Assembly (NCBI GenBank): GCA_964035575.1
Contig: OZ037857.1
Location: forward strand, 1,054,001 to 1,118,000
Direction of reading: 5' to 3'
Length of the DNA stretch: 64,000 nucleotides
Origin: Rhynchopus sp. YZ270_cl-10
Lineage: Eukaryota > Euglenozoa > Diplonemea > Diplonemida > Diplonemidae
In this document: positions 1 through 64,000 of the stretch, piece by piece
Position numbering within the stretch: the first letter of the stretch is position 1
How the letters are laid out: every line of letters begins with the position of its first letter
The notes under the pieces: model-generated
Told to the model about the DNA's origin: nothing
Databases searched by the model: none
The model's input: the letters and a program-made list of their open reading frames with translations, nothing else
Translations under genes and position numbers: made by a program

Positions 1-1215
1 GGAATCGCTCATTGGTTTGCCGCACGCAAGCTGAAGGTCTTCATGAAGGACATTGACCAGAAATACGTTTTCAAAGGCCTCGAATTCGTGAAGAAGGAGT
101 TCTCCGGGCAGGCGAAGAAGAAGAAGATGACCAAAGACGAAGCCGAGCGCCGCACCAACCTTGTACAGGGAGGAACCTCCAACGAAGGACTTCGCGGGAC
201 CCAGATCATCGTCGAGGCTGCAGTGGAGGTGATGGAGCTGAAGATCAAGATGATCAAGGAGCTTGAGGAGCAGGGCATTCTCGATGGGAAGACAATCTTC
301 GCTACGAACACCTCCTCGCTGTCGCTGAACGAGATGCAGAAGCACTCCAAATACCCTGAGAACATTGTGGGAATGCACTTCTTCAACCCTGTTGCGAAGA
401 TGCCGCTTGTTGAGATCATCAAGGGCGAGAAGACCTCTGCTGCCGCCGTCGCCGCTGTTTACAAACTCACTTTGAAGATCGGCAAGAAGCCTATCATTGT
501 CAACGACGGACCTGGATTCCTTGTCAACCGTGTTCTCGGTGTGTACATGGCTGAGGCGGGACGTATGCTGAAGGAATGCGGCGACCCAGAGCAGATTGAC
601 AAGAAGGTGCTTTCCTTTGGAATGCCCATGGGTCCGTTCCGTCTGCTCGACGAGGTTGGTTTTGATGTTGCCGCGCACGTTGGACCGGTTCTGCAAAACG
701 GACTGAACTCCCTGAGGTTCGCTGTCGACTCCGAGGGAGGCGCTGTGGCGAAGCTTTCCAACAACGGCTTCCTCGGCAAGAAGAACAAGAAGGGGTTCTA
801 CAACTACGACGAGAAGGAGAAGGAGAAGGGCTTCAACAAGGAGATCCTCGGGGCCATCGGGTTCACCCCCAACGCGCACTTTGAGTACAGCGAGGTTGTG
901 GACCGGTGTGTGCTGCTGATGGTGAACGAGGCCTGCCTCATCATGGAAGAAGGCCTTGTCGACGGACCCGAGACCGTCGACCTTGGAATGATCTTCGGAA
1001 CCGGGTTCGCACCCTTCCGTGGTGGGCTTCTCTCGTACGCAGACCACGAAGGTGCGGCAAGCATCGTCTCCCGCATGGAGGCGCTTAAGCCCAAGTACGG
1101 AGCCTGGTTTGAGCCATGTGCGACCCTCAAAAAGATGGCAGCAAACAACGAACGTTTCTACCCCAAGAGACCTTTCATCAAATACGAGGAGCGTCTTGGG
1201 TTCCCCAACATCTAA
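1..1215 (+). CDS. 3-hydroxyacyl-CoA dehydrogenase (fatty-acid beta-oxidation multifunctional type), 5' end outside window
   Basis: The reading frame is open from base 1 (404 residues) to TAA at 1213-1215, so the start and the beginning of the NAD-binding Rossmann fold lie upstream. The first visible residues (GIAHWFAARKLKVFMKD) match the strand and helix right after the GxGxxG turn. The 3-hydroxyacyl-CoA dehydrogenase N-domain follows, with ATNTSSLSL and the catalytic-His segment GMHFFNPV, then PLVEII, NDGPGFLVNR and two C-terminal helical domains (MPMGPFRLLDEVG; GFAPFRGG). The enzyme oxidises 3-hydroxyacyl-CoA to 3-ketoacyl-CoA with NAD in mitochondria or peroxisomes. The doubled C-terminal domain is typical of multifunctional FadB/FadJ/HADHA proteins, so an enoyl-CoA hydratase domain probably lies upstream; that part is inference. 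The family call is strong, the exact subtype less so. Confidence 0.93.
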   Translation, partial: GIAHWFAARKLKVFMKDIDQKYVFKGLEFVKKEFSGQAKKKKMTKDEAERRTNLVQGGTSNEGLRGTQIIVEAAVEVMELKIKMIKELEEQGILDGKTIFATNTSSLSLNEMQKHSKYPENIVGMHFFNPVAKMPLVEIIKGEKTSAAAVAAVYKLTLKIGKKPIIVNDGPGFLVNRVLGVYMAEAGRMLKECGDPEQIDKKVLSFGMPMGPFRLLDEVGFDVAAHVGPVLQNGLNSLRFAVDSEGGAVAKLSNNGFLGKKNKKGFYNYDEKEKEKGFNKEILGAIGFTPNAHFEYSEVVDRCVLLMVNEACLIMEEGLVDGPETVDLGMIFGTGFAPFRGGLLSYADHEGAASIVSRMEALKPKYGAWFEPCATLKKMAANNERFYPKRPFIKYEERLGFPNI

Positions 1216-1712
1216 ATATTTTGTTGAAAAAAAAAGAAAAGAACAAAGAACGGTAAGTTTTCAATCTTGCTAAATTATGTATCAAAACAATGGGGGAGGG
1301 AGGGAGAGAAAGAACGGGTGAAGTGGGGGGGAAAGTATGGTTTTTTTTTTCCAGATTTCAGAACCTAAGAAGAGGCGAGTGTGTACAATATTGCAATGGG
1401 TTTGGAATGCAAGGGAGTGGGGGAAAAACAGTGGGAAGGCGTAAAATATTGGCAAGAAGAGAGACTAGGGTTGGTGAGTTTTGTCATTTTGTGGGTTTTT
1501 GAAAACACTCTGAATGGTGCAACGTATCTGCCTCTATTGGTAGCCAACGTAAAAATAATACCAAAACAGAGTGTCTCAAAAACATATGGGGGTTTCCGCA
1601 CTTAAAATAAGCAAAAAAAGGGGGGAGAATTAGAAAGAAAAAAAAATCGTTGCTACGTGTCACACCAGAGTCACAGCATAGAGAAGAAAGGTTATTTTAA
1701 GTTTTTTCTTCA

Positions 1713-1750
1713 GTAGGTTTACTAAACACGAGAGGCTTAGGTTATCTACC
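1713..1750 (+). repeat. CTAAGC-hairpin dispersed element, copy 1
   Basis: First copy of a family of about 36 bp whose idealised form is (G/A)TGACTAAGC, a loop like ACGAGAG, then GCTTAGGGTCATCTTA. The two halves pair as an imperfect hairpin. This copy has a degenerate left arm (TTACTAAAC) and an intact GAGAGGCTTAGG core. Confidence 0.6.
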
Positions 1751-1902
1751 ATTTTCTTTTTCTTTCATTATTTTTTACCCCCCAGATTATTACGCACAAA
1801 CCTTGAATTGTTTCCCCCCCTGTCTTTATTTATCTCCCCATTTTTTGTCTCAAATAAAAAAAGCAAATAGCTACCCCTAAGCCACCCTCCCCCCTTTTTT
1901 CA

Positions 1903-1940
1903 AGATGACTAAGCACTAAGTGGCTTAGAGTCATCTTAGA
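1903..1940 (+). repeat. CTAAGC-hairpin dispersed element, copy 2 (best-paired)
   Basis: The arms AGATGACTAAGC and GCTTAGAGTCATCT are complementary over 12 bp, with only a two-base bulge in the right arm and a loop of eight bases. This is the clearest example of the family's fold. Confidence 0.7.
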
Positions 1941-2025
1941 AATATTATTTTTCTCCTGTCTCTTCCTCCTCCTCCTCCCCCCCTTTTGCCAAGTTTCAGT
2001 TTTTTTTTTACTCCATTTTTTTTTT

Positions 2026-2067
2026 GGGGGTACATTGCCACAGAGAGGGCTTTGTATTTCAAGTTTC
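2026..2067 (+). repeat. GAGAGGGCTTTGTATTTC dispersed element, copy 1
   Basis: Shares GTACA...CACAGAGAGGG and CTTTGTATTTCAAG with six other places in the window. In most copies, as here, a long T-tract follows directly. The fullest copies extend upstream to GGTCATAC...GGTAYACTGTTCACG. Confidence 0.65.
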
Positions 2068-2098
<31 letters not shown>

Positions 2099-2377
2099 GG
2101 TGGCTCAATTAGCAGGCCTTGTACCCTCCTGATTTGCCCCTTCTTTGAGCTATATTGCCATGCCTTATGCATTACAGCTCATTTGATTCCGGTCAGTGGG
2201 GGGTTTTTTGGCTTTTAGGAGCGCACGTTTTTTTAACCTATTCTATATAAAGGGGTTGCAGTGGAAGAATACAACCGGGTGTACACATGCCACCTTCCCC
2301 ATGTGACTCTTGCTTCAATCAAAGCAAGATTGCGTGAGGAAAAAAAAGGGGGGTACTTTTTAGGTTCATCTTACGTT

Positions 2378-2410
2378 AGGTGAGAGAGAGGGCTTTGTAT
2401 TGAAAGTATT
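2378..2410 (+). repeat. GAGAGGGCTTTGTATTTC dispersed element, copy 2 (short)
   Basis: Retains GAGAGAGGGCTTTGTATTGA only. It is preceded by TTAGGTTCATCTTA, the 3' arm of the CTAAGC hairpin family, so the two families touch here. Confidence 0.5.
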
Positions 2411-2514
2411 TATTTTTTTGTGTATCCCTTCTCCACAGCACCCCTTTTTTGGCGTATTCCCCGGAAAGAGGAGAGAAAAATAAAAATTACAGGTGGCTAT
2501 TGTTTCATTTCAAA

Positions 2515-2557
2515 AGGTGTCGGTCTAAGCACAATGTGGCTTAGGTTATCATCGTAC
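2515..2557 (+). repeat. CTAAGC-hairpin dispersed element, copy 3
   Basis: Reads CTAAGCACAATGTGGCTTAGG; the CTAAGC and GCTTAG arms are exact complements. The outer parts (GTGTCGGT and TTATCATC) are more diverged than in copy 2. Confidence 0.55.
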
Positions 2558-3075
2558 TATTTTTATTTTATTTTTGAAGATGTTGTGTTTCTGTCGTTCC
2601 CCTTCTCCTCCCCCAGAGGGTTCGGGTATCTTTAAAAGGCGTTTTTTTTTGTCTTTTTTTTCCCCGGCAAAAGGAAAGAGAGCCGTACGTGTCTAAGCGA
2701 GTGAGAGTCTCAAAAGGTAAGCAAGGAGAGGGGAAAGGGGGAGTTCTGTGAGAGCTGTGTCTCCTTTTTAAGACTCGCGTAAAAGGGGGGATAAAAGGGA
2801 GTTAAGAAAATCGCCCTACTCCTCCTTTTTCCCATCTATGACTAAAAAACAGCGAGATATATACCTATAGGAGGTTATGAGAGTGGGAGGGTGTGTTTTA
2901 AGGGTGGGGGAAATTAAAAGGAAAAGGAAAAATTTAAAAAAAAAAAAAGAAGGGAAAAAAAAAGTAAGGGGGTAACTGTGACGCGCCTGTCATGGATTCC
3001 TCAATCGATACAAAAACAAAAAATAGAGGGGTTTTTTGGTTATGTTTAAATGTATGTCTGAAACTGTCGCCACCA

Positions 3076-3161
3076 AAAATGATGACCTTCAATTCAATGT
3101 TCTCACTGACCTTCTTGATAGACAAACGATCTGCCACTTATTCGCATTTACCGGCACCTGA
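3076..3161 (+). ncRNA. Box C/D snoRNA, type A, copy 1
   Basis: An 86-bp sequence occurs identically at three places (here, 3821-3906 and 7711-7796). It begins with a perfect C box ATGATGA (3079-3085) and ends with a D box CTGA (3158-3161). Inside are a D' box CTGA (3106-3109) and a C'-like TGATAGA (3116-3122), in the canonical order C-D'-C'-D. Identity between copies stops at the D box, as expected for a functional RNA rather than a random repeat. Such RNAs guide 2'-O-methylation of rRNA with fibrillarin in the nucleolus. The bases upstream of D' (TTCAATGTTCTCA) resemble the complement of a conserved LSU rRNA segment, recalled from memory and not checked here. No strong terminal stem is visible. 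Confidence 0.82.
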
Positions 3162-3272
3162 TGTAACGACCCAGCACCAACCTTTGTGGTACAGTACGTT
3201 GGTGTGGTGTGTTCTCTTGTTCGCAGTTCGGTTGTTGCCACACAGACACAGCAAAAGAGATGGCTTCTTTTA

Positions 3273-3369
3273 TTGCATGATGACACAAAAAGCTAAAATT
3301 GGTATTTCATTGAATCGAAGCCTTCGGGTTTATGAGACGAAACGGCGCCTTGCAACGCAGTTCTGACTC
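3273..3369 (+). ncRNA. Box C/D snoRNA, type B, copy 1
   Basis: A 97-bp sequence repeated identically at 3683-3779. The conserved block opens with TTGC and a C box ATGATGA (3277-3283) and closes with a D box CTGA (3363-3366) plus three bases. A C'-like TATGAGA (3331-3337) and a possible D' TTGA (3310-3313) flank an internal mini-hairpin CGAAGCCTTCG. The guide region next to D would be CCTTGCAACGCAGTT; its rRNA target was not identified. It lies 111 bp after type A copy 1, in the same orientation, consistent with one precursor transcript. Confidence 0.78.
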
Positions 3370-3682
3370 TTCCACCACCACCTCTTCCCCTCACCAAAGG
3401 AAGCTGCCTGCATCACTGCATGCTGTTGTTCTGCAGTGAGGTCACAACAACGCAAGACCGCAAACCACAACCAGACAAAGAACAGCACTGCGCGGTATAG
3501 GTTGCCTGCCCCACACACCACTTCGCGTCAGGGGGGTGGGCTTTTAAACCACGCCAGAGCAAAATGGACAGCATGTAACCAGCACCCCAGCATTGACCTT
3601 GTGAGCTTGGGTGCCTTGGTGCGGTCCGACATTCATTCAGCATCTTCTTCCGTTTGGAGTGCGCAGCACACCAAGAGCCTCT
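3370..3682. other. Spacer between the two type B snoRNA genes
   Basis: 313 bp without a protein-like frame. It is GC-richer than the surrounding intergenic DNA and could be processed from the same snoRNA precursor. No C and D box pair at snoRNA distance was found in it. Confidence 0.5.
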
Positions 3683-3779
3683 TTGCATGATGACACAAAA
3701 AGCTAAAATTGGTATTTCATTGAATCGAAGCCTTCGGGTTTATGAGACGAAACGGCGCCTTGCAACGCAGTTCTGACTC
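3683..3779 (+). ncRNA. Box C/D snoRNA, type B, copy 2
   Basis: Same 97-bp sequence as 3273-3369, with C box at 3687-3693 and D box at 3773-3776. A short CCA-repeat and pyrimidine tract separates it from type A copy 2, which starts 42 bp downstream. Confidence 0.78.
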
Positions 3780-3820
3780 CACCACCACCACCACCACCTC
3801 CTCCTCTTCTTCCCCTCACC

Positions 3821-3906
3821 AAAATGATGACCTTCAATTCAATGTTCTCACTGACCTTCTTGATAGACAAACGATCTGCCACTTATTCGCATTTACCGGC
3901 ACCTGA
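3821..3906 (+). ncRNA. Box C/D snoRNA, type A, copy 2
   Basis: Same 86-bp sequence as 3076-3161, with C box at 3824-3830 and D box at 3903-3906. It ends only 113 bp before the AP-4 mu start codon, so it sits in the presumed promoter, leader or intercistronic stretch of that gene. A snoRNA so close to a start codon, on the same strand, suggests a shared precursor transcript. Confidence 0.82.
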
Positions 3907-4019
3907 CTCACACCACTACACTTCTTCCTGAACCGGAAACCACCACCCTCCCCTCCCCTCCCCTCCCCTCCCCTCTCCCTCTCCCCCACCCTACATCACC
4001 ACAGGGATCGTCCACTAAG

Positions 4020-5961
4020 ATGCCGATCTCACAGCTGTTCGTGCTGTCCCCCCGAGGGGACAAGATTATAACCAAAGAGTACCGAAACGACATTGTACGT
4101 GGAACGGATGAGATCTTCTTCAGAAAATACAAGTTCTGGGATGGCCCTGGAGGCGGCGACACACCACCATTCTTCTCCTACGACGGCGTGAACTACGCGT
4201 ACGTGAAGAAAAACAACCTTCTCCTCACCGTGACGACACGACAGAACATGTCCCCGGCACTGCTCAGCGAGTTCCTCATCCGCCTGACAAAACTGCTCAA
4301 GGATGCGCTCGGCGTTCTCAACGAGGAGTCCCTCAGGAAGAACTTTGTGCTTGTCTACGAAATCCTCGACGAGGTGATAGACTTCGGCTACATCCAGGGC
4401 ACCAACACCGAGAAGCTGAAGTCCTACATCTCGAACGAGCCTGTTGCTGTGGAGGCGGAGGACAAAAAGCTTGCACAGAACGCGCTTCCGAAGCCGACTC
4501 TTGGCAAATTCACTGGGAAAGGGACGAAGCGTGCGGCGGACGCGCAAAAAACTATTCTGAGCGGCGAGAAGGGGAGCGGGAAGAACGAGATCTACGTGGA
4601 TGTGCTGGAGCGCCTCAACGTTGTGTTCAACGCGAACGGGAATGTGTCGAATGCGGAGATCGACGGGTCGATTATTATGAAGAGTTTCCTTGCAGGCACA
4701 CCCGAGCTGCGGTTGGGCCTCAACGACGACCTGACAATAGGCAAGCAAGACCACAACTACGGTGCCGTGCAGCTCGACTCCGTCAACTTCCACGAATGCG
4801 TAAACTACAACGACTTCATGAAGGACCGTACCCTCTTCTTCCGCCCCCCAGACGGCGAGTTTGTCGTGATGAACTACCGTGTCACCTCCATGGACTACTC
4901 CATGCCGTTCCACATCATCCCCATCATCGACGAGCAGCCGCCATACAAGGTGGAGCTCACACTGAAGGTATGGGCATTTAAGGATGGCATCCGCTCTAGG
5001 TGGTCTATGTCAATTATTTACTATGCAAATAAAATAAAATGGGTGTATGGGATCCTAGCTTTTCTATATTATATTGAGCACAGAACCCTGGGTGAGGGTC
5101 AATACAATTATAGAGTGAAAATTGTTTGAATTGGAGTCAGGACTGAACAGACGGATTGTCAAAAAAAAAAAACTACGCATAAAACAGGTCAAAGCCGACT
5201 TCCCTGCTACTGTGCACGCAGCAACTGTTCTTGTGAAGTTCACCGTGCCGAAGGCGACGACGAGTGTCAGCGTGGAGCTGCGTGGTGCGTCGCAGAACCA
5301 GACGTACGAATACAAGCAGGCCGACAAGCAGGTCATGTGGCTGATCAAGAAGTTCAACGGGATGACAGAACATATGTGCAAGGTGCGCATCTCCTTTGCC
5401 CACGAGACACCTGCAAGCATCCGCAAGCAAATTGGGCCCATCTCCATGAACTTTGAAATTCCCATGTATGTCATCCCCTCAATGTTGTCACATCATCAGT
5501 TGGCAACTTAGTGTCCCGTTTTTTCAATACCACCCACGCCATGCTGCGTTCACACTTCTCATTTTGCCAACTTCTTCTTTTTCTGGCTTTATGCCCACTT
5601 TCCTTACTCTCGGCAAGGTTGGCTTTTGAGAACAGGGGAACTTTCACTCAGGGATTTTTTATTGGGCAGTTCCCCAACCTCGTCTTCAGACACTTCTCTT
5701 CATGCTAAAAACCTCGTTTAGTCTTATTGATACGTAATGGACATGAAGAAAACAACCCAAAGAGGCACATCAACACATCAACACACAACACACACGGAGA
5801 GTTCAAGACTGCCCTAACCAACTCCCTTTTCCTACAGGTACATCGTGTCCGGTCTGAACATCCGTTTCCTCAGAATCGAGGAGCGTTCGAAGTCCTACAA
5901 CCCTGCGCGTTGGGTCCGCAACATCACACAAGCCAACTCCTACGTTTGCCGTGTGAACTAG
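4020..5961 (+). CDS. AP4M1: AP-4 adaptor complex, mu (medium) subunit; three exons
   Basis: Exons 4020-4967, 5188-5465 and 5838-5961 join to 449 residues, close to the roughly 450 usual for AP-4 mu. Introns use GTATGG...CAG and GTATGT...CAG. The N-terminal longin-like domain starts MPISQLFVLSPRGD and contains VYEILDEVIDFGYIQ, a mu-family signature; the closest match from memory is AP-4 rather than AP-1, -2 or -3. The C-terminal mu-homology domain begins near residue 190 (IYVDVLERLNVVFNANG), and the last exon encodes YIVSGLNIRFLRIEE, the strand that completes the fold. The subunit binds tyrosine-type sorting signals at the trans-Golgi network. The third exon is needed for the fold, so the stop at 5509-5511 is intronic. 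The ATG lies 16 bp after a CAG acceptor-like site. Confidence 0.92.
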
Positions 5962-6485
5962 GTCTTTCTCTCTTTTTTTTTGTTTTTTTTGGATGTGCGT
6001 GCAGAGTGAGGCACATCTTTCTTTTCTCCGTTTCTGGTACTGATTTTTTTTTTCTCCCCTTTCCCCCTCACCCCCCCCGGGCCTGACAAACTTGTATAGT
6101 TACTGCAAAAGGCACACCCCTGAAAAAAAAACACAAAATATGCTCTTTCACAACGGTTCGTTCACTTATACATATTTGGGCAGAAAACATGCCTATCTTA
6201 ACTTTTTGGTTGTTCAGAACGTCGGGATGTCGTGGAATGAGCTGTGGGGTTGATAGGTGATTTTTGTGCCTATAAAAAATGTCCTTTTTTTTTTTGAGTC
6301 CACACACCTTCTCTCTTAGTGGTCCTGTTCAAATCTTAGAGCCCCGTATCTTCCAAGTTTTTTTCTCTCTCTTTTTTGTGTTCGCCTGATTCCTCAAAAT
6401 GTGTGATCCCCCCCACCCCACCGATGAAAGTTGGAATATGGTTCTTCACCCCAGAGAGATTGTACCTACCTTCCAGAATAAAAAG

Positions 6486-6560
6486 GACAGTGGAGATTGC
6501 ACAACTGTGGCAACACAACCGAGGCAACTACACTACTCCAACAATTTATCAAAAAAAAAA
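6486..6560 (+). repeat. ATAGTGGAG-type dispersed element, divergent copy
   Basis: Starts with CAGTGGAG and ends with CTCCAACAATTTATCAAAA plus an A-run. Bases 6514-6554 match 51144-51184 almost exactly (ACAACCGAGGCAACTAC...). The head and tail resemble the ATAGTGGAG family described at 36986. Confidence 0.5.
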
Positions 6561-6844
6561 CTGAAAATGTTGGGGGTAAAAGCGAGGCCTAGACTCCTTC
6601 TTGCTAACTTTGCTCTCCTCCCCTACCTTGTTTTTCCCTGCAAATAGACGTGATGAATGAAGAGAGAGAGAGAGAAAGAGAGATAACAGCGATTGGGTAC
6701 GAACTGCTGGCGATTTGCTTCGCTTGCGTGTACGATCTGATTTCTGGATCAAGAAAAAATCAATATTATTGTACCTCGTATTTTGCTGCCCTCAAATGCA
6801 ACAAAAAAAATGTAAGGACAGGTCCACCACTGTGTTCTGGGTTC

Positions 6845-6897
6845 TGGTCATGCACCAAGGCACCCTGTCTCGAGAAGGGCTTTGTGTTTCAAGTCGC
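6845..6897 (+). repeat. GAGAGGGCTTTGTATTTC dispersed element, copy 3
   Basis: Reads GGTCATGCACCAAGGCACC, then CTCGAGAAGGGCTTTGTG and TTTCAAGTCGCA. It keeps the extended upstream part GGTCAT...AAGG, also seen at 53230 and 54274. Confidence 0.6.
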
Positions 6898-7710
6898 ATT
6901 GCTTTTCCATTTAACCGTCTAAATATATTTCCAGCTCAGCAGCTCTTCATTATTCTATAGCACCGAAAAAAAATGTTTCCTTTTTTTGGCGAGAAAAGAC
7001 GACAAAGGAATGACAACATAGTACGCATTTTTGGGGGTGGGTTGTGTGTGGGGAGATAATTACAGTAACGCAACGGAGAGGTAAAAACTAAGAGTGGATT
7101 TTTTTTTGGGATTTCAGAAACTCTAAGGGTTTTTTTACACCCCCTCCACCGATGGTTTTGTTGTGTTACTGTCCTTAGGGCATACTACTAAGAGAAAACG
7201 AGCTCAAAATAAAACGAAAAAGAAATGTATCTCGTATGCAACGTTTTGTACCGATATTGGGTGCAGGGTATCTTTGAGAACTATGGAAAAAAAATGCCTA
7301 CTTTTTTTTGGGGGGGGTCGGGGTTGGGCGGGGTACATGGGGGCTGGGGAGGGTAAAAAAGGTAAGGGGGGTTCATTTTGAAAAAACGTTGTGGGTATGA
7401 TCCCTTTGAGGTTCACATTTCACGATTTTTATTATTTTTTTTAAAAATTCGGGTGTGGTGTAAGACACCGCCTTCCCCCCCACCACGTTGTTTCATACCC
7501 AACCCTCAACCCCCCGTAGAAATAGTGGGTTTCCCAGAATCCCACACTGGGTGTGAAAAAAAGGGTGGGTGAAGAGCAGTTTGACACTGGGAAGCTACCC
7601 TATATCCCCCCCCCCCTCAAAAAAAAGAGCTACAAGTAAAAAATGCAAAGAGACTATAACAATTACCCCCTCTTATTTTCCAGATATAATTTTGTCTCAG
7701 CGTACGACCA

Positions 7711-7796
7711 AAAATGATGACCTTCAATTCAATGTTCTCACTGACCTTCTTGATAGACAAACGATCTGCCACTTATTCGCATTTACCGGCACCTGA
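7711..7796 (+). ncRNA. Box C/D snoRNA, type A, copy 3
   Basis: Third identical 86-bp copy, with C box at 7714-7720 and D box at 7793-7796. A run of six T's follows the D box directly. It lies 3.8 kb from the other cluster and 218 bp before the start codon of the first M23 peptidase gene, repeating the pattern of a type A snoRNA just upstream of a coding gene. Confidence 0.8.
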
Positions 7797-8014
7797 TTTT
7801 TTAGCACATCTCACACAAACAATCCAGCACAAAATATTAGAGGTTACTGCGCACGGGAGTCTCTGTTTCATCTTAAAACATTTCCTTTGTACCTTCACCT
7901 TTTCCGTTATTCCTCACACAACCTCACCAACACCCACCCAACGCCAGATATTCTCAAAACAACCCACATACACACACCCGTGCCAAAGTCCAAGACAAAG
8001 AGCACCACAACAAA

Positions 8015-9454
8015 ATGCGGGGCGTCTTTGTGCTGCTGGTGCTGCTGTGCACCCAGAACACTGCCGAGGCGGGGACCTACCAAACACGTCCCTTCTTCCA
8101 GACGCCAACAAGCTGTGCACAGATGTGGCGTGCAGCGTCGTACGACGGACACAGGAACAACCTGGACCTGAACCAGTGGGACGTGGGGGCAGGGTCAACC
8201 GTGCAGGACGAGGGGAACTTCGTGCGTGCGGCTGCTGGGGGCAAGGTTGTGGAGGCGTACACAGTGAACTCGCCCGACTCGAAGCACCACGGGGCGAGAC
8301 GCGTGCGCATCGACCACGAGAACGGGTGGAAGACGTACTACACACACATGCGCGACTCGGTGTCGCACCTGCTGAACGAGCGTGTTGCACAGGGCGAGGT
8401 GATTGGGATCACCGGGACGACTGGGAACAGCAACGGCCCGCACATCCACACGAACCAGGAGGGGCTCGACAGCGACAGCGGGAGCTACGACAACATGCGC
8501 CACACGTACAACGGCGTGTACTCGACTGTGCACGAAGGGAACTTCGGGGCGACGGAGCTGCTCCTGAGCAACAACTGCGGGGGCGAGCGTTTCATGGCGT
8601 GGTCTGAGGGGACGAGGGACTTCATGCTCATCTACAAGCCGCAGAGCGGGTCTGTCAAGATTGTGGAGGTGGACTCGGACGGGAAGGGGACGACAACACG
8701 GTACTCGAGCACGTGGTCGCTGCAGTACACGCACATGGAGGCGTACAAGGTGTCCGGGGTGCAGTACGCGGTGCTGTACAAGGCACGCACGGGGTTCGTC
8801 AACTTCATCCGCCTTACAGCAGGGGGTGCCGGGTACTCGAACGTTGTGACTGGGACCTGGGGCACAGGCTGGACCCACATTGTGCCGTTCCAGAACGGGA
8901 ACACTGCGTACCTGCTTGTGTACAGCAGCCTGCACGGGCATGCGAACTGGGAGCGTGTCAACGCCGGGAACGTGTACACAACGAACCTGCACGCGTCGAA
9001 CTGGGTGCGCGGCCGCACTGTGCTGATGCCGTACTGGAAGAGCGGTGTGCAGTACCTGCTGCTGTACAGGGGCGGAAGCGGTGATGTGAAGACGGTCTCC
9101 GTGTCCTTTGCGTGGGGGTCTGTGTCGACGCAGCTTGTGTGGACGGCGACGTGGACGGGCGGGTGGACGCACATGGTTGACTTCAACGTGGGCGGGCTGT
9201 CGTACATGCTGGCGTACAAGCAGGAGACTGGCACGGCAAAGATCCTGAAGTACGGCGCCACAGGTGTGACGACAACGTACTCGTCGACGTGGTCGAAGCC
9301 GTGGACACACATCACCCCCTTCTACATCGGCTCCACCGGACACGTCCTTATGTACAAGACTGGCACCGGCTACATGCAGACCATGCGCATTGCAAACGGT
9401 GGCACGGGCTACACAAAGCTGTGGGGGGCGACGTGGACGAGCGGGTGGAACTAA
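8015..9454 (+). CDS. Secreted M23-family metallopeptidase with six C-terminal WTH repeats, copy 1
   Basis: 479 residues. A signal peptide (MRGVFVLLVLLCTQNTAEA) precedes a LytM/lysostaphin-like M23 domain at about residues 20-190. Likely zinc ligands are in SYDGHRNNLDLN and in the HxH motif GPHIH; GGKVVEAY and GEVIGITGTTGNS are typical M23 strands. Residues about 195-479 form six repeats of about 46 residues, with a WTHIxPF...YLLxYK...G pattern and ending in TWS/TWT, probably a beta-propeller-like binding module. M23 enzymes cut peptidoglycan cross-bridges, so this is probably a secreted bacteriolytic enzyme. The domain is mainly bacterial, so transfer from bacteria is plausible but not shown. 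The start was chosen because the signal peptide begins there, in a CAAAATG context shared with other genes. Confidence 0.92.
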   Translation: MRGVFVLLVLLCTQNTAEAGTYQTRPFFQTPTSCAQMWRAASYDGHRNNLDLNQWDVGAGSTVQDEGNFVRAAAGGKVVEAYTVNSPDSKHHGARRVRIDHENGWKTYYTHMRDSVSHLLNERVAQGEVIGITGTTGNSNGPHIHTNQEGLDSDSGSYDNMRHTYNGVYSTVHEGNFGATELLLSNNCGGERFMAWSEGTRDFMLIYKPQSGSVKIVEVDSDGKGTTTRYSSTWSLQYTHMEAYKVSGVQYAVLYKARTGFVNFIRLTAGGAGYSNVVTGTWGTGWTHIVPFQNGNTAYLLVYSSLHGHANWERVNAGNVYTTNLHASNWVRGRTVLMPYWKSGVQYLLLYRGGSGDVKTVSVSFAWGSVSTQLVWTATWTGGWTHMVDFNVGGLSYMLAYKQETGTAKILKYGATGVTTTYSSTWSKPWTHITPFYIGSTGHVLMYKTGTGYMQTMRIANGGTGYTKLWGATWTSGWN

Positions 9455-10811
9455 ACCTAAGCTTTAGCTTTATAAACCACTGTGTGGTTCGCATCCGTAT
9501 GTCTGTGTTGTTCTTGTGGCTGTGTGTTTGGGTTTCCCATGATTTTTTGTTTTGATGTTAATGTTTATATGTGGTGACTGTGGGTTGGCGACAGCGGAAC
9601 CATGGAGTGTCCTTCTTCACGTGCAGGCGTGTGTGGGGTGTGAAAGAGATCGCACCCTATGCACACCCGCTTCTTTTCTTTACCCTGCTCCCAAGGCGCC
9701 ATTGTTTTGCGTTTGCCATTATCCCGCTTCATCACTGATTATTGGTTATAATATTGATTGTTTCTTCTTTCTTTTCGTATCTATGCCATGTGGGCAAGTC
9801 AGCAGCACCACACCACTTGTGTGCCGCTTTCTTACCGCCCCCCTTTTATGATGATAACAGATGTCTTTTTCTTTACCTGCACACACAGTCTTTTCTCTTC
9901 TCTTCACTGTTGTGCCGGCATATGTTTTCCTTCCTCTACCTATACCATTAATAAATGTGACCCCTTGCAAAAAACACAATGCACGGCTGGCGCAAGCAAA
10001 AAAAGGGAAAAGCCCCTTTTCCTTTGTGTTGCTGTGGCAGTTTGTGTTGTGTGGGGTCTTTTTCCTTTTATGATTTCCACCCTTCCCCCTTTTTTAAAGC
10101 TGTGCTGTGTTTGGTGCCTCTTTTGTTTTTTGCGTCCGTGTGGATGTGTGTCGGTGTTCTTCTCCCTCGCCCACCCACCCCTCTGACCACCCACAACGTC
10201 TTCCCCTCTCGGAAGTGGAGGGGGGGACAGCGGAGGGTCGAATGGTTTGGGTTGGTGGAGGAGAGAACACAACCAATTTGCACGCACCTTGCGGACAGAG
10301 GACACTGAAACACAATGGAGGCGAACCTGTTCGCACAGAAATAAACCGTATTCGTGCTGTGCCTGTGACATAACACTGCACAGGGACAGCACGTTTCTGC
10401 TCGATTTTATCACATCACCCTTCCCCTCCCCTCCGCTCCACACCCTTTTTGTTTTTTTCTTGTTTTTTATGATGTTCTTTTTAGTTTCGTTTGGAACCGC
10501 ACAACACAAGTTCTGATGTTGTGCTCCAGACAAAGCATTTTACCCACAAATTATTGCTTTCTTTTCATTTTTTTTTTTGTTTCTCTTTCTTTGATGATGC
10601 CCGTGTATACTGTGCCTGGCAAAGAAAAACGTCCTCCTCTTCCTCACACCCACCCCCCTCTGTTTTTATATCTTCCCTCTTGTCCCCAGTGATCCATCCT
10701 AACATAACCTCACCAACACTAAAACAACACCCACCCAACGCCAGATATTCTCAAAACAACCCACATACACACACCCGTGCCAAAGTCCAAGACAAAGAGC
10801 ACCACAACAAA
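9455..10811. other. Spacer of unit 1 in the M23 array
   Basis: 1357 bp with no protein-like frame, repeated after each copy. It contains CATTAATAAATG near 9947, a possible polyadenylation region. At its end is a strong pyrimidine tract and CCCCAG (AG at 10688-10689), 123 bp before the next start codon, which looks like a splice acceptor. Confidence 0.7.
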
Positions 10812-12249
10812 ATGCGGGGCGTCTTTGTGCTGCTGGTGCTGCTGTGCACCCAGAACACTGCCGAGGCGGGGACCTACCAAACACGTCCCTTCTTCCAGAC
10901 GCCAACAAGCTGTGCACAGATGTGGCGTGCAGCGTCGTACGACGGACACAGGAACAACCTGGACCTGAACCAGTGGGACGTGGGGGCAGGGTCAACCGTG
11001 CAGGACGAGGGGAACTTCGTGCGTGCGGCTGCTGGGGGCAAGGTTGTGGAGGCGTACACAGTGAACTCGCCCGACTCGAAGCACCACGGGGCGAGACGCG
11101 TGCGCATCGACCACGAGAACGGGTGGAAGACGTACTACACACATGCGCGACTCGGTGTCGCACCTGCTGAACGAGCGTGTTGCACAGGGCGAGGTGATTG
11201 GGATCACCGGGACGACTGGGAACAGCAACGGCCCGCACATCCACACGAACCAGGAGGGGCTCGACAGCGACAGCGGGAGCTACGACAACATGCGCCACAC
11301 GTACAACGGCGTGTACTCGACTGTGCACGAAGGGAACTTCGGGGCGACGGAGCTGCTCCTGAGCAACAACTGCGGGGGCGAGCGTTTCATGGCGTGGTCT
11401 GAGGGGACGAGGGACTTCATGCTCATCTACAAGCCGCAGAGCGGGTCTGTCAAGATTGTGGAGGTGGACTCGGACGGGAAGGGGACGACAACACGGTACT
11501 CGAGCACGTGGTCGCTGCAGTACACGCACATGGAGGCGTACAAGGTGTCCGGGGTGCAGTACGCGGTGCTGTACAAGGCACGCACGGGGTTCGTCAACTT
11601 CATCCGCCTTACAGCAGGGGGTGCCGGGTACTCGAACGTTGTGACTGGGACCTGGGGCACAGGCTGGACCCACATTGTGCCGTTCCAGAACGGGAACACT
11701 GCGTACCTGCTTGTGTACAGCAGCCTGCACGGGCATGCGAACTGGGAGCGTGTCAACGCCGGGAACGTGTACACAACGAACCTGCACGCGTCGAACTGGG
11801 TGCGCGGCCGCACTGTGCTGATGCCGTACTGGAAGAGCGGTGTGCAGTACCTGCTGCTGTACAGGGGCGGAAGCGGTGATGTGAAGACGGTCTCCGTGTC
11901 CTTTGCGTGGGGGTCTGTGTCGACGCAGCTTGTGTGGACGGCGACGTGGACGGGCGGGTGGACGCACATGGTTGACTTCAACGTGGGCGGGCTGTCGTAC
12001 ATGCTGGCGTACAAGCAGGAGACTGGCACGGCAAAGATCCTGAAGTACGGCGCCACAGGTGTGACGACAACGTACTCGTCGACGTGGTCGAAGCCGTGGA
12101 CACACATCACCCCCTTCTACATCGGCTCCACCGGACACGTCCTTATGTACAAGACTGGCACCGGCTACATGCAGACCATGCGCATTGCAAACGGTGGCAC
12201 GGGCTACACAAAGCTGTGGGGGGCGACGTGGACGAGCGGGTGGAACTAA
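10812..12249 (+). pseudogene. M23 metallopeptidase copy 2, frameshifted
   Basis: Same gene as at 8015, but one CA of a CACACACA run is missing at about 11140-11144. The frame leaves the M23 domain after KTYYTH (about residue 110), before the HxH motif, and runs to a stop near 11402. The downstream part (11143-12249) stays open in the original frame. An intact protein therefore cannot be made without frameshifting. Everything else seems identical to the intact copies, so the lesion is either very recent or a sequencing or assembly error in a dinucleotide run. Confidence 0.85.
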
Positions 12250-13606
12250 ACCTAAGCTTTAGCTTTATAAACCACTGTGTGGTTCGCATCCGTATGTCTG
12301 TGTTGTTCTTGTGGCTGTGTGTTTGGGTTTCCCATGATTTTTTGTTTTGATGTTAATGTTTATATGTGGTGACTGTGGGTTGGCGACAGCGGAACCATGG
12401 AGTGTCCTTCTTCACGTGCAGGCGTGTGTGGGGTGTGAAAGAGATCGCACCCTATGCACACCCGCTTCTTTTCTTTACCCTGCTCCCAAGGCGCCATTGT
12501 TTTGCGTTTGCCATTATCCCGCTTCATCACTGATTATTGGTTATAATATTGATTGTTTCTTCTTTCTTTTCGTATCTATGCCATGTGGGCAAGTCAGCAG
12601 CACCACACCACTTGTGTGCCGCTTTCTTACCGCCCCCCTTTTATGATGATAACAGATGTCTTTTTCTTTACCTGCACACACAGTCTTTTCTCTTCTCTTC
12701 ACTGTTGTGCCGGCATATGTTTTCCTTCCTCTACCTATACCATTAATAAATGTGACCCCTTGCAAAAAACACAATGCACGGCTGGCGCAAGCAAAAAAAG
12801 GGAAAAGCCCCTTTTCCTTTGTGTTGCTGTGGCAGTTTGTGTTGTGTGGGGTCTTTTTCCTTTTATGATTTCCACCCTTCCCCCTTTTTTAAAGCTGTGC
12901 TGTGTTTGGTGCCTCTTTTGTTTTTTGCGTCCGTGTGGATGTGTGTCGGTGTTCTTCTCCCTCGCCCACCCACCCCTCTGACCACCCACAACGTCTTCCC
13001 CTCTCGGAAGTGGAGGGGGGGACAGCGGAGGGTCGAATGGTTTGGGTTGGTGGAGGAGAGAACACAACCAATTTGCACGCACCTTGCGGACAGAGGACAC
13101 TGAAACACAATGGAGGCGAACCTGTTCGCACAGAAATAAACCGTATTCGTGCTGTGCCTGTGACATAACACTGCACAGGGACAGCACGTTTCTGCTCGAT
13201 TTTATCACATCACCCTTCCCCTCCCCTCCGCTCCACACCCTTTTTGTTTTTTTCTTGTTTTTTATGATGTTCTTTTTAGTTTCGTTTGGAACCGCACAAC
13301 ACAAGTTCTGATGTTGTGCTCCAGACAAAGCATTTTACCCACAAATTATTGCTTTCTTTTCATTTTTTTTTTTGTTTCTCTTTCTTTGATGATGCCCGTG
13401 TATACTGTGCCTGGCAAAGAAAAACGTCCTCCTCTTCCTCACACCCACCCCCCTCTGTTTTTATATCTTCCCTCTTGTCCCCAGTGATCCATCCTAACAT
13501 AACCTCACCAACACTAAAACAACACCCACCCAACGCCAGATATTCTCAAAACAACCCACATACACACACCCGTGCCAAAGTCCAAGACAAAGAGCACCAC
13601 AACAAA
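12250..13606. other. Spacer of unit 2 in the M23 array
   Basis: Copy of 9455-10811; nothing additional seen. Confidence 0.7.
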
Positions 13607-15046
13607 ATGCGGGGCGTCTTTGTGCTGCTGGTGCTGCTGTGCACCCAGAACACTGCCGAGGCGGGGACCTACCAAACACGTCCCTTCTTCCAGACGCCAA
13701 CAAGCTGTGCACAGATGTGGCGTGCAGCGTCGTACGACGGACACAGGAACAACCTGGACCTGAACCAGTGGGACGTGGGGGCAGGGTCAACCGTGCAGGA
13801 CGAGGGGAACTTCGTGCGTGCGGCTGCTGGGGGCAAGGTTGTGGAGGCGTACACAGTGAACTCGCCCGACTCGAAGCACCACGGGGCGAGACGCGTGCGC
13901 ATCGACCACGAGAACGGGTGGAAGACGTACTACACACACATGCGCGACTCGGTGTCGCACCTGCTGAACGAGCGTGTTGCACAGGGCGAGGTGATTGGGA
14001 TCACCGGGACGACTGGGAACAGCAACGGCCCGCACATCCACACGAACCAGGAGGGGCTCGACAGCGACAGCGGGAGCTACGACAACATGCGCCACACGTA
14101 CAACGGCGTGTACTCGACTGTGCACGAAGGGAACTTCGGGGCGACGGAGCTGCTCCTGAGCAACAACTGCGGGGGCGAGCGTTTCATGGCGTGGTCTGAG
14201 GGGACGAGGGACTTCATGCTCATCTACAAGCCGCAGAGCGGGTCTGTCAAGATTGTGGAGGTGGACTCGGACGGGAAGGGGACGACAACACGGTACTCGA
14301 GCACGTGGTCGCTGCAGTACACGCACATGGAGGCGTACAAGGTGTCCGGGGTGCAGTACGCGGTGCTGTACAAGGCACGCACGGGGTTCGTCAACTTCAT
14401 CCGCCTTACAGCAGGGGGTGCCGGGTACTCGAACGTTGTGACTGGGACCTGGGGCACAGGCTGGACCCACATTGTGCCGTTCCAGAACGGGAACACTGCG
14501 TACCTGCTTGTGTACAGCAGCCTGCACGGGCATGCGAACTGGGAGCGTGTCAACGCCGGGAACGTGTACACAACGAACCTGCACGCGTCGAACTGGGTGC
14601 GCGGCCGCACTGTGCTGATGCCGTACTGGAAGAGCGGTGTGCAGTACCTGCTGCTGTACAGGGGCGGAAGCGGTGATGTGAAGACGGTCTCCGTGTCCTT
14701 TGCGTGGGGGTCTGTGTCGACGCAGCTTGTGTGGACGGCGACGTGGACGGGCGGGTGGACGCACATGGTTGACTTCAACGTGGGCGGGCTGTCGTACATG
14801 CTGGCGTACAAGCAGGAGACTGGCACGGCAAAGATCCTGAAGTACGGCGCCACAGGTGTGACGACAACGTACTCGTCGACGTGGTCGAAGCCGTGGACAC
14901 ACATCACCCCCTTCTACATCGGCTCCACCGGACACGTCCTTATGTACAAGACTGGCACCGGCTACATGCAGACCATGCGCATTGCAAACGGTGGCACGGG
15001 CTACACAAAGCTGTGGGGGGCGACGTGGACGAGCGGGTGGAACTAA
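13607..15046 (+). CDS. Secreted M23-family metallopeptidase, copy 3
   Basis: Intact 479-residue copy with the CA run restored. The frame is also open upstream to 13286, starting from a non-ATG codon. That extension is translated spacer and crosses the acceptor-like CCCCAG, so the start at the signal peptide is preferred. Confidence 0.92.
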   Translation: MRGVFVLLVLLCTQNTAEAGTYQTRPFFQTPTSCAQMWRAASYDGHRNNLDLNQWDVGAGSTVQDEGNFVRAAAGGKVVEAYTVNSPDSKHHGARRVRIDHENGWKTYYTHMRDSVSHLLNERVAQGEVIGITGTTGNSNGPHIHTNQEGLDSDSGSYDNMRHTYNGVYSTVHEGNFGATELLLSNNCGGERFMAWSEGTRDFMLIYKPQSGSVKIVEVDSDGKGTTTRYSSTWSLQYTHMEAYKVSGVQYAVLYKARTGFVNFIRLTAGGAGYSNVVTGTWGTGWTHIVPFQNGNTAYLLVYSSLHGHANWERVNAGNVYTTNLHASNWVRGRTVLMPYWKSGVQYLLLYRGGSGDVKTVSVSFAWGSVSTQLVWTATWTGGWTHMVDFNVGGLSYMLAYKQETGTAKILKYGATGVTTTYSSTWSKPWTHITPFYIGSTGHVLMYKTGTGYMQTMRIANGGTGYTKLWGATWTSGWN

Positions 15047-16403
15047 ACCTAAGCTTTAGCTTTATAAACCACTGTGTGGTTCGCATCCGTATGTCTGTGT
15101 TGTTCTTGTGGCTGTGTGTTTGGGTTTCCCATGATTTTTTGTTTTGATGTTAATGTTTATATGTGGTGACTGTGGGTTGGCGACAGCGGAACCATGGAGT
15201 GTCCTTCTTCACGTGCAGGCGTGTGTGGGGTGTGAAAGAGATCGCACCCTATGCACACCCGCTTCTTTTCTTTACCCTGCTCCCAAGGCGCCATTGTTTT
15301 GCGTTTGCCATTATCCCGCTTCATCACTGATTATTGGTTATAATATTGATTGTTTCTTCTTTCTTTTCGTATCTATGCCATGTGGGCAAGTCAGCAGCAC
15401 CACACCACTTGTGTGCCGCTTTCTTACCGCCCCCCTTTTATGATGATAACAGATGTCTTTTTCTTTACCTGCACACACAGTCTTTTCTCTTCTCTTCACT
15501 GTTGTGCCGGCATATGTTTTCCTTCCTCTACCTATACCATTAATAAATGTGACCCCTTGCAAAAAACACAATGCACGGCTGGCGCAAGCAAAAAAAGGGA
15601 AAAGCCCCTTTTCCTTTGTGTTGCTGTGGCAGTTTGTGTTGTGTGGGGTCTTTTTCCTTTTATGATTTCCACCCTTCCCCCTTTTTTAAAGCTGTGCTGT
15701 GTTTGGTGCCTCTTTTGTTTTTTGCGTCCGTGTGGATGTGTGTCGGTGTTCTTCTCCCTCGCCCACCCACCCCTCTGACCACCCACAACGTCTTCCCCTC
15801 TCGGAAGTGGAGGGGGGGACAGCGGAGGGTCGAATGGTTTGGGTTGGTGGAGGAGAGAACACAACCAATTTGCACGCACCTTGCGGACAGAGGACACTGA
15901 AACACAATGGAGGCGAACCTGTTCGCACAGAAATAAACCGTATTCGTGCTGTGCCTGTGACATAACACTGCACAGGGACAGCACGTTTCTGCTCGATTTT
16001 ATCACATCACCCTTCCCCTCCCCTCCGCTCCACACCCTTTTTGTTTTTTTCTTGTTTTTTATGATGTTCTTTTTAGTTTCGTTTGGAACCGCACAACACA
16101 AGTTCTGATGTTGTGCTCCAGACAAAGCATTTTACCCACAAATTATTGCTTTCTTTTCATTTTTTTTTTTGTTTCTCTTTCTTTGATGATGCCCGTGTAT
16201 ACTGTGCCTGGCAAAGAAAAACGTCCTCCTCTTCCTCACACCCACCCCCCTCTGTTTTTATATCTTCCCTCTTGTCCCCAGTGATCCATCCTAACATAAC
16301 CTCACCAACACTAAAACAACACCCACCCAACGCCAGATATTCTCAAAACAACCCACATACACACACCCGTGCCAAAGTCCAAGACAAAGAGCACCACAAC
16401 AAA
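15047..16403. other. Spacer of unit 3 in the M23 array
   Basis: Copy of 9455-10811; nothing additional seen. Confidence 0.7.
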
Positions 16404-17843
16404 ATGCGGGGCGTCTTTGTGCTGCTGGTGCTGCTGTGCACCCAGAACACTGCCGAGGCGGGGACCTACCAAACACGTCCCTTCTTCCAGACGCCAACAA
16501 GCTGTGCACAGATGTGGCGTGCAGCGTCGTACGACGGACACAGGAACAACCTGGACCTGAACCAGTGGGACGTGGGGGCAGGGTCAACCGTGCAGGACGA
16601 GGGGAACTTCGTGCGTGCGGCTGCTGGGGGCAAGGTTGTGGAGGCGTACACAGTGAACTCGCCCGACTCGAAGCACCACGGGGCGAGACGCGTGCGCATC
16701 GACCACGAGAACGGGTGGAAGACGTACTACACACACATGCGCGACTCGGTGTCGCACCTGCTGAACGAGCGTGTTGCACAGGGCGAGGTGATTGGGATCA
16801 CCGGGACGACTGGGAACAGCAACGGCCCGCACATCCACACGAACCAGGAGGGGCTCGACAGCGACAGCGGGAGCTACGACAACATGCGCCACACGTACAA
16901 CGGCGTGTACTCGACTGTGCACGAAGGGAACTTCGGGGCGACGGAGCTGCTCCTGAGCAACAACTGCGGGGGCGAGCGTTTCATGGCGTGGTCTGAGGGG
17001 ACGAGGGACTTCATGCTCATCTACAAGCCGCAGAGCGGGTCTGTCAAGATTGTGGAGGTGGACTCGGACGGGAAGGGGACGACAACACGGTACTCGAGCA
17101 CGTGGTCGCTGCAGTACACGCACATGGAGGCGTACAAGGTGTCCGGGGTGCAGTACGCGGTGCTGTACAAGGCACGCACGGGGTTCGTCAACTTCATCCG
17201 CCTTACAGCAGGGGGTGCCGGGTACTCGAACGTTGTGACTGGGACCTGGGGCACAGGCTGGACCCACATTGTGCCGTTCCAGAACGGGAACACTGCGTAC
17301 CTGCTTGTGTACAGCAGCCTGCACGGGCATGCGAACTGGGAGCGTGTCAACGCCGGGAACGTGTACACAACGAACCTGCACGCGTCGAACTGGGTGCGCG
17401 GCCGCACTGTGCTGATGCCGTACTGGAAGAGCGGTGTGCAGTACCTGCTGCTGTACAGGGGCGGAAGCGGTGATGTGAAGACGGTCTCCGTGTCCTTTGC
17501 GTGGGGGTCTGTGTCGACGCAGCTTGTGTGGACGGCGACGTGGACGGGCGGGTGGACGCACATGGTTGACTTCAACGTGGGCGGGCTGTCGTACATGCTG
17601 GCGTACAAGCAGGAGACTGGCACGGCAAAGATCCTGAAGTACGGCGCCACAGGTGTGACGACAACGTACTCGTCGACGTGGTCGAAGCCGTGGACACACA
17701 TCACCCCCTTCTACATCGGCTCCACCGGACACGTCCTTATGTACAAGACTGGCACCGGCTACATGCAGACCATGCGCATTGCAAACGGTGGCACGGGCTA
17801 CACAAAGCTGTGGGGGGCGACGTGGACGAGCGGGTGGAACTAA
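16404..17843 (+). CDS. Secreted M23-family metallopeptidase, copy 4
   Basis: Intact 479-residue copy; no difference from copy 3 noticed by eye. Confidence 0.92.
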   Translation: MRGVFVLLVLLCTQNTAEAGTYQTRPFFQTPTSCAQMWRAASYDGHRNNLDLNQWDVGAGSTVQDEGNFVRAAAGGKVVEAYTVNSPDSKHHGARRVRIDHENGWKTYYTHMRDSVSHLLNERVAQGEVIGITGTTGNSNGPHIHTNQEGLDSDSGSYDNMRHTYNGVYSTVHEGNFGATELLLSNNCGGERFMAWSEGTRDFMLIYKPQSGSVKIVEVDSDGKGTTTRYSSTWSLQYTHMEAYKVSGVQYAVLYKARTGFVNFIRLTAGGAGYSNVVTGTWGTGWTHIVPFQNGNTAYLLVYSSLHGHANWERVNAGNVYTTNLHASNWVRGRTVLMPYWKSGVQYLLLYRGGSGDVKTVSVSFAWGSVSTQLVWTATWTGGWTHMVDFNVGGLSYMLAYKQETGTAKILKYGATGVTTTYSSTWSKPWTHITPFYIGSTGHVLMYKTGTGYMQTMRIANGGTGYTKLWGATWTSGWN

Positions 17844-19200
17844 ACCTAAGCTTTAGCTTTATAAACCACTGTGTGGTTCGCATCCGTATGTCTGTGTTGT
17901 TCTTGTGGCTGTGTGTTTGGGTTTCCCATGATTTTTTGTTTTGATGTTAATGTTTATATGTGGTGACTGTGGGTTGGCGACAGCGGAACCATGGAGTGTC
18001 CTTCTTCACGTGCAGGCGTGTGTGGGGTGTGAAAGAGATCGCACCCTATGCACACCCGCTTCTTTTCTTTACCCTGCTCCCAAGGCGCCATTGTTTTGCG
18101 TTTGCCATTATCCCGCTTCATCACTGATTATTGGTTATAATATTGATTGTTTCTTCTTTCTTTTCGTATCTATGCCATGTGGGCAAGTCAGCAGCACCAC
18201 ACCACTTGTGTGCCGCTTTCTTACCGCCCCCCTTTTATGATGATAACAGATGTCTTTTTCTTTACCTGCACACACAGTCTTTTCTCTTCTCTTCACTGTT
18301 GTGCCGGCATATGTTTTCCTTCCTCTACCTATACCATTAATAAATGTGACCCCTTGCAAAAAACACAATGCACGGCTGGCGCAAGCAAAAAAAGGGAAAA
18401 GCCCCTTTTCCTTTGTGTTGCTGTGGCAGTTTGTGTTGTGTGGGGTCTTTTTCCTTTTATGATTTCCACCCTTCCCCCTTTTTTAAAGCTGTGCTGTGTT
18501 TGGTGCCTCTTTTGTTTTTTGCGTCCGTGTGGATGTGTGTCGGTGTTCTTCTCCCTCGCCCACCCACCCCTCTGACCACCCACAACGTCTTCCCCTCTCG
18601 GAAGTGGAGGGGGGGACAGCGGAGGGTCGAATGGTTTGGGTTGGTGGAGGAGAGAACACAACCAATTTGCACGCACCTTGCGGACAGAGGACACTGAAAC
18701 ACAATGGAGGCGAACCTGTTCGCACAGAAATAAACCGTATTCGTGCTGTGCCTGTGACATAACACTGCACAGGGACAGCACGTTTCTGCTCGATTTTATC
18801 ACATCACCCTTCCCCTCCCCTCCGCTCCACACCCTTTTTGTTTTTTTCTTGTTTTTTATGATGTTCTTTTTAGTTTCGTTTGGAACCGCACAACACAAGT
18901 TCTGATGTTGTGCTCCAGACAAAGCATTTTACCCACAAATTATTGCTTTCTTTTCATTTTTTTTTTTGTTTCTCTTTCTTTGATGATGCCCGTGTATACT
19001 GTGCCTGGCAAAGAAAAACGTCCTCCTCTTCCTCACACCCACCCCCCTCTGTTTTTATATCTTCCCTCTTGTCCCCAGTGATCCATCCTAACATAACCTC
19101 ACCAACACTAAAACAACACCCACCCAACGCCAGATATTCTCAAAACAACCCACATACACACACCCGTGCCAAAGTCCAAGACAAAGAGCACCACAACAAA
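17844..19200. other. Spacer of unit 4 in the M23 array
   Basis: Copy of 9455-10811; nothing additional seen. Confidence 0.7.
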
Positions 19201-20640
19201 ATGCGGGGCGTCTTTGTGCTGCTGGTGCTGCTGTGCACCCAGAACACTGCCGAGGCGGGGACCTACCAAACACGTCCCTTCTTCCAGACGCCAACAAGCT
19301 GTGCACAGATGTGGCGTGCAGCGTCGTACGACGGACACAGGAACAACCTGGACCTGAACCAGTGGGACGTGGGGGCAGGGTCAACCGTGCAGGACGAGGG
19401 GAACTTCGTGCGTGCGGCTGCTGGGGGCAAGGTTGTGGAGGCGTACACAGTGAACTCGCCCGACTCGAAGCACCACGGGGCGAGACGCGTGCGCATCGAC
19501 CACGAGAACGGGTGGAAGACGTACTACACACACATGCGCGACTCGGTGTCGCACCTGCTGAACGAGCGTGTTGCACAGGGCGAGGTGATTGGGATCACCG
19601 GGACGACTGGGAACAGCAACGGCCCGCACATCCACACGAACCAGGAGGGGCTCGACAGCGACAGCGGGAGCTACGACAACATGCGCCACACGTACAACGG
19701 CGTGTACTCGACTGTGCACGAAGGGAACTTCGGGGCGACGGAGCTGCTCCTGAGCAACAACTGCGGGGGCGAGCGTTTCATGGCGTGGTCTGAGGGGACG
19801 AGGGACTTCATGCTCATCTACAAGCCGCAGAGCGGGTCTGTCAAGATTGTGGAGGTGGACTCGGACGGGAAGGGGACGACAACACGGTACTCGAGCACGT
19901 GGTCGCTGCAGTACACGCACATGGAGGCGTACAAGGTGTCCGGGGTGCAGTACGCGGTGCTGTACAAGGCACGCACGGGGTTCGTCAACTTCATCCGCCT
20001 TACAGCAGGGGGTGCCGGGTACTCGAACGTTGTGACTGGGACCTGGGGCACAGGCTGGACCCACATTGTGCCGTTCCAGAACGGGAACACTGCGTACCTG
20101 CTTGTGTACAGCAGCCTGCACGGGCATGCGAACTGGGAGCGTGTCAACGCCGGGAACGTGTACACAACGAACCTGCACGCGTCGAACTGGGTGCGCGGCC
20201 GCACTGTGCTGATGCCGTACTGGAAGAGCGGTGTGCAGTACCTGCTGCTGTACAGGGGCGGAAGCGGTGATGTGAAGACGGTCTCCGTGTCCTTTGCGTG
20301 GGGGTCTGTGTCGACGCAGCTTGTGTGGACGGCGACGTGGACGGGCGGGTGGACGCACATGGTTGACTTCAACGTGGGCGGGCTGTCGTACATGCTGGCG
20401 TACAAGCAGGAGACTGGCACGGCAAAGATCCTGAAGTACGGCGCCACAGGTGTGACGACAACGTACTCGTCGACGTGGTCGAAGCCGTGGACACACATCA
20501 CCCCCTTCTACATCGGCTCCACCGGACACGTCCTTATGTACAAGACTGGCACCGGCTACATGCAGACCATGCGCATTGCAAACGGTGGCACGGGCTACAC
20601 AAAGCTGTGGGGGGCGACGTGGACGAGCGGGTGGAACTAA
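19201..20640 (+). CDS. Secreted M23-family metallopeptidase, copy 5
   Basis: Intact 479-residue copy and the last in the array. Its downstream spacer loses homology near 21858, so the array ends inside the spacer and not at a gene boundary. Confidence 0.92.
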   Translation: MRGVFVLLVLLCTQNTAEAGTYQTRPFFQTPTSCAQMWRAASYDGHRNNLDLNQWDVGAGSTVQDEGNFVRAAAGGKVVEAYTVNSPDSKHHGARRVRIDHENGWKTYYTHMRDSVSHLLNERVAQGEVIGITGTTGNSNGPHIHTNQEGLDSDSGSYDNMRHTYNGVYSTVHEGNFGATELLLSNNCGGERFMAWSEGTRDFMLIYKPQSGSVKIVEVDSDGKGTTTRYSSTWSLQYTHMEAYKVSGVQYAVLYKARTGFVNFIRLTAGGAGYSNVVTGTWGTGWTHIVPFQNGNTAYLLVYSSLHGHANWERVNAGNVYTTNLHASNWVRGRTVLMPYWKSGVQYLLLYRGGSGDVKTVSVSFAWGSVSTQLVWTATWTGGWTHMVDFNVGGLSYMLAYKQETGTAKILKYGATGVTTTYSSTWSKPWTHITPFYIGSTGHVLMYKTGTGYMQTMRIANGGTGYTKLWGATWTSGWN

Positions 20641-22604
20641 ACCTAAGCTTTAGCTTTATAAACCACTGTGTGGTTCGCATCCGTATGTCTGTGTTGTTCT
20701 TGTGGCTGTGTGTTTGGGTTTCCCATGATTTTTTGTTTTGATGTTAATGTTTATATGTGGTGACTGTGGGTTGGCGACAGCGGAACCATGGAGTGTCCTT
20801 CTTCACGTGCAGGCGTGTGTGGGGTGTGAAAGAGATCGCACCCTATGCACACCCGCTTCTTTTCTTTACCCTGCTCCCAAGGCGCCATTGTTTTGCGTTT
20901 GCCATTATCCCGCTTCATCACTGATTATTGGTTATAATATTGATTGTTTCTTCTTTCTTTTCGTATCTATGCCATGTGGGCAAGTCAGCAGCACCACACC
21001 ACTTGTGTGCCGCTTTCTTACCGCCCCCCTTTTATGATGATAACAGATGTCTTTTTCTTTACCTGCACACACAGTCTTTTCTCTTCTCTTCACTGTTGTG
21101 CCGGCATATGTTTTCCTTCCTCTACCTATACCATTAATAAATGTGACCCCTTGCAAAAAACACAATGCACGGCTGGCGCAAGCAAAAAAAGGGAAAAGCC
21201 CCTTTTCCTTTGTGTTGCTGTGGCAGTTTGTGTTGTGTGGGGTCTTTTTCCTTTTATGATTTCCACCCTTCCCCCTTTTTTAAAGCTGTGCTGTGTTTGG
21301 TGCCTCTTTTGTTTTTTGCGTCCGTGTGGATGTGTGTCGGTGTTCTTCTCCCTCGCCCACCCACCCCTCTGACCACCCACAACGTCTTCCCCTCTCGGAA
21401 GTGGAGGGGGGGACAGCGGAGGGTCGAATGGTTTGGGTTGGTGGAGGAGAGAACACAACCAATTTGCACGCACCTTGCGGACAGAGGACACTGAAACACA
21501 ATGGAGGCGAACCTGTTCGCACAGAAATAAACCGTATTCGTGCTGTGCCTGTGACATAACACTGCACAGGGACAGCACGTTTCTGCTCGATTTTATCACA
21601 TCACCCTTCCCCTCCCCTCCGCTCCACACCCTTTTTGTTTTTTTCTTGTTTTTTATGATGTTCTTTTTAGTTTCGTTTGGAACCGCACAACACAAGTTCT
21701 GATGTTGTGCTCCAGACAAAGCATTTTACCCACAAATTATTGCTTTCTTTTCATTTTTTTTTTTGTTTCTCTTTCTTTGATGATGCCCGTGTATACTGTG
21801 CCTGGCAAAGAAAAACGTCCTCCTCTTCCTCACACCCGCCCCTGTTTTTATATCTTCCTTCACCTTCCTTCTCTCTGATTCCGGGAAATCACATATCTTT
21901 CCACGCAATTTGTACACGAAGAAGTGAGTGCCTGTCAAGTGGACAGTGTCGTCTTGGCTCCATGGTCCGGCAACTGGTTATTTAGATGGGTGTATTGTGT
22001 TGCGGATGTGCTTTTTGATAGGAGCTACGAACTCCTGATGTCCGTATGTGTGTACTCTCCCGTGAGGAGGACTTACATTTCGCCCTAGGTACCCTTTTCT
22101 CATAGTGTGTCAGTTCTGTTGGTACAGTCTGGGTCTTGTGGGTTTCGTTATCTTGTGGTTGTTGGTGCTTGCTGATACGGAGAGCTTCAGGTTTAGTCTG
22201 TTCGAACTGTCAGGGTTACCTGAACAGGATTTTGAGTTCGGAGGGCTGTATTACTTGAAGGAGATATTTGACTGTGCCGCTCCAAGAAGACCCTGTCTGT
22301 ATACCGTTTCTATAGTTTCTTCACAAATATTGGACTGCTTGGTGAGATTAATACTGACGAGCTATCTGCAGTGGCAATTTCCATTGTGCACGAGTATATG
22401 TTACTTTCTTGTTGTGTCGTATTCAGGTATTGCATATCTTCAGCAACAGAGGTGTGTTCTTAAACAGAAGTCGCGAGGACAAAGGGTTGTCGAGTCGTTC
22501 TTTTGCAGTTTTGTACCACTTTCCCCTTCCTGCTTGTCCACTCTTGTATTACTCCACTTTTGTCAGGTTTTTACCGTAAATATAACAAGAAGAAAAGACA
22601 CAAA
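20641..22604. other. Truncated array spacer and upstream region of the PA14/DUF1080 gene
   Basis: 20641-21858 is the array spacer, cut short. 21859-22604 is unique sequence without a convincing gene; a 167-codon frame at 22105-22608 has no recognisable features. Just upstream of the next gene is CTTTTGTCAG (AG at 22564-22565), acceptor-like, 39 bp before its ATG. Confidence 0.6.
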
Positions 22605-24596
22605 ATGATGATGTTGAGGGCAGCCTTTGCCCTGCTGTGCGTGCCTATAGTGACGGGTGCTGCGTGCAGCTGTGCAAACGGAGAGCAGGAGGGGCTCCGT
22701 GGTGTGTTCTGGAAAAGCAGTCTGACGGACAACGTGAACCGCCTGCCTGAATCAGGGAGCTCGCTGTGGACAAGCACTGACGGGCGGATTGAGCGTGTTG
22801 TGGCGAACCTGGACCAGGCACAGACAGCAGACGCTTGGCCTGATGTGCCGAGTGCGTACACACGTGATTACGTGGATGTGCACACGGGGCTGCTGCGGGT
22901 GCCTGTGTCAGGAGACTACGAGCTGCACGTCACGTCGAACGACGGGTCTCGCGTGCTGCTGGGAGGGCAGGAGGTCGTCAACAACGACGGAGCTCACGGA
23001 ATGATTGAGAGAAGCGGGTCGCGGTACCTGGAGGCAGGTGTTGTTGAGATTGAGGTGCAGCACTTCCAGGGCATCGGCACCGCAGGTCTGATCTTGAAGT
23101 GGACCCCGTCAGGCGGCGTCAAGGAGGTGGTGCCTGTGGGAAGCTTTTCCCACTGCAACTGTGGATCGCCACCACCACCAGTGTCAGTTCCGCCAGCGAC
23201 GCCTGCTGCTGGGCTGGCGTGTCCGGCAGGTACCGAGCAGGTGGGTCCTGCAAACGCTGATGTTTCTGGCTGTGGTTTGGATGGGTGTGGGGCAAGATAC
23301 TGGGACAGCACAATCGAACAGTGTGATGCACACTGTGCTCAGAACGCCAACTGCAAGAGTTTCACATGGGCACCTATTGGTGGAGACAAGAACGTTCTCG
23401 GTGAAACTGTCTGCACAATCTACAACAGAGACACTCACACCGCGACATGGGGACCGAACCAGATCATGTGCAAAAGGTCCGTTGTCACCACTCCAACACC
23501 GCCCACACCAACACCGGTGTCAAAACCACCAACACCACCGACACCAGCCACACCACCACCAGTGTCAGTTCCACCAGCGACGCCTGCTGCTGGGCTGGCG
23601 TGTCCGGCAGGTACCGAGCAGGTGGGTCCTGCAAACGCTGATGTTTCTGGCTGTGGTTTGGATGGGTGTGGGGCAAGATACTGGGACAGCACAATCGAAC
23701 AGTGCGATGCACACTGCGCTCAGAACGCCAACTGCAAGAGTTTCACATGGGCACCTATTGGTGGAGACAAGAATGTTCTCGGTGAAACTGTCTGCACAAT
23801 CTACAACAGAGACACTCACACCGCGACATGGGGACCGAACCAGATCATGTGCAAAAGGTCCGCTGTCACCACACCAACACCGCCTACACAAGCACCAGTG
23901 CCAACACCACCAACACCACCACCGACACCAGCACCAACAGGCATTGTGGCACCGTTCTTCAACGGCAAGGACTTCACAGGGTTCGGGTTTGCAGTGCAAA
24001 AGACAAACTCCAACAGAGACCGCTTCCCTGCAGAGAGCTTCTGGTCCATCCCTGAAGAGGGGCTGATCTACGCAGACGGGGACAAGGACAACCTCGGGAG
24101 GAGCACACCACAGAGCGGCCTCTACAGCTTGGCGGCCTATGGGAACTACGAGCTGACGTTCGAGTACCAGTACACATCATCGGAATCCTGGGGCAACAGC
24201 GGTGTTTGGATCCACGGCGGGGACGCCATCACACACGACAATGGTGCCTTCCCTGAGTCGGTGGAGGTGCAGCTGAAGAAACGGTCTGCCGGCGACATTC
24301 TGCTGAAGGGTGTGAACACCTACCCTGAGCCCCCATACACAGCCACCAGGGACCAAGGCAACCCGACGGGACGCATCGGACGCCGTATCATCCCTGATGG
24401 CGAGAACTTCGAAGAGTGGAACAAGGTCAGAATTGTGACATATCAGAGCGCTACGCAGGGCAACGTGATTGAGGTGTATGTGAGGGACCAGTTTGTGAAC
24501 AAAGCGATCAACTGTGCACGCAGTGAGGGACGCATCACATTCCAGGCAGAGTGGGTGGACATCAAGTTCAAAGATATTGTCTTGAAGTTGAACTGA
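22605..24596 (+). CDS. Secreted PA14 - PAN-like x2 - DUF1080 (3-keto-disaccharide hydrolase fold) protein
   Basis: 663 residues. A signal peptide (MMMLRAAFALLCVPIVTGA) leads into a PA14 domain at about 20-185 (TGLLRVPVSGDYELHVTSND, HFQGIGTAGLILKW). Two almost identical cysteine-rich modules follow (CPAGTEQVGPANADVSGCGL ... CDAHCAQNANCKSFTW ... CTIYNRD), which look like PAN/apple domains, joined by Pro/Thr linkers. The C-terminus (about 450-663; FFNGKDFTGFGF, YQYTSSESWGNSGVWIHGG, EWNKVRIV) is a DUF1080 concanavalin-like domain of the 3-keto-disaccharide hydrolase type. PA14 and PAN domains bind carbohydrate, so a secreted glycan-degrading role is inferred. The PAN modules and linkers repeat with a 381-bp period, a recent internal duplication. 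The ATG has the CACAAAATG context shared with neighbouring genes. Confidence 0.87.
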   Translation: MMMLRAAFALLCVPIVTGAACSCANGEQEGLRGVFWKSSLTDNVNRLPESGSSLWTSTDGRIERVVANLDQAQTADAWPDVPSAYTRDYVDVHTGLLRVPVSGDYELHVTSNDGSRVLLGGQEVVNNDGAHGMIERSGSRYLEAGVVEIEVQHFQGIGTAGLILKWTPSGGVKEVVPVGSFSHCNCGSPPPPVSVPPATPAAGLACPAGTEQVGPANADVSGCGLDGCGARYWDSTIEQCDAHCAQNANCKSFTWAPIGGDKNVLGETVCTIYNRDTHTATWGPNQIMCKRSVVTTPTPPTPTPVSKPPTPPTPATPPPVSVPPATPAAGLACPAGTEQVGPANADVSGCGLDGCGARYWDSTIEQCDAHCAQNANCKSFTWAPIGGDKNVLGETVCTIYNRDTHTATWGPNQIMCKRSAVTTPTPPTQAPVPTPPTPPPTPAPTGIVAPFFNGKDFTGFGFAVQKTNSNRDRFPAESFWSIPEEGLIYADGDKDNLGRSTPQSGLYSLAAYGNYELTFEYQYTSSESWGNSGVWIHGGDAITHDNGAFPESVEVQLKKRSAGDILLKGVNTYPEPPYTATRDQGNPTGRIGRRIIPDGENFEEWNKVRIVTYQSATQGNVIEVYVRDQFVNKAINCARSEGRITFQAEWVDIKFKDIVLKLN

Positions 24597-25223
24597 GGGT
24601 CGTCTTTTGCCTCTCATAGAGGCGCACATAGCACCTTGTTTTCAACACATCAAATTCCATTTCAAATGCAAATGAGAAATATAAACGCAAAGAAATGCTA
24701 ACTCGTTGTTTTATTTCCCGACACATCACCGCACACTTCAGTGGGAAGAAGGGCAACTCACTTGCGAGCGATTAACGAAAAACCTCCCTTTTTTGTCTTG
24801 TTCCTTTTTTATCTTATCCGACAGACACGTTTTACGCATTCATTCTTGACTTCTTTCGTTTTTATTTGATTTTAAAAGCAAGTAGTATTTCTTCACCAAA
24901 TGAATGCGTCTATATAAGACGTGGTAATCTTTTTCACCTTTTTGTTGGGCACAAAAGAAGTGTTCATTTTCTTGGAATTTTATGAAATTCAAAAAGAAAC
25001 AACAAAAGATCTTCTGCAACCTGGAGTATGTCTGGAAGTTTTCTTTTTGGCTTTGAAAATTTTCCATTTTTTTCTTTTTCTTTTTTTTTTTTTTGTTTGT
25101 TGAAAACTTATTCGTATTAGTGTAGTCACCCTAACAACTAAAAGTTCTCACCCTTTTTTCTCTTCTGTTTGCGATTTAGTTTCTTCCAGCAGCGGCAGCA
25201 TGTACCCCGTTTACCTTCTTTTC

Positions 25224-25283
25224 TCCGGTGCAGTAATGTACCAAGATACACTGTTCCCGAGGGGGCTTTGTATTTCGAGTCGA
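25224..25283 (+). repeat. GAGAGGGCTTTGTATTTC dispersed element, copy 4
   Basis: CCGGTGCAGTAATGTACCAA, then GATACACTGTTCCCGAGGGG and GCTTTGTATTTCGAGTCGA. One of the longest copies, followed by a T-run. Confidence 0.6.
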
Positions 25284-25777
25284 TTTTTTTTTCTTTCAGT
25301 AAACGGTCAATGCTACAAGCGGAAGAGTCTTCACGACTCCTCTGCAGAAAATATGCCCAGTTGGGTGAAAACTATATTCCTCCTCTCTCTCCGCTCACCG
25401 ATTTCTATGTTCAATGACATGGAAATCATGAAAGGTGGGGGTTACCCTATTACTTGGCAATGAACAATAAGAACAAAACAAACAATTTTATTTCCAAGAA
25501 AAAACGGTTGACCTGTTATCTCGAATAATAGGTTCACTGTGATACATAGGTGCACCTCCCCTTTTGATAGACTGGAGGCTCTTCTTCAGGAGATCCTCCA
25601 CACCAAACAACTTTATCCACCTTGCGTCTTTGTGACATGTCCAGTGCCTTGTGTGCTGGAGGTGTTCTCTATATTCCAGCGAACAACAACGACTGGCTTT
25701 TATGAGGTTTTTTTTTTATCTTCTATTTGAAAATGCCTCATTGAGTACAACGACGAAGTGCCGCACAATGTATTAAA

Positions 25778-25809
25778 AATCACTTTCTACCAGTAGGTGG
25801 AAAGTGATT
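25778..25809. repeat. Perfect-class hairpin in intergenic DNA
   Basis: The arms AATCACTTTCTACC and GGTGGAAAGTGATT pair over 14 bp with one G-T wobble and an AGTA loop. Its role is unknown; it could be a 3'-end or processing signal, or a foldback remnant. Confidence 0.6.
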
Positions 25810-26303
25810 GTCGATACAACAAAACAAAAAAACACTGTTCGCACCTCCACCTCCACCCCCACCCCTCCACCACAGAGGATGAGACCCTTGACGGTTGAAG
25901 ACTCTCGTTCCTCTCTTTTTATGAAAGAATGCGGAAAGGGGGGACGTTTTTTTTGTTTATCTATTTGCCGCACACCTCCACAGAGCGAGCAGAGAGTGGG
26001 TCACTGTAATGTACGCAACCCACCTCTTTCAAAGCAGTGCAAAAACACGCTGCCGGTCACGTATGCCTGTGGATGTGCTCGAAAACTGTGTCATGCATAT
26101 GTATAGAGAAAGACGAGCTGTGCAGTATTTGGAGCGAGCACACATGCTACTTTGTCTCCATGTATGCCATGTCCTGTAGACATCTATTGCAAAAGCTTAT
26201 GGTTCTTGCTCCTGTTCTTTGCCTTCTATTGTTGCCCTCCCACCCTTCTACCCATCCCCATACCATCAACACCCCTTCCCTCAGAGCGCGTCTTCATGGA
26301 AAG

Positions 26304-29300
26304 ATGAATGGTTTGCTCGGAGAGTGGCGCCAGGTGTGTCAGGAGGCCAAGGCAGGCCAGGCGGGAGGCGAGCTTCGGTTCTTGGACTATGCAGTGAGCA
26401 CACAGGAGGCCTGCGCGGAGCTGGCGGAGCAGGGGTATGTGGGGAATGGGGCCGCAATGGGGAAGGTGCTGGCGTGGGCGAACACAGGGCCGCCAACACA
26501 TGTGTTCTATGGTACGGAGCCGTCGTCTGCTGTGGGCATGCCACCCACACAGGTGGCCATGCGGGAGCAGCTCTACGCCACCATCGCAACACCCAACCCC
26601 ATGCACCGTGTCAACGGAGACAGCAGGTCAGAAGAGGTCTTCTCGTCGCTGGATATGGCTGTCCGCCTTCAGGTTGAAGAAAGTGTTGCAAAGCGACGCA
26701 AAACGGAGTATAACGTTGCGCGGACCATAGCAGGTGAAGCAGCGCGTTCGACCGCAGAACGTTTGCCAAGCATGGTGCAGACAGAGCTGCTCGCACTGCG
26801 TGAGAGGAAGGCGAAGGAGTGGCGGCACAAAGGGCGGCTGTGGAGCAACATCGCACACCAAGCAGCACGCCTCCCACAGCAGAAGGGGCCGGACCTCAAA
26901 TCCGGTAGTCTCTGTGGAACGGGGATGCATCTCGTACAGCTGACTGTCGGGGAGCAAGCCTTACAGGTTGTCCGCGTAAAGTACTTTTTCATGTTGAAGC
27001 TGCTGAACCTCACGGAGGCCTACACAGACAAGGCAGGGTTCGAAGTGTTTACGGTCTCCCTCGATGAGCAGCTGGTCGCACGCTGCCACAAAGCAGCAAT
27101 GTTTGCTGCAACCGGGATCGCCATGCAACGACAGAAGGTCATCAAATGCTACGAAGGCGTCGCAAACAGGTGGTACTCCAGCAACATCCCCACCGACGTG
27201 CGGGGCGTTCCAGCAAAGGAGTTTGCAACGCTTCTTCGGTTCAAATCAGTTGCGACCAAGACACAGACCCGCATCGCCTCACGCCTCGCACAGGACTACA
27301 CTGCACGCAGAAACACCGTATTAGTCACACCACCCGGAACTGGCGCAAGAACAGCCGTGATGTGCCACCTCTTGGAACGCACTGTGACGTCACCTTCAGG
27401 AAAGTCACCCCACATCGTGGTAGCACCCGAGGGAAATATCCTTGCATGGGTGGAGGCAGCGAAGTTCCGCCTTCCCGAGGCAGCTGTGTACGCGCAGGTT
27501 TGCGTGCTGACGAAGGTGGGGCGGGAGACGGACGACTTTGCTGTTGAGTTTCACAAAATGCTGGACACCCCCATTCAACAGCTGCGCACCTCGCGTAGGA
27601 GCGGGGTGGGGACGACGACACTGTCATCCATAATAACTGCCCTGACGAACCTCGTTCTCGTCACACCTGATGTGTTTGAGGAGCTTGCAGTGAAATGCTT
27701 TTTGGGTTCATATCCGTTCGACAGCCTCGTCATTGATCACAAGGTGTATAGTCTTTCAGACCCGATGCACGGTATTGAGTCGCTTCTTTATCAGGCACGT
27801 CTGCAGTTTCGACATAGAGTTCTGTTGATCGGGCAGGACCCTGCACACATTGCTTCAGTAGACTTTTCATGGGCAATCTCCCAGATGATGGCGCCCCGCT
27901 TCTTTGGACCGGTAATGTATTATTTGACTGCTGATGTGGGTGAGCTTTCTTTGTCAACAGCGTTTCGACGTCTGCCGAACAACAAAAAGACGAAATACAT
28001 GCCGGGGAGGCTCAAGACTATAGCAAGAGAGGCGCGCCTCGTGAGGGAGAGGGGGGAGGAGGGGAGGAGCGGGCAGGGGCTGTTCTATCGTCTCATGTCG
28101 TTGGCGTTTTTGCGGGAGTGGTTGGGATGTGGGCAGGACGTCGCGCCTGCGTCGTTTGCAGAGATGGTGTGCAGGCCGGATGAGGCTCGTCTAGTCGCGG
28201 ACCGATTTCTTCAGGTAATTGGACCAAACGTTGCGAGATATAGAAGTACCGTGATGGGGTCCGGTAAGGTGCTTGAATTTGGTGTGCGGTGCCCGCTCAG
28301 TGCAATGCAGAGTCGTGTGGTGTGTTTGTTGGCAGGTTTGTTGTCTGAGAAGGAGCGTGCCATCCGGGCGTCAGTGCAGGGGGAAATGGAAAGGGTGGCT
28401 AGGGAAGAGGGGCAGTCGCAGCTTGGGGCGCTCGGTGTGGACAGAAAGGCGCATCATAACCACCTCCGTCATCGCCTCTCCGAGCAGGCAGAGCAGAGCA
28501 GCTTGCAGTATTTCGTTTGCGTGCTTAACTTGATGACACGGTTTTCGGTTCACCCCTCGCTTGTTGGGGCGTTTAGTCAACCATTGACGTCTTCATTGCG
28601 CCCAGAGGATTCAGAGGAGGACCGTGCGAAATGGTCCCGCCGTTCCAGCGGAGTTCTTGCAACATTGCATCTATTGATTTTGGAGTTGCAATCTCGCATT
28701 GAGACGACATTTGTTCATCGAGTCTTTGTATTTTGCCGGCGAAAGGAAAGTTACGATATGTTACAGTGGTATCTTCGGGAGGATGCTGAGATGAAGGCAT
28801 TGTTTGGTGGCAGCTCACGATGCAGCTTTGCATCGCATTGTGGTGATGATGGTGCAAACCGGGATGCGTTTGAGAGCTTTGTTGGGGCAACGAGGGGGAT
28901 GTCACTTCTCGTTTCTTATGGGGTAGTGCCGTTTATGGACCATACACTGACCGATTCGTTGATCACCTTCGACTGCCATAAGGAATGCCCCGAGCTGACA
29001 AATCTCCTTGGTACGATGCGGAGGGTGGGGGATGAGTTCATGATGCGTCTTATCATGCTGCTTCCTATGCAAAACGAGGCGGTCTCCCTCATGGATGATG
29101 AAAGAGAAATGTGTCTCGCCCATTCCGCTCAAATTGCAGCAACCCAACTGCGAGCCGCCTGCGGAGAGCAAGACGACACCGAAGAAGAGAACGACGCAAA
29201 AGCGTCAAGAGAGAACTCGGCGGTAGGACACACAGTACGCAAAATGATTGCAAAAGGGTTCAGCAAGACTCTTTCGCGTGCGGTGCGGGAGCAGGTCAAG

Positions 29301-29693
29301 ACGTTGGAGAGTGCATTTGAGAAGTACCCCTCCGGGAGCAAGCTTGACCACCGTCTGGACACTGAACAGATTGACCGGTTTGACCTAACCACAGAAAGGA
29401 ACGATGCACCCACGGTTGTCCCACTGCTATCGCTTGCGGAGTGCCATCCTCTTCTTCAAGGCGCTAAGGAGGCAGGCGTTGATGCGATCAAGCAACTCAT
29501 ACCAGGCGTCGAAGGCATGCGAATCTCCGTCGATGAATCCGGCGCAATGCCATCCTTAGAGAACGACGACGACTTCCAGCTTCTCACCTGCGGGGTGCCC
29601 TCGGCAGTCGCAACCCTCAGCATCCCAATTCCAGGGGAGAAGGAGGAGGAGGAGGGAGTGGAGGAAGAGGAGGAGGGGTTCTCAAAAAAGTAA
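26304..29693 (+). CDS. SNF2-like helicase-fold protein with degenerate ATPase motifs
   Basis: 1129 residues from the preferred ATG (20 bp after an acceptor-like CCTCAG). The middle and C-terminal parts follow the SNF2/Rad54 layout. Motif I region is VLVTPPGTGART (about 340-350), Ia IVVAPEGNILAWVEAAKF, II LVIDHKVYSLS, III RVLLIGQDP, IV RVFVFCRRKESYDMLQWYL, and V/VI SLITFDCHKE...LLGTMRRVGDE. The Walker A lysine context and the DEAH box are both altered, so ATP hydrolysis is unlikely. The call is therefore a pseudo-remodeler or a very diverged SNF2 protein. The N-terminal 280 residues are helical and basic (AKRRKTEY), and the C-terminus is acidic. A chromatin role is inferred only from fold resemblance. 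The frame is open upstream to 26037, without an ATG of comparable context. Confidence 0.72.
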   Translation: MNGLLGEWRQVCQEAKAGQAGGELRFLDYAVSTQEACAELAEQGYVGNGAAMGKVLAWANTGPPTHVFYGTEPSSAVGMPPTQVAMREQLYATIATPNPMHRVNGDSRSEEVFSSLDMAVRLQVEESVAKRRKTEYNVARTIAGEAARSTAERLPSMVQTELLALRERKAKEWRHKGRLWSNIAHQAARLPQQKGPDLKSGSLCGTGMHLVQLTVGEQALQVVRVKYFFMLKLLNLTEAYTDKAGFEVFTVSLDEQLVARCHKAAMFAATGIAMQRQKVIKCYEGVANRWYSSNIPTDVRGVPAKEFATLLRFKSVATKTQTRIASRLAQDYTARRNTVLVTPPGTGARTAVMCHLLERTVTSPSGKSPHIVVAPEGNILAWVEAAKFRLPEAAVYAQVCVLTKVGRETDDFAVEFHKMLDTPIQQLRTSRRSGVGTTTLSSIITALTNLVLVTPDVFEELAVKCFLGSYPFDSLVIDHKVYSLSDPMHGIESLLYQARLQFRHRVLLIGQDPAHIASVDFSWAISQMMAPRFFGPVMYYLTADVGELSLSTAFRRLPNNKKTKYMPGRLKTIAREARLVRERGEEGRSGQGLFYRLMSLAFLREWLGCGQDVAPASFAEMVCRPDEARLVADRFLQVIGPNVARYRSTVMGSGKVLEFGVRCPLSAMQSRVVCLLAGLLSEKERAIRASVQGEMERVAREEGQSQLGALGVDRKAHHNHLRHRLSEQAEQSSLQYFVCVLNLMTRFSVHPSLVGAFSQPLTSSLRPEDSEEDRAKWSRRSSGVLATLHLLILELQSRIETTFVHRVFVFCRRKESYDMLQWYLREDAEMKALFGGSSRCSFASHCGDDGANRDAFESFVGATRGMSLLVSYGVVPFMDHTLTDSLITFDCHKECPELTNLLGTMRRVGDEFMMRLIMLLPMQNEAVSLMDDEREMCLAHSAQIAATQLRAACGEQDDTEEENDAKASRENSAVGHTVRKMIAKGFSKTLSRAVREQVKTLESAFEKYPSGSKLDHRLDTEQIDRFDLTTERNDAPTVVPLLSLAECHPLLQGAKEAGVDAIKQLIPGVEGMRISVDESGAMPSLENDDDFQLLTCGVPSAVATLSIPIPGEKEEEEGVEEEEEGFSKK

Positions 29694-29834
29694 CAATCTG
29701 TCCAGATTTTTTTGGACCTAGCTTTTAGATCCGGTAAAAAATACCGCAAAGAAAAAATGGAACTCAACTTTTAGTAATCAATCCCTGCTCTCTCTCTTTC
29801 AATAAAAGAACAGAAAAAAAAGCAGTTACACAAA

Positions 29835-30233
29835 ATGGAAACAGAGGTCGTTGTGAGAAGCGCAACAGGGAGTGTACGGGACACGGAGATGGAGGTGTTG
29901 CGGGAGGATGCGATGGTGCAGAGGCGGATGTGTGAGAGTGCTGTGCGAGAGACACAGAGGGTGCGCGATGTGGCACGGCGTGGGGTGCAGGCAGGCGCGA
30001 CACGTGTCCAAGAGCTTGAGGCGGAGGTTGCAGCACTACAGGAAAAGAACCGCCGCCACAAACGCAGTGCCTCCACGCTCGTCGCAACCCTAGCTCAGAT
30101 CCGCCTCGACCGTCTCGCAACCGACGCACTCTGCATCTCAGACTCCATCATCCAGGAAGCACAGATCAGCTACCTCACACTCGCCAACGAAGAGCTAACA
30201 CAACGAATGCACCTCACACCCCCCCCCCCCTAG
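29835..30233 (+). CDS. Small coiled-coil protein, function unknown
   Basis: 132 residues from an ATG in the ACACAAAATGG context used by neighbouring genes. It is mostly helical: acidic/basic residues 1-60, a heptad-like stretch QELEAEVAALQEKNRRHKR (about 58-77), then a second amphipathic part, and a terminal proline run encoded by a C-tract. It has no recognised domain, signal peptide or membrane segment. The gap to the JmjC gene is only 93 bp, so the two may be co-transcribed. Support rests on the start context and coding-like composition. Confidence 0.6.
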   Translation: METEVVVRSATGSVRDTEMEVLREDAMVQRRMCESAVRETQRVRDVARRGVQAGATRVQELEAEVAALQEKNRRHKRSASTLVATLAQIRLDRLATDALCISDSIIQEAQISYLTLANEELTQRMHLTPPPP

Positions 30234-30326
30234 AATAGACTAGAAAATCCACCATCTTTCCCCCCTCCTAACTCCTCCCTCCCCCTCTCTTCTCTCCCAC
30301 CCCCCAAAAGAAACACACAAAAAAAA

Positions 30327-31934
30327 ATGGAACCTCCAAAACCCACTGTCCGACGTCGCATGGTGATTGACAGCGATGCTGAGAGTTCTGAATATGAAGG
30401 GATTGAAGATAACACCGGCATTGCTCCTCCTGGGGCGATACCACCAGCTATGGGGGCGGTAAACCCACCACGGCAGGCTAAGGTATCTGCAGCTGATCGG
30501 AGGAGAGAGCAGCAGTGGCGCCGTGACCGCATGCAGTGGGCTACTCCACGGCGCAAGAAGTCTTGGAAGGAGATGTGCACGATCATCGGTGTGGGTGCAG
30601 TTGTCCTCTGTCTTGCAGCACTCTTCCTCCGACCACACAGCGACGACAAATCAGAGCACCACTTCTACAAACAGGACGCCCTAGGTTGTAACGTCTACGT
30701 AACCCACGGCTCCTACTCTGTTGTCTCCCCTATCATCAACTACGTCACCTCGTGGGGCTGCATGATCTTCATGGGCAACCCTTCAGACGAAATCGCCTCA
30801 TTAATCCGCACCATCGAAACCCTCGTTGAATCCAAACCACGCGGTTTTGCCTCAATCACCGAAATCAAAACGGTGGCAAGAAAAGACGGGAAAGAAAAGT
30901 ATCTTCCGTTAGAAGAATTCTATGAGTTGGCAGACACAGAGACGCCGGTTTTGTTTAAAAATATGGCAGGAGATTTTTTTGGGGATGGAATGCCACCATG
31001 GGATATTCCGTTTATTCGTGAAATCTGTGGAAAAAAGGCGGCGAAGGTGTTTTCCTACAATAAAAGCCATTCTGCGACACATTGGGGAGGGATGATACCG
31101 TGGAAGGGGAAGCTCGCCCTCAACACCGTGTTGGATATGGTGTTTAACTCATCGCGGAGTCCGACGGCAGATGGGGTGCCATATCTCCACGATTGGACAC
31201 TCCCTACACAATGCAGTGAGATTTTGGATGAAGGTCTGACGATTCCACAATATTTCGCGAACGACTATCTTCAGCTTCTCGATCATTCTTCACCGTACCG
31301 TGATGAATGGCCGTCCCTCTTTGTAGGACCGAAACATTCTCAAACAGGGGTTCACGTTGACAATCTTGGGTCGCATGCATGGTTGTTACTTCTCTCTGGG
31401 AAAAAGCATTGGAGGACCGTTCGGTCGAATTTCTCTTCGTTAATGTATTCGACTGCGCACAGCTTTGAGTTGGATCTCTTTGACGCTGACTTTGAAAAAT
31501 ACAAGATGGCGTCTCTCATTGATGTGGAAGAGGTGATTCAAGAGCCAGGCGATGTGATATTTGTTCCAGGAGCGATGCTGCATCAGGTCTACAACCTTGA
31601 AGACTCCGTAGCGATTACATCGAATTACATAGACGCGACAGGGCTGCCAAACACAATGAAAGCTTTGAAGGAAGTCGCAACACATGACGAGCGGGTTTAC
31701 TATTTTTTGCGGCAGTTGGAAAGGACGAAGGCTGCAGGGAAGCTTCCTCTCAAGGCGAACAGCAGCCTCCCCTGGGCTGAGTTCAAAGCACAACGCGCAA
31801 AGGCAGCACCAAAAATCGCAATCTTCGAAGAAGAACACGGCATGATCTATCTCCTCATTGCCCTCACAGCGGTTCTGCTGCTAGTCGTAGGTGCGTCGTG
31901 GTGTCTCTACCAGGATCTGGCCCCGGGGTGCTGA
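30327..31934 (+). CDS. Membrane-anchored JmjC (cupin-like) Fe(II)/2-oxoglutarate dioxygenase-type protein
   Basis: 535 residues. A basic N-terminus (RRKKSWKE) precedes a hydrophobic segment at about 83-101 (MCTIIGVGAVVLCLAALFL); a second lies at about 506-526 (MIYLLIALTAVLLLVVGA). Between them is a JmjC domain of the JMJD4/6/8 or cupin_8 kind: WPSLFVGPKHSQTGVHVDNL gives the metal-binding HVD (H343, D345), and GDVIFVPGAMLHQVYNLEDS the distal His (H419). FxNMAGDFFGDG and PYLHDW are also typical. Known relatives hydroxylate protein side chains. By the positive-inside rule the catalytic domain should face the ER or Golgi lumen or the outside. All three metal ligands are present, so activity is plausible; the substrate is unknown. 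Confidence 0.85.
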   Translation: MEPPKPTVRRRMVIDSDAESSEYEGIEDNTGIAPPGAIPPAMGAVNPPRQAKVSAADRRREQQWRRDRMQWATPRRKKSWKEMCTIIGVGAVVLCLAALFLRPHSDDKSEHHFYKQDALGCNVYVTHGSYSVVSPIINYVTSWGCMIFMGNPSDEIASLIRTIETLVESKPRGFASITEIKTVARKDGKEKYLPLEEFYELADTETPVLFKNMAGDFFGDGMPPWDIPFIREICGKKAAKVFSYNKSHSATHWGGMIPWKGKLALNTVLDMVFNSSRSPTADGVPYLHDWTLPTQCSEILDEGLTIPQYFANDYLQLLDHSSPYRDEWPSLFVGPKHSQTGVHVDNLGSHAWLLLLSGKKHWRTVRSNFSSLMYSTAHSFELDLFDADFEKYKMASLIDVEEVIQEPGDVIFVPGAMLHQVYNLEDSVAITSNYIDATGLPNTMKALKEVATHDERVYYFLRQLERTKAAGKLPLKANSSLPWAEFKAQRAKAAPKIAIFEEEHGMIYLLIALTAVLLLVVGASWCLYQDLAPGC

Positions 31935-32543
31935 AAAAAGAGGGTTTTTGAGGTGATTTTTTTTTTTTGTTTTGCAAAAAAAAGTGTGCAAGCGCAAGTG
32001 CTTTGCCCACCCTTTAGTAGATTGTATTGTAAAGATGCATGCATGAGAGGTGATTCATCTTTAACAAAAGGTTCTTTTTTGATAGAGAGCTGCTTGCATT
32101 TTATTTTATTTTTTCTACAACTTCGCGTTTTTCGCCTATCTTTCCAAAATATGATTTCAAAAAAAAAAAGGCCTCAAACTACACGACGACACTGGTCATG
32201 CCATGCACCGAACACAATAACAATCAAGCACAAAACGTTGGCAAGAAATTACAAATATCTGTTCTTGTCACATGACAAGCACTGGCATGTCAAAAAAAAG
32301 CATGCCATGCATAACCTCTTGTCAAGTGTGCTTTGTCATGACAAAGTGTCGTCGTGTATTTTGAATGCAAAACCCCCCCCTCTCCCCCACTCTATCTACA
32401 TTACAATGTCACCAGCAGATCACAGCAACTATTACTGTGCATAGTATACTATAGTAGCCGTGATGTAAAATGGCATCTGATGTAAATGGTCCTCTCCCCT
32501 AATTTCAGCCCTTCAGAAACACACAACACACCTTTTTTATAAA
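31935..32543. other. Intergenic region with a cluster of palindromes
   Basis: No protein-like frame. It holds a GAGAGG-type hairpin (32027-32062), a palindrome cluster (32264-32346), ATAGTATACTAT at 32442, and an acceptor-like CCTAATTTCAG ending at 32508, 35 bp before the next ATG. Confidence 0.6.
32264..32346. promoter_or_regulatory. Palindrome cluster upstream of the 32544 gene
   Basis: CTTGTCA-CA-TGACAAG (32264-32279) and CTTTGTCATGACAAAG (32331-32346) share a TTGTCA/TGACAA half-site; TGGCATGTCA and GCATGCCATGC lie between them. Paired half-sites 200-280 bp before a start codon could be protein-binding sites. That is a guess from symmetry only. Confidence 0.35.
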
Positions 32544-33353
32544 ATGGATGCAATGCGATATCCCGACAGCCTCAGCATCGATGCGCACATTGCCCTGCTC
32601 TGCCGCGATGTTATGTCCGTTGTTTCGGGTACTGCTGCCGCACCCCCTCCTCCTCCACCCCCTGGGCTTCTCCCACTCCCACCTCTGCAGTTACTGCGGC
32701 GTGCCGTACCTGAAGCGGTTGCTGCGGAAGTGTGTGATGTCCTTGCAGAGGTGACCCTCATGAGGCATATTCCTACACCACATTCCTTTAACGACTCTAC
32801 TCTCTCCCGTCGTATCGATGCTGCGTCTGCGTCTCTCCGGTCCTTCGCACTTCATCAGCCCCCTACCTCACCCCAATCTGGTCTCTGCCATTCCCCCGGA
32901 GGCAATATCACGCTCGCACAACGCTTTTCCGTTTCCCCAGAAGACACTTCCGCGAAGGACAGACTCAATGAAAAACGCTCTTACAATGATAGGCTGGAGG
33001 CTTACCTGAAGGAGTTGCGTTTGGAGGAGGAGGGTGGAGGAGGGGGAGGAGGATCGGTAAGAGAAGAGGAGGAGTCAATGTTTTTGACAGTGAATGTGCA
33101 GATTGCGGGGTTGTCGGAAGAGCATCAGGTGACGGTGAGGGCGTCGAAGACAGCGCATTCGTTGCTGCATGCGTTCTCCGAGGCGTTGCAGACTATGTAC
33201 AGCGTCGATGTACGCCCAATGCAACCAATTCTAATTCGCGACACCACCGGAGAAATATGCCCTGGTTCCCAAGGTCTAGGCCTACCTCCTCTGAGCATTA
33301 AAGAAGGGGAAACACTTTCCATTGTAGCGCGGGATGCGAGGGAAGGTTATTAG
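32544..33353 (+). CDS. Unknown protein with proline run and possible ubiquitin-like C-terminus
   Basis: 269 residues from an ATG in ATAAAATGG context. The N-terminal third has a polyproline run (PPPPPPPGLLPLPPL, about 34-48). The middle contains a charged helix (NDRLEAYLKELRLEEE) and a glycine/acidic linker. The last 85 residues (MFLTVNVQIAGLSEEHQVTV ... ILIRDTTGEI ... LPPLSIKEGETLSIVARD) have the strand pattern of a ubiquitin-like or beta-grasp fold. No clear family was recognised. It is probably cytosolic or nuclear, as no signal or membrane segment is present. Confidence 0.62.
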   Translation: MDAMRYPDSLSIDAHIALLCRDVMSVVSGTAAAPPPPPPPGLLPLPPLQLLRRAVPEAVAAEVCDVLAEVTLMRHIPTPHSFNDSTLSRRIDAASASLRSFALHQPPTSPQSGLCHSPGGNITLAQRFSVSPEDTSAKDRLNEKRSYNDRLEAYLKELRLEEEGGGGGGGSVREEEESMFLTVNVQIAGLSEEHQVTVRASKTAHSLLHAFSEALQTMYSVDVRPMQPILIRDTTGEICPGSQGLGLPPLSIKEGETLSIVARDAREGY

Positions 33354-33551
33354 ATAGCTTTTTTGGTTGTAGATGCTTTTTTCAAACTTTAGGCGGATGA
33401 GAGATGTGTTCAGCCTGATTTTTCATTTGCAAAATGCTTAGATTTATGTAGAAAATAAAAAGCCACATCTTTTTTGATACTCTCCTTACCCAACAAAACT
33501 CCCTTTTTTTAGGTGTTATTTTTATTATCCCCCTTTTTTTACACTCCCAAA

Positions 33552-35135
33552 ATGTCTTTGTCACCTAGGTACACTGCTTCGCCGAGCCCGAGGTTTGCTG
33601 TGGTGGAGGATCCTGCGCATGCGGTCTTGAGCCACCACCACGCGGTGAACGACATCTCTGCCCATTCGCACGCTGCTGCTTCGAGTGCGCGGGCGGGTGC
33701 GTTTGCGTCGCAGGCGGCCTCTGCTGGGGCAAGCGCGTCGATGTCGAGGGCAGAGGCGTTAGCGCAGGCGGGGCGGGCGAACTCGCAGGCACACCTTGCA
33801 GCGCATGCTGAGGCAGGTGCGCACAGTACTGCTATTGCGCACTCCCACGCCGTGGCAGGGCATGCTGCTGCAGGTGCGGAGTACGCAGGGCGCACCGCAG
33901 AGATGCACGGTGCCAGCGCACACCTGGCAGCCTCGCAGGCAAACCTCGGTGCAGCAGGCATCGCCACTGCCGTAGCATCCAGGTCTGCCGCAGAGCACGA
34001 TGCTGCTGCCGCCGCTACCTCTGCCCGCGCTACGTCGTTGGAGATGGAGCGCAACACGCGCCTCTCAGAGGCAGGTCTGCACAGAGCCAGAGCCGCTGCA
34101 GCCGGGTCCGACGCTGCGACCGCATGCGAGCAGGAGCGTGTCATTGCGTTGCAGCTGTCCGATGCGCAGGCGTCTGCGGCGGCGGCAAGAGAGAGGGCGT
34201 CCCTTGCGGATCAGGCAGCGGCGGCAGCAGAGGCGAGGAGGCAGCAGGTTGCGGCGTCTGCTGCGGCGGCGTCGGCGGTGGTGCGCGACGCGATGGAGGG
34301 GGAGCGCGCGGCGTGCAGTGCGCTTGCATTTGCGGAGCGTGAGGCGGAGACGTCCAGGGACACAGCGCTGCAGGCGAAGGCGACCGCAGACGCACGCGAC
34401 GAGGCTGCCAGGCAAAGAGCCCTGCAGCACCAGCAGACACACGACCATGCCGTTGCGCTGGCAACACGCGCTGCCTCGGAGGAGGTCAACGCTGCACAGT
34501 CCGCTGCCGTCCTTGCTGCCGCAGCTGCTGCCGCCAAGTCGGCTGGCCAAGAGGCAGGTCTTGCGCACGCGAACGCTGCCGCAGCTGGTGCCCACCTCCA
34601 CCGCCGTGCAGCAGACGAAGGCGTTGCGCACGCCAACGCTGGAGAAGCGCATATGTCTGCCCACCGCGCCCGCGCACACCTTGCGCATAGCGAGGCAAAC
34701 GCTGCCAGAGCGTCCAGCCAGGAGGCAGTGACACGGTCTGCGAGAGATGGTGCTGTGCTGCATGCGTCTGTGGAGAGGCAGAGGCACGCCGCTGAGGCAG
34801 GGCATTTGAGTGTGGCGAGAGCGAACGAGGCTGTGGCGTCCACGACAGAGGTGAGCGCACAGCACGCTGCGCACAGTGCAAGCTACCAGGCCAGCGCAGC
34901 TGCAGCAAACGCGCACCACGCAACCACAGCACGCACCGTCCACGAGCTCAGCCCCCGCAGGCTCGCAGTCATCGACACCCTCTCCCCCCGTGCACGCGCC
35001 CTCGCGCTTTCTGACTACTCCTCCCCCGTTGCAGTTGCGCACGCCCACGCCTCCATTGCTGCCACCACACCCCGCCTGACCTCCCTCTCCCCAGCAAAAT
35101 CCGTCCTCGCTTCGCCCCTCACCGGACGTTATTAG
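33552..35135 (+). CDS. Alanine/histidine-rich helical protein with SPR motifs at both ends
   Basis: 527 residues, dominated by Ala with much His, Ser, Glu and Arg. No Trp and almost no large hydrophobic residues occur in the middle. The core (about 30-470) looks like one long helical rod of short Ala-rich repeats (AHAEAGAHSTAIAHSHAVAG and similar). The ends carry LSPRYTASPSPRF and ELSPRRLAVIDTLSPRARAL, then SPAKSVLASPLTGRY. Ser-Pro-Arg terminal motifs around a helical rod recall cytoskeletal filament proteins, but no family was recognised. A structural role is inference. The start was set at the ATG after the CCCAAA context; upstream frame is leader with a T-tract and AG at 33511-33512. Confidence 0.72.
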   Translation: MSLSPRYTASPSPRFAVVEDPAHAVLSHHHAVNDISAHSHAAASSARAGAFASQAASAGASASMSRAEALAQAGRANSQAHLAAHAEAGAHSTAIAHSHAVAGHAAAGAEYAGRTAEMHGASAHLAASQANLGAAGIATAVASRSAAEHDAAAAATSARATSLEMERNTRLSEAGLHRARAAAAGSDAATACEQERVIALQLSDAQASAAAARERASLADQAAAAAEARRQQVAASAAAASAVVRDAMEGERAACSALAFAEREAETSRDTALQAKATADARDEAARQRALQHQQTHDHAVALATRAASEEVNAAQSAAVLAAAAAAAKSAGQEAGLAHANAAAAGAHLHRRAADEGVAHANAGEAHMSAHRARAHLAHSEANAARASSQEAVTRSARDGAVLHASVERQRHAAEAGHLSVARANEAVASTTEVSAQHAAHSASYQASAAAANAHHATTARTVHELSPRRLAVIDTLSPRARALALSDYSSPVAVAHAHASIAATTPRLTSLSPAKSVLASPLTGRY

Positions 35136-35935
35136 GAAATAGTCTTTTTTTTTTGTTTTTTCCCGAAAAAGCTAGATGATTTTGCCCAATTTTCCCCCTT
35201 AGAGTTTGTGTGTTTTTTTATGAAACCCATGTCTCCCCTTACCCATTCGATATGTTCTAGAGAGAGAGGGAATTTTTTTGTCGAAAATCCTCCCCTGTTT
35301 TCTTTTTCCCAGTTGTCTTTTTTTTTTTTTTGGAGATTTTTTTTTCTTCCAACTTTTTTTTTTTTGGTGCAGATTTAGTGCCTGATTTAAGTTTGAGATT
35401 GTGCGTGGACGAGAAGGGTCATTCAAATCTCGCAAAACTTTCATTGGAAACATCAATGTGTTTGTCCTCAAAAAAAGCGAGGGGGGGTTTTTCTGTTTAA
35501 GCTTCCACCCCCCTGTTCCTGTTCCTCCCTTCCTTCTTGTATCTCATGTTCCCTCCCCTTTTTTTTGTTTGTATACTTGACTGTTGTTTGGTTTTGTGCG
35601 TTTTTCTCTTTTTTTTGTTGGGCTTAAAAACATGAGTCCTACTTTCTACGCACAGCAACGAAAAATGTAAAAAGAAGAAAAAAAAACCGAGTAGGTACCC
35701 CCAAAAAAAAAAAAATTCCCCTGACACCCTCATCAAACAAAGAAGGATTTATATAAAAATGAGCGGATGTGTGTGTATGGGTTATAGACAGGTAACAAAA
35801 CTAATGTAAACAAAAAACAAAAAACAAAAAAAGGTGGGTTGCCCTTCTCTCCTTCTCTTTGTCAATAATTTTTGAAGCTCGCCCTCTACCCCTATTACAT
35901 GACACAACCAGGAGCCGGTGTTGGGTGCTCTAAAA
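35136..35935. other. Intergenic region, T/A-run-rich
   Basis: 800 bp with no protein-like frame and no clear copy of the dispersed families. It contains many T- and A-runs and a short CAAAAAA array near 35810-35830, just upstream of the Vps2 gene. Confidence 0.6.
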
Positions 35936-36813
35936 ATGTCTATCTTTTCCACGCTTTTCGGGCAGAAGAAAAAGACTCCAGAGGAACATGCAAAGGAGTG
36001 GAAGTCGCAAATGCGGACAGAACGTATGTTTTGTATACAATTATAGGTGACAAACCACAGTCTGAAGGTTCATCTTATAACCTTTCTTAGTCAAGCATGA
36101 GAAGATTAAGATTGTTGTTATTCTCATATTACAACAGAACGCAAGCTCGACCGACAGATCAACAATATCCAACGAGCGGAGGCGAAGACACGCACAGAGG
36201 CAAAGCTCGCAGCGAAGAAGGGTGAAAACGAGGCCGTAAAGATCCTTGCCCGCGAGCTTGTACACTCGAAAAAGGCTGTGGGGAGACTATACACGGTATC
36301 ATTCCTCCCCCCACCCCACACAAACTTTTAACACTTCATGCCAATCTCTGCCCCTTTTGAGAGCCCTGCGAGCAACGTAGATCACCCCACCTGGCCTTTT
36401 ACACACCCTCACCACACCTCTCTAAACAGGCCAAAGCGCAACTGAACAGCGTGAAGAACGCATTGGACTGCCAGATGGCGCAGTTGAAGGTTGCAGGCAG
36501 CTTTAAGAAGAGCACCGAGATGCTTGCAGACATGAACAAACTGGTGAGTCTGCGCGAGGTAAGCGAGAACATGCAGGCAATGCAGAAGGAGATGATGAAG
36601 GCCGAGATGATCGAGGACCACATGAACGACGTGATGGACGGTGTGCTGGACGAAGACAGCGACGAGGTGGATGAGGAGGTCGACAATATTGTCGAGCAGA
36701 TCACGGAAGAGGCTCTCAAGGGTGCCAAGGCAGGCAAGACCAACCTCCCCGCAAAGGAAAAGACAAAGGTGGCAGAGGAAGCAGAAGACGAGCAGCAACA
36801 GCAAGACGTATGA
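35936..36813 (+). CDS. VPS2: ESCRT-III subunit of the Vps2/CHMP2 family; three exons
   Basis: Exons 35936-36023, 36138-36295 and 36430-36813 give 209 residues, the usual Vps2/CHMP2 size. Introns are GTATGT...CAG and GTATCA...CAG. Exon 1 encodes MSIFSTLFGQKKKTPEEHAK, the membrane-binding N-terminus. Exon 2 gives the basic first helices (RKLDRQINNIQRAEAKTRTE, ENEAVKILARELVHSKKAVG). Exon 3 gives LKVAGSFKKSTEMLADMNKL and the acidic regulatory helices MKAEMIEDHMNDVMDGVLDE, which match CHMP2 closely. The protein polymerises on membranes with Vps4 in multivesicular-body sorting, cytokinesis and repair. A canonical LxxRL MIM1 tail is not evident at the C-terminus. Intron 1 holds a possible degenerate copy of the CTAAGC hairpin family (36044-36085). 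Confidence 0.93.
36044..36085 (+). repeat. Degenerate CTAAGC-hairpin element inside Vps2 intron 1
   Basis: TAGGTGACAAACCACAGTCT is followed by GAAGGTTCATCTTATAACC. The outer parts (AGGTGAC, GTTCATCTTATAA) match the family consensus, while the GAGAGGCTTAG core is lost. Confidence 0.45.
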
Positions 36814-36864
36814 CACCATATTTTTAAGAAATTTTCCCATTCCATAACTCACGGTGTGCCAATA

Positions 36865-36900
36865 CCTCCGGTGTACGGTGGGGCGTTTATCCTTTCAACT
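36865..36900 (+). repeat. GAACGGTGAGGCGTTTGC-type dispersed element, copy 1
   Basis: CCTCCGGTGTACGGTGGGGC, then GTTTATCCTTTCAACT. Belongs with 40281, 40443 and 52209, whose shared frame is CCG..GA(A)ACGGTGAGGCGTTT, then a short gap and TTTCAAC. Confidence 0.5.
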
Positions 36901-36985
36901 TTTCTCCCCCGGCTTCTCCGCCGGCCAGGGAAGGATCCACAGTTTCCCTCCCCCTGTCTCACCCCCCCAAGAGAAAAAAAAATGA

Positions 36986-37040
36986 TATAGTGGAGCACAC
37001 TCTAGGGTGGCTACACTAATACAACCAAGTTTTCAAAAAC
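36986..37040 (+). repeat. ATAGTGGAG...TTTTCAAAA dispersed element, copy 1
   Basis: Family of about 52 bp: ATAGTGGAGCACACTCTAGG, GTGGCTACACTAATACAACC, AAGTTTTCAAAA, with an A-rich tail after and an A-rich stretch before. Copies at 38444, 51185 and 57818 are in the same orientation. The A-rich 3' tails suggest copying through RNA. Confidence 0.75.
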
Positions 37041-37269
37041 GAAAAAAAAAAAAATTCAAAAATTGAAACCCCCCAACCCACAGGAGCTTGGTGCACGTCT
37101 TGCTGCATTGCGTGGATGATATATACAACAGTGAAAGCCTTGCCACACCTCCACACGCTTCTAGCCCTAACCCCCCCTTATGAAAGATGCTCGCTTTTTG
37201 TGGGCTCCAAAGGGGCGAGAGGTGCCTTTAAGGCATGAGATCTTCTCAACGAACCAACTTCCCTATTTT

Positions 37270-37312
37270 TTAGGTGACCTAAGCAAAAAAAAAGGCTTGC
37301 AATCATCTTTGC
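37270..37312 (+). repeat. CTAAGC-hairpin dispersed element, copy 4
   Basis: TAGGTGACCTAAGC, an A9 loop, then GGCTTGCAATCATCTTTG. The loop has become an A-run. Confidence 0.5.
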
Positions 37313-37531
37313 GAACATTTTTTTTTATTGGTTTCTTTTACCAGTTTCACTCTTTTTTTTTTTGTCTTTTTGCGGATGGCTGTGTGTGTGAAAAGGGTGT
37401 GTGGGTCATTTTATCGGTGCAGGAGTATTGCTGTGTGTAAACTTCTCACCTTCCCCCTTTTATTTTTTGAAAAAGGTGGTGTGTGCATGAGGCACTTTTA
37501 AGTTTTCATTTCTTTTCCTTACAACTGTGCA

Positions 37532-37562
37532 ACACTCCGGGGTTCGATAACCCGCGAAGTGT
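37532..37562. repeat. Stable hairpin resembling a tRNA T-arm
   Basis: ACACT...AGTGT encloses GGGTTCGATAACCC, giving an outer 5-bp and an inner 5-bp stem with a CGAT loop. The GGTTCGAT core recalls a Pol III B box, but no tRNA can be folded around it. Confidence 0.45.
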
Positions 37563-37608
37563 CAGTGCCTGCGTCCCAGATGCGTTTGTTTGCACCTATC
37601 AGCTTCAC
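37561..37608 (+). repeat. TGCCTGCGTCCCAGA-type dispersed element, copy 1
   Basis: GTCAGTGCCTGCGTCCCAGA, TGCGTTTG...GCACCTATCAGCTTCAC. Related copies are at 52326 and 55402. Confidence 0.65.
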
Positions 37609-37876
37609 CTCTTCATTTGAATGTGCCCTCTCTTTTCTTAGGCCCCTTCCTTTCATGCGTTGAGCGGGTTAAATTAAGAGAAAGGCGTCTGTTTACAGCT
37701 GTTGTGTTGTTTGCTTGTTTAACTCTGCTTATGTACAATGTCCATACGACCACACACAATCTGTTTCAACTATCCAAAAGTGGTCAACTGGGAATACACT
37801 TTGCCGTTATTTTTTTTTCTTTTTTCTTTTTTTTTTTTGAGACATTTTTTTCAAACCCCCCCGTTGTACACGTATG

Positions 37877-37971
37877 CTGCCAGATCTGGCCAGATATGGG
37901 GGCCAATATCCCAGACCTGGCTCGTTTTCCAGATGTTAAATCTGGTTTCCAGATCTGGCCAGATCTGGCAG
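37877..37971. repeat. Inverted repeat with 19-bp perfect arms
   Basis: CTGCCAGATCTGGCCAGAT (37877-37895) and its exact complement at 37953-37971, separated by 57 bp. Each arm contains the palindrome CCAGATCTGG, so alternative foldings are possible. Confidence 0.75.
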
Positions 37972-38443
37972 TATCCGTGTTTGCAGTTTTCCAAGGGGAG
38001 TTTTTTTTTTTTAAACACAACCTTAGGTCGAATCACCGTCACGGTTGTTCGTTTCGCTCTTTGAAGACGAGTAGTGAATGCGCAAAACAACATGTCCAAA
38101 AAACCCCCCTCTAGCCAGCTACTTTTGTGCAAAGATAATATTACAAAAAATGTTCCCACCCCCCTCATCCAACGCTCTGTGTCATATTTGGGGAACGACT
38201 TCGCTGGTCGAGGACTTTATTTATTTTTAAACCCAGCGTGAAAAGCGACGGTCTGTGTACAGAGAAGTACATTCAGCTGAGCAAGGCTTTCGTTTGAAGC
38301 TATGTAATGATGTTGTAGCTGATCTGCACGACTTTTTTTTTTTGGGGAGGGAGAAGGGGGGGTTGTGAGTTGGTGTTTTTTTTGTGTGTGAGGGGGTGGG
38401 AGGTGCATGTTGTTCTGGCCCGGACAGACAGCAAAGAAAAAAA

Positions 38444-38498
38444 ATAGTGGAGCACACTCTAGGGTGGCGACACAAATACAACCAAGTTTTCAAAAAAA
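38444..38498 (+). repeat. ATAGTGGAG...TTTTCAAAA dispersed element, copy 2
   Basis: Differs from copy 1 mainly in GGTGGCGACACAAATACAAC. An A9 tail follows. Confidence 0.75.
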
Positions 38499-38562
38499 AA
38501 CCACAACCCTGCACAACATTGTACAACGAAAAATTAGCAAAGATGAGAGGTTCTTTTAAAAA

Positions 38563-38583
38563 TGTGTGTGTGTGTGTGTGTGT
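38563..38583. repeat. GT dinucleotide microsatellite
   Basis: About ten GT units, followed by ATGAGAGGCATCTTTC, which resembles the 3' half of the hairpin families. Confidence 0.7.
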
Positions 38584-39043
38584 ATGAGAGGCATCTTTCA
38601 AATTTTCTTTTTCTTTTTTCTTCTTCTCTTTTTTGCTGTTCTAACTTCAACAAAAAAAAAACCCATTCAGCTCTATTACCCCTATTTTGAGGGCCTTATA
38701 ATTCAAGTCTGTTCTATTGTTAGCAGAGGGGGGACGCAATCCATTCAAATCGAAGCCATTTTTTTTTTGTGACAACTGCCTTGCAAAGGTTGTAGGGGAG
38801 GAAATGAAAACATATCTGAGTTGTGCCCGAATTTTTTTGGTGTGAGCGATGTAAACACGACACAACTTATCCACAGAAAAGTTTTGATTTTGTCCCTACA
38901 CACTCCACAAAAATCCGGTGCGATCAACGAAAAATTCTTTTTCTGATTTCGTTTCTTTCTTTATCAGACTAGCTTAAACTCAGATAACAGTTTTTATTTT
39001 ATGTTCAAAATGTACATTTCAAAGTGTATTTAGTGCATCCTAT

Positions 39044-39072
39044 TATACTTTCTATTCAGTATAGAAAGTATA
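39044..39072. repeat. 12-bp perfect hairpin
   Basis: TATACTTTCTAT, loop TCAGT, then ATAGAAAGTATA. Role unknown. Confidence 0.6.
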
Positions 39073-39608
39073 TGCAACAATTTTTGTTTTTTTTTTTTGA
39101 GTTTCACACTACTCAGTACATCGCGCATTGAAAAGTAAAAGCAAAGCGCTCTCGGTCACTACCCATCCCCGCCTCCCCCTCTCCCTCTCTCGCCAGCTAG
39201 CTATTCAATGCCGAATTGAAAATCTTCATCCCCCCCTCATTTTCTTTCAATATTTCAAAAAAATATTCTCATACCCCAAACCAAGTTGTCCCTGTGGTAG
39301 TTTTTCTCCGACTTCATCCCTCAGAAGCGCGAGATCAACGGATTGTTAGGCCATGCTTTTTTCACACCGAGTATTTGAAAAAAATGAAGATAATTTATTG
39401 AGTAAGCTTTTACCCCTTATACTCTGATATTTCTGTTCTGAGCTTTGCCCTTAGGACACCTACATTACTGTGAAACAGATGTGCCTCCCACCGAGGATTG
39501 GTACAAATGAAGCTCTATCGAGCAAGCTTTTGCCCTAAAACAACTCTGAGATTTCTTTGCCTTACACCTTTTCAACACCCCCCCAAACCAGTATACACAG
39601 TACATCTA

Positions 39609-40268
39609 ATGGGAGAGGCTGTGGTGTTGCCGTTGTACACCCCTGGTGGTCTGGGCGATGCGGAGGTGATGTACCAGAGAAGGGTGCTAGCCGAGCTTCG
39701 AGCGGAGCGGAGTCTGTTGGAGTTGGAGCGGACCGCAGCGCTTGCAGGGCGTGAAGCCGCCAAGCGGAGTAGTGCTGCGATCGATGCGTCGTTGTCCTTT
39801 GAGTTAAAGCGTGTGCACGCACAACGATCCGAAATAGCTCTTCTCGAAAAGCAGCTCAACAAAGAACACATAACTAAAGCAGAGCAGGCTGCAGCTGCCC
39901 TCACAAAGCAGGAAGAAACGGACGCGGAACATGCCTTTGCACAAATCGTTCACGATGTGTCGATTCAAAAAAGCGCGTTGCTGCGGATGCAGACCGAAAC
40001 AGAAGAAGGCCACGCTGACCTTCTCTCTAAAAGGCGTGCAACGACTGAGGCAAATGAGCTGGTCGAAGAACTGCGGCGACAGGCGAGAATTGCTTCGGAG
40101 GCAGAGAAGGAGGATGAGGGGGAGGATGTGGAGGAAGAGGACGAAGACGAAGAGGGGGAGGAGGAGGAGGAAGCGGAAGAGGAAGTGGTGCCATCAAAGC
40201 GCCGTGCCTCGCAAGTCTCGAGTTCGCGTGATCAAGACGTGAAAGCAAAACGGAGGCGACTTTCCTAG
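39609..40268 (+). CDS. Acidic coiled-coil protein with nuclear-localisation-like tail, unknown function
   Basis: 219 residues from ATG 39609 (MGEAVVLPLYTPGGLGDAEV). An in-frame ATG at 39507 would add 34 residues encoded by pyrimidine-rich leader, so the inner start is preferred. Residues about 20-160 are a continuous charged helix with coiled-coil character (LAELRAERSLLELERTAALA, LLEKQLNKEHITKAEQ). Then comes a long Glu/Asp run (about 168-195) and a basic end (SKRRASQ, KAKRRRLS). Acidic-plus-basic tails are common in nuclear proteins; localisation to the nucleus is inference. No named family was recognised. Confidence 0.65.
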   Translation: MGEAVVLPLYTPGGLGDAEVMYQRRVLAELRAERSLLELERTAALAGREAAKRSSAAIDASLSFELKRVHAQRSEIALLEKQLNKEHITKAEQAAAALTKQEETDAEHAFAQIVHDVSIQKSALLRMQTETEEGHADLLSKRRATTEANELVEELRRQARIASEAEKEDEGEDVEEEDEDEEGEEEEEAEEEVVPSKRRASQVSSSRDQDVKAKRRRLS

Positions 40269-40280
40269 CGACTAGTACCC

Positions 40281-40320
40281 TGCATCCGATGAAAACGGTG
40301 AGGCATTTGCAGCTTTTAAC
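40281..40320 (+). repeat. GAACGGTGAGGCGTTTGC-type dispersed element, copy 2
   Basis: TGCATCCGATGAAAACGGTG, then AGGCATTTGCAGCTTTTAAC. Confidence 0.6.
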
Positions 40321-40390
40321 ATATCTTTCTTAAGTGGCTTTCAATGGTGTCGTTGTACCGTGCAAAAAATGTGTCTTATTTTGCTGGTCG

Positions 40391-40428
40391 TAAGGAGCCT
40401 AAGTACTAGAGGCTCGGGTGCATCTTAC
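40391..40428 (+). repeat. CTAAGC-hairpin dispersed element, copy 5 (alternative stem)
   Basis: TAAGGAGCCTAAGTACTAGA, then GGCTCGGGTGCATCTTA. The stem here is GAGCCT/AGGCTC instead of CTAAGC/GCTTAG: bases change on both sides while a hairpin is kept. Confidence 0.55.
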
Positions 40429-40442
40429 AAGATTTTCTTTCC

Positions 40443-40492
40443 AGTGCCTGTGTCCGCCGATGAACGGTGAGGCGTTTGTGCTTTTCAACTTC
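40443..40492 (+). repeat. GAACGGTGAGGCGTTTGC-type dispersed element, copy 3
   Basis: AGTGCCTGTGTCCGCCGATG, then AACGGTGAGGCGTTTGTGCT and TTTCAACTTC. It links this family to the TGCCTGCGTCCCAGA family, which has the same head and tail with a shorter middle. Confidence 0.6.
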
Positions 40493-41373
40493 TTTCTTTT
40501 TTTTTCTTTTCGCTAACCCTCCCCCGTTTAGATCTGCACTATTAATGGCATTGTATCTCTAAAAGTTTTGATCTGCTCTTTTATACAATGCTTGCGGACC
40601 TGAGGAATAAGGTGCGGGAGGGGGGGGAGCTGTTTGGTTGTGGGAAAAGGGGGGTGGCCCTTTTTAATTAGATTCTTGTTGTGAAACCACTCCGTGTTTC
40701 CCACACCCCTCGTAGAACGGTATAGGTCATCTAAAATGAAAACACTGTTCCTGCAAAGGCATATCTAAAGTTCGATTTACACCTTGCCCCCTTGCCAAAA
40801 TCCATTATGAGATCATCTTTCAAGTTTTACGTGCCCTGCTTTAACCTTCTACTCCGGTTCCTGAACCTTTTTTCAACGTTTTGCTGTTACCTTGATTGAC
40901 TCTGATGACATATTCCTCAGCTCAGTCTGACACGTTGCTCCTATTCCACTCTCATCACACCATGGGTGGTCGTCATTGACACGCAGTCAAGCAACTGTCT
41001 TGACTCGGTAGTGCCGGGGTAAGTGGGCTGCTGAGACAATAATGCCTCTCTGCAGAGAGGTGTACACTACACTCCTGCTCCTCGGTGTAGGTAGGGTGTT
41101 GCTCCAATTCCTCGAAGGTGGTGACGATGCGGAGTAGTCCTTAAGTGGAACATCGTTGGGGCGGTTTTCGGAACGATTGTGATCGTTTTAGGCGCTCTTT
41201 CGGCGGAGGTATGTCTTGCATTGTGGTGCAAGCACCGCAAGAGACAGCTCGTCAAGCAGAGGTGAGGTCTCTTCCTGAGAACGTGGTGTCCTTCTTGTCC
41301 TCGTGTCGCACCCCACCTCACAACCTCTGCAGAAAGCGGAGCATCAAAACACAACACAACACAACACAACACC

Positions 41374-42627
41374 ATGTCGAAGCGACACATAGAAAGCACA
41401 CCGGACGAGAACCCGCGAAAGAAAAGAAAGGTTTCTGCAGATGAGGTCTTGGTGGAGGCTGCTGGACACACCGAGACTGTGCACTATCTTGTGGGCTTGA
41501 AGGATGTGGACGTTGATCACACAGATATCGACGGACAGACTGCATTGCATGCAGCACAAAGGGGCCATGTAGATGTGGTGAAGAAGTTGGTTGAAGCTGG
41601 TGCGGGAGTGAGAACAATGGACACAGAAGGACGGACCTGTCTCCTCCTTGCGGCAGGTCGTGGACACACAGAGGTGGTGCGCTATCTTGTGGGGTTGCCG
41701 GGGGTGGAAATTGATCACACAGATGACGAAGATTGGACTGCGTTGCATCTTGCAGCGGATATGAATCATACAGATGCCATGCAGGTGCTCATTGATGCAG
41801 GGGCAGACATCGAGGTAGGGAGTACCAGTGGGAACTCGCCACTGCACTGGGCTTGCAGTTCAGGATCACTCGACGCTGTGAAGCTGTTGGTGAGAGCAGG
41901 TGCGGGAGTGGGTGTCGCAAACAGCGTAGGGGGCACAGTTCTTGATGTTGCGGCATCTCGTGGACACACCGAGACTGTGCGCTATCTTGTGGGTTTGCCG
42001 GAGGTGGAAATTGATCACACAGATGGCGAGGGTTGTACTGCGTTGCATTCGGCTGCGGGTATGATAGATGCAGGTGCCATGCAGGTGCTCATTGATGCAG
42101 GGGCAGACGTCGAGGCAGGGGGTACCAGTGGGAAATCGCCACTGTTCCGTGCTTTAAGATCACTCGACGCTCTGAAGCTGTTGGTGAGAGCAGGTGCGAG
42201 AGTGGGTGCCACAAACAACAACGGAGACACGTGTCTTACAGTTGCGGCACGTGATGGACACACCGAGACTGTGCGCTATCTTGTGGGGTTGCCAGAGGTG
42301 GATGCAGGTGCGGGAGTGGGTGCCACAAACAACAATGGAGACACGTGTCTTACAGTTGCGGCACGTTATGGACGCACCGAGACTGTGCGCTATCTTGTGG
42401 GGTTACCAGGGGTGGATGTGAATCACGCAGATACAAATGGCTACACTGCATTGCATCACGCAGTATGGCAAGGGGGTGGTATGTTGCGGGGGCAACGGGA
42501 TGTAGGTGTGTTGCAAGTGCTCCTTGAGCATGGTGTGGACACGTCCTTGCGCAATCGGAACGGCAATACGGCACTCAACTTGGCGGAGATTTCTGGCTGT
42601 CGTGACTGTCTTCGGCACTTAAGCTGA
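41374..42627 (+). CDS. Ankyrin-repeat protein
   Basis: 417 residues. A short basic start (NPRKKRK, a possible nuclear signal) is followed by about eleven ankyrin repeats of about 33 residues (GQTALHAAQRGHVDVVKKLV, CLLLAAGRGHTEVVRYLVGL and so on). Two-repeat and four-repeat blocks recur with very similar DNA, for example GHTETVRYLVGLPEVEIDHT and AMQVLIDAGAD.E.GGTSG.SPL. Near 42301 a copy is joined to the next by loss of part of a repeat (LPEVDAGAGVGATNNNGD). Ankyrin arrays are protein-binding scaffolds; partners are unknown. No kinase, ion-channel or SOCS/F-box module is attached. The ATG has an ACACCATG context. Confidence 0.92.
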   Translation: MSKRHIESTPDENPRKKRKVSADEVLVEAAGHTETVHYLVGLKDVDVDHTDIDGQTALHAAQRGHVDVVKKLVEAGAGVRTMDTEGRTCLLLAAGRGHTEVVRYLVGLPGVEIDHTDDEDWTALHLAADMNHTDAMQVLIDAGADIEVGSTSGNSPLHWACSSGSLDAVKLLVRAGAGVGVANSVGGTVLDVAASRGHTETVRYLVGLPEVEIDHTDGEGCTALHSAAGMIDAGAMQVLIDAGADVEAGGTSGKSPLFRALRSLDALKLLVRAGARVGATNNNGDTCLTVAARDGHTETVRYLVGLPEVDAGAGVGATNNNGDTCLTVAARYGRTETVRYLVGLPGVDVNHADTNGYTALHHAVWQGGGMLRGQRDVGVLQVLLEHGVDTSLRNRNGNTALNLAEISGCRDCLRHLS

Positions 42628-43212
42628 AACATTCTTCTTGCGTGTCTGGTCCCCAGACTGTGCGTTTTTCCCTTTTGTTACATATGAGTGGTGCGGGGGA
42701 TGAAAAACCGAATCCCGAATCCCACTTTTTAAAAAAAATGTATTCCCCCCCCCCAAACCAGTAAACCAGCAAGTTCTGGTTCTGAAACGAGCAAAAGTAC
42801 TCAAGCTATTTCCCTGTAAAAAAACGGCTCCTCTGCACCCCTTCTAACCCCCCCCTCTCCTGCATGCCCTCTCCACCCTCTCACCCAAGCACACCCATGC
42901 ACAACACGCCTGTTCTCATCCGCGGTACGTTCATTGATTCATTGATTCAAATGGCGACCGTAGAATGCTGCAGGCCATCCTCCCTCAGGAGGCTGTCGAT
43001 GATCCCTTCGGTAGGTTCTCCTTGATCTCCGTCGCTTCCTGCACAGCTGCACAGCTGTACAGAGCATGATAATAACTGCCCTCTTCACATTCAAATAACC
43101 TAAAATACCCACCCTTCCAATTTTCACACCCTTTCAACAGAGCACCACTTTATCCCCGCTTTTCACACAAAAAAAGAACGACTTTCATGTAAGACACATT
43201 TTTTTGCACACC
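42628..43212. other. Intergenic region upstream of the receptor kinase gene
   Basis: 585 bp. A short frame (ATGGCGACCG... at 42951) is GC-rich and might be an untranslated-exon or upstream ORF, but it has no recognisable features. An acceptor-like TTTCAACAG ends at 43140, 72 bp before the ATG. Confidence 0.5.
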
Positions 43213-46200
43213 ATGCCCTACACCTCCACCACCCGCCTTGCGGTGTGGGCGGTGCTCTGCCAGTGTTTTGTTGTTGGCAACTGGTACTCCAACTGGGTGC
43301 CCCTTTCGACACTCCCCGACGTCGCAGTGGACTGCAATGCCATACGCAACGACGGCAAGCTGTACGTCACTGGGGGCTTCATTGATCGCCCTGATGCAGT
43401 GCAGCACACTTACATCCTTGACCCACAAACCATGAACTGGGAGACCTCCACCAGCGAAATCCCTTACGCAGTCTCTGGGTCACATACCACCACACCCTTC
43501 GACGGCGACAGATATCTCTATGCCTTCACAGACGCCTCCCTTCTTGCCCCAGCTGAGGTTTTTTCGACCTACGAAACCTCTGACCACCCTCCACGCGTCA
43601 TGCGCTTCGACACCGAAGACCAAAAATGGTCTGTCATCGATTCTTCACCACGCAACCGCACTTCCGGATCTGCCATCGCCTATATGGGTCAAATCTACAT
43701 CTTCGGCGGTTATCTGATTGACCCAATCACAAACATCACCGAAGAAACCGAAACTAACACGGTCATCACATTCGACCCTATCACCGGAGATTGGAGTGAA
43801 GGTTTGTCCATGCCAAAGGCTATGGCACGACCTACTGTAGGGGTTGCTGACCTTTTATACCTAATCGGAGGGATTCGGGACCGAGAATGGACCACCGATT
43901 TTTGGTCTCTTTCGAGAGGAGGATCTACCGAGATGATTTGGACGGTAAAAGGGTCTACTCCGACTTCTGGGGTAGGATCGGGCATGGGGTACCCTTCAAT
44001 GCAAATTGTAGGTGGTGTTGTATGGATTGTGGGTGATATCTTTCCTGGGGTTGGCGCAAGCCAGACGATGCTCGCCTTTATGTATGACCTCTATGTTGAG
44101 GAATGGGACAGTATGCACATTGCGGGCCTAGCAAATGGAAGGGCAAGGTATAGAGCCTGCACGGCGACGTCTACGGGAACGTCGACTCGGAACTTCTTTT
44201 TGTTTGGTGGGGTGAATTATTCTGATGCTACGCAGGGTTTGCCTTATGTAGATTTGATGTCAGCATCAATCTTTCCAATGATTTCCAGAGAAGGTTTGAC
44301 CAACTCATACGTGGTAGGGGCCAATATTACGTTCACTCCAACAGAGGTGAGTCCGCCAAATCCATTTACGTTCCGGATTTCTTCAACCCCCGAATGCATG
44401 GATCGCGCTGCAGGGACAGTAGATCAGTTGTGGGATGGTTCACAGAACCAAATCAATTTTTTGCCAGAATATGAAGAGGCGAATGGATATCTATGTTTTT
44501 CTAGTGGAAAATGCGCGGCAACAGGAAGGGAGAACTGTGCAAACCAAGCAGGTACAGGGCGTGATGCCTGCATGGAAGCAGGGTGTTGCTATGATGCTAC
44601 CCAACGCGAGGCGCAATGCTTCAAAAAACAGCCCGAACTTCCAGGAGAGACGCTCTACTACATGACGCCGCTGCTGTGGGCGAAGTCGTTCGATATCGTT
44701 AACTCTACCCCACCTACGCCCGAACCCCCAGCACCAACCCTCGAACCAACACCCATCCCAACAGACGAGCCTACCCCGGTCCCATTCGAAACCGACGCCC
44801 CTGAGAGCCAAGGTGGATACACGAACCTCTCTTTGCAGGACATCCTTCTTCTGTTTGCAGCAGCGATTATTCTCATTTCCGTCTGCGTTGCCGCCTTTTA
44901 CCTTCTTCGGCGGACGAAGGAAGGCCCCCCAGCACTTAAGAGACGGGTCATTGGAGGTAAAATGATGTTTCCCCCACAGTACAATTCAAGCAACTATAAC
45001 AGTGTAGAGTGCGCGACGCATCCGGGCGATGCCGACACCGATGTGACCCCCGCCAATGGGAAGTACGTCATTCTCAGCAAGATTGGGTCTGGAGGATATG
45101 GGCACGTCTTTTTGGTGCGCCGCATTAGCGATTCAGCACTGCTCGCCATGAAGTACATTGCCGTAGCAAATGATGAAGACAGACGCGACGCTATCGCTGA
45201 ATTTGAGGCAATGCGAGCATTAAAAGGCCACCCCCATGTTATCAACGTCATTGATATGTTCATGTCCTGGAGTGAGGAGGAGGACGACACCAGTGAAGGC
45301 ACTGCCACGCAGAATGCCGCAAACAACTCCCTCCAAGGCTCTGCCGCGGCACTGCTCAACATCGACCGGCGCTACGTCTGCATTGTCATGGAGTACTTCC
45401 CTGGAGGGGATCTCAAACACTACTTTCTTGGTTTCGGTTTGCCCGAGCTTTCCATTGAGCAGGTTCTGTCTACCCAAGCGAAGGGCGGCTCGGTGGCAGA
45501 ACTCTACAGAAACCTGCGCATCCAGGGGGGGAAGAAGAAGGACGACCAAAAGATCCCTGAGGCAACGATTTGGTACATCACCCACCAGGTCTGCGCTGCG
45601 CTCGCCTACATGCACACAAGAAGCCCGCCGGTGGTTCATCGGGATTTGAAGCCTGAGAATTTGCTGATATCGGAGAAGCATTTGACACAGAATGGTGCAC
45701 CGACACCTAAGATCATTGTGACAGACCTTGGTCTCGCGAAGGGGCTAAGCGATGCAACGTACTGCCAGACCCAGGCAGGCTCGCTGCCGTATGTTGCCCC
45801 GGAATGCTGGCAGCGGCACTACTCAGTGAAGGTCGACATATGGGCCTTGGGGTGCATCGTGTACTCGACGTGCACAAACCGCGTAGACTCTACACGCACC
45901 CGCGTCATGTTCTCAGAAGTGAACAAACCTACCTTCAAAGAGGACCTCACCCGCGAAGTCACCTCCTTTGGCTACACACAGGAAATGGTCGACTTTATCT
46001 TGCTCCTCCTCAAGCCCGATCCGCATGATAGGTATTGAACCCCCCCCTTTCCCCCTTCGTGAGGTGAGATGGGTTATCTAAAACCAACCATTTACTTTTT
46101 TACAGGCCATCCGCATCGTCGTCTGAGGCCTTCACGCACAATATGCTGTTGAAGCGTGGTATCACCCCTGCACGTATTGTGGTGGCTTCGCCTAAGAAGA

Positions 46201-46703
46201 CGTCTTCTGAGCCGCCGGTACCTCCCCCGAAGGTGGGTGCGTTTCAAGGGGCTTTGGGGAGGATTGGAAGGCTTGCACCGGGGCGTGGAAACGGGAATGG
46301 GAATGGGAACGGATGTGCAGACGAGAAGCAGTCCCTCCTCCCAACACAGCCTCCTCCCCTGACTGTCGGAGATCGTGACAGAAAGCACAGCATTTTCCCC
46401 ACCCCCTCCCTCGGCAGAACCGAGACCACCACGACCACAAGCGGCAACAGCGGTCACCACGGCCTTAGCAACAGAGACAGCTCCCCCGAAAGCACAGAAG
46501 CGCCGGGGACAGGAAAGAACATCAACGACATGGCTTCAGCCGCAGGAAGTGGGACTCTCGCAGACACAGAAGGTATTGTGGATATTAAAGTTAAATTCGC
46601 CTTCTTTTTTGACTATGTTGTACAAACCCGTCTTTTTTTCAAAAAAAAAAAAACAAAAACACCTACAGGGTTTCTAGCAGCCGGACCCGTCTCTTGTACT
46701 TAG
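43213..46703 (+). CDS. Single-pass receptor protein kinase with kelch-type ectodomain and trefoil domain; three exons
   Basis: Exons 43213-46031, 46106-46572 and 46669-46703 give 1106 residues. A signal sequence (about 1-22) leads to kelch-like blades (LYVTGGFIDRPDAVQHTYIL, IYIFGGYL, LLYLIGGIRDREWT, NFFLFGGVNYSDA). A six-cysteine P-type/trefoil domain (about 428-475; NQAGTGRDACMEAGCCYDAT) and a Pro/Thr stalk follow, then a transmembrane helix at about 543-567 (ILLLFAAAIILISVCVAAFY). The cytoplasmic kinase (618-950) has GSGGYG, K647 (LAMKYI), HRDLKPEN (D811), DLG replacing DFG (D838) and APE (862-864), so it is probably active, Ser/Thr type. The tail is basic and Ser/Thr-rich. Exon 2 restores subdomain XI (DRPSASSSEAFTHN). 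Intron 2 (96 nt) is in frame without stops and could be retained. Confidence 0.85.
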
Positions 46704-46878
46704 GCCGGAATTATGATTTTTTGGTGGCTTGTATAAAATTGGAGTTGGGGGAGAGGGGGGGAAAGGGGGCGGTGGGTAAAGGAGGGGGAGGGGAGGGGGG
46801 TTTTGTTCGTATTTGTTAACCATTTCGTTTTGGGCGCGTATGCCGTTTTTTTTTTTTTTTTTTTTTTTTTTTTTCTTA

Positions 46879-47281
46879 GGGCACGGTAATTTTTTTTCTT
46901 GGTAAGCGTCAGACCACTTCTCAAAAAAAAGTACGCACGCACGCAAAAAAAAATTATGCAGTAAAAAAAATTATGAGTGGTGAAAAAAATTATAGGGGAA
47001 AATTACAGTGGGGGAAATACAGGTACCAAAAATATTTTCCCACCAATTTTTGCCCACAAAAAATCGGGTGAAATTTTTTTTGATTTCGGCTCTCGGGAAT
47101 CTGTGTGTGCTGTGATGGGGTCAATTTGCGCTGAAAAATGTACATTTTTTACCTAAAATACATAGTTGAGTTATTGAGGGCCCCCCTTTATAATTTTTTT
47201 TTCTACATAATTTTTTTCCCTGGAATCTCAAAAAAAAAGTACGCACGCAGACGCTTACCAAAAATAAAAATTACCGTGCCC
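46879..47281. mobile_element. MITE-like element with 32-bp terminal inverted repeats (family with 60916)
   Basis: GGGCACGGTAATTTT...TTGGTAAGCGTC (46879-46910) is mirrored by GACGCTTACC...AAATTACCGTGCCC (47250-47281); only the T-run interior differs. The 403-bp interior has no coding frame. Both ends also carry CTCAAAAAAAAGTACGCACG in direct orientation. The terminal pattern GGGC...GGTAATTTT...GGTAMGCGTC is shared with the element at 60916. Termini starting GGGC with a three-base TWA-like flank recall PIF/Harbinger-type MITEs; that assignment is tentative. Confidence 0.72.
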
Positions 47282-47553
47282 TTTTTCTTCGCATTTTTTT
47301 TGTTCTCTCCTCCCCTTCATGGGGGTACAGAAAAAACCCCCATACTGTGTTTTATTTGACATGTCTTTTATGTGTTTCGCTGTGTCATGTGGTTCTCTTC
47401 GGTTCTCTTCTCTTTTATGAGGTAGTTAAGCTCTGGATTTGGGCTTGTCTTGCCAAAATTTTTTTTCTTTATAGGTGTACAGGAAATCATCTTTCTAAGT
47501 TCATTTTTCTGACTAAACCTTTGGTTCACGTTTCACTTTTTATTAAGGTATGA

Positions 47554-47592
47554 AGGGTGACTAAGCAAACGAGATGCTTAGGTTCATCTTCT
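47554..47592 (+). repeat. CTAAGC-hairpin dispersed element, copy 6
   Basis: AGGGTGACTAAGCAAACGAG, then ATGCTTAGGTTCATCTTCT. The CTAAGC/GCTTAG arms are intact. Confidence 0.65.
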
Positions 47593-47669
47593 AAAACTTT
47601 TTTTATTATTATTTGTGCGTTTTTTTCCCCGCTCACCTTCTCCTCCCCCCTCCCCTCCCCTCCCCCCCT

Positions 47670-47833
47670 CACGACGTTGAAGTAAATGACTTTACTTGTG
47701 GTTTTACATGTAATTTTACTTGTGAAATTACTTTACTTGTGGCACACGTAAAAACGTAGGCGTACAGCTCACAAGTAAAGTAAAAAATATTACATGTAAA
47801 ACCACAAGTAAAGTAATTTACTTCAACGTCGTG
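47670..47833. repeat. Foldback element with 45-bp arms
   Basis: The arms 47670-47714 and 47789-47833 are complementary at 44 of 45 positions (start CACGACGTTGAAGTAAAT). Further partial pairing continues inward through repeats of ACTTTACTTGTG. The element is 164 bp with no coding capacity. It could be a MITE or hairpin-RNA source. Confidence 0.85.
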
Positions 47834-48049
47834 CTCCCTATTTAGGCGTCTTTGTCTCTGCTCCATTAGCCCTTCTAAGAAGTGATTGCCCTTTTTAAAA
47901 AAAATGCTTTGGAATTACGTCCTTATTTGCTTTCAGGTCAATCAGAGCTCTTATTTTTCTTTTTTGAGCTATTTTTTTATTAAGGGCCAGTCACTGAAGG
48001 GGCTCAGGCTACTAAACGTTTTCTTTGTTCTTTTTTCCCCTCTTTTCCT

Positions 48050-48087
48050 AGGTGGCTGAGTCTGAGAGGCTTAGGGGTCGTCTACTA
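48050..48087 (+). repeat. CTAAGC-hairpin dispersed element, copy 7
   Basis: AGGTGGCTGAGTCTGAGAGG, then CTTAGGGGTCGTCTACT. The left arm is changed to CTGAGTC. Confidence 0.55.
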
Positions 48088-48454
48088 AAATATTCTTCAT
48101 TTCTTTTCATCTCTGTGCGTGAAATGTTCCAATGAAGCGCTCCTCCGTGGTTCTGTACTATTTTGCTAAGGTGTTTTGCCGTGTCCTTCCCAGTAGGCAT
48201 ACCTCGAAGCCGAATTTCGTGGATTTCGTGAATTTCGTGAATTTCGGGGGGGTATGAGTAGGGGAAGTCACATATCATCACTTTTAGCCTTCGCGTCATC
48301 TTCAGGAGTGTGCCCAATAAAGGTTTTTTTCGTTCACATTATTCTTCTCGTTATTATTTTTGCTTTTTTAATGCAGTGTGTTTGTCGAATAGAGGAAGTT
48401 TTTGGGTTTTTTTGTTTTTTGGAAAAGGATTCGATACAAAAAAGGATAAAAGGC

Positions 48455-50793
48455 CCGGATAGGTGTACACTAACATGGAGGAGGGAGTACCCCAAGGAAC
48501 AGTGCTCTCCCCCCTACTCTTCAACGTAGTCATGGCAAACCTGGCGAAAACCCTAGAGTGCGTGGACGGGCATGTGTGCATGTACGCCGACGACCTCGCA
48601 ATCCTGTGCATTGGCAACAACGCCGACGAAGCCGCTTTATCCGCACAAAAGGCTATCGAAGTACTTGAACGTGAACTCCCCCCAATGGGCCTCCGAATCT
48701 CCACCGACGACGACAAAACGAACCTCCTAGCCTTCACCACCAAAAAAGACCCCAACAACGTCAGAGACAAGCAGTTCGCAGTGCACTACAGCAATGGGAA
48801 ACGCGTGCCTACAACCCGACTGACACAGTACCTCGGCATCCTAATAGATGACGAATGCAACATGATACAACACATGGAATCAGTGTGCACAAAGTACAAA
48901 CAACGACTCTCCGTACTGTACGCACTAGGAGGCGAGGACTGGGGTGCGGAAGCAGACACCATGCGACAAGTGTACATGACATATGTGCTGCCCGTGCTCA
49001 CCTACGGGATAGGAGTGTGGGGACACGCACTGCTCAAGAAGAACCGAACCCATCTTGAGACCCTCCACCACGGCGCAGCCAGACTGATCACCGGCTGCCT
49101 ACGCACCACAGCGACGGAGAACCTTCTCTGGGAGGCGAACCTGCGATCGATCGCTGAAATAGCACAAGCGGAAGGAGCAAAGCTGTACGAGCGCGCCAAC
49201 CGCATTCACGACTCGCCCGCGTACACCGCCGTGCAGTCAACCAAAAAACACTCCAACACTACATGGCTCAGAGCAGCCACGAACACCGTTGAGGAAACAA
49301 AGATGTACACTCAGCACACAACTCGAAGCACCATTGCGCTCCACTACCCTGTGCCCCCCTGGCAATGGGAGGAAGTACAGGATAAGCTTACGCTGCACCC
49401 CACCATCCCAGGAGTCCTCCGAGCGGACTCTAAACAAACCAAAGAGGAAGCTCTCGAAAAAACGCAGGAGGCCCTCGACAAGCTACCCCAGTACGACTAC
49501 AGCACGTACACCGACGGATCACTGTCCGACACGAACATCGGCGGGGCGGGATGTGTAGTGACGGACGCTGACGACAACATGATCCACGTCTTCGGCAAGG
49601 GGGCAGGCAGGCGATGCGTGGCCTACCAAGCCGAGCAGACGGCAATCCGTGAGGCACTCACCGACCTTGCGAACCGCACCACCACCAAACACGCGAGAGT
49701 GGCGATCCTCACGGACAGCCAGTCCTCCATCCGCGCCCTGGAGGGAGGACCGCAGAAGGCAGTCGAACACACACTGCACGACATATGGCGTGCGATACAC
49801 ACGCTCACGCGCAAAGGTGTACACGTCGACTTCCAGTATGTACCAAGCCATGTCGGCCTGACTGGAAACGAAGCTGCAGACAAAGAGGCAAAGCGGCACG
49901 CAAACGCCATGGTACCACAACTGGAACCCATAGCGATGATGACGGCCGCCTCTCAGATCAAGAGGGTGGCAGCGCAGCACACCGTCACACCCACCGAAGA
50001 CAGCGCATACGCGTGCCAGCACACCGACGCCAAAGCGAAGACGAAGACACAACTCCGCCACCCACAACTCCGCCCAAGACGACTGACGCGTAAGGGCGCG
50101 CGTGAGATGAGACTCCTGCGCACAAGACGACACCCCCTCCTGTACACGGACAGGAGCCACAACGACACCCCCAACTGCAAGGCGTGCGGAAAGACGAATG
50201 TGACGGCGAAACACCTCCTGAAGCAATGCCCCAAGCTTACTGACAAAAGAGCCAACCTGTGCAGCAACACCTCGTGGGGAACACTCCTCACTCAACAACC
50301 AGAAGTGGTCCTAGAATACTTGGTGTCCTCCGGATTGTCTGATGACTCTCTGAGTGACCTTCTGAGACCAGCTGTAACGAATTGAAGGGAACATAACTTT
50401 TTACTTTTATCTACTTTTACTTTTACTCTTACTAGCAACAAGAGGATACCAAAAACAAAGAAAACATCAAGCGAACACACCGACCAGCATATCAGCTGAT
50501 CACGGGAACCTTTTTTCAGGCTTCCACCTTTTGACGTCAGGCCAGTGTCCTAAACGATGCTGCCACACCCTGAGGGGGAGGTGTGCTGTCTGTAAACTCT
50601 GTGTGGCAACAACGGGGAGGTGACCTCCGTATATCGGCAACCCGCACGTCCTAGATGTGAAAAACGGCACCAGCCGGGACACGGTCCCGGGTTTACTCTG
50701 GATAGAACAAAAAAAAGAGCAGCCACACTGCTTCGGCAGCGCTAAAGAGACGAGAGTAAATACCAAGTAAAAAAAAAAAAAAAAAAAAAAAAA
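48455..50793 (+). mobile_element. 5'-truncated non-LTR (LINE) retrotransposon with poly-A tail
   Basis: Consists of a partial reverse transcriptase and complete RNase H ORF (to 50385), a 3' UTR of about 380 bp, and an A-tail (about 50768-50793). Loss of the 5' end and the A-tail are typical of target-primed reverse transcription. No clear target-site duplication was found. The ORF is uninterrupted, so insertion seems fairly recent. Confidence 0.9.
48463..50385 (+). CDS. LINE ORF2 fragment: reverse transcriptase (3' part), RNase H, zinc knuckle
   Basis: About 640 residues in one open frame; the first ATG is 48475, but the true start is lost. Visible RT parts are GVPQGTVLSPLLFNVV and the catalytic YADD (MYADDLAIL), followed by a thumb-like region. 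The first catalytic Asp motif of the RT palm and the endonuclease are missing, so the element cannot move by itself. An RNase H domain follows with its acidic residues (YTDGSLSD, AEQTAIREAL, LTDSQSSIRAL) and SHVGLTGNEAADKEA. Near the end is a C-x2-C-x8-H-x4-C zinc knuckle (CKACGKTNVTAKHLLKQC). RNase H after RT is found in I, ingi and related clades. Codon use is GC-rich like the host genes. Confidence 0.9.
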   Translation: MYTNMEEGVPQGTVLSPLLFNVVMANLAKTLECVDGHVCMYADDLAILCIGNNADEAALSAQKAIEVLERELPPMGLRISTDDDKTNLLAFTTKKDPNNVRDKQFAVHYSNGKRVPTTRLTQYLGILIDDECNMIQHMESVCTKYKQRLSVLYALGGEDWGAEADTMRQVYMTYVLPVLTYGIGVWGHALLKKNRTHLETLHHGAARLITGCLRTTATENLLWEANLRSIAEIAQAEGAKLYERANRIHDSPAYTAVQSTKKHSNTTWLRAATNTVEETKMYTQHTTRSTIALHYPVPPWQWEEVQDKLTLHPTIPGVLRADSKQTKEEALEKTQEALDKLPQYDYSTYTDGSLSDTNIGGAGCVVTDADDNMIHVFGKGAGRRCVAYQAEQTAIREALTDLANRTTTKHARVAILTDSQSSIRALEGGPQKAVEHTLHDIWRAIHTLTRKGVHVDFQYVPSHVGLTGNEAADKEAKRHANAMVPQLEPIAMMTAASQIKRVAAQHTVTPTEDSAYACQHTDAKAKTKTQLRHPQLRPRRLTRKGAREMRLLRTRRHPLLYTDRSHNDTPNCKACGKTNVTAKHLLKQCPKLTDKRANLCSNTSWGTLLTQQPEVVLEYLVSSGLSDDSLSDLLRPAVTN

Positions 50794-50841
50794 GGCTAAT
50801 CGTAGCATCGTATGATTTGGTTTGTTGTGCTTTCCTCCGGA

Positions 50842-50891
50842 CGGCTGGCATCGTACAGTGGGTCAGTCGGAGGTGCCTGCAATAATAGCTT
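50842..50891 (+). repeat. GGCTGGCATCGTA dispersed element, copy 1
   Basis: CGGCTGGCATCGTACAGTGG, GTCAGTCGGAGGTGCCTGCA, ATAATAGC. It matches 52261-52310 at most positions and starts about 50 bp after the LINE tail. Confidence 0.65.
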
Positions 50892-51143
50892 TTGTTTGAT
50901 TCTTGCGAGAGTACCGAATCTTAGGGAGGGGGGAAAAGGGGGGGAGGGGACCGGGCAGAAAGGGAATGGTTCGCATTCCATTTCGTCCCGACATTGTGAC
51001 ATACAACAGTGGTTCTGCGTTTTTCCCCCCCCCCCCCCTCCCCCTTTTCCTTTTTAAAAGTAGAATCAGGGTTGGGAAAGGACTGTGCATGTTGAGAACA
51101 GTTGTCGCAGCGTGTATTTTTTTTAAATGATTGCTGTGTCATC

Positions 51144-51236
51144 ACAACCGAGGCAACTACAGTACTCCAAGAATTTATCAAAAATAGTGGAGTTCTCCCT
51201 CGGGTGTCGACACTCATACAACCAAATTTTCAAAAT
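51144..51236 (+). repeat. ATAGTGGAG family, tandem of two copies
   Basis: 51144-51184 matches the 6514-6554 tail (ending AATTTATCAAAA) and is directly joined to a full copy at 51185-51236 (ATAGTGGAGTTCTCCCTCGG ... CAACCAAATTTTCAAAA). ACCGAGG...ACTCC and GGAGT...CCTCGGGT can also pair as a hairpin. Confidence 0.65.
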
Positions 51237-52208
51237 AAAAGAAAAATCTGCCGGAGGATGCCGTCTTGTGGTTTCGTAAGCTTCGAAGATTGGTTTTGAG
51301 TACAGAAACACTCTCTTTGGTGAGGTAGTTTAAAAAAGGGGGGGAAAAATAAAACTTCAGCAGAATTGTAGCCTTCTGGGCACGTTGTGTTCTGTTTTCT
51401 GGCCTCAAAGGGGTTTGCTCTTCACTGCCAGGTAGTGGGAGCGTATTGCAGTAATAAAAATATCACCACAGAATATTACACACTTTAAGCACAACCAAAA
51501 TGCACTAAATGAAGCTCGCCTTTTTATGATGCAATTTTGAGGCCTAGATCCTCGGACCTTTTTCTTTTCTGAAAAATAAAGAAAACGGAACGAAAGTAAA
51601 GTTGCCTCTTGCAGTGGTATTACCGATTCTTGTTTGTATTCTACACAAAGAAATGGTATCTATTTTTCGGCACTGTCAAACCTCACTGTTTATTGTAACT
51701 GATAAAATGACCCCCCCCACCCCAACTTTGTTTTATTTTCAAAATACACCCCTCCCCAAACCCTTCTCATAACTCTGAAAGGTTGCCGTTTAAAAGGGCG
51801 ACTCTTTTTTTTTTTTTTTTTTTTTTTTTGCTGTGCCGTTGCAACCGACAAGAGAAACACTCTACCCAACTCGCCCAAATTTTAATCATCCGATCTTTGA
51901 TCGTACTGTCCGTTCTTTCCCTCAATTTTTTTTTTATACCAAGTATTGGCAAAGAGGAAATGTAATCGACGGAAGGTGCGTGCCTGCAAATTGTTTCTCA
52001 TCCAATGTTTGGTTCACCTATATACAGAGAAAAAAAACGAAGCAAGAAATAATTTTGCAGAGCGATAAACGAAAAAAAAGTTTACTTTCTTTCAAAAAAG
52101 TTTGTTCACTTGTTATATTCTGAAGTCATATTTTTTTTTATTTTGAAGACTATGTTGCAACTGTGCAGTTGCTAACCCGCAATCTCCACTTTCATGTTTT
52201 TATCATGG

Positions 52209-52310
52209 TTGCCTGTGCCTCCGTTCACCGGTGTCGGTGAGACGTTGCAAATTTCAACACCCGGGCTGGCATCGTAAGTAGGTTAGTCGGAAGTGCCTGC
52301 ATCAATAACT
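52209..52310 (+). repeat. Composite: GTGAGGCGTTTGC-type element fused to GGCTGGCATCGTA element, copy 2
   Basis: 52209-52260 reads TTGCCTGTGCCTCCGTTCAC, CGGTGTCGGTGAGACGTTGC, AAATTTCAACAC. It is followed directly by CCGGGCTGGCATCGTAAGTA, GGTTAGTCGGAAGTGCCTGC, ATCAATAACT. Confidence 0.6.
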
Positions 52311-52325
52311 ATCATTTTTTAGGAG

Positions 52326-52367
52326 CGTCAGTGCCTGCGTCCCAGAGGCGTTTGCACCAGTGAAGTC
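52326..52367 (+). repeat. TGCCTGCGTCCCAGA-type dispersed element, copy 2
   Basis: GTCAGTGCCTGCGTCCCAGA, GGCGTTTGCACCAGTGAAGT. It begins 16 bp after the previous composite. Confidence 0.65.
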
Positions 52368-52376
52368 TGGCCTAAA

Positions 52377-52432
52377 GGGTTCGTTGAGTGGCTCTGTGGT
52401 GTGAAAAGCTGCATTTTTACACTGCGTCCTAA
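52377..52432 (+). repeat. GGGTTCGTTGAGTG element with conserved hairpin, copy 1
   Basis: GGGTTCGTTGAGTGGCTCTG, TGGTGTGAAAAGCTGC, ATTTTTACACTG. GTGTGAAAA pairs with TTTTTACAC through one G-T wobble. In the second copy (60488) the same position is A-T. Confidence 0.6.
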
Positions 52433-52866
52433 TTTTTCCAACAAGGTTAAGATCCCAATGTCTTAGGGAATCCCCTTGTATTTTCCACCCTAAAAATGAA
52501 AACTTGGCCAAAAGCTGCAAAAGGTTGACCATTTTTTCAAAATGACCCCAACATGAAAAGCGCTGAGCTCGGAAACGCAACGGCCACTACACAGCGCGCT
52601 AACCCAAAAGGGAAAAAAAAATATGGGGCTGTGAAGGCTTTTTTTTTTTATTTTGAAAAAAAGAAACTGGTAGTGCCCGGAACTACCTAATTAAAAATTT
52701 TTTTTTTCCAAATTTCGTGGACTCTGGTTTGCACTATCAACTTCACTTTTTTTTAAAAATCCCAGAGAGGTACGGCGCTATTGCTCATCCCCTCTTTTTT
52801 TGTTTAGGATGTATAGAGGAGTACATGCATCTTTCAAAAATTCGTTTTTATGTTATTATTTTGCCT

Positions 52867-52903
52867 AGATGACTAAGCTGCAGGAGACTTAGGGCCATCT
52901 TAC
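52867..52903 (+). repeat. CTAAGC-hairpin dispersed element, copy 8
   Basis: AGATGACTAAGCTGCAGGAG, then ACTTAGGGCCATCTTAC. Confidence 0.6.
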
Positions 52904-53229
52904 CATTTTCTTGTTTTATTTTATTTGGTTCGTTTCGTATCGCTTTTCCCGGTTTGATGTGTTTTTCCCCTTTTCCTGATTTCTCTTTCTTTGTGTTCTC
53001 TGAACTGACCCAAAACCCGTTGCAGTATTCTAAATATGTTTGACGTACAAAAAAGTCATCAAATTACCCAACAAAAAATGCCCAAAATCCGCCAAACTTA
53101 TTTGGCCTCCAAAGTTATTTAAACTGCATTTGTCCTTTAAAACGATGTACTACTGTTGCATCTTTTGAAGGTTCATTTCCAGATGTAAACCTCGAAATAG
53201 ATTGTAGGACTGCATGGTTAGGACCCACC

Positions 53230-53293
53230 CGCGGTACAGCCAGGTCATTGTACTAAGGTACGCTACTGAGAGGGCTTTGTATTTCAAGCCAAC
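53230..53293 (+). repeat. GAGAGGGCTTTGTATTTC dispersed element, copy 5
   Basis: CGCGGTACAGCCAGGTCATT, GTACTAAGGTACGCTACT, GAGAGGGCTTTGTATTTCAA. With copy 6 (54274) it brackets the large foldback element between them. Confidence 0.6.
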
Positions 53294-53366
53294 TTTATTG
53301 ATTGGTGGACAAAACTCCATCTTTCGATTGAAAAGAATATCTTAATCATGATTGGGGTCCCCCCCC

Positions 53367-54264
53367 CTAGGGGCGGTCAAATGGGTGATACAAACCCACT
53401 TTTTTCAGTTTTTGATAAAAACGCATTTCTAAGTGAATCTGACCCGAAAATGTGACACATATCGTGTGGAAAACTGTTTGTCGGTCGGTTTTGACCCATT
53501 TTTCGGGCCCAGGAGGTGCTAAAACGTGAAAATTGAAAAATTGCCCATGATTGGTACCCCACGTTAAGTCGTTAAGGATTTCCTTAACGATTTCCTTAAC
53601 GATTTTCCAATTTTTGACTATTTTTGCATATTTTCACACGGAACTGCCCAAAATTAGAGGGTTTTGCCCCGAAAACAGGGTATCGTCAATTTTTGAGCAA
53701 AAAAATCGCAAAAAAAATGAAAAAAATCGGAATTTAATTCCTTACTGGGGGGGGGCGAATAAGAGATCAGGGGTGAATAAGAGATCAGGGCCGAATAAGA
53801 GATCAGGTTGAGATTTTGGGGGTATTTTTTTTTTTTTTTTTTGCATGCGCCAGGGTTTTATCTTGAAATTTTTTTTGAAATTTTACCCTGTCTGGCAAAA
53901 AAGTGGTCAAAATATTTTTTTTGCCTCCGGCGAAAATGTCTTTTTGCTTTTTTCCCCCAAAAAATTTTTTTTATTTCTGGCTCGTCCGTTCGCCTAATAA
54001 GAGATGCCACATCTCTTATTCGCCCCCCCCCAGTAAGGAATTGGTGGGGCCGGTACCAGTCATGGGCAATTTTTTTTTTTTTTTGGAATTTCACCATTTG
54101 GGGTGCATGTGATCCCCCTCTGGCGTGAAAACCACCCCCCACGATGTTTTTGAGAGGTTCTTGGTCAAAATTTCTACTCAATCATCCAAAATAATGCGTT
54201 TTTATCAAAAACTCGAAAAAATGACGTTTGTATCGTTTTTTTAAGTGCATTTGACCCCCCCTAG
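53367..54264. mobile_element. Large nested foldback element (about 0.9 kb)
   Basis: Outer arms: CTAGGGGCGGTCAAATG...GATACAAAC...TTTTTGATAAAAACGCAT (53367-53427) is mirrored by ATGCGTTTTTATCAAAAA...GTTTGTATC...CATTTGACCCCCCCTAG at 54195-54264. Complementarity continues at TTGCCCATGATTGGTACC (53542-53559) against its inverted match near 54051-54070. An inner perfect 32-bp inverted repeat follows (53736-53767 / 54011-54042). Both outer ends are flanked by CTAG. The interior has no coding frame. It resembles a MITE or Foldback transposon into which a second inverted-repeat element may have inserted. Confidence 0.72.
53736..54042. repeat. Inner element with perfect 32-bp inverted repeats and triple AATAAGAGATCAGG
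   Basis: Arms AATTCCTTACT-G9-CGAATAAGAGAT are exact complements. After the left arm begins a threefold direct repeat of GAATAAGAGATCAGG (about 17-bp period, 53756-53806). Before the right arm, AATAAGAGAT-GCCAC-ATCTCTTATT (53996-54020) forms a further hairpin. Confidence 0.8.
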
Positions 54265-54273
54265 TCCCCCCCC

Positions 54274-54330
54274 CGGTGTACCGGTCATACAATGGTATAC
54301 TGTTCACGAGAGGGCTTTACATTTCAACTT
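54274..54330 (+). repeat. GAGAGGGCTTTGTATTTC dispersed element, copy 6
   Basis: CGGTGTACCGGTCATACAAT, GGTATACTGTTCACGAGAGG, GCTTTACATTTCAACTT, with a T14 tract following. The most complete copy. Confidence 0.65.
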
Positions 54331-55401
54331 TTTTTTTTTTTTGGTTGACAAAAAGGAAAAAATTGGTAAAAGTTGAACCCAAGCCTCGATTTACCTATTT
54401 TACCCAACCATGGTATTCAAATGCAAAAAGTTATTCCATCTGCACGAAAAGTAAAATATCCTTTTTTTTATAGTTCAATGGCCTTCGAGCTATATTGAGT
54501 GCAGCTCCCCCCCCCCATCCCCTCACCTCAGGTAGGAGAATGTTTGTACAACAAGAAACCTACCAAAAAAAAAAGTTTCAAACAACCCTTTCTTTGCATA
54601 CAACGCAATAATTCACAGCATCAGTGTACCTTCTTGTCATTATGGTTTTAGAAGACTCTGCTGCAAGATTGTGCGCACACTGTCTGCACAATTTTACGCG
54701 CTATTTTTTGTTAGAATGGCAAGGAAAAAATGTCCCCAAGTTGCTCTCAAGGGTTCAGGACGAATGACGTCTATACCGTCCGTAGTACACAGGCTTCGGC
54801 CAACATTGGATAACAGACTCTAGGTTCCCTAAAGCGGGTCCTTAGGTGAAGAGAAACGCTGATGTCGACAAACCGCGAGCGCTACTGTTAGAGAGCTGAT
54901 TTCATTTCGTGTCGTATATTCTATGTCAAAAATCGGAAGGTATTTTTTGTCGCCAGTTTTTAAGGGCTGCCTGGGTGAAGGCACTGCGAGGCTTGGGTTC
55001 ATTTCTTTTAAACCAATTTTTCTCGTGTATTTTTTCTCGCAATTTTTAAGGGGCGTGCTAGATAGGCCGAATGTGGCCACGTGTCTGCTCATCTGACCAC
55101 CTTTTCTCTTGTCTTGAGCACTCAAAACAGGGTTTGGGCAGGTTGGGATACCATTTTTCGTTTGATTCGTTCAACATATTTTCCCCCACCCAATTCCTTT
55201 CTCTTCTTTGTTTTGGCAATTCAGTTCCGGTTCGTGCCTCATGAGAAGGCAAACAAATAACCCATACAAGGTCAGCATCTAAACAAAAAGACCTCAACCA
55301 ATTAGCAGAGGTGGCGGCTCATTCCAGCATATTTCACGATGGGCCACAAAAAAAGCCACGGCATCTTCCAATTACCCTTCTCTCTTTTTTGTTGTTTTGT
55401 G

Positions 55402-55440
55402 TGTCTGCGTCCCAGAGGCGTTTTGCACTATCAACTTCAC
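55402..55440 (+). repeat. TGCCTGCGTCCCAGA-type dispersed element, copy 3
   Basis: GTCTGCGTCCCAGAGGCGTT, TTGCACTATCAACTTCAC. The tail TTTGCACTATCAACTTCAC also occurs alone at 52729-52747. Confidence 0.6.
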
Positions 55441-55844
55441 ATTTTATTAAAGAGGGTGTCTTCGCTACAATACAGATGATCGTAAACCTAAACGTTTTTT
55501 TTTCTTCTTCCCGCCGCTGTGTTTCCCCGCGGGCAAACCCTTTTTTTTTTTTGCGTTAACCATATGTGCGTGTGCATCCCTTTGTTACTTTCTTGTAGCC
55601 TCGAATCTGTAGGATCGATCCGTTTTGTTTTTTGTTTTTGCTATTTGTTTTGATTAGAGAGATTGTGTGCGAGAGAGAGCGACACACATTCAGCTTTTTC
55701 AAATTTTTCTTTTTGAAATATTCTTGCCGACGGACAAAAAAAAACAAAAAAATCGCGTTTCGTTTTGCCTGTCATCTTCAAAAAAAAAACAGGGACATTT
55801 ATTTTCCCCCCTTTTCTCTATTCATCATCCTCCACTCCACTCCC

Positions 55845-55980
55845 CACCACACCACCACCACACCACCACCAGACCACCACCACACCACCACCACACCACC
55901 ACCACACCACCACCACACCACCACCACACCACCACCACACCACCACCAGACCACCACCACACCACCACCAGACCACTTTA
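55845..55980. repeat. ACC/CCACCACCACA minisatellite
   Basis: About ten imperfect units of CACCACCACCACA, some with GACC replacing CACC, about 145-280 bp before the channel gene start. It is purine-free on the plus strand apart from A, so it may adopt non-B structures. Confidence 0.8.
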
Positions 55981-56123
55981 CACCACATTTCCCCCCTCTC
56001 CTATTCCAAAAAATGAATTAAGGCATATACACAACCTCCCCCGCACCCACATGACGCCCGTCATGCGAAGATAATAGATATTGTGGGCAATCGGGTGGGG
56101 GGGGGTGGGTGGGGTGACGAGAT

Positions 56124-59100
56124 ATGGCAATCTCAAGGTCACCAACTACACCAGTTGTTGCGCGGGATTTAAGCATTTCGACGGTCAGCGGGTATGACGT
56201 GCCTTCGTTGTCATCGCCACTGGACGTTCCTGAGATCTCCGCTGAGGATCGCAAAGATGCTTCAGAAGAAGCACCATCAAATCCACTAGAGTCCCGACTA
56301 TCCCAGGCTAATGACGACACAGTCGTGAGAAACCGGTCGGGATTGACAATCCAGACAGCGACCTCCGAATTCATTCACGATGACTATCTACATAAGGGGA
56401 GACGAGCAGGGTCCTGCGACTTCTATTCTGCTGGAAAGAACTCCGCCTTTTACGAACCCCGCAAGCCTTCTCACACCGAAAAGAGCTCTGAGATAACCCA
56501 AGCAGAATACACCAATCTTTACCGAATGTTTCACGCCTACGACGCCGACGGAAGCGGAGCGATAGATGGAGATGAATTAGGCCACGTCATGCAAGGTCTC
56601 GGAGTGCCTATGACAGATGACGAGCTTCTCACCCTTCTCCGTGAACACGGCTCTCCCCTCGAAGATGATGAGGAAGGCGAATATGGAATTGAATTTTCAG
56701 AATTTGTAGAACTCATGGCGAAACACAAAGAACGTCTTCTTGACACCGGGCGGCAAGAGGATATGATATCGAACCAATACATCCTGGAAACCACTTTGTC
56801 CCAATTCTATTCGGTTGATTCACCGTTGAGGTGGTTTTTAGATTTGCTGTTGTTTCTTGCTGCGATCTACTATGGCGCAACGGTACCGCTTCGATATGTC
56901 TATAATATTTACGGAAATGAGATGTTGCAGTCTTGCATTGTGGAAGGGGGGTTGCATATTCTCTTTGCGGTGGATATTTACGTTCGTTTTAATACAATAC
57001 CTATGGATGCGGAAGAGGACCCACAGGTTGACGACCCGCTTACGATGCGGCGCTCCCAGATTGCCTCGAATTATCTCCAAACCAACCTGCTCCCGGATCT
57101 CCTCTCTTCCCTCCCAACCGAATTCTTCTTCGATCAAAACGCCACCTCCGCGCACATCTGCCGATCCTTCAAACTCATCAAAATCCTCCGTGTACCGTTC
57201 CTCTATGCTACCAGCGGATCCCTTGGTGTCCTCACCCCAACCTGCATATCATTTCTCTACAGCATCGTTCCAATGGTGAACATGATGTTCTGTCTCTCCA
57301 TTGTCCAGCATTGGTGCACGATTTTATGGATGTATCTCACCTTGACTGCAGAGAAGGCAGCGTACGATGGGACCCAAGGAGTGGAGTATGACGTGCTAAA
57401 CCATACATTGTCCACGCGGTATTTGAATTCGTTTTATACTGTGTTGTATACGGTGACGACAGTGGGTTATGGGGATGTGGAGGTGCGGACCTCAGAGCAA
57501 AAGATATTTGCCTGCTTTCTGTTCATCTGTGGTGTAGTGGTGAACGGCTTTGTTGTGAGCAAAATCAACCGCCTGCTTTCGCGAAGCGATATCACCAGTG
57601 AACGGAAGGCGAAAATGGTGGAAATGGTAAATCTGCTGCACTATTTCAAGATACCACGGAACATACAACGTGAGATTCTGGCCTTCCAACACCACCTTCT
57701 CGATCATAACCTCAGCAGTGCGTATTCTGAAATCATCGATGCGCTTCCTGTAACAATGCAGGTATGTTTCTCGAAAACAATTTTAAAATTCTTCAAAAAA
57801 AATAAAAAAAAAAATCAATAGTGGAGTACATCCTCGGGTGGCTACACTAATACAACCAAGTTCTCAAAAAAATCAAAACACAAAAACAAAAACAAAAACA
57901 AAAACAAAAACAAAAACAAAAACAAAAACAAAAACAAAAACAAAAACAAAAAAACGTACAGGACCAACTCTCCCTCTACCTGAAGCTGAAATTAGTGTCC
58001 CAAGTACCGCTTTTCCTCGCAGTCCACGAAGAGTGTAAAGTATGTTGCTGTCTCATTGTGTCTCGATTATTTTTGGGGCATTGTGTGTGATGTTCAAAAA
58101 TAGGGGGGTAATTATTCTGTCTCAAAACAAAACCCCTCAAATCCTCACAGGTCGCGATTGCACAGTCCCTCAGAAACACCGTTGCACAGCCGAATGAGTT
58201 CATCATCTGTGCAGGCGAAATCGGAAACGAAATGTACTTTCTTGGCTACGGGGTGGCCCAGGTGTTGCGCCCGAATGGGCAGCACTTGGCCACCATCCGC
58301 AAGGGACAATTCTTTGGCGAAATGGCACTCGTATTTGGTACGAACACATCTCCCCTCCCTCCCCCTCCCCTCCCCTTTAAAACCCTCTCCCCAAACACTT
58401 TTCATACTAACTCTTACACCTCCCTCTGCACACCAACTTCCCTTTACCCCAAACCACCCAAACCTCAGCACGCGACGGCGACAGCAAACGCACTGCATCC
58501 ATCCGTGCCCTCACCTACTGCGACCTGTACTGCCTTATGAAGGTTAACTTTCTTGAAATTCTTTCACGCTTTCCGAAGTTCCGTCAAATGGTTGATAAGG
58601 AGGCGACCCTGCGCAGGGAGAACATGCCGTCACCACCACCCAAGCGAAAGCTTGGCCCTGCACGCCCTGTTGTCAAGATAGACGACTCTGAGATAGCCTC
58701 TTCTGTTGCCACTTCGCAGGGGGTGCAGTCGATGCGAGAGGAGCCTTCTCCTGAGGTTACCTTCACGCTTTCTGCCAAAGAAGCCTTTCCGAAGAAAAAA
58801 ACTTCCTTCAAAAATGCTCAAGAAACAGAAGAAGAGGAAGAGGGCGGCGGGTTTGTGACCAGGGCACGGAGTGGGGGTGAGGACTTAATGACGAAGCATA
58901 GCAGTACTTCGCTTCAGTCGAAAAGGAGTCGGACGAATCTTGGAGGAGACCCGACCTTGCTCTGCCTGCAACGGATTGAGCGTGCCATGTCGCAGCAGGC
59001 AATAAAAGTTTCGGATCAAATCACAGCCCTAAGCCTGACAGTGCAAGGTATTTCCCAAGAGCAAAAGGACCTGGCGGATCTCATTGACGAAGGAAATCTG

Positions 59101-59166
59101 TCATCCTCTCCAGCTTCCACCTACTCCTCTCCAAAGGGGCGACGTCGGTCGAAGAAGCGGGGCTAG
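56124..59166 (+). CDS. Voltage-gated K+ channel-like protein with EF-hand and cyclic-nucleotide-binding domain; four exons
   Basis: Exons 56124-57761, 57962-58039, 58151-58337 and 58469-59166 give 866 residues. The cytosolic N-terminus carries a canonical EF-hand (DADGSGAIDGDE, 140-151) and a second, weaker EF-like segment near 180. Six membrane segments follow (about 230-490) with pore TTVGYGD (445-451), the K+-selectivity signature. The S4-like stretch (RSFKLIKILRVPF) has few positive charges. The C-linker (HYFKIPRNIQREILAFQHH) spans the intron 1 boundary. The cyclic-nucleotide pocket is split by intron 3: FFGEMALVF in exon 3 and SKRTASIRA in exon 4 supply the Glu and Arg of the phosphate cassette. 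The channel could sense both Ca2+ and cAMP/cGMP. Intron 1 contains an ATAGTGGAG element and an AAAAAC array. Confidence 0.87.
57818..57870 (+). repeat. ATAGTGGAG...TTTTCAAAA dispersed element, copy 4, inside channel intron 1
   Basis: ATAGTGGAGTACATCCTCGG, GTGGCTACACTAATACAACC, AAGTTCTCAAAA. It runs directly into the AAAAAC array, which may be its expanded A-rich tail. Confidence 0.75.
57874..57957. repeat. AAAAAC microsatellite
   Basis: About 12 perfect AAAAAC units forming the 3' half of channel intron 1, right up to the acceptor. The usual pyrimidine tract is absent here; only ACGTACAG precedes the exon. Confidence 0.9.
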
Positions 59167-60430
59167 GAGGAAGGGATCAGAGAGGGAGGGAGATTCTGAG
59201 CGGACCGATAGTAAAAGGGGCCTTCGAGACGACCAGCTGTGGACGTTCGTCAAAAAAGAAGGGGGGGAAAAAATCCGATAGGAGGACGAACGTTCCTTTT
59301 GATGTTCTGATCGATTCTGATGAAAAGGGTGGAGAAAAAGGGGAAGCTACCAAGTTTCTGATAAAGGTGAGTGGGTTTGGTGTGTTTTTTTTTGATAAAA
59401 CAACTTGTTGTCAATTCTAAAAAGATTGGAGGCAGCGCTGCAGGGCAAACAAAACGGATTGAAAAAAAAAACAGAAGCTTGCTTGTTTTCTTTGAGTACT
59501 CAATTAACCACAACAACCGTACTTCAGTTTAACACATTTTTTCACCTTTTTGTTTTCCCGGCTTTGAGCGCACAAACAAAAGACCCGATCTTTTTTGTAG
59601 GTTATGAAACCCAGAAAGCCCTGCCAATTGTGATGAATTTCCAAAAGAGAGAGGGAGATGGAGAGAGAGAGAGCGGCGTGTCGGAACAACACTATGAATT
59701 AAATTCAAGTGAATCTAAATTTATTACCCCTTGGAGGGGGGGGCGGCGATAATCCGCTGATATGTTGAATTTTTAACATTAGTTTTGTTAACACTGGAAG
59801 TGGGAGAGAAGAGGGAGGGGTCCTGAACCGTACACTGTGATTCAGGGGGTTTTTAATAATAAAAAAAATGGCGAGAAGAATTTGAAGGAAAGGAATAAAA
59901 ATGTGGAAGCCACACATCCTCACGTTGGTCAATACCATTTGCAGCACCAAGTGGCGGTGTGTGTCTCTAAGGAAATATATTCGTTGGGGTGACAACTTCC
60001 GTTTGTCTCGTTGACGAAAAGGGGTTTAAAAAAGATATTGTGTTATGCTGCGCGTTTTCCAACGCGTCCGAATTTTTCTGTTCAGGTTGTTTGCCTACCG
60101 TCCCTGTTAACCTGATCTCGTATGGTATTCACATCCCCCCTTTTGTGACTGAGGCTTAGGTTCTTCTCATTCCTTTTTTGTTCTTCAAAATTGAGAATTT
60201 GAAAAAAAAAAAAGATGTGCATGTGCCTTTGAGGCCATCATGTTTTTATTGCAAAGACGCTAACAAAATGTAGATATTCGGTCAGAGATTTATACACCAT
60301 AGTAGAACTGAGGCTGAACCTCAGTTTTGAAAAAAAAAAAAAAACTTTTGCAGATTTGGAGAAAAAGTTTTTTGCGTTTTTTTGGGGAACTGGGTTGCTG
60401 ACCGCACCATGAAATCCCGTACCATACAGG

Positions 60431-60601
60431 CTGTACCCAATTTTTTTTGCCTGCGGCGCCATTTTTCCTTTTTTGCTCCGCAAAAAAGGGTTCGTTGAGT
60501 GACTCTGTCGTGTAAAAGGCTAGATTTTTACACCGTACCCCAATTTTTTTTCGCCTGCGGCGCCATTTTATATTATTTTCTTTTTGCTCCGCAAAAAGAA
60601 A
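60431..60601. repeat. Imperfect tandem repeat of about 103 bp, with GC-rich hairpins
   Basis: GTACCCAATTTTTTTT-GCCTGCGGCGCCATTTT...TTTTGCTCCGCAAAAA occurs at 60431-60487 and again at about 60534-60601. TTTTTGC-TCC-GCAAAAA is a hairpin in both copies. Confidence 0.65.
60488..60540 (+). repeat. GGGTTCGTTGAGTG element with conserved hairpin, copy 2
   Basis: GGGTTCGTTGAGTGACTCTG, TCGTGTAAAAGGCTAGA, TTTTTACACCG. The stem GTGTAAAA/TTTTTACAC is fully paired. Confidence 0.6.
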
Positions 60602-60915
60602 TAGAGCCACGTCCTGATATGGACGTGGAAAATTGCATCCGGGTGCCCTTTGTGGCACTCCTCCTGAAGGGGTGAAAGGTGCTGGGAATGCTACCCTGGG
60701 TGCTGAAGTCAGGCACGGTACATGTGTGGAGGGACCTGCAGGAGCCCTAGCCAGTGAAGCCATAAGGCCCTAGGAAACTAGCCGGTGGCCGGGAACCCTC
60801 CCTGGGCAGTACAACGATGATACTTCAATCTTAAGTTCATTTCTTCCAAAAAAGCCCCTCCGTGCCTCCAGCCCCCTCAGGAACAGCAACCTCACTTTTT
60901 TTGCACTTTTGGTAA

Positions 60916-61545
60916 GGGCTTAGTTATTTTTTTTTTTTGGTACGCGTCCGCGCGCGCTCAAATTTTTGGAAATCCAAAAATAAAAAATAAAAAATAAAAA
61001 AAAATATGCCGGTGTGGTGTGCATCAGGCACTCCGCTAGGTACTAAAGTTCTGTTGATTGTCAACAGAACTTTTTGAAAATGGGAAAAAAAAGAAAAAAA
61101 AAAAAAGTTCTGCTAAGTGGTTCAGACCCGTTCTACCTGTCAAAAAAGCTCAGGAGAAGAAGATATGGAGAGGTGAGTGCTCAAACGTCCCAAAAAAGTC
61201 AAAATCGGGCGTTGGTAAAAAAAAAAGTTGCGTACCGTGCGCCTGCGGCGCAAGCATGTACCCCACCAACGTGGACCATCAACAGAATATTTTCAAAATC
61301 GGAAATCCTAGCGGAGAGCCTGGTGTGCATGGAAAAGTATAAAAAAAAAAGTTGGAAAATTTCAACAATTTTTTTTTTTTTTCGAATATTTTTTTTCGAA
61401 ATATTTTTTTTTGGGCACAACATTGATTTTGCAGGCCAAAACAAGTTATTTTTTTTTGGTATTTTATTTTTTTTTGCGCGCGCGCGCTCAAAATTTGAGG
61501 GGGGTCCCGGACGCGTACCAAAAAAAAAAAAATAACTAAGCCCTA
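60916..61545. mobile_element. MITE-like element with about 36-bp terminal inverted repeats, flanked by TAA
   Basis: GGGCTTAGTTA-T12-GGTACGCGTCCG (60916-60950) is mirrored by CGGACGCGTACC-A13-TAACTAAGCCC (to 61543). The flanks read GGTAA before and TAAGG after, compatible with a three-base TAA target duplication. Both ends contain GCGCGCGCTCAAA in direct orientation. The interior is non-coding, with a perfect 13-bp hairpin at 61045-61073 (AAAGTTCTGTTGA/TCAACAGAACTTT). It shares its terminal plan with the element at 46879. A Tourist/PIF-Harbinger-type MITE is the best guess. Confidence 0.75.
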
Positions 61546-61629
61546 AGGAAAAAAATCGTATATAATAGCCTGTATTCGGTGACCCCACAAAAAAAAAGGC
61601 TTTGTGTCTTTGCTCTCTACCGTTCCTTT

Positions 61630-61670
61630 TTGGTACACTGTCACGAGAGGGCTTTGTATTTCAAGGCAAC
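61630..61670 (+). repeat. GAGAGGGCTTTGTATTTC dispersed element, copy 7
   Basis: TGGTACACTGTCACGAGAGG, GCTTTGTATTTCAAGGCAAC, followed by a T9 run and directly by a CTAAGC-type copy. Confidence 0.65.
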
Positions 61671-61678
61671 TTTTTTTT

Positions 61679-61716
61679 TAGGTGACTAAGCACGAGAGGC
61701 TTAGGGTCATCTTATA
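61679..61716 (+). repeat. CTAAGC-hairpin dispersed element, copy 9 (near consensus)
   Basis: AGGTGACTAAGCACGAGAGG, then CTTAGGGTCATCTTATAA. Its CACGAGAGG-CTT core is the same as in the neighbouring GAGAGGGCTT element, suggesting a common origin of the two families. Confidence 0.7.
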
Positions 61717-61933
61717 AACTTTACCCCCTTTTTTTTTCCTTCTCAAAGACCCCTTATTTTATTCTGAACTCTTTTTTATTTTTACCCTTGCACACAACAC
61801 ATCACCCCTCCTCTTATTCTTTTGACCATATGCCACACCCCCTCCTTCTCTCTCCACTCCACCTTCATCTTTGCAGGGAAGAAAATACATTACAGCACAT
61901 CTTATAGTGATTGGCGATACATAAGCGAAGCAT

Positions 61934-63862
61934 ATGTCAGCGAACACGACAGCGTCCTCCGGGAGGGCGCAATGGAAGCAGGAACAGCAGCTTCTCGAAG
62001 CACAACGTGCAGGCGATGCCGCGCCCGACACTGATGAGGATGGAAATGCGATTAACCCGCACATCCCGCAGTTCATGTCCGATGCGCCCTGGTATACAGA
62101 CTACGGCCATAAAACACTGAAGCATCAACGGAAAATCGAATCCCAACAGTCAAAGGAGCTTACCTCTGGGATGGACCAGGTTTTCACTCGGGGTCAGGTT
62201 CGTGGACCTGCTGCAACAAAATTCCGCAAGGGTGCCTGCGAAAACTGTGGATCTATGACTCACAAAAAGAGAGACTGTGTTGAACGCCCCCGCAAACTTG
62301 GCGCTAAGATTACTGGAAAGGATATTCGGGCGGATGATGTGACGCAGGATATCAAAATGACTTTCGACGCAAAACGGGATCGGTGGAATGGAGTTGTTCT
62401 GGACACTGTGCAGGCTGAGGTGCGGGAGAAGCACGACCTTATCGAGATGAAACGCGCCCACGTCGTTGCACAGAAAACACGCGAAACGATCATGAAGCAC
62501 TACAACCTAAAGGAGCAGGACCTCCGCGACGCAGAGAAGGCAATCCAAACCCGCGTCACACCCCCCACCACCACCGACACCCCTTCCGCCCCGATCAACC
62601 GCGACAACGTCTTGGACCATCGCCAGCAAATTCTCGACTCCGTCGACACCCTCAAAAAAGGAGGCTCCGAGAAGTCCGCTGCCGCCTTGAAAACCGCCTT
62701 AGAACAACTGTTGAAGATTATCCCTCAGAGCCAAGGTGGTCTCGCTGATGATGAGACTGTAGCAGAAATCTATGAAGCAGAAGATCGGGGTGGCGAGGAC
62801 GACGGCGCTGAAGGTTATGCCGACCAGCTTGCATCAAAGGTTGACACTGGAGGGGTTCGCGATGGGGTAGAATCTCGCGTCACTGCACGCAAAATGCGGA
62901 TCCGCGAAGACGTCGCCAAATACCTCCTCAACCTCTCCACTGATCCCCAATATTACTACGACGGCAAAACCCGGTCCATGCGTGCAAACCCCTTCCCCGA
63001 CCAAAACCCCGACGAAGTGGACTATGCCGGAGACAACTGGGCTCGCTCTACCGGAGATTCCACTACCGTAGATAAAATGCAGGCATTCTGTTGGAACGCC
63101 ACTCAACGTCTGCAAGACGCAGGGCATGACGCGAAGTATATTAATATGACCGCAAACCCTACGCAAGCAGAGCTCGCATTCAAACGCGACCAAGAAACCA
63201 AAGAACGTCTGAAAGACGAAAAAGAAAACGCCATTCTCAAGGAATACGGAGGTACCGAATACCTCCAGGCGATGCCGGATGAGTTGAAGTTCAGTCATGA
63301 AAACTTTGTGGAATATCGTCCGGATGGGACTCTCTTAAAAGGCGCAGAAGCAGCGATTCCTACCAGCAAATACGTGGAAGACGTCTACACTAACGGCCAC
63401 ACCTCTGTCTGGGGATCCTACTGGACTGCGGGGCAATGGGGGTTTTCTTGTTGCAAATCTACAGTACGCAATTCTCTTTGTGTGTCAGGAAGCAAAGACG
63501 ATGCCGCAAAGACCGAATCAAAAGAAGAAACCGAGGAAGACAAACAGGCCAGACTCATGGAAGAAGAGATGGAGGCCCTAGAGAAGCAGATGCTTCTAGA
63601 CAGCACAGAGAAGACGGAGGCAGAGGAGCAGGAGGCAAAGAGGAAACAGCAAAAGGCAAAGTCCAAAGAAACCGAAGCAGTCAGCCGCAAACGCAAGGCT
63701 CTCATCGATGAGGTGGCTGCGTCAGGCCGGCGTCTGGACGTCTCAGAGCTCCAGCTTATGGGAGGAGGAATGGAAATCACCGAAGAACATCTGAGGGAGT
63801 ACAAACGCCAGAGAGTCAACCCGGAAGATCCTATGGCAAAATTTTCGGATGAGGAGAACTAA
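61934..63862 (+). CDS. SLU7: Pre-mRNA-splicing factor Slu7
   Basis: 642 residues, in the usual Slu7 size range. The N-terminal part has NPHIPQFMSDAPWYTDYGHK and KTLKHQRK, then the CCHC zinc knuckle ACENCGSMTHKKRDCVERPR (C102, C105, H110, C115), the family hallmark. Downstream come KITGKDIRADD, KRDRWNGV, TRSMRANPFPDQNP, the ELAFKRD helix and HTSVWGSYWTAGQWGFSCCK, all in Slu7 order. The C-terminus is a long charged helix. Slu7 acts in the second catalytic step of splicing, helping 3' splice-site choice, in the nucleus. Its gene fits the presence of cis-introns in this genome. The start follows a CATCTTTGCAG acceptor-like site by 57 bp. No introns are needed. Confidence 0.95.
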   Translation: MSANTTASSGRAQWKQEQQLLEAQRAGDAAPDTDEDGNAINPHIPQFMSDAPWYTDYGHKTLKHQRKIESQQSKELTSGMDQVFTRGQVRGPAATKFRKGACENCGSMTHKKRDCVERPRKLGAKITGKDIRADDVTQDIKMTFDAKRDRWNGVVLDTVQAEVREKHDLIEMKRAHVVAQKTRETIMKHYNLKEQDLRDAEKAIQTRVTPPTTTDTPSAPINRDNVLDHRQQILDSVDTLKKGGSEKSAAALKTALEQLLKIIPQSQGGLADDETVAEIYEAEDRGGEDDGAEGYADQLASKVDTGGVRDGVESRVTARKMRIREDVAKYLLNLSTDPQYYYDGKTRSMRANPFPDQNPDEVDYAGDNWARSTGDSTTVDKMQAFCWNATQRLQDAGHDAKYINMTANPTQAELAFKRDQETKERLKDEKENAILKEYGGTEYLQAMPDELKFSHENFVEYRPDGTLLKGAEAAIPTSKYVEDVYTNGHTSVWGSYWTAGQWGFSCCKSTVRNSLCVSGSKDDAAKTESKEETEEDKQARLMEEEMEALEKQMLLDSTEKTEAEEQEAKRKQQKAKSKETEAVSRKRKALIDEVAASGRRLDVSELQLMGGGMEITEEHLREYKRQRVNPEDPMAKFSDEEN

Positions 63863-64000
63863 AAAAAAGGGGAGAGGAAAATCGGGATGGGAAAAATAAA
63901 AGCAAAAATCTTGCCCCCAAGGCCATCGTTGCCCTGCAAAACAAACACAGTTACAATACCCCACTCTTTTTTTTGATAAGATAGATACCCCCCCTCCCGT
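63863..64000. other. 3' flank of Slu7
   Basis: Short A-run-rich sequence to the window end; nothing recognised. Confidence 0.5.

What the first reader, a model, noticed from the sequence alone, without database searches (positions are those of the whole stretch)
7919..21858. Five near-identical tandem copies of a secreted bacterial-type peptidoglycan endopeptidase gene in a eukaryote
The sequence shows five 2797-bp units with identical spacers and an M23 domain carrying a signal peptide. M23 LytM-type enzymes are known to cleave bacterial cell walls. Amplifying such a gene suggests selection for dosage of a bacteriolytic secreted enzyme, perhaps acquired from bacteria. The C-terminal six-repeat WTH module is of a kind I cannot assign to a named family.
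Basis: partly seen in the sequence, partly recalled or inferred. Interest (0 to 1): 0.85.

Follow-up and report, generated by a model that had tools for sequence, protein, structure and literature searches.

The report
Bacterial wall-cutting enzyme array in diplonemid
A single-celled protist (a diplonemid, a kind of mostly marine flagellate) carries a tandem array of a secreted, bacterial-type enzyme of the kind that cuts bacterial cell walls, which suggests that it borrowed a bacterial weapon or digestive tool and multiplied it.

Summary
Confirmed, with one correction. The window holds five head-to-tail units of 2,797 bp, identical except that copy 2 is 2 bp shorter in an (AC)n tract and is frameshifted. 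Four copies encode the same 479-aa protein: signal peptide, M23 peptidase domain with its motif residues, and a six-bladed beta-propeller (the 'WTH module') matching no Pfam family. The host is a diplonemid, judged from its spliced-leader genes. Its genome has at least 13 copies of the family, 11 with intact frames, at nine places. The same architecture occurs in a few bacteria (Lysobacter, Pseudoxanthomonas, two MAGs), in nine unnamed environmental proteins and in one EukProt transcript. Eukaryotic rows stand together (100/100); in an outgroup-rooted M23 tree they nest among the others, but the AU test does not reject the alternative (p 0.134). Ten of ten coding differences between the array gene and one dispersed copy are synonymous. 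Best reading: a bacterial peptidoglycan endopeptidase acquired once, kept, and amplified for killing or digesting bacteria. Activity, expression and read support for the copy number are untested.

The parts
7928..21837 (+). tandem array of five units, 2797 bp each (second unit 2795 bp, fifth truncated)
8015..9454 (+). copy 1, intact CDS, 479 aa
10812..12249 (+). copy 2, frameshifted by a 2-bp shorter (AC)n tract at about 11144
   Evidence: could be real or an assembly error
13607..15046 (+). copy 3, intact CDS
16404..17843 (+). copy 4, intact CDS
19201..20640 (+). copy 5, intact CDS
8015..8071 (+). signal peptide of copy 1, residues 1-19 (MRGVFVLLVLLCTQNTAEA); no prediction tool run, read by eye
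8087..8500 (+). M23 peptidase domain of copy 1, bounds estimated (Pfam match residues 66-146); H46, D51, H111, H143 and H145 invariant in 18 of 18 aligned family members
8582..9451 (+). six-bladed beta-propeller of copy 1, residues 190-479, no Pfam match
10640..10689 (+). polypyrimidine tract and AG, probable trans-splice acceptor of copy 2; same element before copies 3-5 (AG ends at 13484, 16281, 19078), absent before copy 1
   Evidence: function inferred
9455..10639 (+). intergenic spacer, identical between copies

Best explanation
A secreted zinc endopeptidase of peptidase family M23, joined to a six-bladed beta-propeller, was acquired once from bacteria by an ancestor of this diplonemid. 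It diverged into two classes in the genome (C84/C74 type and window/C51/P0003 type). The window class was copied to several places and, here, amplified in tandem. The protein enters the secretory pathway (signal peptide; two invariant cysteines, C34 and C188, perhaps a disulphide) and goes to the digestive vacuole or outside the cell. The basic propeller (calculated pI 9.7) binds a bacterial surface polymer and the M23 domain cuts peptidoglycan peptides, opening prey bacteria for digestion. Shown here: array, architecture, motif residues, fold by model, bacterial full-length relatives, the eukaryotic rows standing together, constraint on the protein. Inferred: direction of transfer (likely), zinc activity, substrate, propeller ligand, location, use in feeding.
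Against: No activity, expression or localisation data. The AU test does not reject the non-eukaryotic full-length rows as one clade (p 0.134), the root branch there is weak (77/34), and only 13 such rows are in hand, 9 of them of unnamed source and taken to be bacterial. The H46/D51 motif lies outside the HMM matches and has spacing 4, against 3 in LytM. Structural neighbours at tied Z include LytM domains named as activators or scaffolds (DipM, EnvC, SpoIIQ). Some M23 enzymes, such as LasA, are known (recalled) to cut other proteins. Two of 13 copies are frameshifted. dN/dS between the distant classes is 0.34 and 0.55, with dS near 1 or above, so constraint is clear only among close copies.
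Confidence: 0.62

Rival explanations
1. Same enzyme, but used to control bacterial endosymbionts or resident bacteria, not to feed.
For: Diplonemids frequently associate with intracellular alphaproteobacteria, and one carries a chlamydia (PMC12171722, passages). Acquired bacterial wall hydrolases act against bacteria in T. vaginalis (PMC6299479, abstract) and ladybirds (PMC7807722, abstract).
Against: Nothing in the sequence points to a symbiont-facing compartment. Whether this strain has symbionts was not tested.
Confidence: 0.15
2. The M23 domain cleaves non-bacterial proteins (as LasA can, recalled) for osmotrophic or eukaryotic prey digestion.
For: Near M23 structures include LasA 3it5 and Lysobacter beta-lytic protease 8af1. 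D. papillatum is described as relying on peptides and a eukaryotic diet (PMC10161547, passages).
Against: PMC9662197 treats M23 peptidases as peptidoglycan hydrolases (passages).
Confidence: 0.12
3. The five-fold array is an assembly expansion or collapse of fewer or more copies; the gene family is real.
For: Copies are identical over 2.8 kb, so the copy number rests on reads that span 14 kb. A 2-bp length change in an (AC)n tract is a plausible sequencing error.
Against: Array ends differ from internal units, and eight other copies exist at other places, so multi-copy status does not depend on the array.
Confidence: 0.15
4. Bacterial contamination of the assembly.
For: Bacterial-type protein, intronless, GC3 0.85 against 0.54-0.74 in 8 other window ORFs.
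Against: The array lies inside a 1.6-Mb contig with eukaryotic genes on both sides. Other copies with 83.5-89.5% identical spacers lie elsewhere. EukProt holds a relative at 57% that groups with these. GC3 elsewhere in the genome reaches 0.88.
Confidence: 0.01

Closest known systems
Trichomonas vaginalis NlpC/P60 peptidoglycan hydrolases (PMC6299479)
   Same: Bacterial wall peptidase genes acquired by a protist and used against bacteria (abstract read).
   Different: Other peptidase family (NlpC/P60); activity was shown there, not here.
M23 bacteriolytic enzymes: Lysobacter beta-lytic protease, pseudoalterin (PMC6962226), zoocin A, lysostaphin
   Same: M23 fold and motif residues; secreted enzymes that kill other bacteria (pseudoalterin from its abstract; the others recalled or by PDB title).
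   Different: Bacterial; none is known to me to carry this propeller; H(x)nD spacing differs from LytM's.
M23-propeller proteins of Lysobacter chinensis, Pseudoxanthomonas wuyuanensis, a Solirubrobacteraceae MAG and an alphaproteobacterial MAG (L038-L041)
   Same: Full-length collinear architecture, 30-36% identity, same invariant residues.
   Different: One full-length match in each of the four genomes; function also unknown.
Diplonema papillatum genes from bacteria (PMC10161547)
   Same: Transferred families tandemly duplicated to up to six copies in a diplonemid (section 13).
   Different: Mostly metabolic genes; the authors report no CAZymes for bacterial cell walls, and words beginning 'peptidase' or 'peptidoglycan' do not occur in the main text. 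Supplements were not read.
Beta-propellers: Bacillus phytase (1poo), RSL lectin (4csd, 7e7w), LGI1 EPTP (5y2z), LRP6 YWTD
   Different: Sequence identity 4-12%; no Pfam match for this module.

Membership tests
Peptidase family M23 | Pfam PF01551 over its curated cut-off | tested here: met
   53.1 bits against 28.7 for the window protein; 18 of 18 aligned members match at E<=1
Peptidase family M23 | H(x)nD zinc motif | tested here: met
   H46 and D51 invariant in 18 of 18; assigned by invariance, not by HMM alignment; spacing x4
Peptidase family M23 | HxH motif and a further His about 30 residues before it | tested here: met
   H143-x-H145 and H111 invariant, aligned to known enzymes
Peptidase family M23 | M23/LytM fold | tested here: met
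Peptidase family M23 | zinc-dependent cleavage of peptidoglycan | not testable with these tools
   needs biochemistry
Gene acquired from bacteria (criteria as in PMC10161547) | nested within a bacterial clade | tested here: inconclusive
   nested on a 98/96 branch in the rooted M23 tree, but root branch 77/34 and AU p 0.134 for the alternative; full-length tree is unrooted
Gene acquired from bacteria (criteria as in PMC10161547) | lies among endogenous nuclear genes | tested here: met
   window neighbours by Pfam; neighbours of other copies by eye
Gene acquired from bacteria (criteria as in PMC10161547) | transcript carries the spliced leader | not testable with these tools
   no RNA data; polypyrimidine-AG before copies 2-5 only
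Host is a diplonemid | SL RNA gene with 39-nt exon followed by GT | tested here: met
   L082 1481-1519 then GT; the 5' end is set by likeness to the recalled Diplonema SL; 39-bp length from PMC10161547
EPTP/EAR, RSL-type lectin or YWTD propellers | sequence membership of the C-terminal module | tested here: inconclusive
   no such Pfam match at E<=1 in 18 members; fold similarity only

The most novel reading that the evidence does not exclude
A diplonemid lineage captured an M23-propeller bacteriolysin and made it, in 11 or more intact copies, its principal peptidoglycan-cutting weapon for eating bacteria. The C-terminal propeller is an undescribed family of bacterial-surface-binding modules that bacteria also attach to other secreted proteins (P0014).
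Probability: 0.35. Interest if true: 0.75.

Novelty: new variant of a known kind. Interest (0 to 1): 0.58.

Why it matters
Diplonemids are among the most species-rich marine microeukaryotes and how they feed is disputed (PMC10161547, passages). The published D. papillatum genome was reported to lack CAZymes for bacterial cell walls. A bacterial-type wall peptidase with its motif residues in place, with few amino-acid changes among close copies and multiplied in another diplonemid, gives one testable gene behind a possible difference between bacterivorous and other species. It also presents an M23-linked beta-propeller with no Pfam match, a candidate cell-wall-binding module.

Tried and rejected
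Contamination: rejected by context. High GC3 (0.85) as a sign of recent bacterial origin: rejected, because eIF3c-like and H2B-like genes of this genome have 0.88 and 0.80 (names by eye). Vertical eukaryotic origin: the two other M23 proteins of the genome (C1, C18; no signal peptide seen by eye) were not placed in a tree, so they were not compared. The database scans scored only the 7,993 candidates sharing most words; besides this family they gave P0014 (propeller, no M23 match) and P0015 and P0016 (other M23 proteins); the profile scan added nothing new. A first M23 tree held wrongly cut outgroup rows and was replaced. Of 18 outgroup candidates, 13 went into; L087, L091, L095, L096 and L100 fell out because the script did not find their frame. 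The full-length tree leaves out 5 eukaryotic near-duplicates of 24 rows. The nine rows P0005-P0013 are called bacterial in both trees, but their sources are unnamed. Species name: not settled; 152 Mb in 126 contigs does not match R. euleeides (199.0 Mb, 88 pseudomolecules, PMC12171722); the D. japonicum genome paper is not held. The first SL pattern gave 0 hits, the sampled SL here differing from it by one base. The standard 515F SSU pattern gave 0 hits; the euglenozoan variant gave 31 with up to 1 mismatch. In print: searches (PMC library only; listings seen) showed no listed paper on an M23 enzyme in a diplonemid or other bacterivorous protist; PMC7052976, listed, was not opened; two diplonemid papers searched by word (PMC10161547; PMC12697944) do not contain 'peptidoglycan' in the main text.

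Full report
The array. Five units have their ATG at 8015, 10812, 13607, 16404 and 19201. They are identical base for base from 7928 to 21837, except that copy 2 is 2 bp shorter in an (AC)n tract near 11144; its frame shifts at about codon 111 and meets a stop after 196 codons. Copies 1, 3, 4 and 5 encode the same 479-aa protein. The outer ends differ: copy 1 lacks the polypyrimidine-AG element that precedes copies 2-5, and the last unit departs about 73 bp before its expected end.

The organism. The window lies in a 1.61-Mb contig of a 152-Mb assembly of 126 contigs. The genome holds 752 matches (up to 2 mismatches) to an SL-exon pattern against 1 for its reversed control. A sampled gene (L082 1481-1519) reads as a 39-nt exon followed by GT, the exon length that PMC10161547 gives for Diplonema (passage); its 5' end is set by likeness to the Diplonema SL as I recall it. 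Another sampled match (L079) is followed by A-rich sequence and not by GT, so not every match is an SL gene. SSU sites of the CCAGCACCCGCGG type are present (euglenozoan by recall), and the one SSU locus scanned matches SSU_rRNA_eukarya in part. I therefore call it a diplonemid; the species is not identified.

The family in this genome. A protein search found 15 stretches among 16 candidates scored, a lower bound. They resolve to 13 gene copies at nine places: the five here; C33:1133849 (identical protein), C94 and C56 (98-99%), C33:746629 (99% over residues 1-449, then a one-base gap that shifts the frame); and four diverged paralogues, C51 (53%), C84 (49%) and two on C74 (46%, identical to each other in protein). 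Eleven have intact frames. Coding DNA of the four near-identical dispersed copies is 98.5-99.3% identical to the array's, while spacers are 83.5-89.5% identical. Between the array and C33:1133849 all 10 coding differences are synonymous; if every point change were equally likely this has probability about 5e-7. dN/dS is 0.15 and 0.22 against C94 and C56, and 0.21 for C84 against C74; between the window and C51 or C84 it is 0.34 and 0.55, with dS near 1 or above. The protein is constrained among close copies. Window neighbours are eukaryotic by Pfam; the neighbours of the other copies look nuclear (histone-, eIF3c- and EF-Ts-like by eye).

Relatives. The scan of 5.8 billion proteins gave 15 hits. 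P0002 and P0004 equal this genome's C56 and C51 proteins. P0003 is a EukProt transcript at 57%; its species is not told. P0005-P0013 are full-length proteins of unnamed sources at 34-40%, taken here as bacterial. A profile search added none. In bacterial genomes, 36 of 90 pattern matches encode relatives, of which four are full length: Lysobacter chinensis, Pseudoxanthomonas wuyuanensis, a Solirubrobacteraceae MAG and an alphaproteobacterial MAG. Each of the four has one full-length match. In 149 genomes sampled from the Lysobacter family, 8 have a match at 1e-30, but only the starting genome's is full length; Pseudoxanthomonas is a second case known. The distribution is patchy. In the full-length tree the 6 eukaryotic rows are one side of a 100/100 branch against the 13 others; the root there is a midpoint and shows no direction. 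With 13 M23-only bacterial outgroup rows, the eukaryotes fall inside the other full-length rows on a 98/96 branch, but the root branch is weak (77/34) and the AU test does not reject those rows as one clade (p 0.134). Bacteria-to-eukaryote transfer is the likely direction, because the wider M23 family is overwhelmingly bacterial (97% of InterPro entries, PMC9662197, passage), but the tree does not prove it.

How it probably works. A signal peptide sends the protein out or to the digestive vacuole; the basic propeller holds a bacterial surface polymer; the M23 domain cuts wall peptides. M23 enzymes do this for predatory bacteria: pseudoalterin (PMC6962226, abstract) and Lysobacter Blp (PMC13300490, search listing). 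A protist and an insect group use borrowed wall hydrolases (PMC6299479 and PMC7807722, abstracts). This genome gave no match to GH25, Amidase_2 or NLPC_P60 (six-frame search, exon by exon), so M23 is the only one found of the four families searched; other lysozyme types were not searched. PMC10161547 (passages and section 13) reports no CAZymes for bacterial walls in D. papillatum, names Rhynchopus euleeides as bacterivorous, and describes bacterial-derived families tandemly duplicated to up to six copies, so the pattern fits what is known of diplonemid genomes.

What is open. Copy number needs reads; copy 2 may be a sequencing error; expression, activity, substrate and place of action are untested. 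Dosage selection is one reading of the array; unequal crossing-over with gene conversion is a sufficient neutral one.

Noticed in passing
window 22503-24596: Directly downstream of the array: secreted-looking protein with PA14, two PAN and a 3-keto-disaccharide hydrolase domain, with an internal 381-bp tandem duplication; possibly also of bacterial origin.
   Followed up: no
L030 462-585 and 7420-7593; L033 1039-1204 and 8064-8197: The 5' UTR/acceptor stretch of the M23 unit is shared with a neighbouring, unrelated repeated gene (protein begins MELVVQGFSKEYVV), as if genes were copied under a common 5' module.
   Followed up: partly
L036 and L037 (C74:886000-895900 and C74:1103000-1112900): Two paralogues 217 kb apart differ by one coding base and are 98.3% identical over 2.4 kb.
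   Followed up: partly
L001, L004: Two further M23 proteins of the genome with another architecture and no visible signal peptide.
   Followed up: no
window 48463-50385: ORF that reads like a non-LTR retrotransposon reverse transcriptase and RNase H (by eye).
   Followed up: no
window 26037-29693: 1218-aa ORF without a Pfam match at E<=0.01.
   Followed up: no
window 41374-42627: Repetitive ORF of ankyrin-like units (by eye) with 300-bp and 114-bp internal tandem repeats.
   Followed up: no
L082: SL RNA and U6 snRNA genes lie in the same stretch (two U6 matches), unlike the SL-5S-U2 unit reported for D. papillatum (PMC10161547, passage).
   Followed up: no
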